DNA from: Fabrea salina
Lineage: Eukaryota > Ciliophora > Heterotrichea > Heterotrichida > Fabreidae
Direction: 5' to 3'
Length of the DNA stretch: 64,000 nt
Assembly: GCA_022984795.1 (NCBI GenBank)
Contig: JALIHJ010000028.1
Span: 124,001-188,000 of the forward strand
Position numbers and translations under genes: made by a program. How positions within the stretch are numbered: the first letter of the stretch is position 1; each line of letters begins with the position of its first letter. Under the pieces are notes generated by a model. It worked only from the letters and a program-made list of their open reading frames with translations, did no database searches and was not told where the DNA came from. Below, piece by piece: positions 1 to 64,000 of this stretch.

Positions 1-1845
1 ACTTGGCTTCTGAACAAAATAATCCTTGGTTACTAAGGATCTCAACTAAGATCGACCTGTTGAATTCGTTGTCTTCAGCCACAAGGACTTTTTTAGACTT
101 ACAACTTCCGGGGCAAAACATCTCCATAGAAGAAGGAATAACTATTGGACTGGTTTCTTCAGGTTCATTAGGAAGAGGGTACTGATCAAGTTCCTCTATT
201 CTAGGTTGGGCTTCGTAAATCTGAACTTGAAAACTAAAAGCCGATCCTTTTCCTACAGTAGAAGAAGCTTTAATTGTTTCTCCACCTAGTTCTTGTGAAA
301 GTATGTTTGAAATGTGAAGGCCTAAACCTACACCTTCAGGGTTGAAATACCTGGTTCTGTTTGACTCAAATGCACCAAAAATCAAATCGAGTCTACTTGG
401 AGCTATTCCAATTCCTGAGTCGCTAACTAAAACTTCCATTTTGCCTTTGCTGTTTGCAGTAGCTATCACTTCAATTTTGCCTTTAAGTGTAAACTTCAAG
501 GCATTTGAAAGCAAGTTAAGAATAACTTGACTAAGCCTTAAGGGGTCTGTAAAGATTGAATTCGGCAAAGAGTCGTCCACTCTAAGAGTGAAGCTAAGTC
601 CCTTTTTGGACACTTGCATCTCCATGAGCTTGTAACAGTTTTCCAGGAGTTCCCTAGTTCTGCAGTACTTCTTCACTATAGAAAAAGCCCCAGCTAGTAT
701 TCTTGAGTAGTCCAGTAAGTCGTTTACTAAAAAGTTCAGTAAGTTTGAAGAAGTTTTAATTACTTTGACCTTCTCAGCAACTTCTTCCTGAGGGTTTGTC
801 TCTAGAATCATTTCAGCTAAGCATGAAATAGCATTGCTGGGGTTCCGGATTTCGTGGGAAACCGTTCTGATAAGTATGTCTTTAAGTCTGTTTTCAGAGG
901 CATTTCTTTCAGATTCTAGAATGTAGTCAATGCTTCTGCTTATCACAAGCAAGTATGACTCACTGTTTATGTTCATTTTTTGAACTTTCCACTCTACTTC
1001 TGAGTCGTTTATCATAGTAATTCCTACTGAGATGTCTGAGCCTGCCTCAATTCCGAAGCATCCCTTAATCTCATGGATCAATCGGTTAGAGTTGCTCATC
1101 CTAGTGTATTTTTTGCCTTCTGAGAACTCCAGAGTTTCTAGTGTATCTGTTATACTTCCACCTAAAAGGTTCAGAATTTTATCATTGTAAGACTTAACTT
1201 TAACCTCTGAGTCGAAAATAAGAATTCCATCTGGAAAGTTTTGAATTAGCAGTCTAAGCTGTTCCTTGGTGTTTCCAAGTTTTTCAGCTTTTCTAGAGTA
1301 TGCACTTATCAGTGTTTCTTTTGTAAGCTTTGCTAACCAGTTGAAGACCAGTAAAGTGAACACAGCGCAGTAAGGAGTGAGCAAAGTCACAGACTTAATT
1401 TCGTTTATAAGGAATTTGTGGAGGTACCACTGATAAATGAACTTTACCAACAGCACCTGGGATATTACGGTGGACTTAGCTAAGTCCAGTTGGTAGGTCT
1501 TAATAAAGCTAAAGGAAAACAGTACCAGAATGGAGGAGTGTTCTGAAAGGTAAGAACTCAGCATTTGCAGACAAGCTAAGTTAACTAGTTCACTTAAGAA
1601 GAAAGGAAAAGTCTAGACTCGTAAAAAGCCCCTAAGTTGGAGTACTTTACAACAAGAAGAGTGATGCCTGCATAACAAGGTAAAAAAAGCTCAAAGGGGT
1701 GCTCCATGAGTTTCTGGTGGGTAAAAGCAACAAACACTAAGTACACTGCACAGTAAAAAACACAAAGTATCGATACAAAATGTTTTAAGTTCGTCAGTAC
1801 CAAGGAGTACTCTCTTGACCTCCAGTCAAAAGGAATATGCTGCAT
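1..1845 (-). CDS. hybrid histidine kinase, membrane-bound, C-terminus cut by window edge
   Basis: Two-component sensor running off the left edge. In order: several hydrophobic helices (about 1845-1310), a PAS-like segment, an H-box SHEIRNP near 860, the N-box NLLSNALKF, G-boxes DSGIGI and GVGLGLHISN, then the start of a receiver domain (KKVLVAEDNEFNRS, 110-70). Autophosphorylation on the H-box His and transfer to the receiver Asp is family knowledge. The N-terminal 83 codons (1845-1594, ATG) end at TAA 1594-1596, and the rest lies in another frame (possible ATG at 1564). The frames can be joined only by a non-standard 26-nt GT-AG intron or by an indel. The SET gene lies 41 nt upstream on the same strand. 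Kinase identity is sure; the N-terminal structure is not. Confidence 0.85.
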
Positions 1846-1886
1846 TTTTATTACTTATGAAAATTCTTTTACTTAGCATTTTATAC

Positions 1887-2519
1887 TTAAAAGAACCCTT
1901 TACAATTAGCCGAATTGCACAAACACCTTTTGTAATTCACATTTTCTCTGTAACAAAAAGTAATTTCTTCTTCAGCTACTATATCTCTTTTGGCAAATAA
2001 ACAAATCTTTGGCAAAACAGAATCTACCCTCACAAGCACAACTTCACAATTAGGGTCGCAACTGTGATTGACGAATCTAGCTACGTTTCCGTAGTACTCT
2101 GCGTTTATTGTTGTGATAAAGGTTCTGCTGGGAGTGTTTTCTTTTGTCTGGAACACATAGTCGCCCTCAGTGTCTGGACTCACCACTTCTCCACAGTATT
2201 CTGTTACAAACTTCCCTTTTGGAATGCTTTGGGCTGCAAGTACTCCTAGTCCTTTTAGTCCACATTTAGCAACTCTAAGAGCACTGGGTGTTTTTTGAGT
2301 AACTCTGTGTGGGCATAGTTGGCAAGCACAGTTAGAGTTGCACTCTATAATGGGGGAGTTAACTTTTTCCTGAAAAACAACACCGCTCTGGTAAGCTTTC
2401 CCGTACCTTAAAATGCAAGGGCAGGTGTCTTGGCATTCACTGCAGTTGCAACTAACAGACTCGTCTAAAAGGTACTTTTGGGGGTTCTTTAAGATGTTTG
2501 ATAATATTGGTACATACAT
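1887..2519 (-). CDS. SET-domain histone lysine methyltransferase, SUV39/G9a-like
   Basis: The 210-aa protein has a cysteine-rich pre-SET/AWS-like part (CNCSECQDTCPC, residues about 24-35, then CNSNCACQLC), a compact SET domain with the S-adenosylmethionine-binding motif NHSCDPN, and a post-SET cluster CLCNSANC at the C-terminus. Three zinc-binding clusters around SET are typical of enzymes methylating histone H3 lysine 9 or 36; the site cannot be fixed here. The usual FDY after the NHS motif reads FCY. There is only one Met, so the start is fixed at 2519, one base from the start of the divergent gene at 2521. No targeting signal is seen. Confidence 0.88.
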   Translation of the reverse strand: MYVPILSNILKNPQKYLLDESVSCNCSECQDTCPCILRYGKAYQSGVVFQEKVNSPIIECNSNCACQLCPHRVTQKTPSALRVAKCGLKGLGVLAAQSIPKGKFVTEYCGEVVSPDTEGDYVFQTKENTPSRTFITTINAEYYGNVARFVNHSCDPNCEVVLVRVDSVLPKICLFAKRDIVAEEEITFCYRENVNYKRCLCNSANCKGFF

Positions 2520-2520
2520 T

Positions 2521-3948
2521 ATGAGTAACTCAAGAAGAATGTCTTCAAAATCTAAGTCTGGAGTTTCGAAGTTGTTACTAACAGAAGACCAAGAAGCCGC
2601 GAAAGAACAACAGAACTTGCTTTTGGAGTCTGAGTTTTACTGGAAAAAAGTGCCTGAGGAGTTCAAAAAGATCCTAACAAAACACCAAGCTGTAAAGGCG
2701 CTTGTAGGGGACGACAAAGCTTTAGAGGAGTTCGCCAAGGAATCCTCAGGCGAAGGTTTGGAAGAACTACTGGCTAACCAACTAGAAGCTGGAAACCTTT
2801 TAATTTCGCTAGCTGATCCCACTTGTCTGATATTTTACTTAGACAACAGAAGCTTGAAACTAAAAGTTGACCTCAAAAAACTGTACAGAGATTTATCTGA
2901 ACAGTTCAAAAAGCAAACCAAAGAAAAGTACTATGAAGAAAACTTGAACGAAAGCTTTTCAGACTACGACAAGTTTATGTTTGGCTTAGAAGCTGGGGAA
3001 CTCCTAAGTAGTTACTACAGTATCCCTTCCGAGGAGTTTGAGCAAGTGGTTTACTTAAAGCACCAAAACTTCAACATGTTTTACAAGTTTGAGTCTAAAA
3101 AAGAGATGAAAAGTTGGGTAACTAGCTTTCAGTGCTTAATTAAGTGCATGAACAACAACTACAGAGGAAAATCAGCAGAACTCCCAGAAAAAGTTAAGTC
3201 CTTTTTAGAAGAAATAGAAGTAACTCCTAAAAGTCAGCTAAAAGCTATTCCCCAGAACTCCACACTCCTGCTCTTCATCAAAGACAACGACCAAGACTCT
3301 GAGTTCTGGAGGGACTTTAAACTGGTGTTTTTAGACTCCAATTTAGAAACAAAAGAAAAGTACTTAATTCACTCAAACACCGAAAAACTTACTAAAAACT
3401 TAAACAGTCTTTCAGAAGAAGTACTAAAGTTGTTTTTGAAGCACTTGGGAGTTACTGAGTGGTTGAAGTTCACACACCAAGAAACTAACACAAGTGGCGA
3501 AACAGGAGAAAGGTGGGTTTTTGCTTCCAAAAACAACAAACACTCCAACTCAGACCTAGAACCTTTCTGGTACAGAAGAAGACAAATCTTTAAAAGCTAT
3601 AAGTCCAAAACAATCAACCCACAGAAAATAAACGCCCTAATTAGAAGTTCTTCAGACACTAGTGAGCTAGAGAACTGCTTCAAAGCAATGCAAGCCCAAA
3701 AACAAGCTTTAAGGGCAAACATCCATGCACTAGCCACAAAACCACCTAAAAGGAAAAGAGGAACTAGAGGAGGCAAGTGGCGCAAAAAGAAACAACAAAA
3801 ATTAATCAACCAACAAGAACAAGAAAAACTGAAAAGGGCAGAAACAGTACTAAAACTACTTATGTTCTCAGAAAACCAAGAACTCATTCCTGAATCAATT
3901 CTTCCACAAGCAAGTCCTTCCAGGGACTCTTGTTGCTGTTTACTTTAG
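2521..3948 (+). CDS. unknown protein with PH-like segment and C-terminal CaaX-type box
   Basis: The 475-aa protein belongs to no family I recognise. Residues about 70-215 have the alternation of a PH-like fold, ending in a helix with KEMKSWVTSF. A strongly basic stretch (KRKRGTRGGKWRKKKQQK) near residue 420 could bind nucleic acid or acidic lipid. The last residues are SCCCLL, so the final four (CCLL) fit a geranylgeranyl-type CaaX box (inference). I chose ATG 2521 because an upstream in-frame start would lie inside the divergent SET gene; ATG 2539 is an alternative. It stops at TAG, 17 nt before eIF4E. Confidence 0.7.
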   Translation: MSNSRRMSSKSKSGVSKLLLTEDQEAAKEQQNLLLESEFYWKKVPEEFKKILTKHQAVKALVGDDKALEEFAKESSGEGLEELLANQLEAGNLLISLADPTCLIFYLDNRSLKLKVDLKKLYRDLSEQFKKQTKEKYYEENLNESFSDYDKFMFGLEAGELLSSYYSIPSEEFEQVVYLKHQNFNMFYKFESKKEMKSWVTSFQCLIKCMNNNYRGKSAELPEKVKSFLEEIEVTPKSQLKAIPQNSTLLLFIKDNDQDSEFWRDFKLVFLDSNLETKEKYLIHSNTEKLTKNLNSLSEEVLKLFLKHLGVTEWLKFTHQETNTSGETGERWVFASKNNKHSNSDLEPFWYRRRQIFKSYKSKTINPQKINALIRSSSDTSELENCFKAMQAQKQALRANIHALATKPPKRKRGTRGGKWRKKKQQKLINQQEQEKLKRAETVLKLLMFSENQELIPESILPQASPSRDSCCCLL

Positions 3949-3965
3949 TAATAAGTCTGCATAAT

Positions 3966-4505
3966 ATGGGGCACGAATTAGAATACCACTGGACACTCTA
4001 TGTCACTCGCAACAAAAAAAAGTCTTCTCAAGACAGGTCACTGAAGGCCTGGGAAGAAAGACTTAAACTTATCACAACTTTTAAAACCGCAGAAGACTTT
4101 TGGCACGTATATAACAACCTCAAAGTGCCTACAGAATTGTACGGACGAGGAGATTACTTGCTGTTTAGGGAAGGAGTCCAGCCAGAGTGGGAGGACCCCA
4201 AAAACGCAGAAGGTGGTTCTTGGACTTACAGAACGGAGTACCCTGAAAAGATCAACGAGCAGTGGCTGCACGCCCAACTAGCTCTTATAGGATTTTCTTT
4301 TGAGGAGCTGATGGAGCACGTTTGCGGACTGGAAATGAGTGTGAGGAGCAAAAGGTTCAGAGTTTCTTTATGGATTGATACTACAGAAGAAAGCGTAGCT
4401 TTGTCTATAGGCAACAAATTTAAGGAGGTACTGGGAACTGAAGTAACTATGGAATTTAAGAAGCACGACATCAACCCTACCCAGGAACCACTTTATAAAA
4501 TCTAA
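3966..4505 (+). CDS. EIF4E: translation initiation factor eIF4E
   Basis: Cap-binding protein of about 179 aa. Visible family features: HWTLYVT at the N-terminal strand, DFWHVYNNL (the 4E-BP/eIF4G-facing Trp region) and PEWEDPKN, whose Trp-Glu pair stacks on and hydrogen-bonds 7-methylguanosine in the family. The C-terminal half keeps the SLWIDTT and GNKFKEVLG pattern. The start at 3966 (MGHELEYHW) is chosen over an upstream in-frame ATG that would overlap the preceding gene. The stop is 3 nt from the convergent stop of the next gene. The role is recruiting capped mRNA through eIF4G. Confidence 0.93.
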   Translation: MGHELEYHWTLYVTRNKKKSSQDRSLKAWEERLKLITTFKTAEDFWHVYNNLKVPTELYGRGDYLLFREGVQPEWEDPKNAEGGSWTYRTEYPEKINEQWLHAQLALIGFSFEELMEHVCGLEMSVRSKRFRVSLWIDTTEESVALSIGNKFKEVLGTEVTMEFKKHDINPTQEPLYKI

Positions 4506-4508
4506 CAG

Positions 4509-4889
4509 TTAGACTATGATCTTTTTTCTGTAGTGACTAAAGAAAGTGAACTTGGACGTAAGCTGTCTTCCAGTTTGGTTTTCAAAAGCAACTCCAGGAG
4601 GGTGCTTGACTCTTAACCTAGGGGTGGTTTCGCTGTGTTTTTCCGGTCTTTTTTTAATAGGGGTTAGTTTGAGTTTAGGCACGGACTGAGGTTTAGTTTC
4701 TTTTTTTTGTTTTGGTAAAAAATTAACCCTAGCAGAGCTCCTAGGTCTAGAACTTACTCTGAGTTTTTTCATTTTGGGTTTTAAGTTTATGATCTGTTTC
4801 CTAATGAAGTCGTTCCTGGCGTTGCTAATCAGTCCTGCGTTTGACAGAATCATCTTTGGCCAAACTACCTCACTTAGTTTGCTGTCCAT
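4509..4889 (-). CDS. small basic protein, unknown
   Basis: A 126-aa, Lys/Arg/Pro-rich protein (SSRPRSSARVNFLPKQ, KLKLTPIKKRPEK) with no recognised domain. It is the last gene of a same-strand run PCNA, IF-3, ES1-like, and starts 6 nt after the ES1-like stop. High charge and predicted disorder could suit a nucleic-acid or microtubule partner, but nothing shows this directly. The reading frame is bounded tightly by neighbours on both sides, which supports it being real. Confidence 0.6.
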   Translation of the reverse strand: MDSKLSEVVWPKMILSNAGLISNARNDFIRKQIINLKPKMKKLRVSSRPRSSARVNFLPKQKKETKPQSVPKLKLTPIKKRPEKHSETTPRLRVKHPPGVAFENQTGRQLTSKFTFFSHYRKKIIV

Positions 4890-4895
4890 TTTAAA

Positions 4896-5621
4896 TTACT
4901 TGATTAGTTTTAGAACCTCCTCTACCATTTTACCAACTCCTTCAAACACTTCGTGGGGCTTAGCAGTGTGCTTCATGTAAGCAGGAGTGCTTACTACCAA
5001 GTTACTTTCGTCCACAAGCACGTCATCTACGTCCAAGTCCACCATTTTGTTTCCGAAGCTGTCAGCTACTTCGATTGCTGAGTGGTAAGGCCATTCCTCT
5101 GTAGCTCTTTTTTTGCCCATAGTTAACTCTAATCCCTCGTACCCACTTTTAGTTCCGAAAAGCTTTGAAACAATTATTGGCGAAATGCAGCAAACTCCTA
5201 TAGGTTTCTTTCTGTAGAAGCTTTCAAGGGCTTTTTGTAACTCAGAGTCAACTTGCATGTTTGCTCCTTCAAACCCAAAAGTACTTAGGTTCTTAGCTGC
5301 TCCAAAGCCTCCAGGAAGAATCACTGCGTCAAAGGAATCTGGAGACAGCTTTTTGAGGTCTTGAATGTTGCCACGTGCAATGCGGGCACTTTCTTCTAGA
5401 ACGTTGCGTTTGGGCTCTTCAGAAGCTTCTCCAGTAAGGTGGTTGACTACGTGGGCCTGTGGTTTATTGGGAGCAAAGAAGTTGATTTCGGCTTTGGCTT
5501 TTGAAAGGTGAATGGCTACACTCACGCTTTCAGTGACTTCAGAACCATCGTAAACTCCGCTTCCTGAAAGAACCACTGCAACCTTTCTGCTGGCAAAGTT
5601 CCTGGCAATTCTTCCGATCAT
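4896..5621 (-). CDS. ES1/ElbB family DJ-1-like protein, probably mitochondrial
   Basis: The 241-aa protein of the class I glutamine-amidotransferase-like (DJ-1/PfpI) fold matches the ES1/ElbB branch: KVAVVLSGSGVYDGSEV at the N-terminus, the FDAVILPGGFGAAKNLS loop, and the nucleophile elbow GVCCISP, with the Cys where this superfamily places it. The N-terminus MIGRIARNFASRK is short, basic and hydroxylated, as in a mitochondrial presequence. Bacterial ElbB has reported glyoxalase activity; the function in ciliates is not known. It lies between mitochondrial IF-3 and a basic protein, with gaps of 19 and 6 nt. Confidence 0.88.
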   Translation of the reverse strand: MIGRIARNFASRKVAVVLSGSGVYDGSEVTESVSVAIHLSKAKAEINFFAPNKPQAHVVNHLTGEASEEPKRNVLEESARIARGNIQDLKKLSPDSFDAVILPGGFGAAKNLSTFGFEGANMQVDSELQKALESFYRKKPIGVCCISPIIVSKLFGTKSGYEGLELTMGKKRATEEWPYHSAIEVADSFGNKMVDLDVDDVLVDESNLVVSTPAYMKHTAKPHEVFEGVGKMVEEVLKLIK

Positions 5622-5640
5622 TAAGTTTATCCATCTTTAT

Positions 5641-6669
5641 TTAAAACTTGGTTCTGCCTTTCAGGATGTCGTATGTGAGTTTTTTCCCTAAAATTTCAGT
5701 GATTTTCTGCTCTGCTTTTTGGATCTTCATTGCTTGCCTTTCTTCATAAGAAATGGCTCGAATTGCTGACTTGGTTTGGGGTTTATAGTCATCTATGTTT
5801 GGAGTAGAATCCTCTTCAGGTTCTTCGTTCATTAATTCGTTCATTACTTCTTCTTCGTTGCTCATCTCTGCTTTTTGGGAAATTTCTGCTTTGTTTCTGT
5901 ACTTTTCGATTTTTTGTTGCATTTGTTTTTCGTACCCAGATGCTCCACTTGCTTCGAAGATTTCAGGAGAGTTAACTAAGTGTTCTATTTGCTTAGAAGA
6001 CTGGTTTTCGATCTGAGGAAAACAGTTAATCCGGATCAAATGTGGAAAACTATTTACTGAGATCTTTACAGGAGGCAGTGTAGTGAACTCTTTGAGTCTT
6101 TGTATTAAGTTTTCTTGCAAAACTTTTGTTCTGTCGATTTCTTCAGAGTCTTCTTTGTCTTTAATGTTGATTTCTATGATGATTTTGTAGAGGTGCTTAA
6201 GCATGTCAACTATTTTTTTAAGTTTGATTTCAAGGTCGTTTTCAGTGATTTTGTTTTTGATAGGAACTATTCTTGGCTCCTCTAGCATTTCTTTTTTGGA
6301 CCTTTGGGCGTATTGGTCACTAGCAGCTTTGAGCAACCATTTGGAGTAGTTCAAGATCCTGACTACTGGAGGGTTTGCTCGCACCAAAACTAAGTCTAAG
6401 TTTTCCCTATTCGAGATTTCTCTGGCCTTTTCTAGGTCTCCGTTGTCCATCAACCTGTTGTCCCAAGAGATGATTTGGGCTTCTCCTTCAAACACTACTT
6501 CTTCGTTGATAGGGTACCTTTTTACTCCTAAGCCTGAAGCTACTTCTTCATCTTTGAGTACATCTAGTAGCCTTTTTTTGTCTTCTTCTGAAATCTTGTA
6601 CTCATGCTTAGGAACCTTTGGGCCTTTCTTAGCGAAGTTTCTGACAAGCAAAGCAGCTCTTGCAAACAT
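5641..6669 (-). CDS. translation initiation factor IF-3, mitochondrial
   Basis: The 342-aa protein begins with a presequence-like MFARAALLVRNFAKK. The IF-3 N-domain follows (EAQIISWDNRLMDNGDLEKA, DLVLVRANPPVVRILNYSKW), then a linker and the C-domain (KNKITENDLEIKLKKIVDMLK). IF-3 dissociates ribosomal subunits and proofreads initiator tRNA pairing. It is longer than bacterial IF-3 (about 180 aa) because of the presequence and an acidic C-terminal extension (NEEEVMNELMNEEPEEDS). PCNA lies 8 nt upstream on the same strand. Confidence 0.9.
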   Translation of the reverse strand: MFARAALLVRNFAKKGPKVPKHEYKISEEDKKRLLDVLKDEEVASGLGVKRYPINEEVVFEGEAQIISWDNRLMDNGDLEKAREISNRENLDLVLVRANPPVVRILNYSKWLLKAASDQYAQRSKKEMLEEPRIVPIKNKITENDLEIKLKKIVDMLKHLYKIIIEINIKDKEDSEEIDRTKVLQENLIQRLKEFTTLPPVKISVNSFPHLIRINCFPQIENQSSKQIEHLVNSPEIFEASGASGYEKQMQQKIEKYRNKAEISQKAEMSNEEEVMNELMNEEPEEDSTPNIDDYKPQTKSAIRAISYEERQAMKIQKAEQKITEILGKKLTYDILKGRTKF

Positions 6670-6677
6670 ATTTATTA

Positions 6678-7451
6678 TTAATTTTCGTCAGCAATTTTTG
6701 GAGCAAGGTAGTACTTGAGTTCTCCAATATCGAACCCAAACTGAAGCATTATTGGAATGTCTGCTGAAAGAGAAATCCCAACTTCATCAGTCAAGCAAGA
6801 AGCTTTGTTGAACAAGTTCAAGTACCTCAGGGCAAAAGCCATGCTTAAAGGCTCCGAAACCCTCATGGTTAGTTTTTCGTCAGTCTTGTCGGAGTCATTG
6901 GGCTTCAAAGTTATGCTTCCAGCTCCCATGTCTCCACTCACTGCAAACTTAACACTTTCTTTGTCCACAGATACGTTCAGAGTGTCAGTGATTTGTGTAA
7001 GTTCTCTGCAAATCCGGGAGAACTCCGCACTAGACATGCCCACCACAGCCCCGTACTCTTGGTCGGGGATTCCTAAGTGCTCAGAGTCCAGTGTCATAAG
7101 GTTCAGGTTGAACTCGCTGACTTTTTCTTCCCGCTTTCCTTGGAAAATCAGTGTCAAGGTAGTGGCTTCGTCGTCTGCACGCAGAGTAATGGAGTCGTCG
7201 TTGCCTGCTATTTTCATGAGCTTAGAAAGGTTGTTGATTGAGACTCCTAAGGTTTGGGGGCGGTCGCAGCGGTATTCGTCGAAATGCTCCGCGCGCAGGT
7301 TAAGTGCTACCAAAGCTACGTGGGAGGCGTCCATTGCTTGGATTGAGATTCCTTCGCCTGTGACTTCTAAGTTGACTTCTGTTACTAGTTCTTTGATTGA
7401 TTCTATTATTTTCTTGAGTAAGATTCCGTTTCCAAGTAGGGCTTCGAACAT
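6678..7451 (-). CDS. PCNA: proliferating cell nuclear antigen (sliding clamp)
   Basis: The 257-aa protein matches the family length. It begins MFEALLGNGILLKKIIESIK, carries AMDASHVALVALNL (the classic second strand-helix region) and the DNA-facing basic helix, and ends KYYLAPKI, the usual C-terminal clamp strand. The homotrimer encircles DNA and tethers polymerase delta and repair proteins. It is the first gene of a tight same-strand series with IF-3 and the ES1-like gene. Its upstream region carries an E2F-like pair 10-31 bp from the ATG, in keeping with S-phase control. Confidence 0.96.
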   Translation of the reverse strand: MFEALLGNGILLKKIIESIKELVTEVNLEVTGEGISIQAMDASHVALVALNLRAEHFDEYRCDRPQTLGVSINNLSKLMKIAGNDDSITLRADDEATTLTLIFQGKREEKVSEFNLNLMTLDSEHLGIPDQEYGAVVGMSSAEFSRICRELTQITDTLNVSVDKESVKFAVSGDMGAGSITLKPNDSDKTDEKLTMRVSEPLSMAFALRYLNLFNKASCLTDEVGISLSADIPIMLQFGFDIGELKYYLAPKIADEN

Positions 7452-7460
7452 TTTTTATAG

Positions 7461-7482
7461 TTTGCGCCTTTTTTTTGGCGCG
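7461..7482 (-). promoter_or_regulatory. E2F-like inverted pair upstream of PCNA
   Basis: On the plus strand TTTGCGCC (7461-7468) and TTTGGCGC (7474-7481) lie 10-31 bp from the PCNA ATG. The second matches the E2F/DP consensus TTTSSCGC exactly; the first lacks one position. Their cores GCGCC (7464-7468) and GGCGC (7477-7481) form a 5-bp inverted repeat around eight T residues. PCNA is a classical E2F target in animals and plants, so a role in cell-cycle transcription is a fair inference. Such GC-rich words are rare in the AT-rich spacers here. Confidence 0.5.
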
Positions 7483-7779
7483 ATTAAATGGATTAACCCT
7501 AGACTAGATTCAATTTAGTTTTTAACTCAGACTAGGGGCTTAAATAACCTTATTTTGATATTAACTTAACTTGCTAATCTTCCATAGCTGATTTAGAATA
7601 CTCAAGAGCATACAGAAGTTTTTAGTAAGGCAAACCTACTTATGACCTTGTGGATTAAAAAGTTCCTGTACTGGGACTTTCGTTAGCGATGACTAAAGCT
7701 GTTCATTTTAGTTTTTGGTGCCTTTAAAAGCTTTTATGAAACTTTTGTAAATTGTTGAAGAAATTCTTAATTTATAAAT
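7483..7779. other. intergenic spacer between PCNA and secreted-protein gene
   Basis: With the E2F-like element this makes a 328-bp divergent spacer, one of the two longest in the window. It is AT-rich, with no open frame of note, no tRNA-like fold and no repeat that I can see. It presumably holds the promoters of PCNA (minus) and of the secreted-protein gene at 7780 (plus). Confidence 0.6.
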
Positions 7780-8421
7780 ATGAAAAGGATTCTGCTATCA
7801 TTGGTTGTGGTTTCTTGCTTTGCAAACTCCGAAGTTTCTGAGAATCTCTCTGATCAAAAGAAGTCACTATACAAGGCTAGGGTTTTGCTCAACTCAGTGC
7901 AGTTTGCCTTGCACTCTATTGATAATGATGAACAAGTTGAACTTTGCCCATCAAGCAAAGTCAGCAAGTCTTACAAGAACTACTATCTTAACTCAGCCTT
8001 GTTAGGGATTGCCAGTTACGGATTGGATGACCTTAACCCAATCGTTAAGTCATTACTTCTGTATAAAATGGAAATTTGTACTTTTGCAAACGTTGTGGGC
8101 CTTGAACTGTTGCCCATACCTTCGATTCTTATCCTTGACTCAGTTAGGGACTTGACTATACTACTGGTTAAAATGCTAGAAAAACTCCTGCCTTCTGAAG
8201 GACCAGCCATCCCAGATCCTGAACCTACTCTTGAACTAAAAGAGCTCACTACTCTTGACTGGGCTAAATGTGGTTTAAGCATTTCAAATGTTGCTGTGTC
8301 AACCATTCTTTGGGCGCTAAACATTCTTGAAGCAGACCTAAGTGAAGTTTATCACGACCTTCTAGTCGTAAATATAGAGCTTAACCGTTCAAAGCACTGC
8401 CTTGACAAGATCTTTAAATAA
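7780..8421 (+). CDS. secreted protein, unknown
   Basis: The 213-aa protein begins with a signal peptide (MKRILLSLVVVSCFANS) and has a mostly helical, Leu-rich mature part. Four Cys are spread singly (LCPSS, MEICTF, WAKCGL, KHCLDK), which could form disulfides. There is no recognised domain. A central PSEGPAIPDPEPT linker separates two helical halves. The next gene starts 9 nt downstream in the same direction. The size and signal peptide suggest a lumenal or extracellular role, which is inference. Confidence 0.7.
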   Translation: MKRILLSLVVVSCFANSEVSENLSDQKKSLYKARVLLNSVQFALHSIDNDEQVELCPSSKVSKSYKNYYLNSALLGIASYGLDDLNPIVKSLLLYKMEICTFANVVGLELLPIPSILILDSVRDLTILLVKMLEKLLPSEGPAIPDPEPTLELKELTTLDWAKCGLSISNVAVSTILWALNILEADLSEVYHDLLVVNIELNRSKHCLDKIFK

Positions 8422-8430
8422 TCAATAAAA

Positions 8431-9790
8431 ATGAACTGCGAGTACCAAAATTGCTTAGAAAAGGCGAGTATAGAGTGTGGGTGCTCTGAACCTTCACTAA
8501 GTTATTGTAGTTTGCACTTCCAAAGCCACATCTTATCTAGTCCAAACTTAAACCACACCCAACTTGCAAGTGAAATTCCTCAAGTTCTTAAGAATGCATT
8601 TGACCAACTACTTTCCAACATAAGCACCCAAAAACAACAAATCCAAGAAAAAGCAGAAAAAATCATCAACAAAGTTAAAAACCAAACTACACAGGCCTTA
8701 AACTACCTAGAAGACTCCCAGAACCTTTGCAGGCTTATATTTAAGTCACTTCTCCAAAGAAAAGACTTAACTCAAGTAAAGTCTGTAGAGTCCATTCTAG
8801 GCATGTCTGAAAAAGAACTTAAAAAAACAACTAGAAAGTGGAAGTCCCCAGTGATTACTTCTAATTCAGTTCGTGCAGAGAAAATCCTGGATGACCTTTA
8901 CAAAATAAACACTGAGTTGTCTATACAACCTCTAGAAATCCCCATTCAGTCCACCACTCTTTCACATAAAAAAACCAAAAAAAAACCTCAAGAAGAAACT
9001 AAAGCAACCAAAAGACTCTACTTACCTGTGCTACTTACTTGGCAAAGAAAAACTACTCAAAAAACTTTCGCTAAACAACTACTCTTGTGAAACAGTTAAC
9101 TTAAATCATTTGCCAGCCAGCATCTTTGACTACGGAGCCCAATGCAGAATACCTCCCAACTCGTGCTTTTTTTATGGAGGGATGACAAACGCAGCACAAC
9201 ACTCAGCTTCGTGCTTCACAGTTAACCTTGAAACCAACGAAACTGAACTGCTTCCTGACTTGATCCCAGCTAGGTGCCTTGCAGGAGCAGTGTTCCACAA
9301 AGACTTCGTTTACGTATTCGGGGGCTACAACGGTACAGCTTTAAACCTTGCTTCAAAACTAAGCATCCAGAGCAAACAGTGGTTTAGTATGAACCATCTT
9401 CCAGTGCCGGTGAGGGATGCCACTGTAATAGTGCACAACGACCAAATCTATATTGCAGGAATGTGCAAAGAAGTACTTAGATTAGACCCCCTAACTCAAA
9501 CTTATACCTTTATTCTGAGCCAGCACTAATGGAAAGTCCCTAGTCTTTTCTTAGAAGGTCTTTTGTTCAAAGTCAACAGTGAAGTTTACTTACTTAGAAA
9601 AAAAGCTATTTACAAAAAGACGCGCCAAGACAGTTGGGAGTTTGTGTGCCATACAAACCTACAAGTAAGTTGGAACGTTTGTGCGAGCCCAGTTGAGTTT
9701 GAAGATAAAGCTTTTTTTGCCTATGGCGGAGAAGGTTTTTGCTTTGACCCTCAAACAGGACTCATGAAAGTCGAAGACTTAGAATTTTAA
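8431..9790 (+). pseudogene. B-box-like / coiled-coil / kelch-repeat gene with two frame breaks
   Basis: The N-terminal frame (8431 to about 9010) has a B-box-like zinc motif (CEYQNC, CGCSEPSLSYCSLHFQSH) and a coiled coil. The kelch part lies one frame later: CFFYGGMTN, VYVFGGYNGT, IYIAGMCKE, FFAYGGEGF. The frame changes between 8909 and 9088, perhaps in the A-runs at 8965-8983, and no 15-17-nt GT-AG intron gives the needed shift. A TAA at 9527-9529 also interrupts the kelch frame and no GT-AG pair spans it. B-box plus kelch proteins are common in ciliates. It is either a recent pseudogene or one with two assembly errors. Confidence 0.55.
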
Positions 9791-9797
9791 GCCAGAT

Positions 9798-10853
9798 TTA
9801 AATGAATTTTTGAGTGTATAGTTTAGTTACAAAGCTCTGAATTTCTTCGTTTATCCCCTTAAAAACTATTTCGGCGTTTTTCTTTAAATCTTGAGTCATT
9901 TTTTTGGCCTTACTAAAAGTTTTTCTTTGTCTCCAATTGTAACTAGTTAGGGTTACTTCGGGGCTTTCAGAAGGAAACTCTTCAGTCAACTCAACTCTAA
10001 TGTGAAGTATTTCTGTGACTCCTAAGTCCTTTACTTTGACTTCGCAGTGAAAGTGAATCCATTTGTAGTTGTGGGAGTCAAGTTCCAAAGGCACTCCTAG
10101 GTTGAACTTGAGTAGTTCTTGCAAAAAGGCACTTCTGAAGTCTTTTGGAGAGTAACTCTGGATCACTCTTTTTTGTAAAGCTGAAATCAACTGACTTGCC
10201 ACACTTGGAAACCTAGAGTTGCCCCAAACAGAATTCTGAGAGTTAATGAGGTGCTTGATAGTTAAGTGATGCAAGTGAGTAGCCCACTCAGGAAACTCCA
10301 GCTTCAAAGCAAAAGCTTGTGCACCTGGCTTGGACTTCACATAAAGGTAAATAGGTTTCTTGCATACTTCATGTGTAAGTGTGATTGGAAGAGGTACTGA
10401 GAAAATTACCTCCTTGATGGCATTTGACTGAGTTTTGGTGCTAACTTCTGGGCTGTGAGGAAGACTTTCAGTTTGGGAGATGTAAGAGTGCAGTAAGTGC
10501 AAGTCGTTTGTTTTCAAAGACTCAAACAAAGCGTAATAGTGGTTTGAAAATTCTCTACGCAGCTGGTTGCAAACTCTTAAAAGTGAGTACTGGTTGTTTT
10601 CGTCCCAGTTTTGTGCAAATGGCAGAAAGGGGATTTCTAAGTTTTCATCTGGCTGAGTTATAACTAAGTCTGGAGGACTGGAGGGATTAAAAGGCTGGAA
10701 CACCACCCTCATCACTATAAAAGAGTCACAAAAAGGTATCCTCACTGTGAACCTGTCAATTACCCCTTGATCTGTGCTTGTTGCAAAATCTGAAACTAAG
10801 TATTCTTGTTCTTTCAAAGTTAAAATTTGACCATATGCTATTATTTTAGCCAT
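9798..10853 (-). CDS. BABAM2: BRE/BABAM2-like subunit of BRISC / BRCA1-A complexes
   Basis: The 351-aa protein has two UEV-like (ubiquitin-conjugating-enzyme-like, no catalytic Cys) modules, recognised by FNPSSPPDLVITQPDEN near residue 55 and FPSESPEVTLTSYN near residue 295, as in animal and plant BRE. BRE scaffolds the K63-specific deubiquitinase BRCC36 in DNA-damage (BRCA1-A) and cytoplasmic (BRISC) complexes. The match is by pattern and spacing, not close identity, so orthology is probable rather than certain. It is 22 nt downstream of the next gene on the same strand, and its stop is 7 nt from the kelch gene. Confidence 0.62.
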   Translation of the reverse strand: MAKIIAYGQILTLKEQEYLVSDFATSTDQGVIDRFTVRIPFCDSFIVMRVVFQPFNPSSPPDLVITQPDENLEIPFLPFAQNWDENNQYSLLRVCNQLRREFSNHYYALFESLKTNDLHLLHSYISQTESLPHSPEVSTKTQSNAIKEVIFSVPLPITLTHEVCKKPIYLYVKSKPGAQAFALKLEFPEWATHLHHLTIKHLINSQNSVWGNSRFPSVASQLISALQKRVIQSYSPKDFRSAFLQELLKFNLGVPLELDSHNYKWIHFHCEVKVKDLGVTEILHIRVELTEEFPSESPEVTLTSYNWRQRKTFSKAKKMTQDLKKNAEIVFKGINEEIQSFVTKLYTQKFI

Positions 10854-10875
10854 TTTAAAAGTCCATAATAAATAC

Positions 10876-11559
10876 TTACAAAACCAAGCAGTTGCAAGCT
10901 TCTCTATACCACTTTTCGGTCTTAGGTTCTTCTTCGGTGTCTTGGGAAGTCTCGATGGTTTGGTTCATCACTTCTTCTAGTCTTTGTTCAATAGACGCCT
11001 TGGGTCTACTGGTGTTTTTTTTGGGCTTTTTTGGAGTAACTGTTGCTTCGCACTTGTGAGTGTTTAAAGCTATAGAGTGCTTTTGTGCCAAGCACAGTTT
11101 AAAGCAGTTAACTAAAGGGTTTTTCTGAGAGCTGTAGTTACTGATCATTTGAGTTAACTCTGACTTTATTTGGTTTCTGTCGATTTGAGAGTAGCTTTTT
11201 TTGACCTTTCTGATTTTAGTAGGTGTGTACTCGAAAAAAGGCACAATAATTCTTTTAAACGAGAAATAACACGTTTTAGCGTACCTTTTGAGCAGTTCCT
11301 GCTTGACTAAGTCATTCAAGTAGGAGACCAGTACTTCTTTATTGATAGGGTTTAGTTTGTTTTCGATGCTTTTAAGCACTTCTTCAGCTGAGTCTTGAAG
11401 TTTAGTTGCAGATGTATCGAAAAGCAAGTACTCGAAGTTCGAATCCTTATTCACAGTAACAAATGCCACTTTGATTGACCTCCAGCAGTCCACTTGGTCA
11501 TCAGGCTCACTGATATCTAGTATAATTGCTCCGTTAGGTTCCTTTGGTTTAATATTCAT
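10876..11559 (-). CDS. unknown protein ending in CaaX-type box CLVL
   Basis: The 227-aa protein belongs to no family I recognise. It has a mixed alpha/beta N-terminal half, a Lys-rich middle (TPKKPKKNTSRPK) and an acidic tail. It ends CNCLVL, whose last four residues fit a geranylgeranyl-type CaaX box. It starts 8 nt after the stop of the phosphatase gene. Membrane attachment by prenylation would be the main testable role. Confidence 0.7.
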   Translation of the reverse strand: MNIKPKEPNGAIILDISEPDDQVDCWRSIKVAFVTVNKDSNFEYLLFDTSATKLQDSAEEVLKSIENKLNPINKEVLVSYLNDLVKQELLKRYAKTCYFSFKRIIVPFFEYTPTKIRKVKKSYSQIDRNQIKSELTQMISNYSSQKNPLVNCFKLCLAQKHSIALNTHKCEATVTPKKPKKNTSRPKASIEQRLEEVMNQTIETSQDTEEEPKTEKWYREACNCLVL

Positions 11560-11567
11560 TATTAAGC

Positions 11568-12374
11568 TTACAAAAGTTCTTCTTTATGAAGGTAAATGGC
11601 TTTAATTGAAACTGTTTCTTCGGCGTTTTGCAGAATTTCCAAAGCAGACTTTCTGCCTCTAATTGCTTTCGAAATGCCAGTATCGATGAAAATAGCTTTT
11701 TTTTGGCACTTAGAAGTGACTTCTTTGAATATTGTGTGGCCCATTACCATGTGACTGCAACCAAACTTTTCAAGCACCTTTGAAAGGTCGCTACACAACG
11801 ACTCCAAAGCGTACCCCCTATACCAGATAGGGCCTTCTCTGCCCCATAGAAAGTGGGTTTTGTTTAGGCTTCTGGAAGCTTCTTGGTTGATTTCTTCTGG
11901 TGAATTGAACCTTTTAGCCACTTCAAGGGAAAGTCCTCCGTGGACAAAAAGCACGTCTTTGACTTTTTTAACCAAAGGCAGCTCTGCAATGTACCTGCCG
12001 TACTTCTGCTCAAAAGCTAGTTTCCTTTTGTCTAAACCTCCAAAACTGTTTATGTCTCCTTGGCTGATGTAGTTAAGTTTCTTCATAAAGTTCATGTACT
12101 CGTGGTTCCCCATTAGCTGGGCTATATTTGAACCTTTCTTAGAAATGAAAAACTCCATCAAAGCAATAGTGTCGTCTCCTCTGTCTAAAATGTCTCCTAT
12201 TTGAACTAACAAGTCATTTTCAGAGTAGTTGGTAAAGTTCAAAATACTTGTTAGTGCTTGGTAGTCACCGTGTATGTCGCCTATTGCCAACACTCTATTT
12301 AGTTTGTTTGGTTCTTGGAAGAAGTAACTCAGGAACCCTGCTGTTAGTATCCCTACAGCTAAGTAGAATTTCAT
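11568..12374 (-). CDS. Shewanella-like (SLP) PPP-type protein phosphatase
   Basis: The 268-aa protein carries the metallophosphatase motifs in order: GDIHGD (about residue 32), GDILDRGDD, GNHEYMNF, a histidine in FVHGG, and MGHTIF, all metal or phosphate ligands in PPP enzymes. The insert with WGREGPIWYRG and the small size match the bacterial-type SLP branch found in plants, apicomplexans and ciliates. An N-terminal hydrophobic helix (FYLAVGILTAGFLSYFF) suggests membrane anchoring or secretion into the ER. Pcc1 ends only 2 nt upstream. Confidence 0.9.
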   Translation of the reverse strand: MKFYLAVGILTAGFLSYFFQEPNKLNRVLAIGDIHGDYQALTSILNFTNYSENDLLVQIGDILDRGDDTIALMEFFISKKGSNIAQLMGNHEYMNFMKKLNYISQGDINSFGGLDKRKLAFEQKYGRYIAELPLVKKVKDVLFVHGGLSLEVAKRFNSPEEINQEASRSLNKTHFLWGREGPIWYRGYALESLCSDLSKVLEKFGCSHMVMGHTIFKEVTSKCQKKAIFIDTGISKAIRGRKSALEILQNAEETVSIKAIYLHKEELL

Positions 12375-12376
12375 AA

Positions 12377-12604
12377 TTAGTTAGTTAACTCTAGAATGGT
12401 ACTAACAACTAACTCTAGGTTCAAGTAAAAAGCTGAAACTACAGTGCGGAGCAACTTTAAGTCTTGGCAAGTCCAGCTCACTTGGAGTTCTGGTCCATTG
12501 CAGGTCAATTCTCTGTGTGCTTTTTTTGGCTGGGGTTCTTGATCCACACTAAGGGTGTTTTTAACTATTTCTGCGTGGGTTTCAGAGTCCAAGTTGAGTT
12601 TCAC
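12377..12604 (-). CDS. PCC1: Pcc1/LAGE3-like KEOPS (EKC) complex subunit
   Basis: The 75-aa protein matches the small Pcc1 family over its whole length: a strand-helix start with SETHAEIVKNTLSVDQEP, then ELQVSWTCQDLKLLRTVVSAF, and a final amphipathic helix LVVSTILEL. Pcc1 dimerises and binds Kae1 in the complex that makes the t6A modification of ANN-reading tRNAs. It is separated from the downstream phosphatase ATG by only 2 nt (TAA-TT-ATG), an extreme spacing even here. Confidence 0.78.
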   Translation of the reverse strand: MKLNLDSETHAEIVKNTLSVDQEPQPKKAHRELTCNGPELQVSWTCQDLKLLRTVVSAFYLNLELVVSTILELTN

Positions 12605-12652
12605 AGAGCTAAGTGTGGATTACTATTTGAAGTTATCTGCCATAAGATTATA

Positions 12653-14227
12653 TTATTTCTTAATATTATCTTTGAGCCACTGAGTGAACTCCTTGGAGTT
12701 CTGGTCTTTGTAAGAGGAGTTCACAAACTTTTCAAAGTCGGTTTGTTCTTCTCTGACTTCTTTTTCTGGGAATAGCTTTTCAAAGTAGTGCTTGATGTTT
12801 TGTGCCACGTTGTCCCAAGGATAAGGTAGGTACTTTTCTTGTTTTTCTCTTTGAAGTAGGTATTTTCTGTATTTTGGTATTTCTACTTTTATGAATTGTT
12901 TAATTGGGATACTTTGGGGTTGAGGCTTTTGTTGAATGGGTGTTAGGGTTGACTCTGGTTGGGGTTTTGTTTCTTCTTCAAAAGACTGTTTTTCTTCAGT
13001 AGGCTTTTGTTGAGTGGATTCTATTTCTTCCTCTTCAGTGAGTTTTGGTTGATCTGGCTGAGTTTCTACTTGCTTTTTAGTAGATTCCGACTGAGTGGAT
13101 TCTGTTTGTTCTTGTTCAACAGAATCTTGTTGAGTTGGGTTTTGAGCAGACTTTACTTGTTCTTGCTCAAAAGATTCTGACTGAGTGGGTTCTAGTTGTT
13201 CTTGCTGAGTAGACTGAGTGGATTCTAGTTGTTCTTGTTCAACAGACTTTGGTTGAGTTGGCTCTTGGTCAGAATTTACTTGTTCTTGTTCAACAGACTC
13301 TGGCTCTTGGGCAGACTCTTCCTGTTCTTGCTGAGTAGACTGAGTAGCTTCTAGTTGTTCTTGTTCAACAGACTCTGGCTCTTGGGCAGCTTCTACCTGT
13401 TCTTGCTGAATAGACTGAGTAGCTTCTAGTTGTTCTTGTTCAACAGACTCTGGCTCTTGGGCAGACTCTACCTGTTCTTGCTGAATAGACTGAGTAGCTT
13501 CTAGTTGTTCTTGTTCAACAGACTCTGGCTGAGTTGGCTCTTGAACAGACTCTACCTGTTCTTGCTGAGTATACTGAGTAGCTTCTAGTTTTTCAATAGG
13601 TTCTAGCTGGGTGGATTCTAGTTGTTCTTGTTCAACAGACTTTGGTTGAGTTGGCTCTTGGTCAGAATTTACTTGTTCTTGTTCAACAGACTCTGGCTCT
13701 TGAACAGACTCTTCCTGTTCTTGCTGAATAGACTGAGTAGCTTCTAGTTGTTCTTGTTCAACAGACTCTGGCTCTTGGGCAGCTTCTACCTGTTCTTGCT
13801 GAGTAGCTTCTATTTCTTTATCATCAATGAACTCTGGCTGGGTGGATTCTATTTCTTTTTCTTCAGTAGACTCTACTTGTTCCTGCTTACTAAGGTCCTC
13901 TTGATCACTGAATTGCACTTCTTCAGTAGAAATGCTTTCAGGCATTAAGTCTTCGATCTGTGGCTCTTGTGTTTTTTCTATTTGTTCGAACTCCCCAAAA
14001 TGTTTCTGCAAGTCCCCCACTTCTTGATTGACAGGAAGTTCTCTTTGCAAGATTTCGAAAGTAGCTTTATCTTGGGTTCTTTGCGTGACAGGAGTGTACT
14101 TCTTAACTCTGCAAGAAGTAAGGTACTCATCATAAGCAACATAAGCACTTCCACCTCCTACCAAAAGGCCTATTAAAGCGAAGATTCTGTTAGGTTTAGT
14201 TTTTTGCTTTCTTAACTTAGAAAACAT
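12653..14227 (-). CDS. membrane-anchored Glu/Gln-rich repeat protein
   Basis: The 524-aa protein has a basic N-terminus, one hydrophobic helix (IFALIGLLVGGGSAYVAY, about residues 15-32) and then a long acidic Q/E/S/T-rich region made of repeats such as ESVEQEQLEATQSIQQEQ. A Pro-rich stretch follows (TPIQQKPQPQSIPIKQF), then a folded-looking C-terminus with PYPWDNVAQNIKHYFEKLFP. The N-terminal anchor followed by a long charged domain recalls mitochondrial inner-membrane or ER proteins, but no family is assigned. It is divergent from the RING gene, 46 bp away. Confidence 0.75.
   Translation of the reverse strand: MFSKLRKQKTKPNRIFALIGLLVGGGSAYVAYDEYLTSCRVKKYTPVTQRTQDKATFEILQRELPVNQEVGDLQKHFGEFEQIEKTQEPQIEDLMPESISTEEVQFSDQEDLSKQEQVESTEEKEIESTQPEFIDDKEIEATQQEQVEAAQEPESVEQEQLEATQSIQQEQEESVQEPESVEQEQVNSDQEPTQPKSVEQEQLESTQLEPIEKLEATQYTQQEQVESVQEPTQPESVEQEQLEATQSIQQEQVESAQEPESVEQEQLEATQSIQQEQVEAAQEPESVEQEQLEATQSTQQEQEESAQEPESVEQEQVNSDQEPTQPKSVEQEQLESTQSTQQEQLEPTQSESFEQEQVKSAQNPTQQDSVEQEQTESTQSESTKKQVETQPDQPKLTEEEEIESTQQKPTEEKQSFEEETKPQPESTLTPIQQKPQPQSIPIKQFIKVEIPKYRKYLLQREKQEKYLPYPWDNVAQNIKHYFEKLFPEKEVREEQTDFEKFVNSSYKDQNSKEFTQWLKDNIKK
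13030..13880 (-). repeat. degenerate tandem repeat, about 75 bp period
   Basis: The word CAACAGACTCTGG on the plus strand recurs at 13291, 13366, 13441 and 13516, exactly 75 bp apart, with further copies of the motif CAACAG at about 13117, 13240, 13633, 13684 and 13759. The unit encodes 25 residues (EPESVEQEQLEATQ...). The central units are nearly identical, which points to recent unequal exchange. All changes in unit number keep the reading frame. Confidence 0.85.
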
Positions 14228-14273
14228 AATTGTTCTTATTAAAACTACATGGTTCAGACTGGTTAAACTTAAA

Positions 14274-14968
14274 ATGGAAGGGAATAAGTGTGCAATCTGT
14301 GTTTTGAGTATTAGTTACTCGGTAGTAGGAATAGGTCTGGTAGAGTGGCTCAGAATTTCAATAAATCAGTTCATAACCTTAGGGTAAGTTAAAATTAGAC
14401 TGAAGTTTACTCCAATTTGGAACCTAGGGAGTTCTTTGGATTTAATACTGGCTTGGTTAGCAATCCCTATTATGTATATAGCTTACAACTACCAAAACAA
14501 GCTTTTATATAAGTTAGCTTTGTCAGTGACTTTATCAGCGTCAGGTCCAGTTCTGTTATGCTTGAATTTTTTCGGGTCTTACAGAGATGCCATAGACTAC
14601 TCAGAGTTAGTGTGTTGGGAACTTGAGTGCGTAATGCTTATTTAGAGACATCAGGACTTAGTTTGAAGTACTTGCACTGGACCTTACTTTACTTAACTTG
14701 TTTAGTGAGTCTGATGATAGGAGTAGTCTTTGTCTATTACGACTGTTGCAGGGCTGAAAGGGGCAGCTTAACTGAGATTCTACTGCCTCTTAGGTACATT
14801 AAGCTCAAAAAAGACTACGGGGATTCCTGTGCTGTGTGTCTTCAGGAAATGACTCAAGGTACCTTTGCTGCTTTGATAAAAAGATGCGGCCACTGCTTCC
14901 ATAAAGGCTGTATTGAAGTTTGGATAGATAGGAAAAGTGAATGCCCTGTCTGCAGAATAAATTTATAG
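14274..14968 (+). CDS. RING-H2 membrane protein, probable E3 ubiquitin ligase
   Basis: Spliced from 14274-14383, 14399-14630 and 14648-14968. Several hydrophobic helices come first (LILAWLAIPIMYIAYNY, LHWTLLYLTCLVSLMIGVV), then a C-terminal RING-H2: CAVCLQEM, CGHCFHKGC and CPVC, giving the usual eight zinc ligands. The first intron is a typical 15-nt one (14384-14398). The second must be 17 nt (14631-14647) to keep the frame, because removing 15 nt leads quickly to TGA. TM-RING proteins act as membrane ubiquitin ligases. A 5-codon upstream ORF (ATG 14249) precedes it. Confidence 0.85.
14384..14398 (+). other. 15-nt spliceosomal intron
   Basis: GTAAGTTAAAATTAG in the RING gene. Removing it avoids the TAA at the end of exon 1 and joins exon 1 in frame with the next exon. 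The A at position 10 is shared by the other introns here. Confidence 0.88.
14631..14647 (+). other. probable 17-nt intron ending AGAG
   Basis: GTAATGCTTATTTAGAG in the RING gene. The first 15 nt look like a normal intron with A at position 10, but only a 17-nt removal joins the two exon frames. The downstream frame is closed by TGA at 14624-14626, so the junction must lie in this short window. Confidence 0.6.
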
Positions 14969-15041
14969 TGCTAGAATGTAATTAAGTCAGTTCCAAATCG
15001 TTTAAAGATTTAAAAGATTGCATTAAGTAAACTAGGTATAA

Positions 15042-15258
15042 TTATTGAGGATAAGTCCCGAACTTCCATTCAAATATGGAAAAGACTTCTGAGTCATAGT
15101 AGTTTATTTTGTAACTTTTGTGATCTTGGGCTGGTTTAAACTCAGGAAGATTTAGGATGTTACTACCAGATAAAGAGTCTGTTTTCTGAAACTTAAATAA
15201 ACTAATCTTGAGGTAAAGCCTAGAATGATTGACTTGTTGGTTAGTCACTTGTTTGCAT
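15042..15258 (-). CDS. possible small unknown gene with 16-nt intron
   Basis: An open frame of 68 codons (15248 down to 15042) lacks an ATG. If a 16-nt GT-AG segment (15233-15248, GTGACTAACCAACAAG) is spliced out, it joins in frame to an ATG at 15258, giving about 66 aa beginning MQTINHSRLY. The candidate intron starts GTGA and ends AAG, unlike the TAG-ended 15-nt introns, so this is tentative. No domain is recognised. If it is not a gene, 14969-15271 is a spacer with nothing else visible. Confidence 0.35.
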
Positions 15259-15271
15259 AAAACTAAACATA

Positions 15272-15976
15272 ATGGATAGTTCCTTCAACAATCAACTTCT
15301 TTATTGCGTTCCAGATTTGTATGGAATCATAAACAACTTGAGTTCCCAGCTAGCGTCTTACGAAAACGCTGCGCAAGAAGTCATTTCGCATACAGGCAAC
15401 TTGCAGCAACTCTTACAAACTACAACAGAAGTCTCAACTGAGTTTGATGGGGTGTTAAAATCCCTCAGAAGGATTGCCCCTTTGCCTATGAAACTCAAAA
15501 ACCTTCTGTTCAATGAACAGAAAGAAGGAGAGCTCCTGCGTTTCTTCAAAAAAGCTTCCACTGATGACTCTTACGACCTAAGCATTGAACCATGCTCTTC
15601 TTTCCCGAATCCCGTTTACAAGGAAAAGGGCTTTAGCCTTGAATTCACTCTAAAAGACAGAGGCAAAACCGAGTTCTACCTCCCAGGAACGACCAACTAC
15701 AGAATATTTCTGCTGACTCTCGAAAATAATCCAGAAGTAATTTGCTCAAATATTTCTGGTAACAAAGTTCTGAGGGGCACTGCTATTTCTAAACAAGAGA
15801 AGTCTGGAATCATTAGGTTTCCCAACATTGTTGTTAATGAAGTTTCTTCACACTACCCTGGTGAAGGGTTCTATTTCGTAGTAGCTAACCTAGAAAATGA
15901 GGACATAAAGCCTTTTATCAAAAGTAACTTTAAAGTGAAGGCCAGGAGGACTTGCCAGAAGTTTAAAAACAAGTAA
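15272..15976 (+). CDS. unknown conserved-looking protein, coiled coil plus beta domain
   Basis: The 234-aa protein has an N-terminal helical half (residues 1-95, with LLQTTTEVSTEFDGVLKSL) and a C-terminal beta-rich half with FSLEFTLKDRGKTEFYLPG, NYRIFLLTLENNP, ISGNKVLRGTA, FPNIVVNEVSSHYPG and NFKVKARR. The beta half has the look of an immunoglobulin-like or Rel/CBP60-like sandwich, but I cannot assign it. There is no signal peptide or membrane segment. A 223-nt AT-rich spacer follows. Confidence 0.72.
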   Translation: MDSSFNNQLLYCVPDLYGIINNLSSQLASYENAAQEVISHTGNLQQLLQTTTEVSTEFDGVLKSLRRIAPLPMKLKNLLFNEQKEGELLRFFKKASTDDSYDLSIEPCSSFPNPVYKEKGFSLEFTLKDRGKTEFYLPGTTNYRIFLLTLENNPEVICSNISGNKVLRGTAISKQEKSGIIRFPNIVVNEVSSHYPGEGFYFVVANLENEDIKPFIKSNFKVKARRTCQKFKNK

Positions 15977-16199
15977 CGGATTTAATAACTTGTTTCAAGT
16001 TAGAGTAATAAGTTTGGTTGTCACTACTATATGACTCAGTAAAAAAATAATGTAACTTCTCCATAAAATAAACTTAGAAGCTTAGAAACAATTGCAATAA
16101 CTAGTACTGTGTTGAACTATAACGAATTAGTACTTAAATCAAGCAGAAAAAGCAATCAAATACTTCTTTAAAAATCTGGAATTAATACAAACTATAAAG

Positions 16200-16982
16200 A
16201 TGGCAGAAGACTTCAATATCCTAAAGCAGCAAGAAAGCATCAAAAAAGAAATAGAAGAAACCACAGGTATGTTTTCACAAATACTTCCTTTTTCTGACCT
16301 CGAACAAGAATACCAGGGCAACCAAGACTTCCTTCGAAAAATCCCAGTAATTCCAAATTAGTACCTCTCTCAAAAATACTCGGGTTTCCGAAGGTCCCGC
16401 GGTGATGGGAACTGCTTTTACAGATCTTTTGTGTTTTCACTTTTAGAAGCACTTATAAAAGAACACCAGTCAAGCACATCTCAACTGTTTGAACAAGTCA
16501 AGCAAAAAGTCCAATATTCAGTGGAACTTTTCAAGCAAGTAGGCTTCGAACCTATTTGCTTTGAAGACTTTGTGGAGACTTTTACTGAAAAACTAGACCA
16601 AACAAAAGAAATAAGCTTTTCTGACTTAGAAACCCAGTTTGAGGACAAAATGCTTTCTGACTCACTCGTAATGTATGCAAGGCTCCTGACTTCTGCTTAC
16701 TTGAGGGTCAACCAGGACAGGTTCTTGGGCTTCGTTGAGGGCTATGGAAGCATTGAGGACTTTTGCAAGGCCGAAGTAGACCCTATGGACAAGGAGTGTG
16801 AGCAATTACAAGTAATCGCCATCACTGAAGCCATAAACCTTAGAGTCTTAATAGAGTACTTAGACAGAAGCTCCTCTGAAGAGTGCGAAACGCTTGTGTT
16901 TCCAGAAAGTTATGAAGGTGTGGATTTCCAAATTACTTTGCTTTACCGCCCCGGCCACTACGACTTACTTTATCCTAACTAA
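16200..16982 (+). CDS. OTUB1: otubain, ubiquitin thioesterase (OTU family)
   Basis: Spliced from 16200-16346 and 16362-16982, 255 aa, close to human OTUB1 (271). The catalytic Asp-Cys pair lies in RGDGNCFYRSF and the His in RPGHYDLLYP. The otubain-specific helical insert is present and helix LRVLIEYLD precedes the last strands. Otubains cleave K48-linked ubiquitin chains and can inhibit E2 enzymes. The 15-nt intron removes an in-frame TAG. The stop is 28 nt from the convergent esterase gene. Confidence 0.93.
16347..16361 (+). other. 15-nt spliceosomal intron
   Basis: GTAATTCCAAATTAG in the otubain gene, with the in-frame TAG as its last three bases. Its removal joins KIP to YLSQKYSGFRR in frame just before the catalytic motif. 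A is at position 10. Confidence 0.93.
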
Positions 16983-17010
16983 AATAGGCCACTTATAATT
17001 TGGTATTAAA

Positions 17011-17979
17011 TTAAATTAAAGATGCTACAGACTCAAGTTGAGTAGGAAGATTTTGAGTCATGTCGAAGAGAGCCTTCATCTGGACTCCTTTTTTGGTTGC
17101 GTACTGAGAGTTGGTGTATCCCCACCAGTCCCAACACGTTTGAGGGTTGCTGACCAGCGACACTGCAGCTTGAGGGAACAGAACTATCATGTCGTTGGCT
17201 TCTGCCCACTCAATGTACCCAGTGTGGTAGACCACTGCACCTAGAGTCTCGGTGTAGTCCTGGTCGCAGCCGTGAAGCACTAGGTGGACTTTGCACTCCT
17301 TGTTTTTGCAGACTTCAGGAATGTAAATGTAGCCAGTGTCTGCCATGCTGGAGCCACTCCAGTCTGAGTCGGAGAAGTAAGGTTTCTGTTTGAAGGAGTA
17401 AATGTTGGAGGACTTGTAGGAAACCTTTGGGTTGAGTTTGCCGTAAATGTGCTCAAGAATCTTACCGGCTGAGTCAATTAAGCAGTTGTTGATCCAAGGA
17501 TAACCGCTGTAGGAACACACACTACCCCAACCACTATTGATGAAAGCATGACCAGCTGGGATGTTAAAAACTGAAACTAAATTTGAAGAATCAACATAAT
17601 TCTGAAGGTAAGTTTGAAGCTTCTTCATGATCCCTTGATAGTTTACAACATCAAGAGTGCCCGAGAATAGCCAGATCTTAGCGTTTTGGAGGTTGCTAAG
17701 ATCATCAATGAGTCCTTCTTGTTCGTACTTCTTCGTGGTGCTGACCAAGGGATCAAGACTTACTAATGCAGGTGTTTGGGTACAAACGCCAGCTTGCGTA
17801 AGAGAATTTTGAGCGCAGTAGTAAGGACCACCGCCAATAACTCCAGACCCAATAACGGATTGGGAGTAAGCCACCTGCATTTGAACAGTTAAGTAGGCTC
17901 CTGAGCTCAAACCACTGACACTGAACTCTCGCGCAAAGCATCCAATGCTCAAAGCAATCAATCCAATCACAAGTTTCAT
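17011..17979 (-). CDS. secreted PHB-depolymerase-like esterase
   Basis: The 322-aa protein has a signal peptide (MKLVIGLIALSIGCFA). Its alpha/beta-hydrolase core has a nucleophile elbow SGLSSGAYL (GxSxG-type), a likely acid in GTLDVVNYQ and a His in PAGHAFINS. The C-terminal part repeats the esterase-like start (YIYIPEVC, LVLHGCDQDY). This arrangement is known in poly(3-hydroxybutyrate) depolymerases and related bacterial esterases. A phagotrophic ciliate could use it to digest bacterial storage polymer in food vacuoles (inference). Many Cys suggest disulfides. Confidence 0.82.
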   Translation of the reverse strand: MKLVIGLIALSIGCFAREFSVSGLSSGAYLTVQMQVAYSQSVIGSGVIGGGPYYCAQNSLTQAGVCTQTPALVSLDPLVSTTKKYEQEGLIDDLSNLQNAKIWLFSGTLDVVNYQGIMKKLQTYLQNYVDSSNLVSVFNIPAGHAFINSGWGSVCSYSGYPWINNCLIDSAGKILEHIYGKLNPKVSYKSSNIYSFKQKPYFSDSDWSGSSMADTGYIYIPEVCKNKECKVHLVLHGCDQDYTETLGAVVYHTGYIEWAEANDMIVLFPQAAVSLVSNPQTCWDWWGYTNSQYATKKGVQMKALFDMTQNLPTQLESVASLI

Positions 17980-18109
17980 TTATATGTTTGCGCTGGTTTA
18001 GAAACTTCTCCTATTTAATGGAAGGTAATTGCCCTAAAAAGGGTATTTCGAGTGACTTTATTTATTTAACTTCTTTATTCTATACCAGATTGGTTTTAGT
18101 AACCATATA

Positions 18110-19336
18110 TTAAAGCTTAGGAGAAGGGTTACTCAAAGTTTGTCTGAGATTTTCAGCCAGGGCACCTATAAATTCCTGTGTATTAAGCCAGTGCTCTCTG
18201 TTAGCTCCAGAACCGTGAACACAGATTGCCAAGTCCTTAGTCATCTTTCCACTCTCTACAGTTTCTATAACTACTTTTTCCAAAACAGCACAGAACTTCC
18301 TAAGTTGTTCATTAGAGTCTAGTTTAGCCCTGTGAGCTAAGCCTCTAGTCCAGGCAAATATAGAAGCTATGGGGTTGCTTGAGGTTTCTTGTCCTTTCTG
18401 GTGCATTCTGTAATGCCTTGTGATAGTTCCGTGGGCAGCCTCTGCTTCTAAAGCTCCATCAGGCGAAACCAGCACTGAAGTCATCAGCCCCAAACTGCCA
18501 TAGCCTTGAGCCACTATATCACTTTGCACGTCTCCGTCGTAATTCTTGCAAGCCCATACAAACCCCCCTTGGCTCTTTATAGCTTGGGCTACCATGTCGT
18601 CGATGAGTCTGTGCTCATAAGTTAAGCTTTGCCTTTCGAAGCTAGTTTTGTACTCAGTTTGGTAAATTTCTGCAAAGATGTCTTTGAACCTTCCGTCATA
18701 GTTCTTTAGAATGGTGTTTTTCGAACTGAAGTAAAGGGGCATTTTCCTGGCTAAAGCAAACTCAAAGCAAGCCCTGGCAAACTCTTTTATGGATTCGTCA
18801 GTGTTGTACATGGCCATAGTCACTCCAGGTCCTTTGAAGTCAAAAACTTTGTGTTCCTTTCCATTCACTACAAGTTTAACTTCGCATGGTTGGTCCACTA
18901 CTAAGTCAGTGGATTTGTACTGGTCGGCATGGGCGTGTCTTCCGATCACAATAGGTTTTTTCCACCCAGGCACTAGTCTTGGAATGTTTTTAATCACTAT
19001 AGGTTCTCTGAAAACAGTTCCTCGGAGTTCATTGCGGATGGTCCCGTTGGGACTCTTCCACATTTTTTGGAGTGAAAACTCAGACACCCGTTGTTCGTCA
19101 GGAGTGATCGTTGCACACTTGATTCCTACTTTGCAGTCTTTGATAGCTTTAGCAGCGTCTAGAGTGACTTGGTCGTTTGTTGCGTCGCGGTTCTGAATGC
19201 TGAGATCGAAGTAAAGAATAGGGATGTCCACATAAGGCAGGATAAGTTGCCTTTTAATCATTTCCCAGATGATCCGAGTCATTTCGTCCCCATCTAGTTC
19301 TGCAACTGGGTTGCTTACTTTAATCTTGTTTGCCAT
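18110..19336 (-). CDS. IDH1: NADP-dependent isocitrate dehydrogenase
   Basis: The 408-aa protein is full length for the cytosolic eukaryotic type. It begins [19 protein letters not shown] and contains the substrate loop [32 protein letters not shown], and the metal-binding motif [21 protein letters not shown] with [12 protein letters not shown]. It makes 2-oxoglutarate and NADPH. No mitochondrial presequence or clear peroxisomal signal (it ends NPSPKL) is seen, so a cytosolic place is likely. Its ATG is 15 bp from the divergent aspartic-protease-like gene. Confidence 0.96.
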
Positions 19337-19351
19337 TTATAGTGATGTAAT

Positions 19352-20569
19352 ATGTTTGCAGCATATCTGATTTCACTACTAGTCTCTGTGTGGGGTTTGG
19401 AGCTAGAAGCTTACTCCTATTCTAAAAATGGTAAAGTGCACTTAGAGTACTATGTACAAGCTCACATTGGGTCTCCTCCGCAGCCTGTCAGGCTGACTAT
19501 TTCTACAAACCTAAACTATACTTGGGTTGCTGCAGTTCTTTGTAATTGCTCTAGTGGTCCTTTTGACCCGGATAAAAGCTCTAGTTTTGTAAGCTTTGAA
19601 GAAACTTCTCTTGTTCCCTTTAGGCAAGGAAACCTCACGGGAACTATTTCTAGTGACTTTTTTTACTTGGGAGACCTTAAACTCAAAGCTAACTTTACTC
19701 TAGGAACTTCGAAAAGCTTGTACAAGTGGGAGGACATTTCTGGGGAAGGCGTTTTGGGTCTTGGAATTGGTAGTTCACTTATCAGTGCGATGCCTTACAG
19801 GCTTAGAAACTATTCTTTAGAGTTTAGTGACAAAGGTTACCTAAGGTTTGGGGAGCCACTAAAAGACTACGAATTTTACGAAGCACAAGGACCTGAGTTC
19901 AAACTTGATTCTGAAAAGTACGCAATTGGAAGCCACTACCAAAGGTCAAGTCCTCAAGGTTTGGTGCTGGACTCAGGTTCGGACCTTACTTACCTGCCCT
20001 CTGAAAAATTCAGTCAGTTCAGAAGCAACTTTTTATTTGGAAACTGTTTTCACTGGAAAAACATGATGAAGGACATACCTGAAGAGTACGTGTGCTACTG
20101 CGAAGGAGGCAGTCCTCCTGGCTTGCCTACTTTTAACTTTATACTTAAAAACACTAAGTACAGTTTGGAACCTAGTGACTACTTAAAAGAGCCTTACATT
20201 GAAAAAGAAACTAAAAGGGCTGTTTGTAGACTAGGAATAGCTGAGTCCCAAACTAAGTACTTCACACTAGGAATAGCCTTTTTTGAAAAGTACCAAGCCT
20301 TCTTCGACCCTAAAAACAAACTAGTCGGCTTAAAAGGAGGCCAAAGAATGAACCTAGCTAACGTGTTTGACCCCACTTTAGCAGTTACAGGGATTATTCT
20401 TTTTGTGCTGCTTTTAATTACAATAGTTTACTTCACCTACAAAAAAGCACTTAAAGACCAAAACAAGCAACTGAAGAAATCGTTTAAGTTAGAAATCGCT
20501 CAGAAGACTTCGTCCGACCCCTTTTACTTAGCAGCTAAGTTCACAGAATCTAAAAGAAAGGCCACTTAA
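19352..20569 (+). CDS. pepsin-like membrane protein, first catalytic Asp missing
   Basis: The 405-aa type I membrane protein has a signal peptide (FAAYLISLLVSVWG), a two-lobed pepsin (A1) fold and a C-terminal membrane helix (TGIILFVLLLITIVYF, about residue 350). The first active-site motif, normally DTGS, reads STNL in LTISTNLNYTWV, while the second is intact (VLDSGSDLTYLP). The flap and Cys pairs are kept. Since both Asp are needed, it is probably a pseudoprotease, such as a binding or sorting protein. The fold assignment is firm. Confidence 0.85.
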   Translation: MFAAYLISLLVSVWGLELEAYSYSKNGKVHLEYYVQAHIGSPPQPVRLTISTNLNYTWVAAVLCNCSSGPFDPDKSSSFVSFEETSLVPFRQGNLTGTISSDFFYLGDLKLKANFTLGTSKSLYKWEDISGEGVLGLGIGSSLISAMPYRLRNYSLEFSDKGYLRFGEPLKDYEFYEAQGPEFKLDSEKYAIGSHYQRSSPQGLVLDSGSDLTYLPSEKFSQFRSNFLFGNCFHWKNMMKDIPEEYVCYCEGGSPPGLPTFNFILKNTKYSLEPSDYLKEPYIEKETKRAVCRLGIAESQTKYFTLGIAFFEKYQAFFDPKNKLVGLKGGQRMNLANVFDPTLAVTGIILFVLLLITIVYFTYKKALKDQNKQLKKSFKLEIAQKTSSDPFYLAAKFTESKRKAT

Positions 20570-20574
20570 TAAGC

Positions 20575-21450
20575 TTACCTTCCAAAAGAGTTCATTCCTT
20601 TGTAGCCTGCGCCTTTCATTTGTTGCTTCAAAAAAAGTTCTTCGTTAGGTTTGAAGTAAGGGTCAAAGTCGGTGGTGTCTTCAGCAGTTAAGTGAGTCCA
20701 CTTAGACTGGCCTTTTCTGCCAAACTCGCCTCTTCTTTTCTGAAGCACACTTGGCAGTATACTTTTGTCGTAGTCGCCTTCAACAGGTGCGTTAAAGTCC
20801 CTTTGGAACACTGGGTGGAGTTTTCCTTCTGGGTCTCTTTCCTGGTAAAACACTCCTTTGTGGTAGAATTTCTGTAAGTAGTTTATCGGTCTTTGTTGGA
20901 GTTTTGCTGTTTCGTCAGTGCCTAAAGCTTGGTCTTCTTGTTTCCTTTCCCAGTCTGTTAAGTTGCGTCTTCTTTCTATTTCTTTGAGTTCTTTTTCTCG
21001 GGCTTCTTTGGCTTCTCTTTCTTTGAGCACCCTTTTGACTTCTCTGATGCGCCAGTGTTTGTAGGCTTCTACTTCGTCTTCTGAAGAAGACTCTTCGTCT
21101 GTCTCAGAGTGTTCTTGGCACTCACGCTGAATGAGTTCAGCTACTAGTTTCCTAGTGTTGTTTTTGCGTTCTTGGGCAAGTTGGGAAAGCTTTTCTTGGA
21201 CTTCTTTTTGGGCTAGTTCTTGCTTTTCTTGACAAGTGGATCGGCTTGGCTTGGGTACGAAAGTAGGTTTGGGACGCGGTTGCTGAGACTGGTGTTCAGA
21301 ATACTCTTCTTGGAAGAAAGCTGGAAGTTCTTCTATTGGCTTGTTGGAGGTTTTTTTGTTAGCTAGTGCTTTTTGCTTGATGAGAGCTCTTCTAGAAGGT
21401 TGTTTTGAAGGGAACTCTAGTTTCTGAGGAAGTTGTATTTGTTTGTCCAT
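20575..21450 (-). CDS. MFAP1: MFAP1-like spliceosomal B-complex protein
   Basis: The 291-aa protein is highly charged in the middle (SDETDEESSSEDEVEAYKHW-type acidic then Arg/Glu helix). Its C-terminal part matches MFAP1: YLQKFYHKGVFYQ, VFQRDFNAPVEGDYDKSILP, and KWTHLTAEDTTDFDPY. MFAP1 is a core component of the precatalytic spliceosome in animals and yeast-like fungi. It is shorter than the human protein (439 aa), mainly in the N-terminal half. The presence of a full splicing factor fits the intron-bearing genes here. Confidence 0.88.
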   Translation of the reverse strand: MDKQIQLPQKLEFPSKQPSRRALIKQKALANKKTSNKPIEELPAFFQEEYSEHQSQQPRPKPTFVPKPSRSTCQEKQELAQKEVQEKLSQLAQERKNNTRKLVAELIQRECQEHSETDEESSSEDEVEAYKHWRIREVKRVLKEREAKEAREKELKEIERRRNLTDWERKQEDQALGTDETAKLQQRPINYLQKFYHKGVFYQERDPEGKLHPVFQRDFNAPVEGDYDKSILPSVLQKRRGEFGRKGQSKWTHLTAEDTTDFDPYFKPNEELFLKQQMKGAGYKGMNSFGR

Positions 21451-21472
21451 GTTGATTAAGAGGATTAAATTA

Positions 21473-22384
21473 TTAGATTCCCCATCCTAAAAGAAGGCGA
21501 ACTCCCTCACCAAGGTTGTAACCTTGTGTGCTTTGACTGTCAGATCCACCTATTGACCCAAAGTCTGCATTGATCTTTTGGTAGTGAGTTAGGTAGTTTG
21601 TCACCACCTGGTCAACTCCTGACTTAGTTAGAAGTCCTGCAAACACGTTTTCAAACCCAGTGTAGTTGCACACAGTGTTCCAGCTGTTGATGTCTTTTTC
21701 AACTTCGTCTATTTTGCCTACCAAGGAGCCAATCACAAAGATGTCTCCTCCTTCAAGTTTTTTGAGGTCGTTGGAAATGTCGTCGTATTTGGGCTCAAGT
21801 CCAATCCAGTTTTTGGCGCACTGGGAAGTGTTGGTTTTAGAGAGACCGTGGATTACTCCTCCATAGAAGTCGTAGTTGCCAGTTGAAACACGCAAAGAAG
21901 ACTTCAAGCTCCATCCAGTAAGTAGCCTCAAAACTTCGCCAATGTCCTTTCCGCAAGTTTTGTAGTTGCTGGGACAGTTACGGATTCCATCTAAGTCAGC
22001 ATTGATGGTGAAGAGGTGCTTAGCGTAGTTCCAGGAGATGATGCCAGCTCCATCAGGGCCCATGATTTTTTTGAGCTGAGTGATCAACCCAGAGAAGTCG
22101 CAGTCGCTAGTAGCGTTTTGGGCTTGGGTCATGATGTTTACAATGTCATTGAGGGCTTTGGGCACAGCAGTAAGGTTTCCAGCCAAGGCAGCTTGCACGT
22201 CCTGTCCAAGTTTCACAACAGAGCCATTGATCAGGTTAACTACTCCGCTGCACTTGTCGGGGTCTGAAGGGTTGGCTTGGATTCCTTGGATGAATCCTTC
22301 AGTTAGGTCTTCAGCATCAGCTGGGGTGAAGGTGGCATTGCTCAAACCTAAGAGAGCTAAGCATAGAACTCCGAGCATTTTCAT
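21473..22384 (-). CDS. secreted protein with internally duplicated domain
   Basis: The 303-aa protein has a signal peptide (MKMLGVLCLALLGLSNA). Two related halves of about 135 residues each end similarly (DIGEVLRLLTGWSL and LGEGVRLLLGWGI) and have Cys at matching places (CSGVV/CAKNW, SDCDF/TVCNY). Several NxT/NxS sites suggest glycosylation. I do not recognise a named family. The high codon regularity and signal peptide suggest an abundant secreted or vacuolar protein. Confidence 0.78.
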   Translation of the reverse strand: MKMLGVLCLALLGLSNATFTPADAEDLTEGFIQGIQANPSDPDKCSGVVNLINGSVVKLGQDVQAALAGNLTAVPKALNDIVNIMTQAQNATSDCDFSGLITQLKKIMGPDGAGIISWNYAKHLFTINADLDGIRNCPSNYKTCGKDIGEVLRLLTGWSLKSSLRVSTGNYDFYGGVIHGLSKTNTSQCAKNWIGLEPKYDDISNDLKKLEGGDIFVIGSLVGKIDEVEKDINSWNTVCNYTGFENVFAGLLTKSGVDQVVTNYLTHYQKINADFGSIGGSDSQSTQGYNLGEGVRLLLGWGI

Positions 22385-22472
22385 CTTTTAATTTCTTCAC
22401 CTAAAATGGTGAGTCAATAAAATATTTACCTAGAAACTTTAACAACCAGCAAGCATTTTAAATCCTTTATAG

Positions 22473-23999
22473 TTAACATTTATCTTTTCTGAACTGCTTC
22501 ACAAAATAATACATGTCTGGCAAAGCTTCTTGGAAGTTCATAGAAATTCTAGGTCTGTATAAGTACAATTTTTCTTGGGGAATTTCTTCAGGTTCAGGAA
22601 CTTTTTCTTCACACTTGTAAATAAGGGGGTTGGGTGGAGGTGTTTTGAGTGCAGGAGTAGGGATTGGAGTGTAGTTGGAAAGGCTATTAGGACATAAGGC
22701 TGAAATATTAGGGTAGCCTCTTCTGTGTCTTTTGCCTTCAATGTCGGCAGAAGCAGCCCTGGACTTTAATTCTTGCATGTAAAGGTCTCTGGACTTCGTG
22801 TTGCGTTGGTAAATCCGCGCCAAAGGTTTTGTTTTGATTAAGCTGAAAGGCTTTTTAGAGGAGTTTTCAGACTTTTTGGTGCGGTGGATAAAGTTTTGTG
22901 TGGGCTTGGTGAAGTTAGCTAGAGGGTTTACTTGCTTAGGAAGGCACTTGGAGTTTTGAGTGGAGTTAAGGGACCTTTCGAACTGGAACTTCTGTGTATT
23001 TGAACTTTTAGTTGTTAAGGAGTAGGGGTCAAGTGGGGGTTTAGGAGTTCTTTGGCGTTTAGGAGTCACTATAGTGAAACTGAACTTTTCCTTAGGCTTA
23101 ACTATTGACTTAAAGTCGTAGAAGTTGGCGTAGTTTATAGGGTTTTTGAAAGAAGGAACCTTTTTCACGTTGACTCCAGTTGTCTTTTGGTCAAGATTTA
23201 AGTCGTCCACTATGATGTTGGGGTCTAGTCGGTTGTACTTCTTTAGAATAGTTGCGTGCTTAAACTTGTTTTCTTCCCAAAGTTTTTTCATACTTAGGAT
23301 TAGCAGTCTCCTTCTGATTTCTTCTAGTTTTTGTTGGATTATTTTTTGGTTGATTTTCCTCAGAAAAACTCTGCATAAGCCTGACACAAAGTGGCTCTGG
23401 ATGACATCTAAAGCTTTGTTTTTCTTGTGAGTGTTTTCTTTAGCTTTTATCTTAAGTGCTCTGTAGTACCTTACTCTAGCTAAAAATCCCCTTATGAACC
23501 TTTGAATAGTTATAGTGGCTGAAATGCTGTTTTTGTCCACAGCTTCCCACATAGACTCAATTTTCTTTGTGATGAAAATAAAGTTCTGGTCTAACTTGGA
23601 CTTAGCTGTACTTAGTAACTCCGAAGAGTACTTTTTGCGGACTAAGTAACCCCTAGCGTGTTTTTGAATTACTAAAGCTGCTTTTTCTTGCTGGCTCATT
23701 ACTTGTTTTCTTAGACTCATGTTGCTTTGAATGAACTCTAAGTTCCTAAGTAGCTTTTTCTTCTGGACACCGAATTTCTTTTTTTCACTGCTAAACTTAA
23801 TTGTTCTTTTGTCTATCAGACTTAGTTTTTCTTTGAAGTAGTGCTTGTCATGCCTAGTTTTCAAAGCTCTTTGCATAGTTGTGTCTTCATAAAAGCGGTT
23901 CATGTAGTTCTTAGTAAACGAGTAAGACTGCCCATGCCAGTTGGGACTGCTAGACAGTTTACGCTCAGTAGAAAAGTATCTTTGTTTAGAGTACTGCAT
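22473..23999 (-). CDS. IQ-motif protein, basic
   Basis: The 508-aa basic protein has two clear IQ motifs for calmodulin binding: AALVIQKHARGYLVRKKY (about residue 110) and ATITIQRFIRGFLARVRYY (about residue 160). A helical stretch and a Pro/Ser-rich disordered C-terminus (TPIPTPALKTPPPNP) follow. No other domain is seen. Such proteins often sit at the cortical or ciliary cytoskeleton, where Stentor has calcium-driven myonemes; this is inference. It is divergent from the DZIP1-like gene by 64 bp. Confidence 0.75.
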   Translation of the reverse strand: MQYSKQRYFSTERKLSSSPNWHGQSYSFTKNYMNRFYEDTTMQRALKTRHDKHYFKEKLSLIDKRTIKFSSEKKKFGVQKKKLLRNLEFIQSNMSLRKQVMSQQEKAALVIQKHARGYLVRKKYSSELLSTAKSKLDQNFIFITKKIESMWEAVDKNSISATITIQRFIRGFLARVRYYRALKIKAKENTHKKNKALDVIQSHFVSGLCRVFLRKINQKIIQQKLEEIRRRLLILSMKKLWEENKFKHATILKKYNRLDPNIIVDDLNLDQKTTGVNVKKVPSFKNPINYANFYDFKSIVKPKEKFSFTIVTPKRQRTPKPPLDPYSLTTKSSNTQKFQFERSLNSTQNSKCLPKQVNPLANFTKPTQNFIHRTKKSENSSKKPFSLIKTKPLARIYQRNTKSRDLYMQELKSRAASADIEGKRHRRGYPNISALCPNSLSNYTPIPTPALKTPPPNPLIYKCEEKVPEPEEIPQEKLYLYRPRISMNFQEALPDMYYFVKQFRKDKC

Positions 24000-24063
24000 A
24001 AGAAATATTATGCAAGGGTTCCGTAAGTTTTAAACAGACTTTGAATTAGACGAAAGAAGAAGA

Positions 24064-24723
24064 ATGAACTGGCGCAACATAGACTCAGTCGACATCGGGG
24101 AAGTCATAAACGTAACTGGCACTTAGGGCAACTTGAGAGGACTTAACTCAGTTCTGGACGACCTTACTTATGTCAACCTAGAAAACGAACACCCTAACAC
24201 CAACCCTGAAACTCTCAAAATGCTCAAAGTTATGCAACTGGGACTCCAGTACCTCACTTACAGCAAAAAATACCTTAAAGACTGGACTACCCAAATGTAC
24301 AACTCAGCTGCACACGAAAAGCAACAAAACATCATACTTTCCCACGCTTACAAACGCCAAAAAGCCAAAATCCGCAAAATGCTCAAAGCTATAGAAAAGT
24401 ATGACGTGCGCGGCAGTCAGTACGAGGTATTGGCGGATTCTTTGAAAATTCAAATTCCAAAAGACTTTAAAAACCTAGAAGAACGCAAGATCCATAAAGA
24501 ACCTTCTTATCTGTCCAAGCTCAAACCTGAAGAGGTTTCTCAGGACAAACCTGACGACGAACTCCAGGACTCTGACTTCGAACTCTCGATGTCTTTGGCT
24601 GACCGCAAGTCTTTGCCGGATGCCAAGCAGTTTAAGTTTTCTAAAGAACCTGAACAAAGTGTTAGTAGGTTCAACAACCCTTACAGCTTAAACACTGTGG
24701 ACGAAGAAATACAAGAAACTTAA
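24064..24723 (+). CDS. DZIP1-like N-terminal-domain protein (basal body/cilium)
   Basis: Spliced from 24064-24111 and 24127-24723, 214 aa. It begins MNWRNIDSVDIGEV and continues LDDLTYVNLENE, LKMLKVMQLGLQYLTYSKKYL, the pattern of the Dzip-like N-terminal domain. A coiled coil follows. Animal DZIP1/iguana acts at the basal body appendages in ciliogenesis. The C2H2 finger that normally follows is absent; the sequence passes into KYDVRGSQYEVLADSL. The 15-nt intron removes an in-frame TAG. Its TAA stop shares the TTAA at 24720-24723 with the convergent gene. Confidence 0.72.
24112..24126 (+). other. 15-nt spliceosomal intron
   Basis: GTAACTGGCACTTAG in the DZIP1-like gene, ending with the in-frame TAG. 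A is at position 10. Without it the N-terminal MNWRNIDSVD motif would be cut off. Confidence 0.9.
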
Positions 24724-25742
24724 CTTGCTAAAATATCTATGTCCTGCTTGATTAATTGCTTGACCATGGCTTCTGTTACTTCTTCAAGAGTGTTGGGTGC
24801 CCAAATAGGTTTGGTTTGATGCTTTTGTATGATTCTGGAGAGTATTGCTTGTTCTATGTTGGACCTGTAAGTAGTGAATAGTTTCAAGTCAACGTTGGCT
24901 TCGTGCTTTATAGCTTCTAGGTAACTCAGGTCCTTGAGTTTCTTAAATCCTTCAAAAGCTACTTTAAGTGTTAGTGGACTAGACTCGTTCATAACTTTTA
25001 GTGTGCTTTGTGCAAGTGCGTTTGTGGGTTTTCTGTTTAGCTTTTCAAAAATTTCTTCAATGCTTTTGGCTTGACCAAACACTTCTTGGATGACTTCGTT
25101 GTTTTTTTCGTAAAAAGTGTCTTCTTTGGGTTCGCTGTGGAAGTGATCACAAACTCTAGTAAAGTCTTCTCCGTTTTCTAAGCGACTTATAAACTCTTGG
25201 AGATGCTTTTTTTCCAAGTAATGAGTAGTCAGTCCTGTTTTGTAGCAGTCAACTCCTTTTAAGGTGCACGAGCTTAAGTACAAGTAAAGTCCCCAAGAAG
25301 GGTCTAGTTTTGAAAGGAAGTACCCAGCAGTGGAGTTAGGAACTAAACCTATTAAGTGCTCAGGCATGCTCCACTTAGTAGACTCCACTCCTACCTTTAA
25401 CTTACAAGCTGCTCCTAAGCCATACCCAAGTCCTATTACGTGTCCTTCCCAAATACTTAAGGTGTCTTGTTTAAGGTAAAAGGTCTTTGCAAGCATTCTG
25501 TAAACAGTTCTGCAGAAGTTGTAAGAAGAAGCTGGGTTTTCAGCTAAAGCTTTTAAGTCGGCTCCCGCGCTAAGCGCCAAATGGCAAGTTGAGCTTACAA
25601 GTAACCTTTTGTCTGTGTTAGAAACCTGTGACAGAACTTCTTCAGCCATGCTTTGGTTGATGGCGTTGAGTTTCTTAGGTCTGTTAAGTAGAACTTTATG
25701 AAGGTGTGAGTTAGACTGAACAATCACTTTGTGACTTACCAT
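24720..25742 (-). CDS. HIBCH: 3-hydroxyisobutyryl-CoA hydrolase (valine catabolism)
   Basis: The 340-aa crotonase-fold enzyme has NRPKKLNAINQSM, the oxyanion loop LALSAGADLKAL, IWEGHVIGLGYGLGAACKLKV, and the hydrolase-type acid motif WSMPEHLIGLVPNSTAGYFLSKL. A characteristic C-terminal helical part with NALAQSTLKVMNESSPLTLKV distinguishes HIBCH from enoyl-CoA hydratase. It hydrolyses 3-hydroxyisobutyryl-CoA. A clear mitochondrial presequence is not seen. It starts 7 nt after the MAPR gene and its stop overlaps that of the DZIP1-like gene by 4 nt. Confidence 0.88.
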   Translation of the reverse strand: MVSHKVIVQSNSHLHKVLLNRPKKLNAINQSMAEEVLSQVSNTDKRLLVSSTCHLALSAGADLKALAENPASSYNFCRTVYRMLAKTFYLKQDTLSIWEGHVIGLGYGLGAACKLKVGVESTKWSMPEHLIGLVPNSTAGYFLSKLDPSWGLYLYLSSCTLKGVDCYKTGLTTHYLEKKHLQEFISRLENGEDFTRVCDHFHSEPKEDTFYEKNNEVIQEVFGQAKSIEEIFEKLNRKPTNALAQSTLKVMNESSPLTLKVAFEGFKKLKDLSYLEAIKHEANVDLKLFTTYRSNIEQAILSRIIQKHQTKPIWAPNTLEEVTEAMVKQLIKQDIDILAS

Positions 25743-25749
25743 TTTGGAG

Positions 25750-26124
25750 TTAATTACTGAGTCTCCCCATCACAGAGTACCTTTTTTTGAAGTAGGTTAC
25801 CCACTCCTGGAGGGTTTTTTGTTGTTGAAGAGTTAGTTGTTCTTTAGAGTTAAGCAGTCCAGGGTTCATGTCCATTCTGCCTAGAGGAACAGAAATATCT
25901 TTGCCTACAAAGCACTCGTAAGGCTGTCCTTTCCGGTAAGACTCGCTTTTGTTCACATCGAACACTAACCCTCCTACAGCTAAGCACCTAGGAAATTCAT
26001 TCCCATCGTACTTGGAGAGTTCTTCAAGTGTAAAGGTTCTGTTTGGCACTTTCTTAGTGTAAACATAATATATTCCAGCTGCAGCTAACACCAAAGCTAT
26101 TGCTATAACTAGGACTAGTTCCAT
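25750..26124 (-). CDS. MAPR (PGRMC-like) cytochrome-b5-fold membrane protein
   Basis: The 124-aa protein has an N-terminal membrane helix (LVLVIAIALVLAAAGIYYVY) and a membrane-associated progesterone-receptor-type domain: RTFTLEELSKYDGNEF, AVGGLVFDVNKSESYRKGQPYECFVGKDISVPLG. The Tyr-containing region is the heme/steroid site in PGRMC proteins. The start codon lies inside one copy of a 17-bp target duplication made by a LINE insertion, so its original upstream region now sits 461-478 bp further away. HIBCH follows after 7 nt. Confidence 0.87.
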   Translation of the reverse strand: MELVLVIAIALVLAAAGIYYVYTKKVPNRTFTLEELSKYDGNEFPRCLAVGGLVFDVNKSESYRKGQPYECFVGKDISVPLGRMDMNPGLLNSKEQLTLQQQKTLQEWVTYFKKRYSVMGRLSN

Positions 26125-26133
26125 AATTAATAT
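26117..26133. repeat. 17-bp target site duplication, gene-proximal copy
   Basis: AGTTCCATAATTAATAT, identical to 26595-26611. It includes the MAPR start codon (CAT at 26122-26124) and nine bases upstream. Confidence 0.93.
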
Positions 26134-26594
26134 TTATTTATTTATTTATTGGAATTGTTGTAAGCCGTCTAGGCCTCTGCTTCGTGTCTTGGGTAGTTTT
26201 TTGGTTGGGTTGTCGTTTTCTTCTGCCGTTCTTTTCCTCTTGAGTTCCGGTCGTGTTTCTTCGTGTATTGGGAGCGTCGTTGTTCCGTCTTCCTGCTTTG
26301 TTTCTTCGTGTGGAGTCTTTCTGGTTTTAATGATTGTGTTTACGTAGTTCTTAATTTCTGTGTCTAGTCTTTGCTTTTGCTTCGTCGTGAGCTGGTTCCT
26401 TTCGTCTTTTAGTTTGTCCGACTCTAGTGTTAGGTGGTAGATGAGTGATTCCCTTGGTTTGAAGAGTTTTCTTGCGATTTTCCTGAGTTTTTCCCTTGGA
26501 ATGCTGTTTTTTGGGCAGTGTTCCAGGATGTGTTCGACTGTTTCTTCTCGTCCGCACCATGTGCAGTTGGGGTCTGGTTCCATGTGTCTGATGA
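26134..26594 (-). mobile_element. 5'-truncated LINE (non-LTR retrotransposon) insertion
   Basis: A 461-bp insertion, flanked on both sides by the same 17 bp, AGTTCCATAATTAATAT (26117-26133 and 26595-26611). On the minus strand it encodes the C-terminal end of a reverse transcriptase, beginning at FIRHMEPD with the zf-RVT zinc motif CTWCGREETVEHILEHCP and a charged tail, ending in a (TAAA)n simple repeat at 26134-26148. A 5' truncation, a repeat tail and a target duplication are the marks of target-primed reverse transcription. It is visibly richer in G+C than the flanks. The perfect flanking copies mean a young insertion. Confidence 0.9.
26146..26583 (-). CDS. reverse transcriptase C-terminal fragment of the LINE
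   Basis: A 145-codon open frame, uninterrupted, from an internal Met at 26583 to TAA at 26146-26148; the frame itself is open back to the 5' boundary of the insertion. The zinc motif (C-x2-C-x7-H-x4-C) is of the zf-RVT kind found at the end of LINE polymerases; the rest is Lys/Arg/Glu-rich. It lacks endonuclease and polymerase cores, so it is not autonomous. The stop codon is itself part of the terminal (TAAA)n repeat. Confidence 0.82.
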   Translation of the reverse strand: MEPDPNCTWCGREETVEHILEHCPKNSIPREKLRKIARKLFKPRESLIYHLTLESDKLKDERNQLTTKQKQRLDTEIKNYVNTIIKTRKTPHEETKQEDGTTTLPIHEETRPELKRKRTAEENDNPTKKLPKTRSRGLDGLQQFQ

Positions 26595-26611
26595 AGTTCC
26601 ATAATTAATAT
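26595..26611. repeat. 17-bp target site duplication, distal copy
   Basis: Identical to 26117-26133. The duplicate ATG (26600-26602, minus strand) now opens an 83-codon frame that runs into the LINE out of frame with its protein (26602 to 26351), so it is probably non-functional. Confidence 0.93.
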
Positions 26612-27246
26612 AAGTTGTGGAAACTAACGTGAAATCAGCTTAACTCATTTTAAAAAACGAATTGCAAAGTTTTGTAAAAACACAATTTTCGAAGTTTATT
26701 GAATTTACACTCGTTCAGTTTGGGTTTTAGAAACTTAAATGCATAAATTATTAGAAAGCACAGAACTGTTTGAGTGAAAAGTGTAACCGTAAAGTGAGGG
26801 TAAGGCATGACATCTTTAATGGTTAATTAAACTAAAGTCAAATTTAGAAACCGACGCAGTTACTAATTTCACTCAGAGGCTTCCCCCCGATCAAATGTGC
26901 TGAAACCAACTAAATAACTTTACGAAATAAAATTATCAGGTAATCTACTGTAAAGCTTCAATAATTGGCCCCAAAAACCCTAAATTTTAACACTAAGCTG
27001 CTTTTAGGGTGGCTTTTAACCTTCTGAAAACAAATTCTGCTAAAAAGAAAATTTCTTAACAAAATCAAATTTCCCGCAATATTTTTTTAAGTAAAATTTA
27101 AGTCTTTTTGAGGGCCCTTGTGCCTCTTCAGACCAGTCTTAACTAAAACCGCTAATTTAGATACCAAAAAATCGCCCAAATAAACTTTTTTCAGGGTAAA
27201 ATATCAACATAACTGACCATCCATATTTCTGGGTAATAATAATTCC
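26612..27246. other. longest gene-poor spacer (635 bp)
   Basis: AT-rich with frequent stops in all frames. An inverted repeat ACCCTAAA (26977-26984) / TTTAGGGT (27003-27010) with an 18-nt loop is the only structure I noticed; a C-run lies at 26883-26888. It probably contains the original promoter of MAPR (minus) and the promoter of the C2H2 gene (plus). No tRNA-like cloverleaf was found by eye. Confidence 0.55.
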
Positions 27247-27591
27247 ATGAAAGGACAAGAATTCAAGCTAGTTCTGTTCTGTTGTATTTTCAACGAGTGC
27301 GGAAAATCGTTCAGAACAAAATTCAACCTTAAAAGGCACATCGAGACCACACACATAAAACTTAAAAAGTTTAAATGCGATGTGTGCTCCAAGCTTTACT
27401 CAAGCAAACAAAACTTGATCGAGCACCGTTACCTCCACACTGGAGAACGGCCTTTTCAGTGCGAAGTATGCTTAGAGAACTTCAGACAAGCCAGCCAATT
27501 GTCCTTACACAAAAGAACCCACAAGGCCAAAAGAAGCCTTCGGAGACAAACTTATTTAACAAAGACTCCAACTTACCAACCACACAACTAA
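27247..27591 (+). CDS. three-finger C2H2 zinc-finger protein
   Basis: The 114-aa protein consists of three tandem fingers. The first is TFIIIA-like with C-x4-C (CCIFNECGKSF...H-x4-H). The second reads CDVCSKLYSSKQNLIEH, followed by the classic linker TGERPF, and the third CEVCLENFRQASQLSLHKRTH. A basic tail follows. Three fingers with one TGERPF linker are enough for sequence-specific DNA or 5S-type RNA binding. The target is unknown. It has an unusually long upstream spacer. Confidence 0.85.
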   Translation: MKGQEFKLVLFCCIFNECGKSFRTKFNLKRHIETTHIKLKKFKCDVCSKLYSSKQNLIEHRYLHTGERPFQCEVCLENFRQASQLSLHKRTHKAKRSLRRQTYLTKTPTYQPHN

Positions 27592-27658
27592 GAGAACTTA
27601 GAGTCTCTTTATTTAAACTCATATTTAATTAATACCCATTCCAGGTAGCTCGACTAAG

Positions 27659-28345
27659 TTAAAATTCATCTACAAAGGCTTTCCTCCCGCGAGAAACCAA
27701 GTTCATGCCTTTCTGGGGTTTTTTCTTAGGCTGTTCAGGTTCCACTGGCTTAGGAGAGGGCACTTCTGGCTGGGTGAAGTCTTCTTCGAACCTAGGCAAA
27801 GGGTGATCTCTCGGCTGCAGAGTTTCTTTGGCTTTCTTCTTGTCGAGTTCTTTTTGCTTGCGCTTAGCTATTTCTTTAGCTTCTATCATCTGTTGTTTTT
27901 GTTTCTCTTTAAAGATCCTTTCTTCGGCGCTTTCCATCTCAGCGTAAGTCAGCAATTGTCCTAGAGTGACGCTTTCGCGGTGGCCGAGTGAAATCACGTC
28001 GTCAAATGCCCAGATGATTTCAAAGGAATTCTTGAGTATGTTGGCTTCGTCAAGTCCGAAAGGGCAGTAGTGCTGCACTATTTTTTGAAGGAGTCTGAGA
28101 GTTTCGATGTCTTCCACAATGTTGGAGTCTTTGGTGGTCGTGAGCACTAAGTAAGTTTCTTCAAAGTGCTGGTAAACAAATCTAGCTGCTTCGTTTTCTA
28201 TGAATGTGTGTTGCTGTTCTACATCTACTAAGCGAATGAAAGAGCCTAGTAGTCCTTCAATCTGGGATTTAGGAATGTCCAGGAACTGCCTTGCAAGCAG
28301 GACTTTGCTTTGTTTGCTCACCAATGCTGCGGATATAACCACCAT
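27659..28345 (-). CDS. delta-COP N-terminal (longin) protein lacking the C-terminal domain
   Basis: The 228-aa protein starts MVVISAALVSKQSKVLLARQF and keeps the longin-type domain of archain/delta-COP (QQHTFIENEAARFVYQ, YLVLTTTKDSNIVEDIETLRLLQKI), then the helix-rich linker EAKEIAKRKQKELDKKKA. It ends GMNLVSRGRKAFVDEF. Canonical delta-COP has a further mu-homology domain (total about 510 aa), absent here because the C2H2 gene begins close by. It is either a truncated paralogue or a divergent form. COPI coats Golgi-to-ER vesicles. Confidence 0.85.
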   Translation of the reverse strand: MVVISAALVSKQSKVLLARQFLDIPKSQIEGLLGSFIRLVDVEQQHTFIENEAARFVYQHFEETYLVLTTTKDSNIVEDIETLRLLQKIVQHYCPFGLDEANILKNSFEIIWAFDDVISLGHRESVTLGQLLTYAEMESAEERIFKEKQKQQMIEAKEIAKRKQKELDKKKAKETLQPRDHPLPRFEEDFTQPEVPSPKPVEPEQPKKKPQKGMNLVSRGRKAFVDEF

Positions 28346-28374
28346 TTATAAACGATTGTCGGGATGTTAATACA

Positions 28375-28683
28375 TTATGACTGGGCTTGTTCTCTTTGGT
28401 GCAAAAACTGAAGAGAAGCTAGCACTAGTGCTTTGAATTCTTCTTCACTGATTCTTCCGTCGTTGCAAGTGTCTAGTTCGGACATTGCTGACTTGACGTC
28501 CTCTAAGGATAAAGGCTCCCCGTCAGCTTCGTCAGAAGGCACTTGCTTAAGCGCCATGTAAAGTTCTTCTTCGTCTATCTCGCCTGAGTCGTCTTCGTCC
28601 ACAGCTCGAAAAGCTGTTTTGACTAGGTCGTTTAGTTTGTTTTCATCTCGAAGCAGTTGCTGGATTGCTCGTTTTATTTTCAT
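28375..28683 (-). CDS. small EF-hand calcium-binding protein
   Basis: The 102-aa protein has two canonical EF-hand loops: DEDDSGEIDEEE (about residues 29-40) and DTCNDGRISEEE (about residues 72-83), each with acidic ligands at positions 1, 3, 5 and 12. A helical N-terminus and short tail complete it. Centrin- and calmodulin-like proteins of this size are abundant in ciliates; the target is not evident. It is between the delta-COP-like gene (29 nt) and an unknown 89-aa gene (10 nt). Confidence 0.88.
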   Translation of the reverse strand: MKIKRAIQQLLRDENKLNDLVKTAFRAVDEDDSGEIDEEELYMALKQVPSDEADGEPLSLEDVKSAMSELDTCNDGRISEEEFKALVLASLQFLHQREQAQS

Positions 28684-28693
28684 ATTTACTTAA

Positions 28694-28963
28694 CTAAGGC
28701 TCTACGTAGGTGACTTTCCTGGTGACTCCAACATCCTTGTACTGTCCATTTTCGTAAGAGTAAACTGGAATCTCTTCTATGAAAGTTGAGTTTTCAGTTT
28801 TGACTTTGTTGGGTTTTTTAGAACTTCCAGAATTCTTAGGATTAGATATTATTTTTCTTATGACTTCAAACTGGTCTACAAACCCTGTTTCAGTGTCGGG
28901 TCCTTCTTTTTGGGGTTTTTCTTTTTTGTAAATTTTAAAGCAGTACAAAAGACACTTTTTCAT
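28694..28963 (-). CDS. small unknown protein with Cys-rich basic N-terminus
   Basis: The 89-aa protein begins MKKCLLYCFKIYKKEK, whose Cys could be palmitoylated, followed by a Lys/Ser-rich stretch and a Tyr/Val-rich C-terminus (VYSYENGQYKDVGVTRKVTYVEP). No domain is recognised. It is held between close neighbours on both sides and ends with TAG. Confidence 0.55.
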   Translation of the reverse strand: MKKCLLYCFKIYKKEKPQKEGPDTETGFVDQFEVIRKIISNPKNSGSSKKPNKVKTENSTFIEEIPVYSYENGQYKDVGVTRKVTYVEP

Positions 28964-29004
28964 TTCTTATTATATAGTTAGCAAGATCCAGTGCTTCCAA
29001 AAAA

Positions 29005-30093
29005 ATGTCACTAGAAACATTTTTGGACATCAGACTGGGTGACCCAGCTATTAGTGTTTCACTTAACTATAATGGGTTGGCTTTTGGAACCATGATGGGA
29101 CGCTTAGTATACTACAACTTTGCTACACAACAAGAAAGAGTTATCAACGAACTGAGTGAAGAATACATTCCTGGAGTTTGGCTTTCGTCTGACAACACTC
29201 TTTATGCTTCAATAGGTGACGCAAAAGTGCTGATTGTGTCTTCTCTACACTCTGAAAGAGTCCGCAAGCACTACTTTTTGCACGACAAACCCCATACATC
29301 TGCTAATTGCCAAAACACTCAAGTTCAGATGTCCCAGGACTCAGTGTGCTTGTTCTCAGTGGAGCCTGATTACGGACTTGAGATTGAAATTCCTCACTCA
29401 ACCAGTCCTGTGTTTGTAGCCAAGTTAAGTCTGCAAGCTACCAAGCGAGTGGAGGGAGTAAGGTTTCCTCCATACTCCATGCCTTTCGACTTCGACGAAG
29501 AGCGTCTGTTGTGGATGGAGTGGCAAGCTGAAGGAAACAGAGTCCTAAACATCCTGAAGATAACTGGAAACGCTATGACTTCCCCCATTGCAGTGTTTCC
29601 TAAGCAGTATGGCAAAGTCAGTTTTGCCAGGCTACTGAACGATATAGTGGTGTTTGTGCACAACTTCAGAAAGATCAAAGTGCTGGACATAGTAAGTGGA
29701 GAGGAGAAGTTTGGAGTGGGTGTTCACAAAAGCGATGTTGTGGCACTTAAAGTGGTTAGGCTTGTAAGTATAGCTGAGTGCAGTAACTTAGACAGCCAGA
29801 TGAACATGAACACCAACATTAGAACTGACTCTTCTAGGAACCTGCTGCTGAGCGCTGACTTGAAAGGGTACATTTGTATTTGGGACGCTGACAATGCGTT
29901 TGAACTGGCAGAGGTGATTCATATTCCTTCTTTGGTTGAGCTAACTAAAGAATACCGAAAAAAGCAGTACTTCGGCATGGGCTACCCGTACGTAATTAAC
30001 TGCTGCGGGCCTCGAATAGCTATTTCTACTGATTACGGAGTTTTAGTTATTAAGTCTAGGTTCCTAGAGTCAATAGGAGTTGTTCATAGTTAA
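29005..30093 (+). CDS. WD40/beta-propeller-like protein
   Basis: The 362-aa protein shows repeats of four-stranded beta pattern without strong signature motifs. The clearest blade is LLSADLKGYICIWDADNAFELAEV near residue 285, a typical WD repeat; another is GLAFGTMMGRLVYYNFATQQ at residue 26. It is probably a scaffold. No domain beyond the propeller is seen. It is divergent from an 89-aa gene by 41 bp and its stop is 2 nt from the J-domain gene stop. Confidence 0.68.
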   Translation: MSLETFLDIRLGDPAISVSLNYNGLAFGTMMGRLVYYNFATQQERVINELSEEYIPGVWLSSDNTLYASIGDAKVLIVSSLHSERVRKHYFLHDKPHTSANCQNTQVQMSQDSVCLFSVEPDYGLEIEIPHSTSPVFVAKLSLQATKRVEGVRFPPYSMPFDFDEERLLWMEWQAEGNRVLNILKITGNAMTSPIAVFPKQYGKVSFARLLNDIVVFVHNFRKIKVLDIVSGEEKFGVGVHKSDVVALKVVRLVSIAECSNLDSQMNMNTNIRTDSSRNLLLSADLKGYICIWDADNAFELAEVIHIPSLVELTKEYRKKQYFGMGYPYVINCCGPRIAISTDYGVLVIKSRFLESIGVVHS

Positions 30094-30095
30094 GA

Positions 30096-31046
30096 TTAAC
30101 CTAGTATGTCTTTTAGTATTTGTTTTTTGTCATCAGGAATGTACTTGGGGAACTCGATTTCGAACTGTATGATGAGGTCTCCTTTTTCTTTTCCCGTTTG
30201 GTCGTGACTGGGCACAGGCATGCCTTCCCCTTTAACTACCTTTTTAGTGTAGGGAGATATGATTTCCCCTAGACTTACAGAAATCACTCTGTTGTCCAGA
30301 GTTTTCAACTGGAAGGGTTCTGCCACTATAGCTTCAATCAATAGTATCCTTTTGGTAAGGACTAAGTCATGGCCTTTCCTTTGGAACACAGAGTGGGGTT
30401 TTTGCTTGATCTTAAAAATGAGCTTCGAATCGGGGTGCACATCTGACTGGTGGCCTTCTCCTTCGTATACCATTTCAGAGTCCTCTGAGTAACCTGGAAG
30501 AATGTGGACCTTTTTTGCCCCAGCTTCGTTTGAGAGGGTGATCTTGTCTTGGTTGAGAACTCTTCTGGCGTAAAAAACCTCTTTAGAGCAACCGTTGTAA
30601 AGTTCTTCTAAAGTGCACTCTACAGGCACTACTAAGTCTTCTGGAGGAAGAGACTTGGGCTGGTTCAGACCCCTCACAGCTTTGCCAAAGAAACTACCTT
30701 CTGCGTCCACAAAGTCCTCAAAAAAAGGATTGCTGCTTCCAAAAAACTTTTCAAAGATTTCAGAAGCGTTTCCGCAGTACCGGTACCCTCCTGTAAAGTC
30801 TTGGCCAATCTGGAAGCCTTCTTTTAGTGCGAACTCTCCGTACTGGTCGTAGCAACTGCGTTTCAAAGGGTCACTAAGTACTTCGTAAGCTTCTGCAAGT
30901 TGGTGGAACATGTAGTTACTGCTGAGTTGGTTGTCTTGGTTGGACTGGGGGTGCCACTTAAGGGCAAGTCTTCTATAAGCTTCACAAATTTCAGTCTCAC
31001 TTGCTGAGCGAGGAACTTCTAGTATTTCGTAATAGTTTTTTGCCAT
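30096..31046 (-). CDS. DNAJB13: DNAJB13/RSP16-like J protein (radial spoke)
   Basis: The 316-aa protein has an N-terminal J domain, a G/F-poor spacer and two C-terminal beta domains ending FEIEFPKYIPDDKK. The HPD tripeptide needed to stimulate Hsp70 reads HPQ (LALKWHPQSNQ). Animal DNAJB13, a radial-spoke/axoneme protein, has HPL there and shares the segments YEVLSDPLKR, FEKFFGSSNPF and DAEGS. This makes a structural ciliary role more likely than a chaperone role. The dimerising C-terminus is intact. It is divergent from the PG-rich repeat gene by 82 bp. Confidence 0.78.
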   Translation of the reverse strand: MAKNYYEILEVPRSASETEICEAYRRLALKWHPQSNQDNQLSSNYMFHQLAEAYEVLSDPLKRSCYDQYGEFALKEGFQIGQDFTGGYRYCGNASEIFEKFFGSSNPFFEDFVDAEGSFFGKAVRGLNQPKSLPPEDLVVPVECTLEELYNGCSKEVFYARRVLNQDKITLSNEAGAKKVHILPGYSEDSEMVYEGEGHQSDVHPDSKLIFKIKQKPHSVFQRKGHDLVLTKRILLIEAIVAEPFQLKTLDNRVISVSLGEIISPYTKKVVKGEGMPVPSHDQTGKEKGDLIIQFEIEFPKYIPDDKKQILKDILG

Positions 31047-31128
31047 AACTGATTATCATCTTGCATGGTCGAACTACCTAAGCCTTAAACAGTTAAATTT
31101 TAAACTTAATTGTTATAATAATTTGATA

Positions 31129-31731
31129 ATGAGGCCAACGAATTTAGGATTTAGGAGTCCAAAAGAGAGAACTCCTGAGTACTACGACCCAATTGTAAGC
31201 TTCGACGGAAAGCAATTAAACTTTTCTCCATCAAAAACTAAAAGCGTTAGGACCTCCAAAAGGTTCATGCAATACGACATCGACGCTAAGAGAACAGGGT
31301 ATCGTGTAGGCCCTGGCACATACAACCTGCCCAAACCCCACATTAAAGGCGGTGCACTCATGAGGCCTTTCAGCGCAGGTAGAGACGTTTCAAACAACGC
31401 TTACTACTACGTAGGAGACCACCTTGTTTACGAGTCAGCTTTCGAGAAAAAAAAGAAATCCAGAGCTACAAGCAGAAGAGGAAGCACCAAGCACACTACT
31501 TCCACAAGTTTCTACCGCAAAGAAACCCCCCGTGTTACTGACACCCAGTGGTATTTAAGCAACGCCAACGTCACAGAGTCCCCCGTTAAAGAAAGACCTG
31601 AAATGTCCCCTGAAAAAGTCAGTAATTCCAAACCTAGAAACAAAGTTCGGTCGCCGTATTTAGCCCAGATCGTAGCGGGCATGCCTTCGCCTGGAAAAAA
31701 GGCATCGAAGTCTCCTATTAAGAATACTTAA
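31129..31731 (+). CDS. sperm-tail PG-rich repeat (STPGR) protein, likely axonemal
   Basis: The 200-aa basic protein has one clear PG-rich motif, GYRVGPGTYNLPKPHIKGG (about residues 63-81), and Ser/Thr/Lys-rich flanks that end SPGKKASKSPIKNT. STPGR repeats occur in microtubule inner proteins and ciliary proteins (SHIPPO/ODF3 group). ATG 31129 is chosen; the frame is also open to a TTG two codons earlier. It is close to the DNAJB13-like gene, perhaps co-expressed on ciliogenesis (inference). Confidence 0.72.
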   Translation: MRPTNLGFRSPKERTPEYYDPIVSFDGKQLNFSPSKTKSVRTSKRFMQYDIDAKRTGYRVGPGTYNLPKPHIKGGALMRPFSAGRDVSNNAYYYVGDHLVYESAFEKKKKSRATSRRGSTKHTTSTSFYRKETPRVTDTQWYLSNANVTESPVKERPEMSPEKVSNSKPRNKVRSPYLAQIVAGMPSPGKKASKSPIKNT

Positions 31732-31806
31732 TGGCATAATTTTGACTTAGGAAGGCTTTGAGTTTTAATTAAAAGAAAAAATATTCCAACTGATAGTCAA
31801 TAATAA

Positions 31807-32850
31807 ATGAGAAGAGGCTTAGAAGGGTCATCCACTAGAGAGAGTTCACCAGGACTCTCACAGACTCCTCCTAAACGCGCACCCAAACCTGTGTTAGGAG
31901 ATTTCCACCAAATACAGTGTTCGTGTGACTTAGAGTTTAAAAACATCTTGTCAAGAAGCTACCACTCCTTTATTTCCCGAATGCAAACAGAGTCTTGCTG
32001 GAGAGCTCGGAACTGGCTCAAAAGGTTCCCTCCTCCGCGTTCAGCAGACAAAGCTTACTCTGAATTGCTTCTGCACACGCTTGAGACTCAACAGTACTTC
32101 GACAGTGTGAAACAGATTGAGTTAGACCTAACACGCACTTACCCCGGGGAGCAGTACTATTCACACAACAGCCAAGGCCAGTGTGCTTTGCGAAGAGTGC
32201 TTTTGGCTTACTGCAAGTATGACACAAACTTAGGTTACGTGCAAGGAATGAACTTCATTGCAGGTGCTCTTTTGTGGCATGCTACTGAAGCTGACGCTTT
32301 TTGGTTGTTTGTAGGAATAATGGAAGACTTTGAACTCAGAGACATATACCTGCCCAAGCTGCCAGGACTAACTAAGCACTGCCAAATAATCCAACTGCTT
32401 ACTTTGGAACTGCTGCCTCGACTTCACCTTCAGTTTGCAGAACACCGAATCTGCTGCGAAATGTACGCTACTGAGTGGTGCTTTTCGCTGTTTGGAAGTG
32501 TAGTGCCTGTCAGGGAGATGAAGAACGTACTGGATAACTTTTTCCGGTCGGGATGGGTGTTTTTTTATAGGTTCGTGATAGCTATACTGGGGTGCTTGGA
32601 AGAAAGACTGCTGGAAGCACGTGACTCCATAGAAGTTTTAGCTCCTCTTAAGATTTGCCACAAGTCTCAGGCTGAGTGGAAGCAGTTCCTTGCTGTTTTG
32701 GACTCTGGGAAAAAACGACTTAGTTGGAACCAGCTTATAGAGAGAGCTGCCAACTTAGAAATTGACGAAGACTACATTAAGTACTTGCATATGAATTTTG
32801 ACGTGGACAAGGGCCAGTTCTATTTGAGAAGAGTTGCTACTTATCATTAG
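31807..32850 (+). CDS. TBC-domain Rab GTPase-activating protein
   Basis: The 347-aa protein has a TBC domain from about residue 70 to 300. The Arg finger motif IxxDxxRT is present as IELDLTRTYPGE, the Gln finger as GYVQGMNFIAG, and the structural motif CYATEWCFSLF-like near residue 220. Both catalytic fingers are intact, so GAP activity on a Rab is expected. It ends with TAG; the sulfatase-like gene starts 31 nt downstream. Confidence 0.93.
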   Translation: MRRGLEGSSTRESSPGLSQTPPKRAPKPVLGDFHQIQCSCDLEFKNILSRSYHSFISRMQTESCWRARNWLKRFPPPRSADKAYSELLLHTLETQQYFDSVKQIELDLTRTYPGEQYYSHNSQGQCALRRVLLAYCKYDTNLGYVQGMNFIAGALLWHATEADAFWLFVGIMEDFELRDIYLPKLPGLTKHCQIIQLLTLELLPRLHLQFAEHRICCEMYATEWCFSLFGSVVPVREMKNVLDNFFRSGWVFFYRFVIAILGCLEERLLEARDSIEVLAPLKICHKSQAEWKQFLAVLDSGKKRLSWNQLIERAANLEIDEDYIKYLHMNFDVDKGQFYLRRVATYH

Positions 32851-32881
32851 TTGTATTAATTTAATCCAATGCCATTTGCAA

Positions 32882-34907
32882 ATGTTAGTCAGAATTCTGG
32901 CAGTTCTGGGGATTAATGTTTTGGCTTTGACAGTGTTTAGTTTGTTTTTGAGTGCAAAGACTGAGCAGGTTCCTGTTTACTCTTCTTTGAGTGGGGTTTC
33001 TTCTTTGAGAGTCTTTGAAGAGTACCGACGACCCAACTTTTCAATTGACCCTTCAAGTGACTTGCTGCACCTTCAGTCTAAAGTAACAGCTATTCCTTCG
33101 AGCTACGGGTACTCGCTGTCTAGAGCAGAAAGGCTGTTTCCTTACAAAGAGTTTCCTAAGTGTTGGGAACTAGTTGGAGAAGAACCAAAGGGAAGCATGG
33201 AACTTGACTATGAAAGTGGGCACTTGAAAATGAACTGCAGAGACTACAAGGGTAGGTACCTGATTGGACCTCGAAAGAACTACACGATGGGGAGCCCCAC
33301 TTCAGAGTCATGGAAACCTGATATTTATACGGAACCCCAAATGCTGGAACCTCAAACGGAGTTTGTAGTAGGCAGTTGCAAGCATGAAGGAAATTTCGAA
33401 ATGATGCAGACTTTTCCAAGGCTCAAAAAAGAAGTTTATGAGAATGCTATGAGGATCTAGCGATTCCTTGAAACTGAAAAGAGACAAGCCCTTGCATATA
33501 CTTATGTTGGGACTTGATAGCTTTTCTAGAAACCACTTTTACAGGAAGCTTAAAAACACAGTAGAATACTTGAGAAGCATGAGTTTGCACAGTGACTGGG
33601 CAGTGTTTGACTTTTTGCTGCACAATATTCAGGGCTTGGACACCTCTGAAAATCTTTCCTTTTTGCTAGGAGAGTACTTCAAGGGGTATCCAAGTGACCC
33701 TCCACAGGACTCATTAGGTGAAGAAGGCATTTGGGATTCACTTAGGAATAAGGGCTTTGTAACTATGATAGGGTTTGACTCTTGCTCTCATAACATTTAT
33801 AAAGTTTTGGGGAAGAAACCCAATGCTGACCATGTAGTTAACTCTTTTTACTGTGCACTGTCTGAGTTATCTAAGTTTCCAAGATTCAAAAAGCAGACAA
33901 GACAAAGGTGTGTGGGGGACAAAATGGCGCACTGGTACATGATGAACTACACCACCCACTTTTCTAACATCTACAAAGGAGCCAATCAGTGGATCTACAC
34001 TCACTTCGACACCGCTCATGAAATAACTGGTCAGCAAGGCCAGTTACTGGATGATGACTTAGTTGAATTCATAGACAACTACTTAAAAACTCACTCAAAG
34101 GACTCTAATGTAGTTGTTTATTTAGTCGCAGACCATGGAATGAGATATGGAGACTATCAAAGCGATAGCGAGGCCATTCAGGAATACAGAATGCCAGCGT
34201 TGTTTATGGTAGCTCCGAAGAAACTGCTGAACTCTATCCGGGGCTCTTACTCTGTCCTGGACCACAACTCCCACAGACTCACTACCAAAGGAGACCTCAG
34301 AAGGTCTGTGTTCTTCTTAGCTAAGTGGCAAACAGGCCTAGACACCCCGACTCCTCCACAGTACTACAACCTATTCACTGAAAAGGTGCCTGACACCAGG
34401 ACCTGCAAAGACGCCCACATTCCTGAATGGTTTTGCAGCACCAATGTAATGAGCAACTTACCTCCAAATACCCATGAAAGTTTACTAACTCAAAAAGAAA
34501 TTGAAATTCAAGAACTCCTTGCAACAATAGCTAGCCAAGTGATGGTCCAAGCAAACCAAGAAACTTCAGTTGCTGAACATCTATGCCAAAGACTTGAACT
34601 TAAAGACGTAGAATTCACAATTTACAAAGAAATAACTTCAGTTAACATCCTGTTTAAATTTATAGTCACCTCAAAGCAAAGCGACAAAGCCAAGTTCGAT
34701 GCTTGGGTTATGACTTCAGGAGTGCCTATCCCAGATACTGCCAACAGAAAAAACCAATACTACAATTGTTTTCCAATAACTTACAAAGAAAGAACTATCT
34801 ACGGAAAGATCATATACATAGAAAGAAAGGACTCATATAAAGGCAGATGCGAAACACTTTCTAACTTCGCAGGAGTCAATCCTAAACTTTGTATCTGCTA
34901 CCCTTAA
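32882..34907 (+). CDS. DUF229 sulfatase-like membrane glycoprotein, frame interrupted
   Basis: An N-terminal signal anchor (VRILAVLGINVLALTVFSLF) precedes a lumenal domain of the alkaline-phosphatase/sulfatase fold: LHILMLGLDSFSRNHFYRKL (DUF229 start, with the metal-site Asp) and VYLVADHGMRYGDY (Asp-His metal site). The first part (32882-33457) ends at TAG 33458-33460; the second resumes one base later so that AMRI is followed by SDSLKLKRDKP, a natural join. No 15-17-nt intron fits. The gap is either an assembly insertion or an unusual +1 shift. Full length would be about 675 aa. Confidence 0.75.
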
Positions 34908-34913
34908 ATAACA

Positions 34914-36653
34914 TTACTTAGTTTTGGGTGTTCTGGCTCTTTGGGCCTTAAGCAGTTGATCGAGGAGTTCCCTTTCTCTGATTTGAAGGTACTCCACTCG
35001 TTTATTTAATTCTTCATTAAGCGTTTGGACTTTAGAGTAGTCTTCTGGTTTGTAGTTGCTTTCTCCGTCCAGCCTACTTTGCATTTGAGAGTACTCTTCT
35101 TTGAGAGTGCCAAGTCGTTTCTTAAGGTTGGTGTTTTCGTTCAACAGTGAAGAGATAGTGTGCTCTTGGGAAATCTTAGGAGAGGCCTCTTCTCTCATTC
35201 CCGTTCCTACGAACGCGCACTCTAAGTTCTCCAACTTGACGTTTAAACTTTGGTTTTCAAGCATTGACTGGTGGTAGCTCCTTTCACTTTGCTCTCTGAT
35301 TTCGCGGACTTTGGCGTTTTGCTCTCTAAGAACTTCTACTTCTTTTTGGAGCTCTTGAAGTGCAGGGTCGGTTGGTGGCTCTGCTTCAGCTGTGTAATCG
35401 ACCATCAAAGGAGGCTTTCCACCTGAAGCTCTGGTGAGTTGCTCTTTTAGGTACTCGTTTTCGAGTCGCAACAAGTGGGCTTCTCTTTTTAAGTTGAGGA
35501 TCATGTGCTCAGTACTGTCAACTTGCAAAATAGGCCTGTTTCTAATGTTCATGGCTCGAGTAGCATAGTTGAGTGTATTGGCAGTTTCGTCTAAATAAGA
35601 AGCAGCAGGCGAGACACAAGCAATCATCAAGGCCCTGCTAGCTCCTCCAAGTGAGTCCATCAGCACCATTGTTAGTTTAGAGTCTCTGTAAGGCACATGG
35701 GGTTTCAAGCTTCTGTTCTTTTTGTCACCTAAAGCTGATATAACTTTTCCAAGCGTAAACAGTGACTTGTTAATGTTCTTAGTTTCATTAAGCATTCCTC
35801 CGCTGCTTTTGGTTTCTTTAAGTCGTTCACTGCCTGCTAAGTCTACAAAATAAGTTTTCCCGTACTTTTTGTAAGTGTGCCCATCTTCACCAGTGATTTC
35901 AGAAATAAAGTAAATCATTAAGATAGAGTGCGACCTAGAACTGTCTGCGTTTAGTTCGTGACTTCCGCTTTTTCTGTTCCGCATGCCTTCGTGAAGCACG
36001 GCTATCAAGTCATCAACACTTGTGCAGTCCACTACCATAAGTTCTTCAACGTAAAAGCCCTTTTTAGAGTTCCACCTGCAGTGCAAAATGCCCGAAGAAG
36101 GGTTAAGTAAGTCCCTTACTTGTTCGTTATAGATCTCAAAAAACCCACTTTTCACGTAGAACTTTTCTGGTCGTTGGAGCATTCGCTGCCATATATAAGT
36201 GATGCTTCTCGGAATCAGTCCGTCAGTGTCGTCAGAAGTGTAGTCTTGCTGGCCTAGTCTTTCTTCGACACCTGCCATAGTGTAGGTTTTGCCCGAGCCA
36301 GTCTGTCCATACGCAAACACAGTGCACGAGTAGCCATCTAAAGAACTCTCAAGAAGCGAGTGAACTCCTGTTTCAGAAAACACTTGGGCTTGGTTGGTGC
36401 TTGGGTCAAATATATGGTGGAACCCAAACTGCCTCATTCCGCCTTTGAGCTTGAGGTGCAAGACTTTGGGGTTTTGAACTTCCAAGCAACTGCCAGATTT
36501 TTCTTCGCGTTTAAAAATAGGACGGATTCTTACACATACACGAATGCTTTCGCCTCCGTCTTGTTCTAGGGTGTTGGAACTCCCTGATACTGAGGGGGGC
36601 TGTGAAGCAATCTTGTTAGAACTTGCTGTGGACTTTTGAGAAGCAACTTGCAT
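34914..36653 (-). CDS. kinesin motor protein, KIF12-like
   Basis: About 579 aa with an N-terminal motor (residues about 35-385): P-loop AYGQTGSGKTYTM, switch I NADSSRSHSIL, switch II DLAGSERLKE. The motor end CVSPAASYLDETANTLNYATRAMNI resembles KIF12. A neck and coiled coil follow to the C-terminus. The start is taken as ATG 36653, since an upstream in-frame ATG at 36686 would overlap the divergent Yos1 gene. The spacer to the Yos1 ATG is 19 bp. Confidence 0.9.
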   Translation of the reverse strand: MQVASQKSTASSNKIASQPPSVSGSSNTLEQDGGESIRVCVRIRPIFKREEKSGSCLEVQNPKVLHLKLKGGMRQFGFHHIFDPSTNQAQVFSETGVHSLLESSLDGYSCTVFAYGQTGSGKTYTMAGVEERLGQQDYTSDDTDGLIPRSITYIWQRMLQRPEKFYVKSGFFEIYNEQVRDLLNPSSGILHCRWNSKKGFYVEELMVVDCTSVDDLIAVLHEGMRNRKSGSHELNADSSRSHSILMIYFISEITGEDGHTYKKYGKTYFVDLAGSERLKETKSSGGMLNETKNINKSLFTLGKVISALGDKKNRSLKPHVPYRDSKLTMVLMDSLGGASRALMIACVSPAASYLDETANTLNYATRAMNIRNRPILQVDSTEHMILNLKREAHLLRLENEYLKEQLTRASGGKPPLMVDYTAEAEPPTDPALQELQKEVEVLREQNAKVREIREQSERSYHQSMLENQSLNVKLENLECAFVGTGMREEASPKISQEHTISSLLNENTNLKKRLGTLKEEYSQMQSRLDGESNYKPEDYSKVQTLNEELNKRVEYLQIRERELLDQLLKAQRARTPKTK

Positions 36654-36672
36654 GTTACTGAGTAATAATAAA

Positions 36673-36927
36673 ATGGCACTGGGCATTTTCAGTCTGCTGG
36701 AGGCTTCTATTCTGCTTTTGAATGCGTTAGCAATACTGAACCCGCACTATTTGTTGAAGAAGTACAGCATGGACTCTCCAGAAAAGGTGCAAGACATGGA
36801 CATTGTTAAGAAACAACTTACCTTTTTGCTTTACGCTGCCAGAACTTATGGACGAAGTAAGTGATATTTAGTTCCTCTTATTGTGGCTAACTCACTTTGT
36901 GTGCTGGTTGAGCTACTAGTTGGTTAA
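36673..36927 (+). CDS. YOS1: Yos1/IER3IP1-like ER-Golgi membrane protein
   Basis: Spliced from 36673-36856 and 36872-36927, 79 aa. It begins MALGIFSLLEASILLLNALAI, a hydrophobic helix as in IER3IP1, has the middle NPHYLLKKYS and, after the intron, the second helix PLIVANSLCVLVELLVG. This matches Yos1, a subunit of the Yip1-Yif1 complex for ER-to-Golgi transport. The 15-nt intron removes an in-frame TGA and TAG-like sequence; unspliced, the second membrane helix is lost. Confidence 0.9.
36857..36871 (+). other. 15-nt spliceosomal intron
   Basis: GTAAGTGATATTTAG in the Yos1 gene, containing an in-frame TGA. Removal restores the conserved C-terminal helix. A is at position 10. Confidence 0.95.
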
Positions 36928-36946
36928 CAGTTAATATGTATAAGAG

Positions 36947-39016
36947 TTATTTTTTATATGTGTGGTACCTTCTAAGGACACGCGAGTTCTCGTGCTTGTC
37001 AGCATCTGAGACTGACTTCCTCTTCGGAGTGGGCCTGTAAGTAGATTGCCTGAAACTCATAGTTAGTCGTTTGGGTTTTAGGTTTTTGTATTTTTCTTTT
37101 GCTTTGTCGATGAGTTCTTGCTTAAGGTTTTCTTTTAAGTTTTCTTCTTCGAGTTTTTGCCTTTGTTCTTGCATAGCTTCTTGGCTTTCAAGTAGCTCTT
37201 CTTTTTCTTGGGCTTCAGCGCCATAGGCTTTTTCCCACTCTTCAGGGAGAGTGTTTTCGGCTTCAATTGAGTACTCTATCAAGGCTTTAGAGTCTTTTTC
37301 AAGGAAGTTGTGGAGGAACCTGCGCAGAGTTCTTCTGGAGTCTTGGTCTTTTTCTAGAGTGAAAAACTTAAAAGTAGGCATGAGCTTTGCAAACTTGATG
37401 TTAACGTCTAAACAAGGGTCTTGACCTAACTTCATCAAGGCTTCCATGAAGTACTGGTTGAACATCTTCCTTGAAATGTGCTTTTTTACTTCCACACAAA
37501 AGTCTAAGTAAGCCATTCTGTCCCTGTACACTGAGGACTCTGCAAAGTTCCTTATTAAGAAGTCTGCAAGTTCTTGCTTCTGCTGGTACACTACTTGGAA
37601 CACCTTAGCACTTACATGACAGCAAGCTTCTCTTACTTTGCAAACGGAACTCTGCACAACTCCAAGCAAAGCGAAGAAACACTCAGCTAGTTTTTGGGGT
37701 TGGTCTACTTGCTCTACTAACTGAGCCACTTCTTCCAGAATAACTACTTGTTGTCTCCACAACTTGCTTCCTTTTAAAATTTCAAGCAAGATTTCTAAAA
37801 CCTCTGTTTGGTTTCCTAGCTGAACTGAAGCTTTTGCTGAGTTTTTAAGCACTAAGTGTCTGGAGTTTTGGTCTTTAAGGCTTGTTTTGAGTTTTTCTTG
37901 CAAGTGTTCTTTGTAGTTACTACTTGTTAAGCATATTTGGCAAAGTTGTTTTGTCAGTCCTTCAGACTTTTGTTCAGCACTAACTATTATCTTCCACAGC
38001 AAAGAGTTCACAGTTCCCAGAGCTTCTAAGAAGGAAGGAATGCTTTCTACAACTAGTTCTTTGGTTTCTTGGTCTTCTAAGTGTTTGGAAGCCCACTCTA
38101 GACATTTCTGAACTTCGTCTTTTTCAAGTACTTCTTTGAACCTTCTAAGGAACTCCCCAATGTGGGTTAAGTAAACTTTTACGAAGTTTGTTTTTTTAGT
38201 TTCAAAAATATCTTTTAGCAAAGTAGTTTTTACTTCTTTTAGCTTTTCTGGGCTCAACAAGTGCAAAACCCCAAAAAGGACTGGAAGTCCAGAGTCCAGC
38301 ACGTGCACAGTGTCGTCCCGGGCCAGTTTTAGTATTTCAGGAACTAGTTTTTCTTGAGAAGTCAAAGGAACTAACTTAAATAGTCCCCTGCACATAGTTT
38401 TCCTCACAATCCACTCAGGGTCTTGCGCCATCCTTAAAACTTTGTCGATAAGGTAGGGTTGGTGCTTAGCAGCTGTAGCTAAGGCCACTGCACCCATTGC
38501 CCTTACGTAGTGGTCTGCACTGTAGCTTGAAATCTGGTCAATCAGTCTCACAGGGACTTCTTCCCAGACTTCTACGAGTTCTTCCAAAACTTGAGTCCAC
38601 TTTGCCTGCAACTGTGCACTGGAGCACTCTGCTACGTCTGGAAACAGACCAATAAGCCTTTCTCTGCACTCAGTTGGAAACTGTGAAGAAGTAATGAGTA
38701 ACTTAATGCCTTCAGCTGCTTCTTCCTGGGCAGGTTCGTTCCAGTAAGGGATGTGGTTCTATTTAAATCTTACAATCAGTGCAGAAACTACTTCTTTGAA
38801 ATTGGGCTGCGAAGCAAAAGTACTTAGGTGTTTTACGATCCAAACTTTTTGAAAAGGCTTACCTGACTCAAGAAACAAAAGGGACTTTTGGACTTCAGTT
38901 AGTTTTTCTGGAGTGAAGAGTTCTTGGATTTCTTTGTTAGAGTGAATTCTTTGTTTGAACTCTTCATTGATACATTCAATTGGGTTCTCTAGTAACCACT
39001 CAGGGTGAAAAGACAT
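36947..39016 (-). CDS. HEAT-repeat protein, PP4 regulatory subunit 4-like
   Basis: Spliced from 39016-38774 and 38758-36947, about 684 aa. HEAT repeats run through residues 1-550 (HYVRAMGAVALATAAKHQP, EWIVRKTMCRGLFKLVPL, YRDRMAYLDFCVEVKKHISRKMFNQYF). A coiled coil with EELLESQEAMQEQRQKLEEE and a basic tail follow. The order, and the C-terminal segment around the YRDRMAYLDF helix, recall PPP4R4. It would scaffold a PP4 catalytic subunit (inference). The intron at 38759-38773 removes an in-frame TAG. Confidence 0.65.
38759..38773 (-). other. 15-nt spliceosomal intron
   Basis: GTAAGATTTAAATAG on the minus strand, ending with the in-frame TAG. It joins SALI to NHIPYWNEPAQEE in frame. A is at position 10. 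Confidence 0.93.
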
Positions 39017-39031
39017 TATTTTTATTAAGAT

Positions 39032-40183
39032 CTAGTTAAGCCAAGCTTCTTCTAAAGCTTCTTCAGCTGAGCGCCTATGTTGAGGGTTCTTTTCAAGGAG
39101 TTTGCTGATGAAAGCTATTGCTCTTCCTGATACTCCTTTTGATGCTAAAAAAGTGTAGTCTACTCTAGAACTTTCAGTTAAGAATTCTTGTTTAGACACT
39201 CCTCTGAAAGGTCTTTTTCTGCTCAGCATAAAATACAATACCACCCCGAAACTATACAAGTCAGCTTTGCAGCTGTAAGATGAGTTAGTAATTATCTCTG
39301 GAGCTAAGTAACCGAGACTTCCTGACTGGGAAACTGAGTTACTTTTTTCGGACTCAGAAATCCCAAAGTCAATTAGTTTAAAGTTTGAAGAGTCAATAAC
39401 TATGTTTTCAGGTTTGATATCTCTGTGTATGATCCCTTTTTGGTGGAGGTACTTAAGTGTTTTTAAGAATTGCTTCGAAAAAGCAATAGCATTATCTTCA
39501 GTAAAAGGACCATTTTCAGTTAAAGTTTTCAGTAAAGTCTTTCCTGGAATATATTCCATTACTAAGTACAGCTTTGAATTGGTTTCGTAAACTCTGATCA
39601 AGTTTACTATGTTGGGATGGCTTAGTTTGCGCATTATTTTGATCTCAGATCTTAAGTAAGCCAGGGCTCTGGAGTTGTTGATTACCTCTTCGTCTATGAC
39701 TTTAATAGCCACTGGTTCAGAAGTTTCTTTTTGCTTAGCAAAATAAACCTTACCAGAACCACCCTGGCCTATAAGTTGCCCGAATTCATAGTCGTCAAAG
39801 ATGTCTTCTAGAATAGCGTGCTTTTCGAGTTGGGAAACCCACTCTTCCAAACTTGCTTCGTTTTTGGCGTAAAAGTCCTCACACATCTTCTCACTGAGCA
39901 GACTAAACCCGAAACGCTCCTTTTCCCCGTCGGACTCATAAAACACTCTGAGTATTTTCCAAGAAAGGTCTGTTTTAACTAGTCTGTTGAGTCCGCCTTT
40001 TCTTATGTAGTAGAGTTTTGAGGATCTTAGAAAAAAGCTTTTCTTAACCATGCTGTTAATTCCTGGTACGTACAAGGATCCTCTGTAACTAAAACCTTTA
40101 CTGCCAGCGCCCATAAACGAGTCAAATACCCAAAAGTGCTGATCTACATTGTCATTAAGCTTCGAAATGACTTCCGGAAACAT
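39032..40183 (-). CDS. Ser/Thr protein kinase with N-terminal PH domain
   Basis: The 383-aa protein has a PH domain (about residues 20-125, ending EEWVSQLEKHA) and a kinase domain from residue 131: GQGGSGKVYFA, VAIKVI, HRDIKPENIVI, DFGISESE and APEI. All catalytic residues are present. A PH domain directly before the kinase is a layout often seen in ciliates; it could bind phosphoinositides. It ends TAG, 15 nt before the PP4R4-like gene. The divergent spacer to the CKK gene is 48 bp. Confidence 0.93.
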   Translation of the reverse strand: MFPEVISKLNDNVDQHFWVFDSFMGAGSKGFSYRGSLYVPGINSMVKKSFFLRSSKLYYIRKGGLNRLVKTDLSWKILRVFYESDGEKERFGFSLLSEKMCEDFYAKNEASLEEWVSQLEKHAILEDIFDDYEFGQLIGQGGSGKVYFAKQKETSEPVAIKVIDEEVINNSRALAYLRSEIKIMRKLSHPNIVNLIRVYETNSKLYLVMEYIPGKTLLKTLTENGPFTEDNAIAFSKQFLKTLKYLHQKGIIHRDIKPENIVIDSSNFKLIDFGISESEKSNSVSQSGSLGYLAPEIITNSSYSCKADLYSFGVVLYFMLSRKRPFRGVSKQEFLTESSRVDYTFLASKGVSGRAIAFISKLLEKNPQHRRSAEEALEEAWLN

Positions 40184-40231
40184 AAATGTATAAAGATGTA
40201 GTTAATAGGTTTAAGTCCAGTTGATAATAAT

Positions 40232-41473
40232 ATGAGTAGTAATGACAAACTAGCCAGGGCCCAAGCACTAATCGAAGAAAAGAAAAAACAACTCTCAGAA
40301 CGAATCCAAAAAGTAATGACCACTCAGCAAAACCAAGAAAAGAAACAACAACAACGACAAAAAGAACTCGAAAAACAAAGAAAAGAAATCGAAAAGTGGC
40401 GCAAAGAAAAAGGCTTCAAACCCAAAAAACCCCCAGTAGACACCAAAACAGAGCTCCTAGAAGCAGAGTCGGATGTAGAGTCCCCCGTGACTACTATTCA
40501 CGAAGCCCCTGAAAGCCTAACACAAGAACCCTCAGAACAAAACTCAACTCCAGAAGTCCCTCAAGAAGAAACTTCCAGCGTCAAAAAAGACTCTGACTCC
40601 GAAAACGACTTAGACAGGTCTTTCCAGTTCGAAATAGCTTCCCAAATGAAACTAATACAAAGAGGTTACAAGCAAAAGTCCATGGAATTCGAAAACAAGA
40701 AACAAAACATCAAACATGAACTCCTCAAAGCTTTTTTCCACAACGAATTCTGGGCTGAAGAAGAACTTCAAGAATTCCAAACCTTCGGCAACCAAGAAGA
40801 GCTCAAACAAATCCTTGAAGAAGCCGAACAAAAACCTTCCAAAACTCAATCAGAAGACGAAGACTCCCAGAAACCCAAGTTACTTGTGTTCGAAAACGAG
40901 TCTCGCAAAGACTGGGCACAAATGAAGACTAAAAAACTCCAACAACTCCAACAAAGACAAACTGAAAGAACCCCTGAAAGAAAACCCAACCCCTCCAGAG
41001 ACCTTTCTCCCAAACACTCTGTTTTGTCCGACCAAACCAAACAAGCCATTGCTTCTAAATACCGCCGACACAAAAACCTGCCTAGCCTAGTGTACACTAA
41101 GCCTTCTAATCGCAAACTCATTAAAAACGCCATCTCCCAAGTGTGCTTAGCAGGCGAACCCAACCGAGGTAAACGCCAAGAAGTTTTAGAACTCATAGAC
41201 CAACTTCCGGAGGTGCTTTACTTTATAATAGTTTTTAAAAGCGAACTAGGGAAGAGAGACATGAAAGCCTTATACTCACATGAAACCACAAACGGAGAAG
41301 TAGCTAGGGTTTGGGGAGCTCCCCATCTACCTGAGCTGTTGGACAGCAGTATGGTAAAAGTATTTTTCAGGTACGATTCAGGAGCTAGAGAGTTCAAGCC
41401 TTTGCAGTGCAAGGACTTCATAATCGCAACTGATGCAGTTGCCCTAAACAAGATTCCTAAATTATACAGTTAA
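40232..41473 (+). CDS. CAMSAP/Patronin-type CKK-domain microtubule minus-end protein
   Basis: The 413-aa protein has an N-terminal coiled coil rich in Gln/Lys (residues 1-70), an acidic disordered middle and a C-terminal CKK domain (about residues 285-405): NRKLIKNAISQVCLAGEP, YFIIVFKSELGKRDMKALYS, GEVARVWGAP, KVFFRYDSGAREFKP. CKK domains recognise microtubule minus ends in CAMSAP/Patronin. The CH domain of animal CAMSAPs is absent. It may stabilise the long cortical microtubule ribbons of Stentor-like cells (inference). Its TAA shares TTAA with the Erv1 stop. Confidence 0.87.
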   Translation: MSSNDKLARAQALIEEKKKQLSERIQKVMTTQQNQEKKQQQRQKELEKQRKEIEKWRKEKGFKPKKPPVDTKTELLEAESDVESPVTTIHEAPESLTQEPSEQNSTPEVPQEETSSVKKDSDSENDLDRSFQFEIASQMKLIQRGYKQKSMEFENKKQNIKHELLKAFFHNEFWAEEELQEFQTFGNQEELKQILEEAEQKPSKTQSEDEDSQKPKLLVFENESRKDWAQMKTKKLQQLQQRQTERTPERKPNPSRDLSPKHSVLSDQTKQAIASKYRRHKNLPSLVYTKPSNRKLIKNAISQVCLAGEPNRGKRQEVLELIDQLPEVLYFIIVFKSELGKRDMKALYSHETTNGEVARVWGAPHLPELLDSSMVKVFFRYDSGAREFKPLQCKDFIIATDAVALNKIPKLYS

Positions 41474-41874
41474 TCCTTAGAGCTTAACCACCTGTTGTCT
41501 AAACTTTTGATGTCACAAGGAAATATAGGCTTCTGCAGAACCTTGTTAACCTTGTTGTGCATAACACACACCCAATTACTCAAACTTTCCCTAGACTCAA
41601 CTTTAGGGGGCTCTTTAGCAATGCTTTTTCTAAAGTGGTAAGCACACGACTTACAAGGAAACACCCTAGCAAACGAGTGTATGAACCTTGAAAAAGTCTC
41701 TTGTGTGGATGAATCTGGATTTTCTGGGTAGTGCGCAGCCATAGTGTGTAGTAAACTCCACCCTGCCCTTCCTACACGGGTTCTGTCAGGAGGGCACTCA
41801 GCTTCGTAGTCCACCGCAAAGCCTTCTCCGCTCAAAGGAGTAGTTTCTCTGCAGACTTCTTCGTCACAGTCCAT
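41470..41874 (-). CDS. ERV1: Erv1/ALR-family sulfhydryl oxidase
   Basis: The 134-aa protein matches the short Erv1 FAD domain: CPPDRTRVGRAGWSLLHTMAAHYP, the redox-active CxxC (PCKSCAYHFR), HNKVNKVLQKP and a final FPCDIKSLDNRW-type segment. Erv1 reoxidises Mia40 in the mitochondrial intermembrane space, passing electrons to cytochrome c. A shuttle Cys pair is possible in the N-terminal MDCDEEVC. The divergent ankyrin gene begins 9 bp upstream. Confidence 0.93.
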   Translation of the reverse strand: MDCDEEVCRETTPLSGEGFAVDYEAECPPDRTRVGRAGWSLLHTMAAHYPENPDSSTQETFSRFIHSFARVFPCKSCAYHFRKSIAKEPPKVESRESLSNWVCVMHNKVNKVLQKPIFPCDIKSLDNRWLSSKD

Positions 41875-41883
41875 ATATTATTC

Positions 41884-42563
41884 ATGGAAGATAAAAGTAA
41901 CTACATCCAGCAACTGGAATGCAAAGTCCAACAACTCGAAGAAGAAAACAGTTCCCTCAAAGAAACCATCCAGATTCTTCTCGGCAAACTAAAGCAACAA
42001 AAGTCAGGCAGAGCTGAAGGTATTATGTAAGCAGAGACATTCCTAAGACTGGGTATTCTTCTGGACCCGACGACCTAGAAACTGAGCTACTGGAGCACAT
42101 TGAGATGGATAACCTTTCTGCACTCCAGTCACTCCAAAATGTAGGGATCGACTACTACTTCTCTGGAACTGGGAACTACTTGATCCATGAAGCTGTGAAA
42201 GCAGGCGCTATTAAGATTTTGAACTACTTAGCTTCTAAAGGCGCAGACCTGAACGCTGTGTCTAAAGACGAGGAGACTGCACTAACTTTAGGCGCAGAAC
42301 TCGGCAGGCACGACGCTTTGTGCATCATACTGCAGCAAGGCCGTGGGAAAGTGGATATTAACTACCCCAACCGCTTAGGGTTCACTGCTCTCCAAATAGC
42401 AGTTAAAAAAGGCCACAAAGACCTAGTAAGTCTTTTGGTTGAGCACGGAGCTGACATTGAAGTTACAACAGCTTTAGGAGACTCTTTGCTAAGAATGGCC
42501 CAAAGGGCTGGACACCAAGAAATAGTTATGCTCTTAGTGAACGCTGGGGCTTCTCTTAGATAA
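41884..42563 (+). CDS. coiled-coil ankyrin-repeat protein
   Basis: Spliced from 41884-42019 and 42037-42563, about 220 aa. A short coiled coil (NYIQQLECKVQQLEEENSSLKET) precedes four ankyrin repeats, e.g. TGNYLIHEAVKAGAIKILNYL, GFTALQIAVKKGHKDLVSLL and GDSLLRMAQRAGHQEIVMLL. The intron must be 17 nt (42020-42036, ending AGAG) to join the frames; a 15-nt removal runs into TAG at 42076. An internal ATG at 42105 could start the ankyrin part alone. The gap to the convergent giant gene is 1 nt. Confidence 0.8.
42020..42036 (+). other. probable 17-nt intron ending AGAG
   Basis: GTATTATGTAAGCAGAG in the ankyrin gene. Exon 1 frame has TAA at 42028-42030 and the exon 2 frame has TGA at 42015-42017, so the join must fall between. 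A 17-nt removal gives GAA GAC ATT and an open frame into the repeats. A is at position 10, as in the 15-nt introns. Confidence 0.62.
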
Positions 42564-42564
42564 G

Positions 42565-45500
42565 TTATTTATTGGATTTAAGACTCCTTTCAAGTCCGTT
42601 GAGGGCGTTGACGAGTCCGTCGAACTGCTTCACATCAATGTTAGCAACGACTTCTTCGATCCGCTGGACTCTTTGAATGACTTCTTGGATGCGGGAGTCT
42701 TCTTGAGGAGTGGGTTGTTCTTGAGTTGCCATTACAGGCAGAGTTCGTTCATGAGGTTCTTTGTTCTTGACTGACTTTTCGACTTCTTTCATAGACCTTT
42801 TGGGGTACCTTCTCCACTTCAGGAGCAAAGTAGTGGCTTGTTTGTTTTTGATTCCAGGAAGTTCTTCGATTTCTTTTTCCCACCTTTCTTGTTCTTCTTT
42901 CATGCGCATCACGCTGCTTTCGAACTCCTTTTTGCGGTTGCGTTTTTCGGCAAGTTTGTGGTTGAGTACTGACATTTGTCTTTCTCGTTCCCTTGCTATG
43001 ACTGACTCGAGTTCGCCTAGTTCTTTTTGGTGCTGAGCTATGAGTTGTTCCATTTGTTCTTTTGAAATGTTGCCGCGTTTCTCTAGTTCCTCGCGTTGTC
43101 TTCTTTGTTTTTCTTGCAAAGCTTTCTTTTGTTCCATGAGTTGTTTTTTCTTTTGGATCCTTTCTTCACGTGACCTTTCTTTGGCAATCATTTCTTCAAG
43201 TTCTCTTTGTTGGGCTTCTCGTTGGTGTTTCAGTTGGGACTTTTTGTTTTCGAGTTCTTCAAGTTTTTTCTTGCCTTCTTCTTCGATGGTTTGTTTTTCT
43301 TGTTTGAGTTTGTTTTCGTAGTCGTGGGCCACTAAGTCTTGGCCAGGTTGGTTTAGGTAACTTCTCATCTCAGCAAGTTGTGAGTCGACTAGGTCTAGTA
43401 GTTCTTGTTGGTTGAGTTGTTGTTGGTTCTTCCAGGCTTGTTCTTGTTCGGACTCGCATTCTTTGATGTAGTGGTAGTCTAGTTTGTTGAGAGCTTCGCT
43501 TTCTTCTTTTTGGATCTGAGCTATGGCAGCTTGGTCTTTGCCCGCAGCTCTTGACTTCTGTTTGAATTCTTTGCGGACCATTTCTAGGTCATTTGCTTTG
43601 CGCCGGAGAACGTCTTGGATGACTTGTTTTTGTTTCTTAGCAAGTTTCTTTTTGAGTTTTTCTTGTAGTTTGTACCTTTCTTTTTCGTGTTTGGCTTCTA
43701 AGAGTTGTTTCACAGCACTGAGTTGTTGGTCTTCAGGAATGTTACTGATAGCTTCTTTGATGGCTTTTTCGAGTTTTTGGGAGTTGTTTTGGTTGTGTTG
43801 GAGTTTTTTCTGGAGTTCGAGGCTGTTGCGTTCTTCTTCTTGTTGCTTTTTGATTGCTTGTAGTTTTTCCTGTCTTTTTTGTCTTCGGGATTCAAGTCGT
43901 TGTTCGAGGTCTTTTTTCTGGTCTTGAGTTTGTTGTTCAGTGAACTTCTGGAGTTTGGTTTCAGTGTCTTTTAGCATGGTCATGAGTTGTTCTTTTTCTT
44001 GGGGGTCAGCTTTTTCTATGGTTTGGAGGAGTTGTTCTCTTTTCTTTTCTAAGTTAACTTTTTGTTTGTTAGCTTTAGGAGTGGCTGTTGGGATTTCTGG
44101 TTCTTTAAGCTGAGTTTCGGCTTCTATGAGTTGGGCTTTATGCTTTTGTTCGAGTTCTTTGATTTCAGAGTCTTCTTCGGAGTCGTAGAGTCCTTTGATG
44201 GCTGAGTTCACAGCTTCCAAAGTGACTATTTCGTGCTGTCTAGTTTGGATGTTTTTCTTTTCGAGTTCTTGTTTGTTGATTAAGTTGTCTATTTGTTGTT
44301 TTTTGGATGTTTGGCTTTGGGCTTGTCTTTGTTTTTTCCTTTCTTCGAGTTTTTTAAGTAGGTCTTGGTGCATTTTCATTTGGTTTATGCTTAGCGAACT
44401 TTCTAGGTTCTTGACTTGTTCTTCGTACTCAGCTAAGTACTTGCGTGACTCTTCAGGGTCTGCTGCAATCTTGTTCTGCATTTGTTCGTGGAGTTCCCGA
44501 GCTTTTTGACCGAAAACTTGTTCTCTGACTTGTTGTTTTTCTTGGTTGAACTCTTGTTCGAGTTGGTTTTCTTGGTCTTCTAGGTCTTTTTCAAGTTGTC
44601 GTTTTTCGTTTTGGTGTCTTTTGTTCATGGATTTAGCTTCTTCTTGGAGTTTCTGTTTTTCTTGGGCAAGTTGTCTTCTTTGTTGGGATCGTTTGTTAAG
44701 TCGTTCTTTGAGGTGTTCCGAGTTCTGGTACTTGTCCTGAGAAAGGTTGTTTTCGAGAGACTGCAGTTGGTTTTGGAGTTCGCTCATGAGTTTTTGCTTG
44801 TCTTGTTCCAGTAGTTCGGAGTTTTCTTCGATTTCTTTAATGGCTTCTTGGTAGTCTGAGTCCACTGTGCCTGCTACTGTAAGAGTGCTGGTGTCTAGTT
44901 GGTTGAAGGAGCTAGTGGGTCTCCTCCTAGTTCTGCCTGGGTTGCTTTCCAAGGGTTCTAGTAGTTCGTACAGCACGTTACTGAGGTCTTCAGTTTCTTG
45001 CTGCAGTGACTTCAGGCGGTCTTGGATCTCGTTTGAGTTTTTGTCTAGGAACTCCTCAACCACTCTGTTGTTGCTTCGGATTCTTTCTTTGATGGAACTG
45101 ATAAGGGTGTTGTCTATTTGGTTATTCTCATCTAAGTTCTCTGTAGGCTCAAGAGTAGCTACGTCAGGCTTGTCGTGGAAAAGCATTTCTTTGACTTCGT
45201 CAGCGTCAGACCCAGAGTTGTCTATTTCTTTGCCTTCAATCACTAGCTGCATAGTAGTTCTAGTTCCTTCGTCACCTTCAATTCTCATTTTGTGGTTGCG
45301 TTTTCTGTAAGGAACTTTCTTTTTGCTAGGCAAGTCCCAAGTGAGTTTTCCGTAGTAGTAAGAAAGTGCTGTCAAAATCAGTATTGCTACTACTAGAATC
45401 AGCATAAGTCCTATAACTACTTCCCAGTCTATTTTCAAAACTAAGTTTTCGTCCAGCTTAGTGCCTAGCACGTGCATCGAAGCACCAGTGCGGGGCTGGA

Positions 45501-48500
45501 TAGGTTCGTCAGCGTTAGGACAGGTTTCGTCGTTGCCCATAACTCCAAGCATCATCTGTTTGTTTTGGTTACTAGAGTCTCCAAACAAGTAAATCCCTGG
45601 TTCTTCAAAAGTATACGCAAAGGTAGAAATGCTTTGTTCAGTCACTAAAGTTTTCAAGTAGTCAAACTCAGAGTAGTCAAAGGCAGAATTAGTGTTGACT
45701 AAGGAGTCCTCCATGTAAACTGGGTAGTGGTCTTGAGTCACTGAGAAAACCATAGTGTCTCCAACGTCTATACAGATCACTGGGTTTCTAATGCTAGGAG
45801 TGGACTCTTGCAGTCTTCTGCCAGTTTGGTTCTGCATTGCTGAAGTTGTTCCGTAAAGACCCCTTACTTCTCCGTCCCCGAACGCAACAGACTTCACTTT
45901 GCAAGAAGTACCTGAATTGCAAGCTACTCTTCCGTAGTAACCTTCCATGCTTGACTCACTCATGTAAGTAGTGTTTCCGCTCACAGGGTCGTAAATCTTA
46001 AACCCAGCGTTAGCTCCAAAGGTTACTTGAGGAACTGAATTGCGGCAGCTTTGATCACACACCTCATTAACTTCTTCAACTTCGTCACACTCGCACAAAC
46101 CTATTCCCTGGCTTCTTTTTCCGCTTCCACCACAAGTGTCTTGACAGTCGTTGTCACTTTTGCAGTTGCCGAACTCGTCCCTTACCTGTCCTGGCTCACA
46201 CCTTTCGTAAATCTTTTCAGTGCAGTCTCCACTGCCGTTTGAGTCACTTCTGTCGTTTCCATCTCTGTCAATGTACTCGTAGCCTTTTTGGCAAATGCAA
46301 ATTTCTTCTCTCTTAAGGTACAGTCTGTTTTGGCCTTCGCAGAAACAACTTTTAGCACCTTCTTCTGAAGTAGCTCCTGAAGGACAAGTCTTGCAAGAAG
46401 TAGAAGCTGCTAAGTCGCTGTAAGTGCCAGCTGGGCAGGGCGTGCAAGTGTTTTGACTACCAGCAATGCTAGTGTCTGAGTAAGTTCCAGCAGGGCAAGG
46501 AGTTTCTTCGTAAGAGCCCGCTTGACAGTAGTAACCAGCACTGCATGCATAACCCCTTTCTTCTTCAATGCTAGTAGGAGTGGGCGTAGTAGACTTTCCT
46601 AAGCAAATGTAGCCTGGGTTGCAAGTGTCGCAGTAGATGTTGTCTGAAGTAGCGTACTGTCCAGGAGGGCAATCTTTGCAAACAGGAACAATGTTTTGCC
46701 CCACTCTCCTTGCTTTCTCTGCTACAGTTCCTGGCTCACAGCTTTGTTGTTGAGAAGACCCTTCTGGGCATATGAAGCCTTCGTCGCATTTAAACGGAAG
46801 AGTGTCAGTGTCTTCTGGTGAGTACCCAGGGCAGTAGTAACCTGCTGGGCATATTTTACCACTAGGACTTAAGTTGTCGCAGAACTTGCCCTTTTCGCAT
46901 GCAATAGGTTCGTAAGTCCCACTTGGACAATAAGTGCCCACGTCGCAAGGAGTGTAGCCTGTGGACTTCGAAAGGCAAAAGTAACCAGCTGGGCAAACTT
47001 GGAGTTCTGGTATTTTTCCAGCTTGGTGTCCAGGTGAGTAGTAGCCTCTAGGAGAGTCTACAGGAGTTAAGCTTCCAGCTGGACAATAAAAGCCAGGCCT
47101 GCATGGGTAGTTTGTTACGTTTCCAATTCCTTCGTTGTCGCAAATGTGTCCTGCAGGGCAAGTAACACAACTGCTAGAAGACTTTGCTTTCTCATTGGGA
47201 GAGTAAGTTCCTCTCGGGCACTCAACAGGTTCACTTGACCCCGCCGGACAGTAAGCGCCAGCAGGGCAAGCTTTAGGAACAGGGTCGTTTGGAATACAGT
47301 AAAACCCAGCCTCGCAATCTGAACAGTCAGAAGCAGAGGCACCTCCTTTAGAAGTTCTGAACTTACCCAGTGGACAGGGAGTGGGCAACAAAGTTCCTTC
47401 CAAGCAGTAGTGACCTTCAGGACAAGGCTCTCCAAACCCTAAGTTAGTAAAGGAGTCAGGACTGTCAGTATTACTTCCACTTTCACAGTAAAACCCAGCT
47501 TTGCAGTCTCCTTGGATGCTTCCATTTTGGCAGTACTTTCCAGGAGGACAAGCCATGCAGTGTTTTTTGTCTTGAAGTCCAGTTTTGTCAGTGTAAGTTC
47601 CTGGTGGACAGTTAGTTGCGGGTTGGGAAGTTCCTGCTTCGCAGTATTTTTCGGCTGGGCAAATCACAGGAGTAGTAATAGCTCCAGGACCACAGTAGTA
47701 ACCATAAGGGCACTCCAAACAAGAAGACTGTCCTGTAAATGGCTGGTACTCGCCGTTTTGACACTTAACTTTAGTTCCAGAGGAGCTTCCTTCTGGGCAC
47801 TTATACCCAGCAGGGCATAGTGTAGGTGTAACTGTGTTGGTATCACAGTAGAAACCTGGAGGGCAGTTTTTGCATGAATCTTGGCCAATCTGGTCTTGGT
47901 ACTTACCAGCAGCGCACTCTTTCTCAGACGCTGAGTTGCTGGGGCAGTAGTAACCAGCTCTGCATATTTTAGTAAGTGGCTTGTCAGTAACTTCTCCTGA
48001 TTCACAGTAGTAACCAGCAGCACAAACTGAGGTAACAGAAGTGCCTGCTCTGTCTTTGCAGTAGAAACCAGCAGGACAAGAAGCGCAGTCTGTGGATTTG
48101 GATTTTCCTTGGGCTCCTTGGTAAGTTCCTGGAGCGCAGGGAGTGGGCATTTCAGACCCTTCTTCACAGTAGTAACCTGAAGGGCAAATGTCTCCTGTTA
48201 GTCCGTCTCTAGGCCTGTTTGTAGAAGCTCCTTCTTTGCAGTAGTAACCTTCTTCACAGTTCCCTGTTACTGCAGCTAAGCCAGTAGTTTCACAATACTT
48301 ACCAGGAGTGCACTTTACAGGTTCAACACTTCCTGCTGGGCAGAAGTGACCTTTGGGACATACTGCTCCTTGGGCACTGTTGTCTGGGTCTGCTTTAACT
48401 GCTCCCTGGGTACAGTAGTAACCTCCATTACAGTTTCCGTCTGGGGCAGTGTTTGCGGTTCCTTCACAGTACTTTCCTGGAGGACAACTTATGCACTGAG

Positions 48501-51500
48501 TGCTTTCCCAACGACCTTGTAGTGGATTGTAAGTTCCTTCTGGGCAATCAATCTTGTTTGAGGTCCCTGTAGGGCAGTAGTAACCTGCATCGCATAGAGT
48601 TGGAGTTTCAGTTGCTGCGTTAGGACAATAGTAGCCCCTAGGACAAGTTTTGCAGGAGCTCTGTAGAGTTTGGTCTTGGTAAGTTCCAGGTGGGCAGTCT
48701 TTTTCTTCACTACTACCTTCTGGGCAGTAATGGCCTTTTGTGCATCCTCCCGAAGCAGGCATTAGTTCATAGCTTCCAGCCACACAGTAGAATCCAGCCG
48801 CACAGTCGCCACTGGTAGCTGAGAGTCCTGCATCTCCACAGTACTTTCCTTGGGGGCACTGTATGCAGTCGTCAGATTCATCATTTCCTTGAGAACTAAG
48901 GTAGCTTCCTTTGGGGCAAGCAATTGGTGAAATTGAACCTTCAGGGCAGTAGTGTCCTACAGGGCAGACATTTCCTGTAACTCCGTCGGTTGGAGATGCA
49001 TCAGAGGACTTTCCTATGCAATAGTAGCCAGGACTGCACTTACCAGTAGGAGAGTCTAGCGCATCACTATCGCAGTAGTAACCTCCGTCGCACTCTTTTG
49101 CGTAAGCTATTCCTGAAGGGCAGTAGTACCCCGCTACACATTTGCCTCCTCTCGAGTCTCCTGGCAAAGCAGTTCCTGGGTTCTTAGTTTTCGAACCAAT
49201 TTTGCAGAAATAACCTCCGTCGCAGTCGTTTGTGGGTGCGCTGTTTCCTGTTCCTTGGCAATACTTTCCTGGAGTGCACTGTACGCACTCTGACTGCTCA
49301 GTAATTCCTTCTCTGGGGTTGTAAGTTCCTTCTGGACAAGGGTACTCATTGTTGAATTTAGTTCCTTCTGGACAGTAGTGACCTACTGGGCAAATGTTAG
49401 CGGTGTAGTCGCTTGTGCCTGTTTCACAAAAGTAACCCTTTGGACAAGCACTGCAGTCAGTTTGCCTGTCTAAGTCTTGGTAGGTCCCTGCTGGGCAGTT
49501 TGTGGCTTCATAGGATCCAACGGGGCACTTCTGACCTTTGGTGCAGTAGTGTTTTTCTGTTCCGTCTTCGTTTGGACGAGGAACTCTTGTGCCAGCAAAG
49601 CAGTAAAATCCTCCATCACAGTCACCTTCAACGGCTGAGAGTCCAGTACTAGTGCAGTACTTTCCTTGGGTGCAGTCTCCACAAGCAGTATCGGATTCAG
49701 ACAGAGTGTCTGGGTTAAAACTTCCGGATGGACAGGGGAGCTGAATGGGAGTTCCTTGAAGACAGTAGTAGCCTGCTTCGCATGAACCTTGATCTGAAGT
49801 AGTTGCGTCTGGCTTCTTAAGGGTACCTTTAGTTTTGCACCAGTAACCCGGATCGCACTTTCCTGATTCAGTAGTCAGCCCTTTTTCTGAGCAGTAATAT
49901 CCTGGAGTACAGTCTTGGCATTCGCTTTCTTGAGTCAATCCTTTGCGAGAACCAAAAGTTCCAACTGGGCAATCTTCAGGGATTTGCACGTCGGCTTCAC
50001 AATAAGAACCTTCAGTGCAAGGCTTAGGCTCTTTCAGCTGCTTTTCGTCACAGTAAAACCCTTCGGGACAGTCATGGCATGAACCTTGTGCGTAGAGTCT
50101 GTTGAACTTGGGAGCTTGGCAGAGTAGTTCTGCGCTTTGGCCAGCAGTAGTGTAGGTTCCAGGGTCTGCAATGTTTTGCTTGCCCCAATAAGAACCAACA
50201 GGGCAGTAGTACCCAGCTTCACATTCGTTTGCAGAAATGTTAGCCTCGTCTCCTTTACAGAACTTGCCTGCTGTGCACGGTCTACACCAAGAGCTATCCT
50301 TTGCTCCTGTGTCTGGATTGTAAGAACCTGGAGGGCAGTCTCTTTTTCCCGGGAACCCTGGTTCACAGTAACCACCTGCTGAGCAGTCTGAGCTAGCTGG
50401 AGTTCCTGAAGTACTCCCTTCGCTGCACTGGTAACCTGAAGTGCAGTACCCGTCTGCCACCATTAGTCCTGGCTGCGAGCAGTAAGACCCCTCAGAGCAG
50501 TTAGTGCAGTCGGTTTCTTTTGTGAGTCCTAGTTCACGTCCTAGTTTCCCTTTAGGGCAGAATATTGGCTCGCTAATTCCAGCTGTGCAGTAGTAACCAA
50601 CAGGACAAATTATAGGTTCTGCAGTTCCAAGTGGGCAGTAGGAACCTGCAGGACAGGTTGAGCAGTCTCCAGAAGAGGCCCCAGCAGTTTCTCTTCTATA
50701 TTCACCTCCAGGACATGGGTTCATAAAAGGCCCGTGTGAACCTCCAGGGCAGTAGTAGCCAGGGGAGCACTCTCCTATGTCTGAATAAGAACCTAAAATA
50801 GTGTATTTTCCATCTGATGAGTTTACACATTCGCCAAGACTAGTGGCACCTGCAGTTTCTCTTTTTTTGCCTGCTGGACAGGGAGTGGGTTCTTTAGAGT
50901 TGGGTCCACAGTAATGACCTTTGGGACACTCAATTTTAGTTGAGGTTTCTGTGCCTTCTGGACAATAGTAGCCCGCTGGGCAATCTGTCTTAGCTGAGTC
51001 TCCTGTTCCTGCATCACACATGTATCCAGCTGGGCAAGGATAGCACTCGTAAGCACCAGGTTTTGAGTAAGTTTTAGCAGGACATTGCAGTTCCGTAGTG
51101 CTGCCTTCTGGGCAGTAGTTTCCTTCTGTGCAGGCTGAGCATGATGATTTTCCGGATGCACCGTTGAAAGTTCCTTTAGAGCACAGAGTAAAAGTAGGAG
51201 AACCTTCTAGACAAAAAGCCCCTGCTGGGCAGTCAGTGCAATCTGCGGAATCGGTTAAGTTGTAAAGGGTAGTGTATTTTCCCGCTGGGCATGGATGCTG
51301 AGTAGGTCTTTCTGTCTTTAAGGGACAATAGTGACCAGGTGCACATCTTCCAGAAATAAACTCAGCTCCTCTTTCACAGTATTTTCCTGCTTCACAGTCT
51401 GTACAGTCACTAGAATCATCTGATCCGATCTCCCAAAGATATTGTCCTGCTGGACAAGCGTTCTGGTGACTGAATTTAGTTCCAGCTGGGCAATAGTGGC

Positions 51501-54330
51501 CTCTTGGACATCTGTCTCTAGAAGTTGAAGTTGACCCGTAAGGACAGTAGAAGCCTTGTGTGCAGTCAGCTGAGCAGCTACCGAATACAGTGTTACCAGT
51601 GCTATCAGATTCTTTCCCAGCGGGGCAAGGATGCTGCTCTGGGTACTCAGTTCCTGTTAAACAAACGTGTCCTGGTGCACAAATTGTACTGCTACTAGTC
51701 ATTCCTAGCTCATCACAAGCTTTCCCTGCATCACACCTTGAGCACTCCCATATGAATCCGAGATCTGTTGAGCCAGTATAAGTTCCAATAGGGCATTTTA
51801 CTTCTTCAGAACCGGGAGTGCAAAAATGCCCTTGAGAGCAAGCAGTACAAGTATCACTACCTTGATCCTTTCCAGGCGTAGTTTTTCCAGCATCACAAAA
51901 CTCAGGAAAACTGCTTCCAGCAAGGCAATAAGTTCCAATGTGGCAAGGATATTCCGCAATGTTGCTTCCTTCAGGACAGTGCTTCCCCGGGGTGCATTGT
52001 GCACAATCACCAACTTGATCTTGGTCAGCACCGTTGTTAAAAGTTCCCGCTGGGCAGGTGAATGTATCGCCGTAAGCTGTTCTTTCTAGGCAGTAGTGGC
52101 CTTTTGGGCAGGGCTTTTCGGTATCAGAACCTCTTGGGCAGTACTTTCCAGCAGTACAGGGAGTACAATCACTTAATTGTGTTGCTCCACCACTAGTTCT
52201 AACGTAACCAGGAGGGCATTCAGTTTGAGTGTTTGCAGAGTTCTTGTATAGAGGAATAGGCGAGCAAAAACTACCTTTTTCACAAGTAGCTGGGCTGTTA
52301 GGATCATCACATTGACTGCCAGCAGGACAAGAAATACATCCAAACCCTTGGTCAGGTTTGGTTCCTCTAGGGCAAGTCCAAACTCCAGTGTTAGGTTCCT
52401 TTACTATCTGGGCTCCAGTGGCTGAAGTACAAGTACTTTGTGCTGGCTTGCTAGAGTATTTTCCCAAAGCACAAGCTGTGCAGGCAGATGCCCCTCCAGA
52501 TGAAACAAATCCAGGAGGACAGGGTTTCCTTCTAATTCCGTCACATTCATATCCTGCAGTGCAAGTAGTGCATGTAGTTCCTACCAAGTACTCACCTAAA
52601 GCACAAGGCAACTTAGACATCGTAAATGCAGGATAGTAAGTGTCTTCGTCAATACATTCCATCCAACCTTCAAGAGAGAACGTTCCAGAATCACAAGAAA
52701 CTGCAGAACCACTTGTACACTTATGTCCTATGGGGCACAGTTTGCAAAAAGTCTTAGTTGAGTCTGAAATAGAGTAAGGGTCGCAAAACAAGTCCTGTCC
52801 TAAGTCAAACGAATAGCACTGCTTTCCTGAAGGACAACTAGTGCAAGTGCTTGTTCCTCCAGGAGAATACTCTCCTTGTGAACATTTGACCGGGGCATTA
52901 GTTCCGCCAGCGCACTTATAGCCAGGAGGACAAGGGTGAATTGCATGCCCGTCACCTAAAACATAGAATCCAGCGGGTACAGTTACAGTGTCTCCGTGAG
53001 GGTCACAAAGCTTGCCAGAACAAGTAGAGCAAGTTGTAGATCCCCATGCTGCGGTTTCTCCGACGGAGCACATCACAGGCATTCCTGATCCATCGCATGA
53101 GTGGTTAGGAGGACAAGGAATACAGTTCCAGTAGCCTAAAGGAGAGTACTCACCGCCGGAACAAGCTGTTTTTTCTGAGTACATGTCGCAAGAGAAGCCT
53201 TGAGGGCAGGGTTCGCATTTTCCGTTGTAAGAGTACATTCCAGCTTGACAGGGTGAGATTGCTTTCACAGTTATTTGAGAACCAGGAAGGGGATCAATAC
53301 CGTTGTAGTCAGAGTCAGTAGAGGTGACTTTATGAGTTATAGTGCAGGAGTATTGAAGTGCGTTGCCTGTAGCTGTTAGTTTGATATACTGAGGAACATC
53401 GTAGTCGTCGGTGTTAAAAGTTAAGCTAGTAGGATTGACTGCAAAGTCTGAGCAGCTACTTGGGGATAAGCTAACAGTAACCGGGTGCGTAGGTTGAGTG
53501 TGAAGCACTATGCTGTACTGCCCTCCTTTTTCTTGCAAAAACACCACTTCGTCAGAAATAAGTACAGCAGCCTGGGTTTCTTGGTCAACTGATTTCAAAA
53601 GCATACGTGAGTTTGAGGTTTCTAAGCCAAAGAAGCCAAAGAAACTCCACTCAGCAGAAGCTGGTTCTTCTTGGTAAACACTTTGTTCTTGAGTTTGATT
53701 GAGTGGTAAGGTTTCAGCTTCTAGCACGTGGACCGGTTCTGAGTAACCTTCTACTGACTCAACTTCCACAACGAAGAAGTAAGTGCCTTGAGTACGAACC
53801 TTAAGTCCAGGAATTTCGAATTCGGGTTCAGAAACCTGGAAGGTCCCCCCATTTTCTAGATAAGTTCCGTCGTGTAACTGTAAAGAAACCAGTCCTCGGT
53901 AGTCAGTCATTAAGTAGCCAAATTCGTCGTAGAGCTCCACAAAAACTTGAAGGGCCTCCCCTGAGTAGACTTCTTGCTTGCTTGAGTAGACCTTTACTTG
54001 ATTAATGGTTTGAGAAGGCCTTACAATTATTTCACCAGAAAAAGCCGGTTCGGCACCGTCAGTGAGGCATACAACTCTGTAGGTTCCGCCTTTGAAGATC
54101 TTGAGTTGCTTGAAGTGGAAAACCTCAGAAAGGGAACTGAGGACGGTTGGACCAGCAAGGAAGGCCTGGGGCTCAGGCACCAAGCATTCAATTTCGAAAG
54201 CTCTGTCTGGCAAGTCCTTGACAGCAACCTGCAGGGAAAAGTTTTCGCCTGCTTTGACTTCTTTAGGAGCTTCTCGGACAGTAAGTTCTAGCGCATAGCT
54301 GAGAGCTAGCAAAAGAATAAAGCTTTTCAT
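42565..54330 (-). CDS. giant GCC2/GCC3-repeat membrane protein with cytoplasmic coiled coil
   Basis: A single 3921-codon frame with no intron needed. A signal peptide (FILLLALSYALELTV) is followed by filamin/Ig-like beta domains (residues to about 350). Next come dozens of Cys-rich GCC2/GCC3 (ephrin-receptor-like) modules such as CPAGYYCPEGT (about 360-2690) and a cupredoxin-like domain (ICIDVGDTMVFSVTQDHYPVY, FEEPGIYLFGD; about 2757-2933). One membrane helix follows (VIGLMLILVVAILILTALSYYY, about 2966-2990), then about 930 residues of cytoplasmic coiled coil. It could link the cell surface to the cortex. The ligand is unknown. The whole gene is on the minus strand. Confidence 0.88.
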   Translation of the reverse strand: MKSFILLLALSYALELTVREAPKEVKAGENFSLQVAVKDLPDRAFEIECLVPEPQAFLAGPTVLSSLSEVFHFKQLKIFKGGTYRVVCLTDGAEPAFSGEIIVRPSQTINQVKVYSSKQEVYSGEALQVFVELYDEFGYLMTDYRGLVSLQLHDGTYLENGGTFQVSEPEFEIPGLKVRTQGTYFFVVEVESVEGYSEPVHVLEAETLPLNQTQEQSVYQEEPASAEWSFFGFFGLETSNSRMLLKSVDQETQAAVLISDEVVFLQEKGGQYSIVLHTQPTHPVTVSLSPSSCSDFAVNPTSLTFNTDDYDVPQYIKLTATGNALQYSCTITHKVTSTDSDYNGIDPLPGSQITVKAISPCQAGMYSYNGKCEPCPQGFSCDMYSEKTACSGGEYSPLGYWNCIPCPPNHSCDGSGMPVMCSVGETAAWGSTTCSTCSGKLCDPHGDTVTVPAGFYVLGDGHAIHPCPPGYKCAGGTNAPVKCSQGEYSPGGTSTCTSCPSGKQCYSFDLGQDLFCDPYSISDSTKTFCKLCPIGHKCTSGSAVSCDSGTFSLEGWMECIDEDTYYPAFTMSKLPCALGEYLVGTTCTTCTAGYECDGIRRKPCPPGFVSSGGASACTACALGKYSSKPAQSTCTSATGAQIVKEPNTGVWTCPRGTKPDQGFGCISCPAGSQCDDPNSPATCEKGSFCSPIPLYKNSANTQTECPPGYVRTSGGATQLSDCTPCTAGKYCPRGSDTEKPCPKGHYCLERTAYGDTFTCPAGTFNNGADQDQVGDCAQCTPGKHCPEGSNIAEYPCHIGTYCLAGSSFPEFCDAGKTTPGKDQGSDTCTACSQGHFCTPGSEEVKCPIGTYTGSTDLGFIWECSRCDAGKACDELGMTSSSTICAPGHVCLTGTEYPEQHPCPAGKESDSTGNTVFGSCSADCTQGFYCPYGSTSTSRDRCPRGHYCPAGTKFSHQNACPAGQYLWEIGSDDSSDCTDCEAGKYCERGAEFISGRCAPGHYCPLKTERPTQHPCPAGKYTTLYNLTDSADCTDCPAGAFCLEGSPTFTLCSKGTFNGASGKSSCSACTEGNYCPEGSTTELQCPAKTYSKPGAYECYPCPAGYMCDAGTGDSAKTDCPAGYYCPEGTETSTKIECPKGHYCGPNSKEPTPCPAGKKRETAGATSLGECVNSSDGKYTILGSYSDIGECSPGYYCPGGSHGPFMNPCPGGEYRRETAGASSGDCSTCPAGSYCPLGTAEPIICPVGYYCTAGISEPIFCPKGKLGRELGLTKETDCTNCSEGSYCSQPGLMVADGYCTSGYQCSEGSTSGTPASSDCSAGGYCEPGFPGKRDCPPGSYNPDTGAKDSSWCRPCTAGKFCKGDEANISANECEAGYYCPVGSYWGKQNIADPGTYTTAGQSAELLCQAPKFNRLYAQGSCHDCPEGFYCDEKQLKEPKPCTEGSYCEADVQIPEDCPVGTFGSRKGLTQESECQDCTPGYYCSEKGLTTESGKCDPGYWCKTKGTLKKPDATTSDQGSCEAGYYCLQGTPIQLPCPSGSFNPDTLSESDTACGDCTQGKYCTSTGLSAVEGDCDGGFYCFAGTRVPRPNEDGTEKHYCTKGQKCPVGSYEATNCPAGTYQDLDRQTDCSACPKGYFCETGTSDYTANICPVGHYCPEGTKFNNEYPCPEGTYNPREGITEQSECVQCTPGKYCQGTGNSAPTNDCDGGYFCKIGSKTKNPGTALPGDSRGGKCVAGYYCPSGIAYAKECDGGYYCDSDALDSPTGKCSPGYYCIGKSSDASPTDGVTGNVCPVGHYCPEGSISPIACPKGSYLSSQGNDESDDCIQCPQGKYCGDAGLSATSGDCAAGFYCVAGSYELMPASGGCTKGHYCPEGSSEEKDCPPGTYQDQTLQSSCKTCPRGYYCPNAATETPTLCDAGYYCPTGTSNKIDCPEGTYNPLQGRWESTQCISCPPGKYCEGTANTAPDGNCNGGYYCTQGAVKADPDNSAQGAVCPKGHFCPAGSVEPVKCTPGKYCETTGLAAVTGNCEEGYYCKEGASTNRPRDGLTGDICPSGYYCEEGSEMPTPCAPGTYQGAQGKSKSTDCASCPAGFYCKDRAGTSVTSVCAAGYYCESGEVTDKPLTKICRAGYYCPSNSASEKECAAGKYQDQIGQDSCKNCPPGFYCDTNTVTPTLCPAGYKCPEGSSSGTKVKCQNGEYQPFTGQSSCLECPYGYYCGPGAITTPVICPAEKYCEAGTSQPATNCPPGTYTDKTGLQDKKHCMACPPGKYCQNGSIQGDCKAGFYCESGSNTDSPDSFTNLGFGEPCPEGHYCLEGTLLPTPCPLGKFRTSKGGASASDCSDCEAGFYCIPNDPVPKACPAGAYCPAGSSEPVECPRGTYSPNEKAKSSSSCVTCPAGHICDNEGIGNVTNYPCRPGFYCPAGSLTPVDSPRGYYSPGHQAGKIPELQVCPAGYFCLSKSTGYTPCDVGTYCPSGTYEPIACEKGKFCDNLSPSGKICPAGYYCPGYSPEDTDTLPFKCDEGFICPEGSSQQQSCEPGTVAEKARRVGQNIVPVCKDCPPGQYATSDNIYCDTCNPGYICLGKSTTPTPTSIEEERGYACSAGYYCQAGSYEETPCPAGTYSDTSIAGSQNTCTPCPAGTYSDLAASTSCKTCPSGATSEEGAKSCFCEGQNRLYLKREEICICQKGYEYIDRDGNDRSDSNGSGDCTEKIYERCEPGQVRDEFGNCKSDNDCQDTCGGSGKRSQGIGLCECDEVEEVNEVCDQSCRNSVPQVTFGANAGFKIYDPVSGNTTYMSESSMEGYYGRVACNSGTSCKVKSVAFGDGEVRGLYGTTSAMQNQTGRRLQESTPSIRNPVICIDVGDTMVFSVTQDHYPVYMEDSLVNTNSAFDYSEFDYLKTLVTEQSISTFAYTFEEPGIYLFGDSSNQNKQMMLGVMGNDETCPNADEPIQPRTGASMHVLGTKLDENLVLKIDWEVVIGLMLILVVAILILTALSYYYGKLTWDLPSKKKVPYRKRNHKMRIEGDEGTRTTMQLVIEGKEIDNSGSDADEVKEMLFHDKPDVATLEPTENLDENNQIDNTLISSIKERIRSNNRVVEEFLDKNSNEIQDRLKSLQQETEDLSNVLYELLEPLESNPGRTRRRPTSSFNQLDTSTLTVAGTVDSDYQEAIKEIEENSELLEQDKQKLMSELQNQLQSLENNLSQDKYQNSEHLKERLNKRSQQRRQLAQEKQKLQEEAKSMNKRHQNEKRQLEKDLEDQENQLEQEFNQEKQQVREQVFGQKARELHEQMQNKIAADPEESRKYLAEYEEQVKNLESSLSINQMKMHQDLLKKLEERKKQRQAQSQTSKKQQIDNLINKQELEKKNIQTRQHEIVTLEAVNSAIKGLYDSEEDSEIKELEQKHKAQLIEAETQLKEPEIPTATPKANKQKVNLEKKREQLLQTIEKADPQEKEQLMTMLKDTETKLQKFTEQQTQDQKKDLEQRLESRRQKRQEKLQAIKKQQEEERNSLELQKKLQHNQNNSQKLEKAIKEAISNIPEDQQLSAVKQLLEAKHEKERYKLQEKLKKKLAKKQKQVIQDVLRRKANDLEMVRKEFKQKSRAAGKDQAAIAQIQKEESEALNKLDYHYIKECESEQEQAWKNQQQLNQQELLDLVDSQLAEMRSYLNQPGQDLVAHDYENKLKQEKQTIEEEGKKKLEELENKKSQLKHQREAQQRELEEMIAKERSREERIQKKKQLMEQKKALQEKQRRQREELEKRGNISKEQMEQLIAQHQKELGELESVIARERERQMSVLNHKLAEKRNRKKEFESSVMRMKEEQERWEKEIEELPGIKNKQATTLLLKWRRYPKRSMKEVEKSVKNKEPHERTLPVMATQEQPTPQEDSRIQEVIQRVQRIEEVVANIDVKQFDGLVNALNGLERSLKSNK

Positions 54331-54389
54331 ATTTATATAAGTCTCTGAGAAAGTTATATTCTAAAATAACTCTTAACGTCAGTTTATAT

Positions 54390-55679
54390 ATGGCAAGTCA
54401 AGGAACTACTAAAAATAACAAGATTCTTGACCGGTTGATTTCCAACTACCCAAACGAACTAAAACTTGCGTGCGAAGAAATGGGCTTTACAATGAGTGAC
54501 TTAAAGTCAAGGTAAAACTTAGTTAGTAACTACTCCCCTGCAAACAAAAATCTCCCAAGTGACATTAGAAATCTAGCCATTGAGCATCACGAGAAAAGAC
54601 GAGCTAACCGAATCAAGCAAGTTACCAGTGCCCTCAAGCACTTACTAAGCAGCTCACGCTCGCCCAGCAAGCTCAACCAAGACACCAACAAATATAACGA
54701 CACCAGCCCCAAACCCAACGCAGACTTAAAAGCAGTCGTTGAAAAAAACAAACAAAAACTCAAAAAACACGAAGAGTCCTTTAAAAAGAAAATAATCAAA
54801 AACGAAGAAATCAAGACCTCGAAAGTCCAGCAAAAACGCCAAGAACTGCAAACTGAAATTGTATGTTTTACTTAGGAAAACAAAAAACTAAAAACCAAAG
54901 AAAAACTCGAAAAAGCAATGGTCAACAAAAAGAAACTAGAAGCTATGGAACGCAAAAAGGCCAAAGAGCTCCAAAAAAAATTCCAAGAAAAAAACTCTTA
55001 CACCCCTAAAGCAGCCTCTTACAGCTTCTCAGAAGGCTACGAAAATAGAATCTCCCAAATCCAACAAAGAAAAGCTAAACACGAAGAAAACTTCCAAAAA
55101 CGACTACACTCAGTCGACTCGAAGTTCGAACAAAGTTACAAACGCTACGAAGAAACCAACCACTCCAAAGTCTACAACGCCAAACTCGCCACTCAGAACG
55201 TTGAAAAAGTATTTAACAAGAACAAAGAACTCAGCCAAAAAAAGGAAAAAGAAATTGTAGACAAAATCCTCGAAAAGTCCAAAATCTACGAGTCCAGAAG
55301 AGACAAAAGAGCCCAAATGATGAAAGAAGCCTCCGAAAGAACTAAAGAACTCAACCAAAGAAAGATGCAAAAAGCTTTTGAAAACATTAAAAGACTCAAA
55401 AAAGAAAACTTCAAAAAGTTCAAAGCCAAGGCTGATGAACTACAGAAAAAAGACCGTGCCTTTTCAGCGCAGATCAAACAAGACACCCACGAGTCACTCA
55501 AACGCAAAACACTCAACTCCTTGAAAAAACACGACCAACGAGAAAACTACAAAAGACAGTACCTCCTAAACCTCCGCCACAAGGAAAAAGTACTCCAGAA
55601 ACACGGCTACATCTCTACTGACACTTCGATTTTTGAACTTGTTAAGGATTCTAAACTTTCGCCTAAAAACAGTAACTAA
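54390..55679 (+). CDS. basic coiled-coil protein
   Basis: Spliced from 54390-54511, 54527-54860 and 54876-55679, about 419 aa. The N-terminus is small and folded-looking (ILDRLISNYPNELKLACEEMG). After a Ser/Pro linker comes a long Lys/Glu-rich coiled coil from about residue 100 (EKLEKAMVNKKKLEAMERKK, RRDKRAQMMKEASERTKE). The pattern is common in ciliary and cortical ciliate proteins; no family is assigned. Both introns are 15 nt, and each removes an in-frame stop. It is divergent from the giant gene by 59 bp. Confidence 0.8.
54512..54526 (+). other. 15-nt spliceosomal intron
   Basis: GTAAAACTTAGTTAG in the coiled-coil gene. Removal avoids an in-frame TAA and continues into NYSPANKNLP. A is at position 10. 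Confidence 0.93.
54861..54875 (+). other. 15-nt spliceosomal intron
   Basis: GTATGTTTTACTTAG in the coiled-coil gene, ending with an in-frame TAG. Removal joins LQTEI to ENKKLKTKEK. A is at position 10. Confidence 0.93.
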
Positions 55680-55683
55680 ACAG

Positions 55684-57216
55684 TTAATTCAAGTCGTTGT
55701 AGATCTTGTGGAGCAGTGACACCTGGCCTTCTGCTAAAGGCGAGTTCTCTGAACTCAAGCCTTTAATGACGTCTGAAAAAGTAAGGTACCCTGTTTGGTT
55801 GGGGTCGAGTTTTTCTAAGAACCAAGGAACTTCTCCTTGTAAGTTGAGTTCGCTCATCACTTCTGAAAAGGCCAGTGTGTCCAGAACTCCGTCTTGGTCA
55901 CAGTCGTGGTCCACAAGTTTAGTTACCAAAGGTCTTAGAATTTCTTCGTGACTTGCAAGCTGGAACTCCAACATTACGTGCACTAACTCTTTGTAAGGTA
56001 AAAGTGACTTGGTTTTGCGAGGAGTTCTGACCTGTCTTTTTCTGCGGAAAATCACTTCTTTGAGGCTCTTGATGTCAGTGGGTGGGTAGAGTCCACCAAT
56101 TACAGTCATCCACTCTTCGTCTTCTAAGTCTCCGTTTTTCTTGTCATTTAAGTAGTCTTTTAAAGCTTTTTCTTGCATATATGGGTATTTGGTTTTTATG
56201 TACTGCTTGTACAAGTCAAAGCAGGTGTTTTTGATTTGCTGGAAAACGCAGTAAAACTCCTCGTTGACTTGGTTTTTAAGTATTTTTCCAAACAAAACTA
56301 CTTCTACGTCGTTGGAGTACTTGTCTATAGCTCTGTTGAGTCCAGTGATCCACTCTTGAGTCAAAGATTTAAGTCCGTATTTTCTGTTAAAAAAAGTAGG
56401 CAGGTACTGTGACAAGGTTTCTCGAGGTTGGGAAGACTCCAAGCATTTTTGGTCGTATTTTTCTTTGTTAGTCATGAGTTCTTCAAAGAGGTCTTTGGTT
56501 TGTTTAAGGCTGAGTTCTTTGGTATGGAAGTTAAAAAAGTTCCTGAGGTTGTTTTTAGGACTGTTGTAGCGTTTGGGTTCTTTGTTTTCAGTTTTGGCTT
56601 TTGGGGACATAACTGAGTGCTCTGCACTTTGCTTGGCTAGTTTGACTATTTGTTCGAGGTACTTTCTGTTTTCTGACTTGAGTTGGTTGACTTGCTTCTC
56701 AGTTTCTTGTTTGAGTTCTTGGATTTCTGACTTTAACGAGTCTCTTTCTTCTGAGATTTGAGTAGCTGACTTTTCTAAGCTTTCAGCAGCTTGCAGTACG
56801 TCTTCAGTTTCTTTCTTTTGTTCTTCAAGTTGGTTCTTGAGCTCTGTGCACTTTTCCAGCCACTCTAAGGCTTTGTTTGTGATTTCGTCAAAAATAAAAC
56901 TGAGTTCGTCAAGTACTTGGTTAAACAACTTACTTGCGTCTGAGTTGTAAAGGTTCATGAAGCTTCCAATTTTCACGCCGCAAAATCTGAAAAGTTGGAA
57001 GCGAGTTTCTGAAACGTAGAGTTTAAGCACAGAACTGGGCATTTTGTATGTGAGTTTGTGTGAAAGTTTGTTCATCTCAGACTTGATGAAGGAGCCAAGT
57101 TCTTCAGAGAGTCCTTTGTCGAGGGACTTGTCTTTGCTTACGTGGAGCAGTCTGATGCCTTCGTATATTTGGTTGACTTTTTCAAGTTCTTTCTGACTAA
57201 TTGACAACTCTTCCAT
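55684..57216 (-). CDS. coiled-coil protein with C-terminal EF-hand pair
   Basis: The 510-aa protein has an N-terminal helical domain, a coiled coil (about residues 125-205, SATQISEERDSLKSEIQELKQ) and a central region of unknown fold. At the C-terminus come two EF-hand-like loops, DHDCDQDGVLDTLAF and DPNQTGYLTFSD. The second keeps D-x-N-x-T-x-Y spacing but only some ligands, so calcium binding may be weak. No enzyme motif is present. FHA-protein gene ends 10 nt upstream on the same strand. Confidence 0.75.
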   Translation of the reverse strand: MEELSISQKELEKVNQIYEGIRLLHVSKDKSLDKGLSEELGSFIKSEMNKLSHKLTYKMPSSVLKLYVSETRFQLFRFCGVKIGSFMNLYNSDASKLFNQVLDELSFIFDEITNKALEWLEKCTELKNQLEEQKKETEDVLQAAESLEKSATQISEERDSLKSEIQELKQETEKQVNQLKSENRKYLEQIVKLAKQSAEHSVMSPKAKTENKEPKRYNSPKNNLRNFFNFHTKELSLKQTKDLFEELMTNKEKYDQKCLESSQPRETLSQYLPTFFNRKYGLKSLTQEWITGLNRAIDKYSNDVEVVLFGKILKNQVNEEFYCVFQQIKNTCFDLYKQYIKTKYPYMQEKALKDYLNDKKNGDLEDEEWMTVIGGLYPPTDIKSLKEVIFRRKRQVRTPRKTKSLLPYKELVHVMLEFQLASHEEILRPLVTKLVDHDCDQDGVLDTLAFSEVMSELNLQGEVPWFLEKLDPNQTGYLTFSDVIKGLSSENSPLAEGQVSLLHKIYNDLN

Positions 57217-57226
57217 TAGCTGTTAA

Positions 57227-58699
57227 TTAATTAGGTCGTAAAAAGAAAGAATAGTCTCCAAAGTTGAATACCCTAAACTTTCCCAGGGACAGTCCGTGCA
57301 ACTCTAAAGGATTTTGGGAGTAGATGGGGTACAGCTCTGAGGGTTCTTTAGTTTCGTACTGTTGGTGGCTTTTGAGCAAGAAAAAAGTACCGTTGGTAGA
57401 TCCTTGGTCCTTTAGGCTCCAAGTGCCGTCTTCTGGTGAGTAAGTTAGCGTGCTGTGGAGTCTACTTACTCCAGTGTCTCTCGGAAGGAATAAGTCAGGC
57501 ACGCTTCCGTTACCTCCACAGCCTAATGTAAAGGTGCACTTTTCGTCACTCTTCAGCTTAGTTGTTGCGTCTTTTAAAGGACCTGTTAAGTACTTGAGGT
57601 GCAAAATCGAACTGAACTGAGCTTGGGAGTCTTCAAGATCGTCTTCATCAAGCAATTGGCTGCTGCTCACAGTTAAGTCTATTTTCTCGACCTTAGTTAC
57701 TATGCAGTTCGAAAACATGATGAGCATCCCTACTTGGAGCTTTAAGTTCTCGTCAGACATTAGTTTGATGCCTACTCTGCCTATGTCTGAAGTGTCTTGG
57801 ATGTAGATAGCTTCGGGTCTCAAGTAAATAACTGCATGCAGGTGGGACTTGCTGGAGTCGTTTGGAGGCAAAGGAATGTCTACGAGGTCCTCTTCGTTGT
57901 CTACTCTTCCAAAAACTACCATTTGGTCTTCACAGTACCTTTTGCTTCCAAGAACTCCAAAACAGTCTACGTTAAATATTTGGCCAACTTCAATAAACCC
58001 TGTGCCTTTAAACTTACTAGGAATGCTTGTGGGAGTTATTACTAGCCCAAACATGATAGGACTCGACTGTGGGTTCTGAACAGAGTACTCGCATATTCTT
58101 TTGAGTCTTAAGTACTCACTGAACTTTCCGTAGATCTTTTCAAATACTTTTTGAGTGTCATGAACTCCAAACGAAGGGTTTGCTTCTACCAAACTTTCTA
58201 CCAACAGGTTCTTAAGAGTGTTTTCAAAGGTTTTGCAGTACTTAAAGCCCATCTCTTCAAAGGCACCCCCCATGTACTGTACAAAGTAATTGAAATCAAT
58301 TGACTTTGGCATGTCGGGTCGGTTCATAAAGATCTCATAAACCAAATTAGGCAAGAATTCATCGAAGTTGGAGTGATTAATCGGTAAGTTCTTCATTGCT
58401 GCTTCAATGACGTTACTGATCAAGGTTGGAAACATCAAGTAGGCCAAGTAATACTCCAAGTTCTTCAGTTCTGTTTCCAAAAAGCTCCTATCGATATACT
58501 TGCACTTTAAGGAATCAATGATCCTTTGCAGTGACTCAATCAAGACTCTAGAGTTTGCTGAGTTGAATCTAAGAAATCTAAGTCTGTTGACTTGCTCTGA
58601 GAGCGAAACAGACCTTTTCTTCAAGTACTCTGAGTTTTGGAAGTTCAAAAGACCATTAATTTCCTCGAACTTAGACACCAGCCCTGTTAATTCGTCCAT
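57227..58699 (-). CDS. FHA-domain protein (two FHA modules)
   Basis: The 490-aa protein has a helical N-terminal half (residues 1-215) and a first FHA-like domain around residues 240-340 (VVFGRVDN, SSKSHLHAVIYL, RVGIKL). The C-terminal FHA domain, about residues 390-490, has the strong motif LFLPRDTGVSRLHSTLTYSP and LKDQGSTNGTFFL. The Arg, Ser and Asn that hold phosphothreonine are present in the second module. It probably binds phosphoproteins in signalling or DNA-damage contexts. It is divergent from the carbonic-anhydrase-like gene by 25 bp. Confidence 0.87.
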   Translation of the reverse strand: MDELTGLVSKFEEINGLLNFQNSEYLKKRSVSLSEQVNRLRFLRFNSANSRVLIESLQRIIDSLKCKYIDRSFLETELKNLEYYLAYLMFPTLISNVIEAAMKNLPINHSNFDEFLPNLVYEIFMNRPDMPKSIDFNYFVQYMGGAFEEMGFKYCKTFENTLKNLLVESLVEANPSFGVHDTQKVFEKIYGKFSEYLRLKRICEYSVQNPQSSPIMFGLVITPTSIPSKFKGTGFIEVGQIFNVDCFGVLGSKRYCEDQMVVFGRVDNEEDLVDIPLPPNDSSKSHLHAVIYLRPEAIYIQDTSDIGRVGIKLMSDENLKLQVGMLIMFSNCIVTKVEKIDLTVSSSQLLDEDDLEDSQAQFSSILHLKYLTGPLKDATTKLKSDEKCTFTLGCGGNGSVPDLFLPRDTGVSRLHSTLTYSPEDGTWSLKDQGSTNGTFFLLKSHQQYETKEPSELYPIYSQNPLELHGLSLGKFRVFNFGDYSFFLRPN

Positions 58700-58724
58700 T
58701 AATACACTAGAAGCTAATACAAAA

Positions 58725-59492
58725 ATGCATTTGTTTATACTGATAGGAGTGGCTTGGGGATGGAACTACCAAGGCCAAGACTCCTGGCAAGAGTCATGCC
58801 AACAAGGAGACCAGTCACCTGTAAACGTCGACAAAGAAGGAGCTGACAACTTAGACTCAGATGACTCAATGAAAATGGTACTTCTAGGCGAAACCACTTC
58901 TTGGAAAGTAGAAAACACAGGCAACATGATAAGGGTGCACGCTGACCTAGGTTACATCGAAGTAGGCCGAAACGAAGACAAGCGCCAGTTCAACGTGCGT
59001 TTTTTAGAGTTCCACGTTCCTTCTGAACACCAGTTTGACGGAGTGGAGTTTCCGATGGAATTGCAAGCAGTCATGGAAGTTGAAGACAAACACTGGGAAC
59101 GCGACAAAGCCAACATGGCCGTTTTAAGCGTGATCATTAAAGCTGGCAAAGAGAACTATTTTTTGAACACATTACAAGTGTGGGAACTGCCAGGTCCTGA
59201 AAATTCTCTTTACTTAAGAAACAGTTCCAACATAAACCTTCGGGAGTTAGTGTGGAATACTGATCAGTACTACTTTTATAAGGGGTCAGCAACTCACCCA
59301 GACTACGACTGCAGAACTGACGTGCTTTGGTTTGTGATTGAAGATATAAAAGAAGCTAAGGATTGGCAAATTGATCAGTTCACACAACTGTTCCCTGAAG
59401 GCAACTCTAGGAAAGTGCAGAGAGAAAACCCTACTGTGTACTACTCTTCAGCTGTTGTTTTGGTTGCTTCGATTGGACTTTTAATACTTTAA
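58725..59492 (+). CDS. alpha-carbonic-anhydrase-like protein lacking zinc ligands
   Basis: The 255-aa secreted protein has a signal peptide (MHLFILIGVAWGWNY), the alpha-CA fold marks DQSPVNV, EFHVPSEHQFDG, FPMELQAV and YYFYKGSATHP, and a hydrophobic C-terminus (SSAVVLVASIGLLIL) fitting a GPI-anchor signal. Of the three zinc His, only one remains: the first is Glu (LEFH) and the third Gln (MELQ). It is therefore probably inactive, like animal CA-related proteins. ATG 58725 is chosen, since the upstream open frame lies within the FHA gene. Confidence 0.85.
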   Translation: MHLFILIGVAWGWNYQGQDSWQESCQQGDQSPVNVDKEGADNLDSDDSMKMVLLGETTSWKVENTGNMIRVHADLGYIEVGRNEDKRQFNVRFLEFHVPSEHQFDGVEFPMELQAVMEVEDKHWERDKANMAVLSVIIKAGKENYFLNTLQVWELPGPENSLYLRNSSNINLRELVWNTDQYYFYKGSATHPDYDCRTDVLWFVIEDIKEAKDWQIDQFTQLFPEGNSRKVQRENPTVYYSSAVVLVASIGLLIL

Positions 59493-59516
59493 CATGAATA
59501 TGATTGATAATCTTTA

Positions 59517-59843
59517 CTATAGGGTTCTGTTTTGTTGAAGTCTTCTTTGCATCAAAGAACTCTTCTGGATAGTTCGAGCGATTTCTTTGTGTGTACTCTT
59601 TATTTTGAGTCGACTTGGTTGACTGACGTTCAGGTACTGATCTGACTTAGTTTTTAAGTTTCCAAGGTCTTGAATGTACCCTGTTCTGGGTTGGCAAGGG
59701 TCTTGGGGCAATAGTACCGGGCTTAGGTTTTGTGTTTTTCGGAGAACTTTCAAGAGTTTAGGGTGCTTTGCGCGACTTTTGAATAAAGCCTTACCAGGAC
59801 TTTCGAGTCCAGGCGATTTTGAGGAGTCTGTAGCACTGTCCAT
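59517..59843 (-). CDS. small basic unknown protein
   Basis: The 108-aa protein is rich in Ser, Lys, Leu and Arg (SKSPGLESPGKALFKSRAKHPK, IQKSSLMQRRLQQN), with no domain or membrane segment. It ends with TAG 24 nt from the carbonic-anhydrase-like stop, and lies 54 nt after the deadenylase-like gene. Low-complexity disorder is likely. Its position between genes supports a real but lineage-specific gene. Confidence 0.5.
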   Translation of the reverse strand: MDSATDSSKSPGLESPGKALFKSRAKHPKLLKVLRKTQNLSPVLLPQDPCQPRTGYIQDLGNLKTKSDQYLNVSQPSRLKIKSTHKEIARTIQKSSLMQRRLQQNRTL

Positions 59844-59897
59844 ATATGCTTAATAAAATTATTTTTCTGTTGTTTATCATAATATGAATATTCTTAA

Positions 59898-61055
59898 TTA
59901 AATCTCAAACTCTGCAAGTAGAGGAAAGTGGTCGCTTGGAATGACTTCGTTAGGAATGGTTTGGAACTGATTGAGACTAGCGAAGCTAGGGCACATTAGA
60001 ACTCTTTTAGGAAGGATTTGTCCCTCAAACCAAATATAGTCTACAGTAGTGCGTTGTCTTGGTAAAAACTGAGTCGGGAAAGTTTCTTTGCCAAGGATGG
60101 ACTTGTAAGAACTCTTTAGAGCTAAAGGGAAATTAACTACACTACTGAGTTGGTCTGAAGGTCTTCGGTTCTCAAAAGTAGGCTTGGCTGTGCCTTCTGA
60201 AATATCAAGTCCTAAGTTGTGCATATAAAATATTAACTGACTGTTTTGCTTTAGGTACTTAGGTTCTGGAGCTTCGTAAAAGGCCCTTCTGGCAATCCTC
60301 ACAGCTTCATACAAGTCAATTGGAAGGCTTGTCATTTTTCCACTTAAAAAGTACTGACTAGCCCTTGCTAGATCTAAGGAACCTGTGCTGATCAGCTTGT
60401 AAATAGCACTGCTTGGAGTAACATTAAAGTCTCCAGATAGAATTACTGAGCCTCCATATTTCTTTTTAGCTTTTTTTAAGGTTTTGGTCATTAAGATCAG
60501 TTGGGTGAGTTTTAAGTCCCCTCTTTTCTCGTTAAAGAGTATGTGAGTCGTTCCGAAGATAACTATTTTACTTGGGTCCTCTACTAGTGCTAGCACACAT
60601 ACTAATCCAATGTTATCTCTGTCTAAAAACCTTGCTAACTCAGGGTCTTTGGCTAGAAACTCCACTTCTATTTTTTCGATCAAAATGAACTTGTGGGCTT
60701 TCCAAGCAATCAAACACCCGTCAAGCTTGCCTCCAGTCTTTTTCTTGTAGTGACATTGATAGTCCCTTAAAGTGTCTTGGTAGCCAGTAAACTCGGCATC
60801 TACTTCTTGCATTCCTAAGATATCAGGGTTGAACTCCTTGATTTCCTGGCACACAAGCCAAGACCTTCTAGACAGGTTAAGTATTTCTTCAGGGTAAGGG
60901 TACATATTCAAGTGCATCTTTAAACAGGAGTCAGCCAGAACGTTGTAACTCATAACTCTAAGGTTGCCTTGACTGCCTCTGCTCCAGACTCGTTCTTGGT
61001 TGAATTCTTTAAGCAGTTCAATCCAAGTATCTTCTTTTAAGTAACTCTCTTCCAT
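59898..61055 (-). CDS. CCR4/Angel-type endonuclease-exonuclease-phosphatase
   Basis: The 385-aa protein belongs to the EEP superfamily, CCR4/Angel branch: LRVMSYNVLADSCLK, the metal-ligand Glu in GMQEVDAEF, VILSGDFNVTPSSAIYKL, and the final SDHFPLLAEF, with catalytic Asp and His. CCR4 enzymes shorten poly(A); Angel enzymes remove 2',3'-cyclic phosphates. I cannot choose between the two. No LRR domain is fused. It is the last gene of a run with 5-nt gaps. Confidence 0.87.
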   Translation of the reverse strand: MEESYLKEDTWIELLKEFNQERVWSRGSQGNLRVMSYNVLADSCLKMHLNMYPYPEEILNLSRRSWLVCQEIKEFNPDILGMQEVDAEFTGYQDTLRDYQCHYKKKTGGKLDGCLIAWKAHKFILIEKIEVEFLAKDPELARFLDRDNIGLVCVLALVEDPSKIVIFGTTHILFNEKRGDLKLTQLILMTKTLKKAKKKYGGSVILSGDFNVTPSSAIYKLISTGSLDLARASQYFLSGKMTSLPIDLYEAVRIARRAFYEAPEPKYLKQNSQLIFYMHNLGLDISEGTAKPTFENRRPSDQLSSVVNFPLALKSSYKSILGKETFPTQFLPRQRTTVDYIWFEGQILPKRVLMCPSFASLNQFQTIPNEVIPSDHFPLLAEFEI

Positions 61056-61060
61056 TAATA

Positions 61061-61897
61061 TTATAAAAGTTTAAGAGGCTTAAAAGTTAACCTTGCCATT
61101 AAAAAGGCCCTTTTCCTACTCCAGTTGCAAGTTTCTGAGTCACAAAACCTTTTGCAGACAGAACACAACTGCGACCCTCCTAAGTCAGACTGGAGTCCTT
61201 TCATTCCTAAAGAACTGTACCACAAGCTCATTTTAGTTTGAGCTGAGTTCTGGTCTAGTTGGATGAACTTAAGAGCTTTCTGAAGTTTAAGCTTCTCTAA
61301 AAGAAGGTGCAGACTGTCGCCTTTAATTGAGTTGTTTTTCAAAGAAATTATCTGGACTTTTTGGTACTTTTTAAAGCCTTGAGCTAACAAAGCAACACCT
61401 AAGTCAGTAAGTTGGTTATCAGACAGTAAAAGTACCTTTAAAGAAATCAAAGAACCTATGCTTTGGCCCACTACAAAAGCCCCTTTGAAGCCTAAGTTGT
61501 TTCTTTCTAGATTCAAAACTTGAAGCGAACTTAACTGAGAAAATGACTTAGCTAAGTGGTCTGCTCCTTCAAAGTCTATTTGGTTGTCAGACAAGTTCAA
61601 CTCCCTTAAAACCTTGAGTTTTATAAGTGCAGCAGAAACACTGAGAGTGCCTTCTTTGTCTATTTGGTTTTTAGATAAATCCAAAAACAACACTTCGTTC
61701 TGCTTGCGCAGACCGTCACTTAAAATTTGAACTCCTTTAGACCCGAACCCGTAGTTAGACAGGTTCAGACTCTGGAGCTTCCCAAAGCTAAGTAAGCCTT
61801 TAACTACTTGTCTAGCTTTAGTCACTCCTAAAGGTTGCAAGTACCTGTTGAGCACTTTAGTGTTCACTACTTTTATTTGGCCAAGTCTGTCTTTCAT
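61061..61897 (-). CDS. leucine-rich repeat (RNI-like) protein
   Basis: The 278-aa protein consists of ribonuclease-inhibitor-type LRRs, e.g. LQSLNLSNYGFGSKGVQILSDGL, LFLDLSKNQIDKEGTLSVS and LQVLNLERNNLGFKGAFVVGQ, each about 28 residues. A Cys-rich C-terminus (LCSVCKRFCDSETCNW) may bind metal. RNI-like LRR proteins act as scaffolds for GTPases or ubiquitin ligases, but no partner is evident. It starts 5 nt after the MED6 stop and ends 5 nt before the deadenylase-like ATG. Confidence 0.87.
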   Translation of the reverse strand: MKDRLGQIKVVNTKVLNRYLQPLGVTKARQVVKGLLSFGKLQSLNLSNYGFGSKGVQILSDGLRKQNEVLFLDLSKNQIDKEGTLSVSAALIKLKVLRELNLSDNQIDFEGADHLAKSFSQLSSLQVLNLERNNLGFKGAFVVGQSIGSLISLKVLLLSDNQLTDLGVALLAQGFKKYQKVQIISLKNNSIKGDSLHLLLEKLKLQKALKFIQLDQNSAQTKMSLWYSSLGMKGLQSDLGGSQLCSVCKRFCDSETCNWSRKRAFLMARLTFKPLKLL

Positions 61898-61902
61898 ATT
61901 AT

Positions 61903-62358
61903 TTACTTACTTTCGAAAGGCAGGTCTCTTATGAAACTAGATAAGTTCTCAAGTGACTGGTTCAATGAAAAAGAAAGGTTCCTAATTTTGCAGTCCAAAA
62001 CTCGGTGCAAAGAAGGGGCTTCGTACACAATTCCGCCCAACACATAGTAAAGAGCCAAAGGGGTGATTTTCCTTTCACTGTGTCTGAACTGCTTTCTGAT
62101 ATGGAAAATCCCCGCCTCAGGAATAGAGTGCACCAAAGTGTACTCAAGTCCTTTCATAAACTTAAGTTTCCCTAGGTCTTCTTTGGTCTTTTCGTTGTTG
62201 GCAGCTTTGTCGTAAAACACTGAAATGTAGAAGTAGTCCATCACTGTTCCGTTGTCCAGGATGTTGTGTTTCAGCCAAAACTCGTCACTCCAGCTCAAAC
62301 CTGTCATTTCTTTGTGACTTATCCCTCTTGACTTTAGGGTTTCTTCTATTGACTCCAT
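61903..62358 (-). CDS. MED6: Mediator complex subunit 6
   Basis: The 151-aa protein matches MED6: SWSDEFWLKHNILDNGTVMDYFYISVFYD, GLEYTLVHSIPEAGIFHIRKQ, and the signature TPLALYYVLGGIVYEAPSLHRVLD. MED6 sits in the Mediator head and contacts RNA polymerase II. It is shorter than animal MED6 (about 246 aa) because the C-terminal tail is missing. It lies 5 nt from each neighbour. Confidence 0.9.
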   Translation of the reverse strand: MESIEETLKSRGISHKEMTGLSWSDEFWLKHNILDNGTVMDYFYISVFYDKAANNEKTKEDLGKLKFMKGLEYTLVHSIPEAGIFHIRKQFRHSERKITPLALYYVLGGIVYEAPSLHRVLDCKIRNLSFSLNQSLENLSSFIRDLPFESK

Positions 62359-62363
62359 TTATC

Positions 62364-63188
62364 TTAAATCTTCTTGAACAAAGGCTCCAGTCCCCACCTT
62401 GCTGACCCCTCTGCAAACAGCCCTAGAGAAACTCCTTGCAGTGCTGCTGAGTAGTGAACAGGCAACGCTGTAAACGGAATAAAAACCAAACCTATCATGT
62501 AATGGTGGATGTGCAAAACATGTGTTTTACTCAGCACTGCCCAAGCTAAACCCAAACAAACCACAACCACTCCTAAAGCAACTAGGTAAATCCACAGTCT
62601 TCCAAACTCATAAAGGAAGTAAAACTGAACCCCTAAAAGGCCCAACAAAGCAACCACCACTCCTCCAAAAATAACTTTAAGTGTATTTGAGTAACTGGCT
62701 ATGTCTTTGATATTAAAGGACACCTTTTTAAGTATTCCTTTGTCTAAGTAAGTGAAGTGCAGACTCACAAAAAAACAAAACCCGTAACACAAGTAGTTGT
62801 ACAACAAAAGCTGGTCTAGTTTGTTTTCCTGGCTTTTGTCCATAAGGGTGGCGTTAGGTCCCAACCAAAACATAACTAAGCCTACTAGTAAGTAGTAAAC
62901 AAACCCTAGCACTGAACCATTTCTTGCAGCTAAAGGGTTCTTCCTTTTAAGTCTCAGAGTGACTCCAGTCACGTACATGTACCCAGTCGCCACCAAAAAC
63001 AAGTAAAACACCAGTTTGAATAACGAAAACTTTGAACTGAAGTAAACTTCTTGGTAGAGCCCAGAATCCACACTTACTGAGGGCAACTCTAAGCACCCCA
63101 TCAGCACAGGGAGCAGTACTCCGCAGTAAACCAAGGCACAGAACTTGCGGTAGTGAACTCTGTGAGTTAGTTTGGGACTCTTTTCCAT
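62364..63188 (-). CDS. multi-membrane-span protein with His motif, tandem paralogue A
   Basis: The 274-aa protein has about seven hydrophobic segments. It shares with the next gene GYMYVTGVTLR, WLGPNATLMD, HFTYLDKG, a His-rich motif KTHVLHIHHYMIGLVFIP, and the end GSARWGLEPLFKKI. The HxxHxHH pattern next to a membrane helix resembles a metal- or heme-binding site (inference), not a known enzyme motif. No family name is known to me. It starts 5 nt after the paralogue's stop. Confidence 0.8.
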   Translation of the reverse strand: MEKSPKLTHRVHYRKFCALVYCGVLLPVLMGCLELPSVSVDSGLYQEVYFSSKFSLFKLVFYLFLVATGYMYVTGVTLRLKRKNPLAARNGSVLGFVYYLLVGLVMFWLGPNATLMDKSQENKLDQLLLYNYLCYGFCFFVSLHFTYLDKGILKKVSFNIKDIASYSNTLKVIFGGVVVALLGLLGVQFYFLYEFGRLWIYLVALGVVVVCLGLAWAVLSKTHVLHIHHYMIGLVFIPFTALPVHYSAALQGVSLGLFAEGSARWGLEPLFKKI

Positions 63189-63193
63189 TTAAG

Positions 63194-64000
63194 TTATTCA
63201 ATTTTATAAAATAAGGGGTCTAGACCCCAGCGGGCACACCCCTCTGTGTACAACCCTACACAAAGGCCTTGTATGAACGCAGCGTAAGAATTAGGAATAG
63301 CTGTCATAGGGAGAAATATCATTCCAACCATGTAGTGGTGCACATGCAAAATATGAGTTTTGCTCATATAAATTGCTATTATCATTAAACACCCTATAAG
63401 TCCCCCGTACAGTCCCACATAAAGCCAAAACCTATTAAACTGGTACAAGTAATAAAACTCTACAACAGTAATGAGTACAACCCCAATTGACAAGAACACA
63501 AACAGCACCCAGTCTTTCACAGTGTACCTTTTCATCTTTGCTATGTTTAAAGAAATCTTCTTCAAAGGCCCACTGTCTAAGTAAGAAAAGTGCAACATCA
63601 GCACAAAGGCTGAAGCGTAAATGCAGTAAAAAACCAAAAACTCGTCAAGGTTGTCAAAGGCTTCAATATCTATCAAAGTTGAGTTAGGACCTACCCAAAA
63701 CATCCCAAAACCCAACACCACAAACCCCAAAAAGTTCCAAGGCTTCCCGTCACGCCCCGCGAAAAAACTTGCCCGCTTAAAACGCAGAGTCACTCCTGTG
63801 ACGTACATGTAGCCCGAAACCAGTAAAGTCATGTAAAACCCTATCTTCAAAAGTGACAGTTGCCTTGAAAAATACACTTCGTGGTAGACCGAACTAGTTA
63901 CTTCGTAAGATGGAAGGAAAAAGCTAAGGCTCAGAATAAAAGGCAACAGAGAAATGTAAACTGACCCCCAAATCTTGCGATAATGGGGGTGAGATCTCAT
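63194..64000 (-). CDS. multi-membrane-span protein with His motif, tandem paralogue B
   Basis: The 268-aa protein is about the same length and plan as the preceding entry, with GYMYVTGVTLRF, WVGPNSTLID, HFSYLDSG, KTHILHVHHYMVGMIFLP and GCARWGLDPLFYKI. Identity is high in these motifs and low elsewhere, so the duplication is not recent. The ATG is the last base triplet of the window (64000-63998), so an upstream extension cannot be excluded. Confidence 0.78.
   Translation of the reverse strand: MRSHPHYRKIWGSVYISLLPFILSLSFFLPSYEVTSSVYHEVYFSRQLSLLKIGFYMTLLVSGYMYVTGVTLRFKRASFFAGRDGKPWNFLGFVVLGFGMFWVGPNSTLIDIEAFDNLDEFLVFYCIYASAFVLMLHFSYLDSGPLKKISLNIAKMKRYTVKDWVLFVFLSIGVVLITVVEFYYLYQFNRFWLYVGLYGGLIGCLMIIAIYMSKTHILHVHHYMVGMIFLPMTAIPNSYAAFIQGLCVGLYTEGCARWGLDPLFYKIE

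What the first reader, a model, noticed from the sequence alone, without database searches (positions are those of the whole stretch)
59898..64000. Five same-strand genes with exactly 5-nt gaps, operon-like
Seen: gaps of 61056-61060, 61898-61902, 62359-62363 and 63189-63193 are each 5 nt (TATTA, ATAAT, GATAA, CTTAA in gene sense) between TAA and ATG. There is no room for a separate promoter or 3' UTR. The genes are a CCR4/Angel nuclease, an LRR protein, MED6 and two TM paralogues. Inference: one polycistronic transcript, or promoters and poly(A) signals hidden in coding sequence. A fixed spacing could reflect termination-reinitiation.
Basis: partly seen in the sequence, partly recalled or inferred. 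Interest (0 to 1): 0.75.

Follow-up and report, generated by a model that had tools for sequence, protein, structure and literature searches.

The report
Tightly packed ciliate genes, not operon
Five neighbouring genes of a ciliate, most likely Fabrea salina, sit only five bases apart, but this fits the extreme packing seen in the sampled part of its genome and gives no good sign of a bacterial-style operon.

Summary
The four 5-nt gaps are real. The window lies in an 18.33-Mb genome that fits the heterotrich ciliate Fabrea salina. I modelled 225 genes in 312 kb. Gaps of 30 nt or less occur in every orientation: 61 of 115 tandem, 42 of 53 convergent, 16 of 54 divergent; eight convergent pairs interlock their stop codons. 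Opposite-strand pairs cannot be co-transcribed, so lack of room for a promoter or 3' UTR does not mark an operon. Orientation is random (115 of 222 pairs tandem). Heterotrich 3' UTRs have medians of 21-23 nt, some poly(A) tails starting right after UAA (Swart 2016, passages). Five nt is not favoured elsewhere (1 of 111 other tandem gaps); four in a row is expected 0.004-0.016 times per genome, an oddity without a mechanism. Leaky scanning, TURBS-type reinitiation and fusion introns were tested and not supported; trans-splicing was inconclusive. Best reading: five separate, abutting or overlapping mRNAs. I had no RNA data, so polycistronic read-through is not excluded.

The parts
63194..64000 (-). 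head gene TM2: multi-pass membrane protein paralogue, TAA stop; true start probably at 64036, outside the window (280 aa)
   Evidence: ORF L002:1495-2337; 45% identical to TM1; start context 80th percentile at 64036 against 12th at 64000
63189..63193 (-). 5-nt gap CTTAA
   Evidence: the 5' flanks of TM1 and TM2 share ATAACTTAA at or one base before the ATG, a possible trace of tandem duplication
62364..63188 (-). TM1: membrane protein, 274 aa, no Pfam family
   Evidence: one database relative, 99% identical with the same N-terminus (P0001)
62359..62363 (-). 5-nt gap GATAA
   Evidence: an AG straddles the stop codon and the gap
61903..62358 (-). MED6, Mediator subunit, 151 aa
   Evidence: PF04934 E 2.6e-31; PDB MED6 chains, best E 1.3e-20
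61898..61902 (-). 5-nt gap ATAAT
61061..61897 (-). leucine-rich-repeat protein, 278 aa
   Evidence: LRR_6 E 6.4e-12
61056..61060 (-). 5-nt gap TATTA
59898..61055 (-). Angel/CCR4-type exo-endo-phosphatase nuclease, 385 aa
   Evidence: PF03372 E 8.3e-16; angel homolog 2 chain 6rvz_A E 1.1e-33

Best explanation
This is an ordinary stretch of an extremely compacted heterotrich macronuclear genome, most likely Fabrea salina. Each of the five genes is probably transcribed on its own. Transcription of a gene would start within the last bases of its upstream neighbour or in the gap, giving a 5' UTR of a few to a few tens of nt, with the A-rich last bases acting as start-codon context. Each mRNA would be cleaved and polyadenylated at or just past its stop codon, in the gap or in the first bases of the next gene, so neighbouring mRNAs overlap slightly or abut. 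Shown here: the gaps, the genes, the compaction in all orientations in a 312-kb sample, random orientation, strong start contexts. Inferred: separate promoters, 5' UTR length and poly(A) positions, from published heterotrich 3' UTRs and from the impossibility of co-transcription at equally tight convergent and divergent pairs. The equality of the four gaps is taken as coincidence; the TM2-TM1 gap may be shaped by tandem duplication.
For: Gaps of 30 nt or less: 61/115 tandem, 42/53 convergent, 16/54 divergent; 8/53 convergent pairs interlock stops in 4 bp; five divergent pairs are 3-8 nt apart. Coding fraction 0.86. Tandem share 115/222, p=0.64; 8 same-strand runs of five or more genes seen, 6.9 expected. 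For gaps of 100 nt or less, 68% of 90 tandem gaps are 30 nt or less, 67% expected from half convergent plus half divergent. Heterotrich 3' UTR median 21-23 nt, some poly(A) tails directly after the stop, especially UAA (PMC4967479, passages); all four upstream genes here end in TAA. Similar A-rich start context in divergent and tandem classes, and 80th-96th percentile at the five starts, TM2 taken at 64036.
Against: No transcript data. Without a length cut, tandem gaps are shorter than the additive model predicts (53% at 30 nt or less, expected 35%, 95% range 22-49%), which co-transcription of some pairs could also give; missed small genes are another cause. No specific promoter motif was found in upstream coding ends. 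The four equal gaps are improbable by chance (0.004-0.016 expected per genome).
Confidence: 0.82

Rival explanations
1. Blurred transcription: mostly separate mRNAs, but inefficient termination or upstream starts also yield multi-gene transcripts from which only the first ORF is translated, as reported in microsporidia.
For: E. cuniculi RACE found mono- and multi-gene transcripts, ascribed to stochastic poly(A) signal use, with 5' UTRs under 7 nt (PMC2803860, passages). Genes here are also very tightly packed; E. cuniculi spacing was not compared in a call.
Against: No RNA data for this organism here. The heterotrich 3' ends reported for Condylostoma are short, and for one gene shown no reads extended beyond the poly(A) site (PMC4967479, figure legend).
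Confidence: 0.12
2. A true eukaryotic operon: one promoter in the 68-nt spacer between TM2 and a divergent 99-aa ORF (L002:2338-2405) drives a five-gene pre-mRNA, resolved by trans-splicing or processing.
For: Five same-strand genes with 5-nt gaps; tandem gaps are shorter than additive expectation when long gaps are kept. AGs that could serve as acceptors lie 25, 10, 6 and 33 nt before the four ATGs, one straddling stop and gap, the rest inside the upstream ORF.
Against: No AG lies wholly inside any of the four gaps. Orientation is random in the sample and runs of five or more genes occur about as often as expected by chance. By their families the genes have no evident common function. None of the 15 papers listed of 85 in a search for polycistronic/operon/ciliate/trans-splicing/nuclear genome is about ciliate operons by its title and abstract start, and heterotrich + intergenic + polycistronic gave 0 papers.
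Confidence: 0.03
3. Polycistronic mRNA translated by termination-reinitiation at a fixed 5-nt distance, or by leaky scanning.
For: The exact repetition of 5 nt; reinitiation in caliciviruses depends on short stop-start distance (PMC5972666, passages).
Against: 5 nt is used in 1 of 111 other tandem gaps. No TGGGA (TURBS core) in the last 120 nt of the four upstream ORFs. Only one possible -1 and one possible -4 stop-start overlap among 115 tandem pairs. The upstream ORFs hold 14, 9, 5 and 4 ATGs and strong start contexts, and ATG density before tight gaps is not lowered (p=0.45; LRR alone is low, 6th percentile), contrary to leaky scanning as found in green algae (PMC11892635, passages).
Confidence: 0.02
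4. The stops and gaps are inside missed tiny introns, and neighbouring ORFs form fused proteins.
For: Two junctions have in-frame GT..AG stretches as short as 20 nt (61898) and 17 nt (62359); introns here are mainly 15 nt.
Against: None of the four junctions has an in-frame 15- or 16-nt candidate; the other two have none under 47 nt; other lengths get only scattered support, 1 to 4 cases each. The MED6 and nuclease Pfam domains end 9 residues before the TAA codons.
Confidence: 0.01

Closest known systems
Compact heterotrich macronuclear genomes (Fabrea salina, Blepharisma stoltei)
   Same: Blepharisma: short intergenic regions, mainly 15/16-bp introns, CCCTAACA telomeres (PMC9942806, passages). 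Fabrea uses the standard code (PMC10553269, passage). A paper on the extremely streamlined Fabrea genome exists (title seen in reference lists; text not held).
   Different: Nothing tested differs from this kind; the run of four equal gaps is unusual and unexplained.
Heterotrich minimal 3' UTRs (Condylostoma magnum)
   Same: A 5-nt gap after UAA is compatible with 3' UTRs of 21-23 nt median or none (PMC4967479, passages).
   Different: 3' ends were not measured here.
Overlapping and multi-gene transcription in microsporidia
   Same: Tight gene packing in which neighbours must share sequence for transcript ends (PMC2803860, PMC3629993, passages).
   Different: Organism unrelated; no RNA evidence here.
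Bicistronic nuclear loci of green algae
   Same: Adjacent same-strand ORFs.
   Different: Those show weak ORF1 start context and fewer AUGs upstream of ORF2 (PMC11892635, passages); neither is seen at the head gene or in tight tandem pairs here.

Membership tests
Compact heterotrich genome | Short intergenic spacing in all orientations | tested here: met
   225 gene models in 312 kb, medians 29 (tandem), 9 (convergent), 61.5 (divergent) nt
Compact heterotrich genome | Tiny 15/16-nt introns | tested here: met
   15-nt class stands out (16 introns; most of the 12 shown begin GTAA and end TAG); 16-nt only 3 in the open-length run; 19 and 17 when only 15/16 were allowed
Compact heterotrich genome | CCCTAACA telomere repeat | tested here: met
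   First 200 bases of C24 are an array of AACACCCT-type repeats, with variants; compare PMC9942806
Fabrea salina | About 18.35-Mb macronuclear genome (figure recalled), standard code | tested here: met
   18,328,466 bases; stops TAA 170, TAG 35, TGA 20 of 225
Fabrea salina | Marker gene or named record identical to the species | not tested
   no rRNA or named Fabrea record was compared
Eukaryotic operon with trans-splicing | 3' splice acceptor between cistrons | tested here: inconclusive
   No AG wholly in any of the four gaps; one AG straddles stop and gap at 62363-62364; nearest AGs of the others lie 25, 10 and 33 nt before the ATG inside the upstream ORF
Eukaryotic operon with trans-splicing | Excess of tandem orientation and long same-strand runs | tested here: not met
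   115 of 222 tandem, p=0.64; 8 runs of five or more against 6.9 expected
Eukaryotic operon with trans-splicing | Polycistronic pre-mRNA | not testable with these tools
   no RNA data
Termination-reinitiation (TURBS type) | TURBS motif 1 core near the stop | tested here: not met
   no TGGGA in last 120 nt of four ORFs
Leaky-scanning bicistron (green algae) | Weak ORF1 context and AUG depletion | tested here: not met
   contexts at 80th-96th percentile; 14, 9, 5, 4 ATGs in upstream ORFs, of which only LRR is low (6th percentile); no depletion before 30 tight gaps, p=0.45

The most novel reading that the evidence does not exclude
The five genes form a real polycistronic unit in a ciliate macronucleus, with downstream ORFs translated by a short-distance termination-reinitiation that works best at 5 nt.
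Probability: 0.03. Interest if true: 0.8.

Novelty: new member of a known kind. Interest (0 to 1): 0.2.

Why it matters
It shows how far a free-living eukaryote can pack genes while probably keeping separate mRNAs. Promoters and poly(A) sites must then lie in neighbouring coding sequence, so the genome is a good test bed for minimal eukaryotic gene ends. As an operon claim it would matter greatly, but the evidence does not favour it.

Tried and rejected
Promoter motif in upstream coding ends: AGAACC was commoner in the last 60 coding nt before tandem gaps of 30 nt or less than at convergent gene ends (11 of 61 against 2 of 106, p=3.2e-4 among 400 6-mers tested). It was not enriched upstream of divergent starts and is commoner on the coding sense strand generally, so I rejected it as codon bias plus multiple testing. 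A scan of the 60 nt from -70 to -11 of all 225 starts against 450 control windows further upstream gave AT-rich words (such as TAATTA, 23 against 5) and CAT-containing words that look like antisense starts of divergent neighbours; I read these as intergenic composition, not a promoter element. AT content of the last 30 coding nt was slightly higher before gaps of 12 nt or less (0.659 against 0.623, uncorrected p=0.043, six comparisons in all); the first 30 coding nt showed nothing (p=0.48).

Correlation of successive tandem gaps (local compaction): rho 0.15, p=0.25, 57 pairs; 0.07 without the finding. Gap length modulo 3: no bias. Fusion by missed introns: rejected. The small ORF 59517-59843 as a sixth gene: coding score 1.8 over 108 codons, no Pfam, left open. 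Relatives of the nuclease in viral contigs: none. Rfam (gathering threshold) and tRNA scans of the window: none. Limits: my gene caller does not model same-strand overlaps (checked separately), drops genes scoring under 15 and misses small genes (for example the 99-aa ORF at L002:2406-2705), which lengthens some gaps. The sample is mostly one contig (262 of 312 kb from C24).
Full report
Observation. The minus-strand genes at 59898-61055, 61061-61897, 61903-62358, 62364-63188 and 63194-64000 are separated by four gaps of exactly 5 nt, TATTA, ATAAT, GATAA and CTTAA in gene sense, each between TAA and ATG. Family searches give an exo-endo-phosphatase nuclease closest in the PDB to angel homolog 2, an LRR protein, MED6, and two membrane paralogues 45% identical with no Pfam family. 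The head gene continues out of the window to an ATG at 64036 (280 aa). That ATG has a better start context than the one at 64000 (80th against 12th percentile of the modelled starts).

Start codons. In the nuclease, LRR and TM1 the next in-frame Met is residue 35, 223 and 30. The nuclease homology begins at residue 30, and TM1 shares HYRK with TM2 at residues 12-15, so their first ATG is effectively required. MED6 homology begins at residue 17, so Met18 cannot be excluded. Met1 has the better context (85th against 43rd percentile) and the stretch before Met18 scores as coding (log-odds 4.4).

Organism. The window is G000:C24:124001-188000 in a genome of 18,328,466 bases and 103 contigs. C24 begins with telomere-like AACACCCT repeats, all three stops are used (TAA 170, TAG 35, TGA 20 of 225), and 15-nt introns are favoured. 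Blepharisma has CCCTAACA telomeres and mainly 15/16-bp introns (PMC9942806, passages). Fabrea salina uses the canonical code (PMC10553269, passage). Its published macronuclear genome size, 18.35 Mb, is recalled; the paper is not held, and I saw only its title in reference lists. I therefore name it as most likely Fabrea salina; no marker gene was compared with a named record.

How unusual is the packing? I read 312 kb (about 1.7% of the genome; 262 kb of C24 and 50 kb of C1) and modelled 225 genes with a codon-pair gene finder allowing 15/16-nt introns (method). All 222 adjacent pairs were counted: 115 tandem, 54 divergent, 53 convergent. Gaps of 30 nt or less: 61 of 115, 16 of 54, 42 of 53. 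Gaps of 10 nt or less: 23 of 115, 5 of 54, 28 of 53. In 8 of 53 convergent pairs the two stop codons interlock in a 4-bp YTAR, and one pair overlaps by 33 bp. The medians are 29, 61.5 and 9 nt. Genes on opposite strands cannot share a transcript, yet they too are tightly packed, so absence of space for a promoter or 3' UTR is a general property here.

Is there a sign of operons? Orientation is at chance (115 of 222, p=0.64) and there are 8 same-strand runs of five or more genes against 6.9 expected. If each gene needs its own 5' and 3' flank, a tandem gap should equal half a divergent plus half a convergent gap. Among gaps of 100 nt or less this holds: 26% of 90 tandem gaps at 10 nt or less (23% expected) and 68% at 30 nt or less (67% expected). 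With a cut at 60 nt the figures are 28% (29% expected) and 75% (85% expected, range 72-95%). Using all gaps, tandem gaps are shorter than expected (53% at 30 nt or less against 35%, range 22-49%), a result against my reading, though missed small genes would also produce long convergent and divergent gaps.

Is 5 nt special? Outside the finding 1 of 111 tandem gaps is 5 nt. A run of four identical tandem gaps is expected about 0.004 (smoothed distribution) or 0.016 (unsmoothed) times per genome. This is improbable but chosen after the fact. Successive gaps are not significantly correlated, and there is no frame preference. The 5' flanks of TM1 and TM2 share ATAACTTAA before the ATG, so one gap may stem from tandem duplication. 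I treat the equality as coincidence and leave it flagged.

Translation models. Leaky scanning would require weak upstream starts and few AUGs, as in green algae (PMC11892635, passages). Here the five starts are at the 80th-96th percentile and the four upstream ORFs carry 14, 9, 5 and 4 ATGs; only the LRR ORF is poor in them (6th percentile). ATG density in the 30 genes before gaps of 12 nt or less does not differ from 106 convergent genes (p=0.45). Reinitiation after long ORFs is described as presumably very rare, with viral cases relying on TURBS or a viral transactivator (PMC5972666, passages); no TGGGA core lies in the last 120 nt of the four upstream ORFs. Among 115 tandem pairs only one possible -1 and one possible -4 stop-start overlap were found, unlike prokaryotic operons (recalled). 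Trans-splicing would need an AG: none lies wholly in a gap, one straddles the TM1 stop and the gap, and the others lie 10-33 nt before the ATG within the upstream ORF, so this test is inconclusive.

Mechanism. Heterotrich 3' UTRs have medians of 21-23 nt, and in Condylostoma some poly(A) tails start directly after the stop, above all UAA (PMC4967479, passages). In Encephalitozoon, 5' UTRs under 7 nt and multi-gene transcripts from weak poly(A) recognition were found by RACE (PMC2803860, passages). I infer separate, abutting or slightly overlapping mRNAs here, with possible read-through by-products. The A-rich bases of the gaps match the start context seen in the divergent and tandem classes alike. 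No specific promoter or poly(A) motif was identified, so that step stays inferred.

Verdict. The locus is an ordinary member of a known kind of compact genome, with one statistical oddity.

Noticed in passing
window 24720-24723, 41470-41473 and six more convergent pairs on C24 and C1: 8 of 53 convergent gene pairs interlock their two stop codons in a 4-bp YTAR (TTAA five times, CTAA twice, TTAG once), the smallest overlap two opposite stops allow, leaving no 3' flank at all.
   Followed up: partly
window 59517-59843, minus strand: A 108-codon ORF fills part of a 405-nt space between the nuclease and a convergent plus-strand gene at 58725-59492 (carbonic-anhydrase-like by eye, no search made); coding score near zero, no Pfam.
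   Followed up: partly
L002:2406-2705, plus strand (just right of the window): A 99-aa ORF with an apparent N-terminal hydrophobic stretch, divergent from TM2 with a 68-nt spacer; not called by my gene finder, no family search made.
   Followed up: no
window 26146-26583, minus strand: ORF with a weak zf-RVT match (E 0.0085, below cut-off), possibly a remnant of a non-LTR retrotransposon in the somatic genome.
   Followed up: no
window 42565-54330, minus strand: Uninterrupted 3,921-codon Cys-rich ORF with four Ephrin_rec_like stretches and, by eye, a long coiled-coil-like tail.
   Followed up: no
window 62364-63188 (TM1): Among about 5.8 billion predicted proteins one relative passed E 0.001, a 99% identical 274-aa protein on a 1,940-nt contig with the same start; outside it only the neighbouring paralogue was found in this genome. 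An orphan-looking membrane family with a HxHHY motif.
   Followed up: partly
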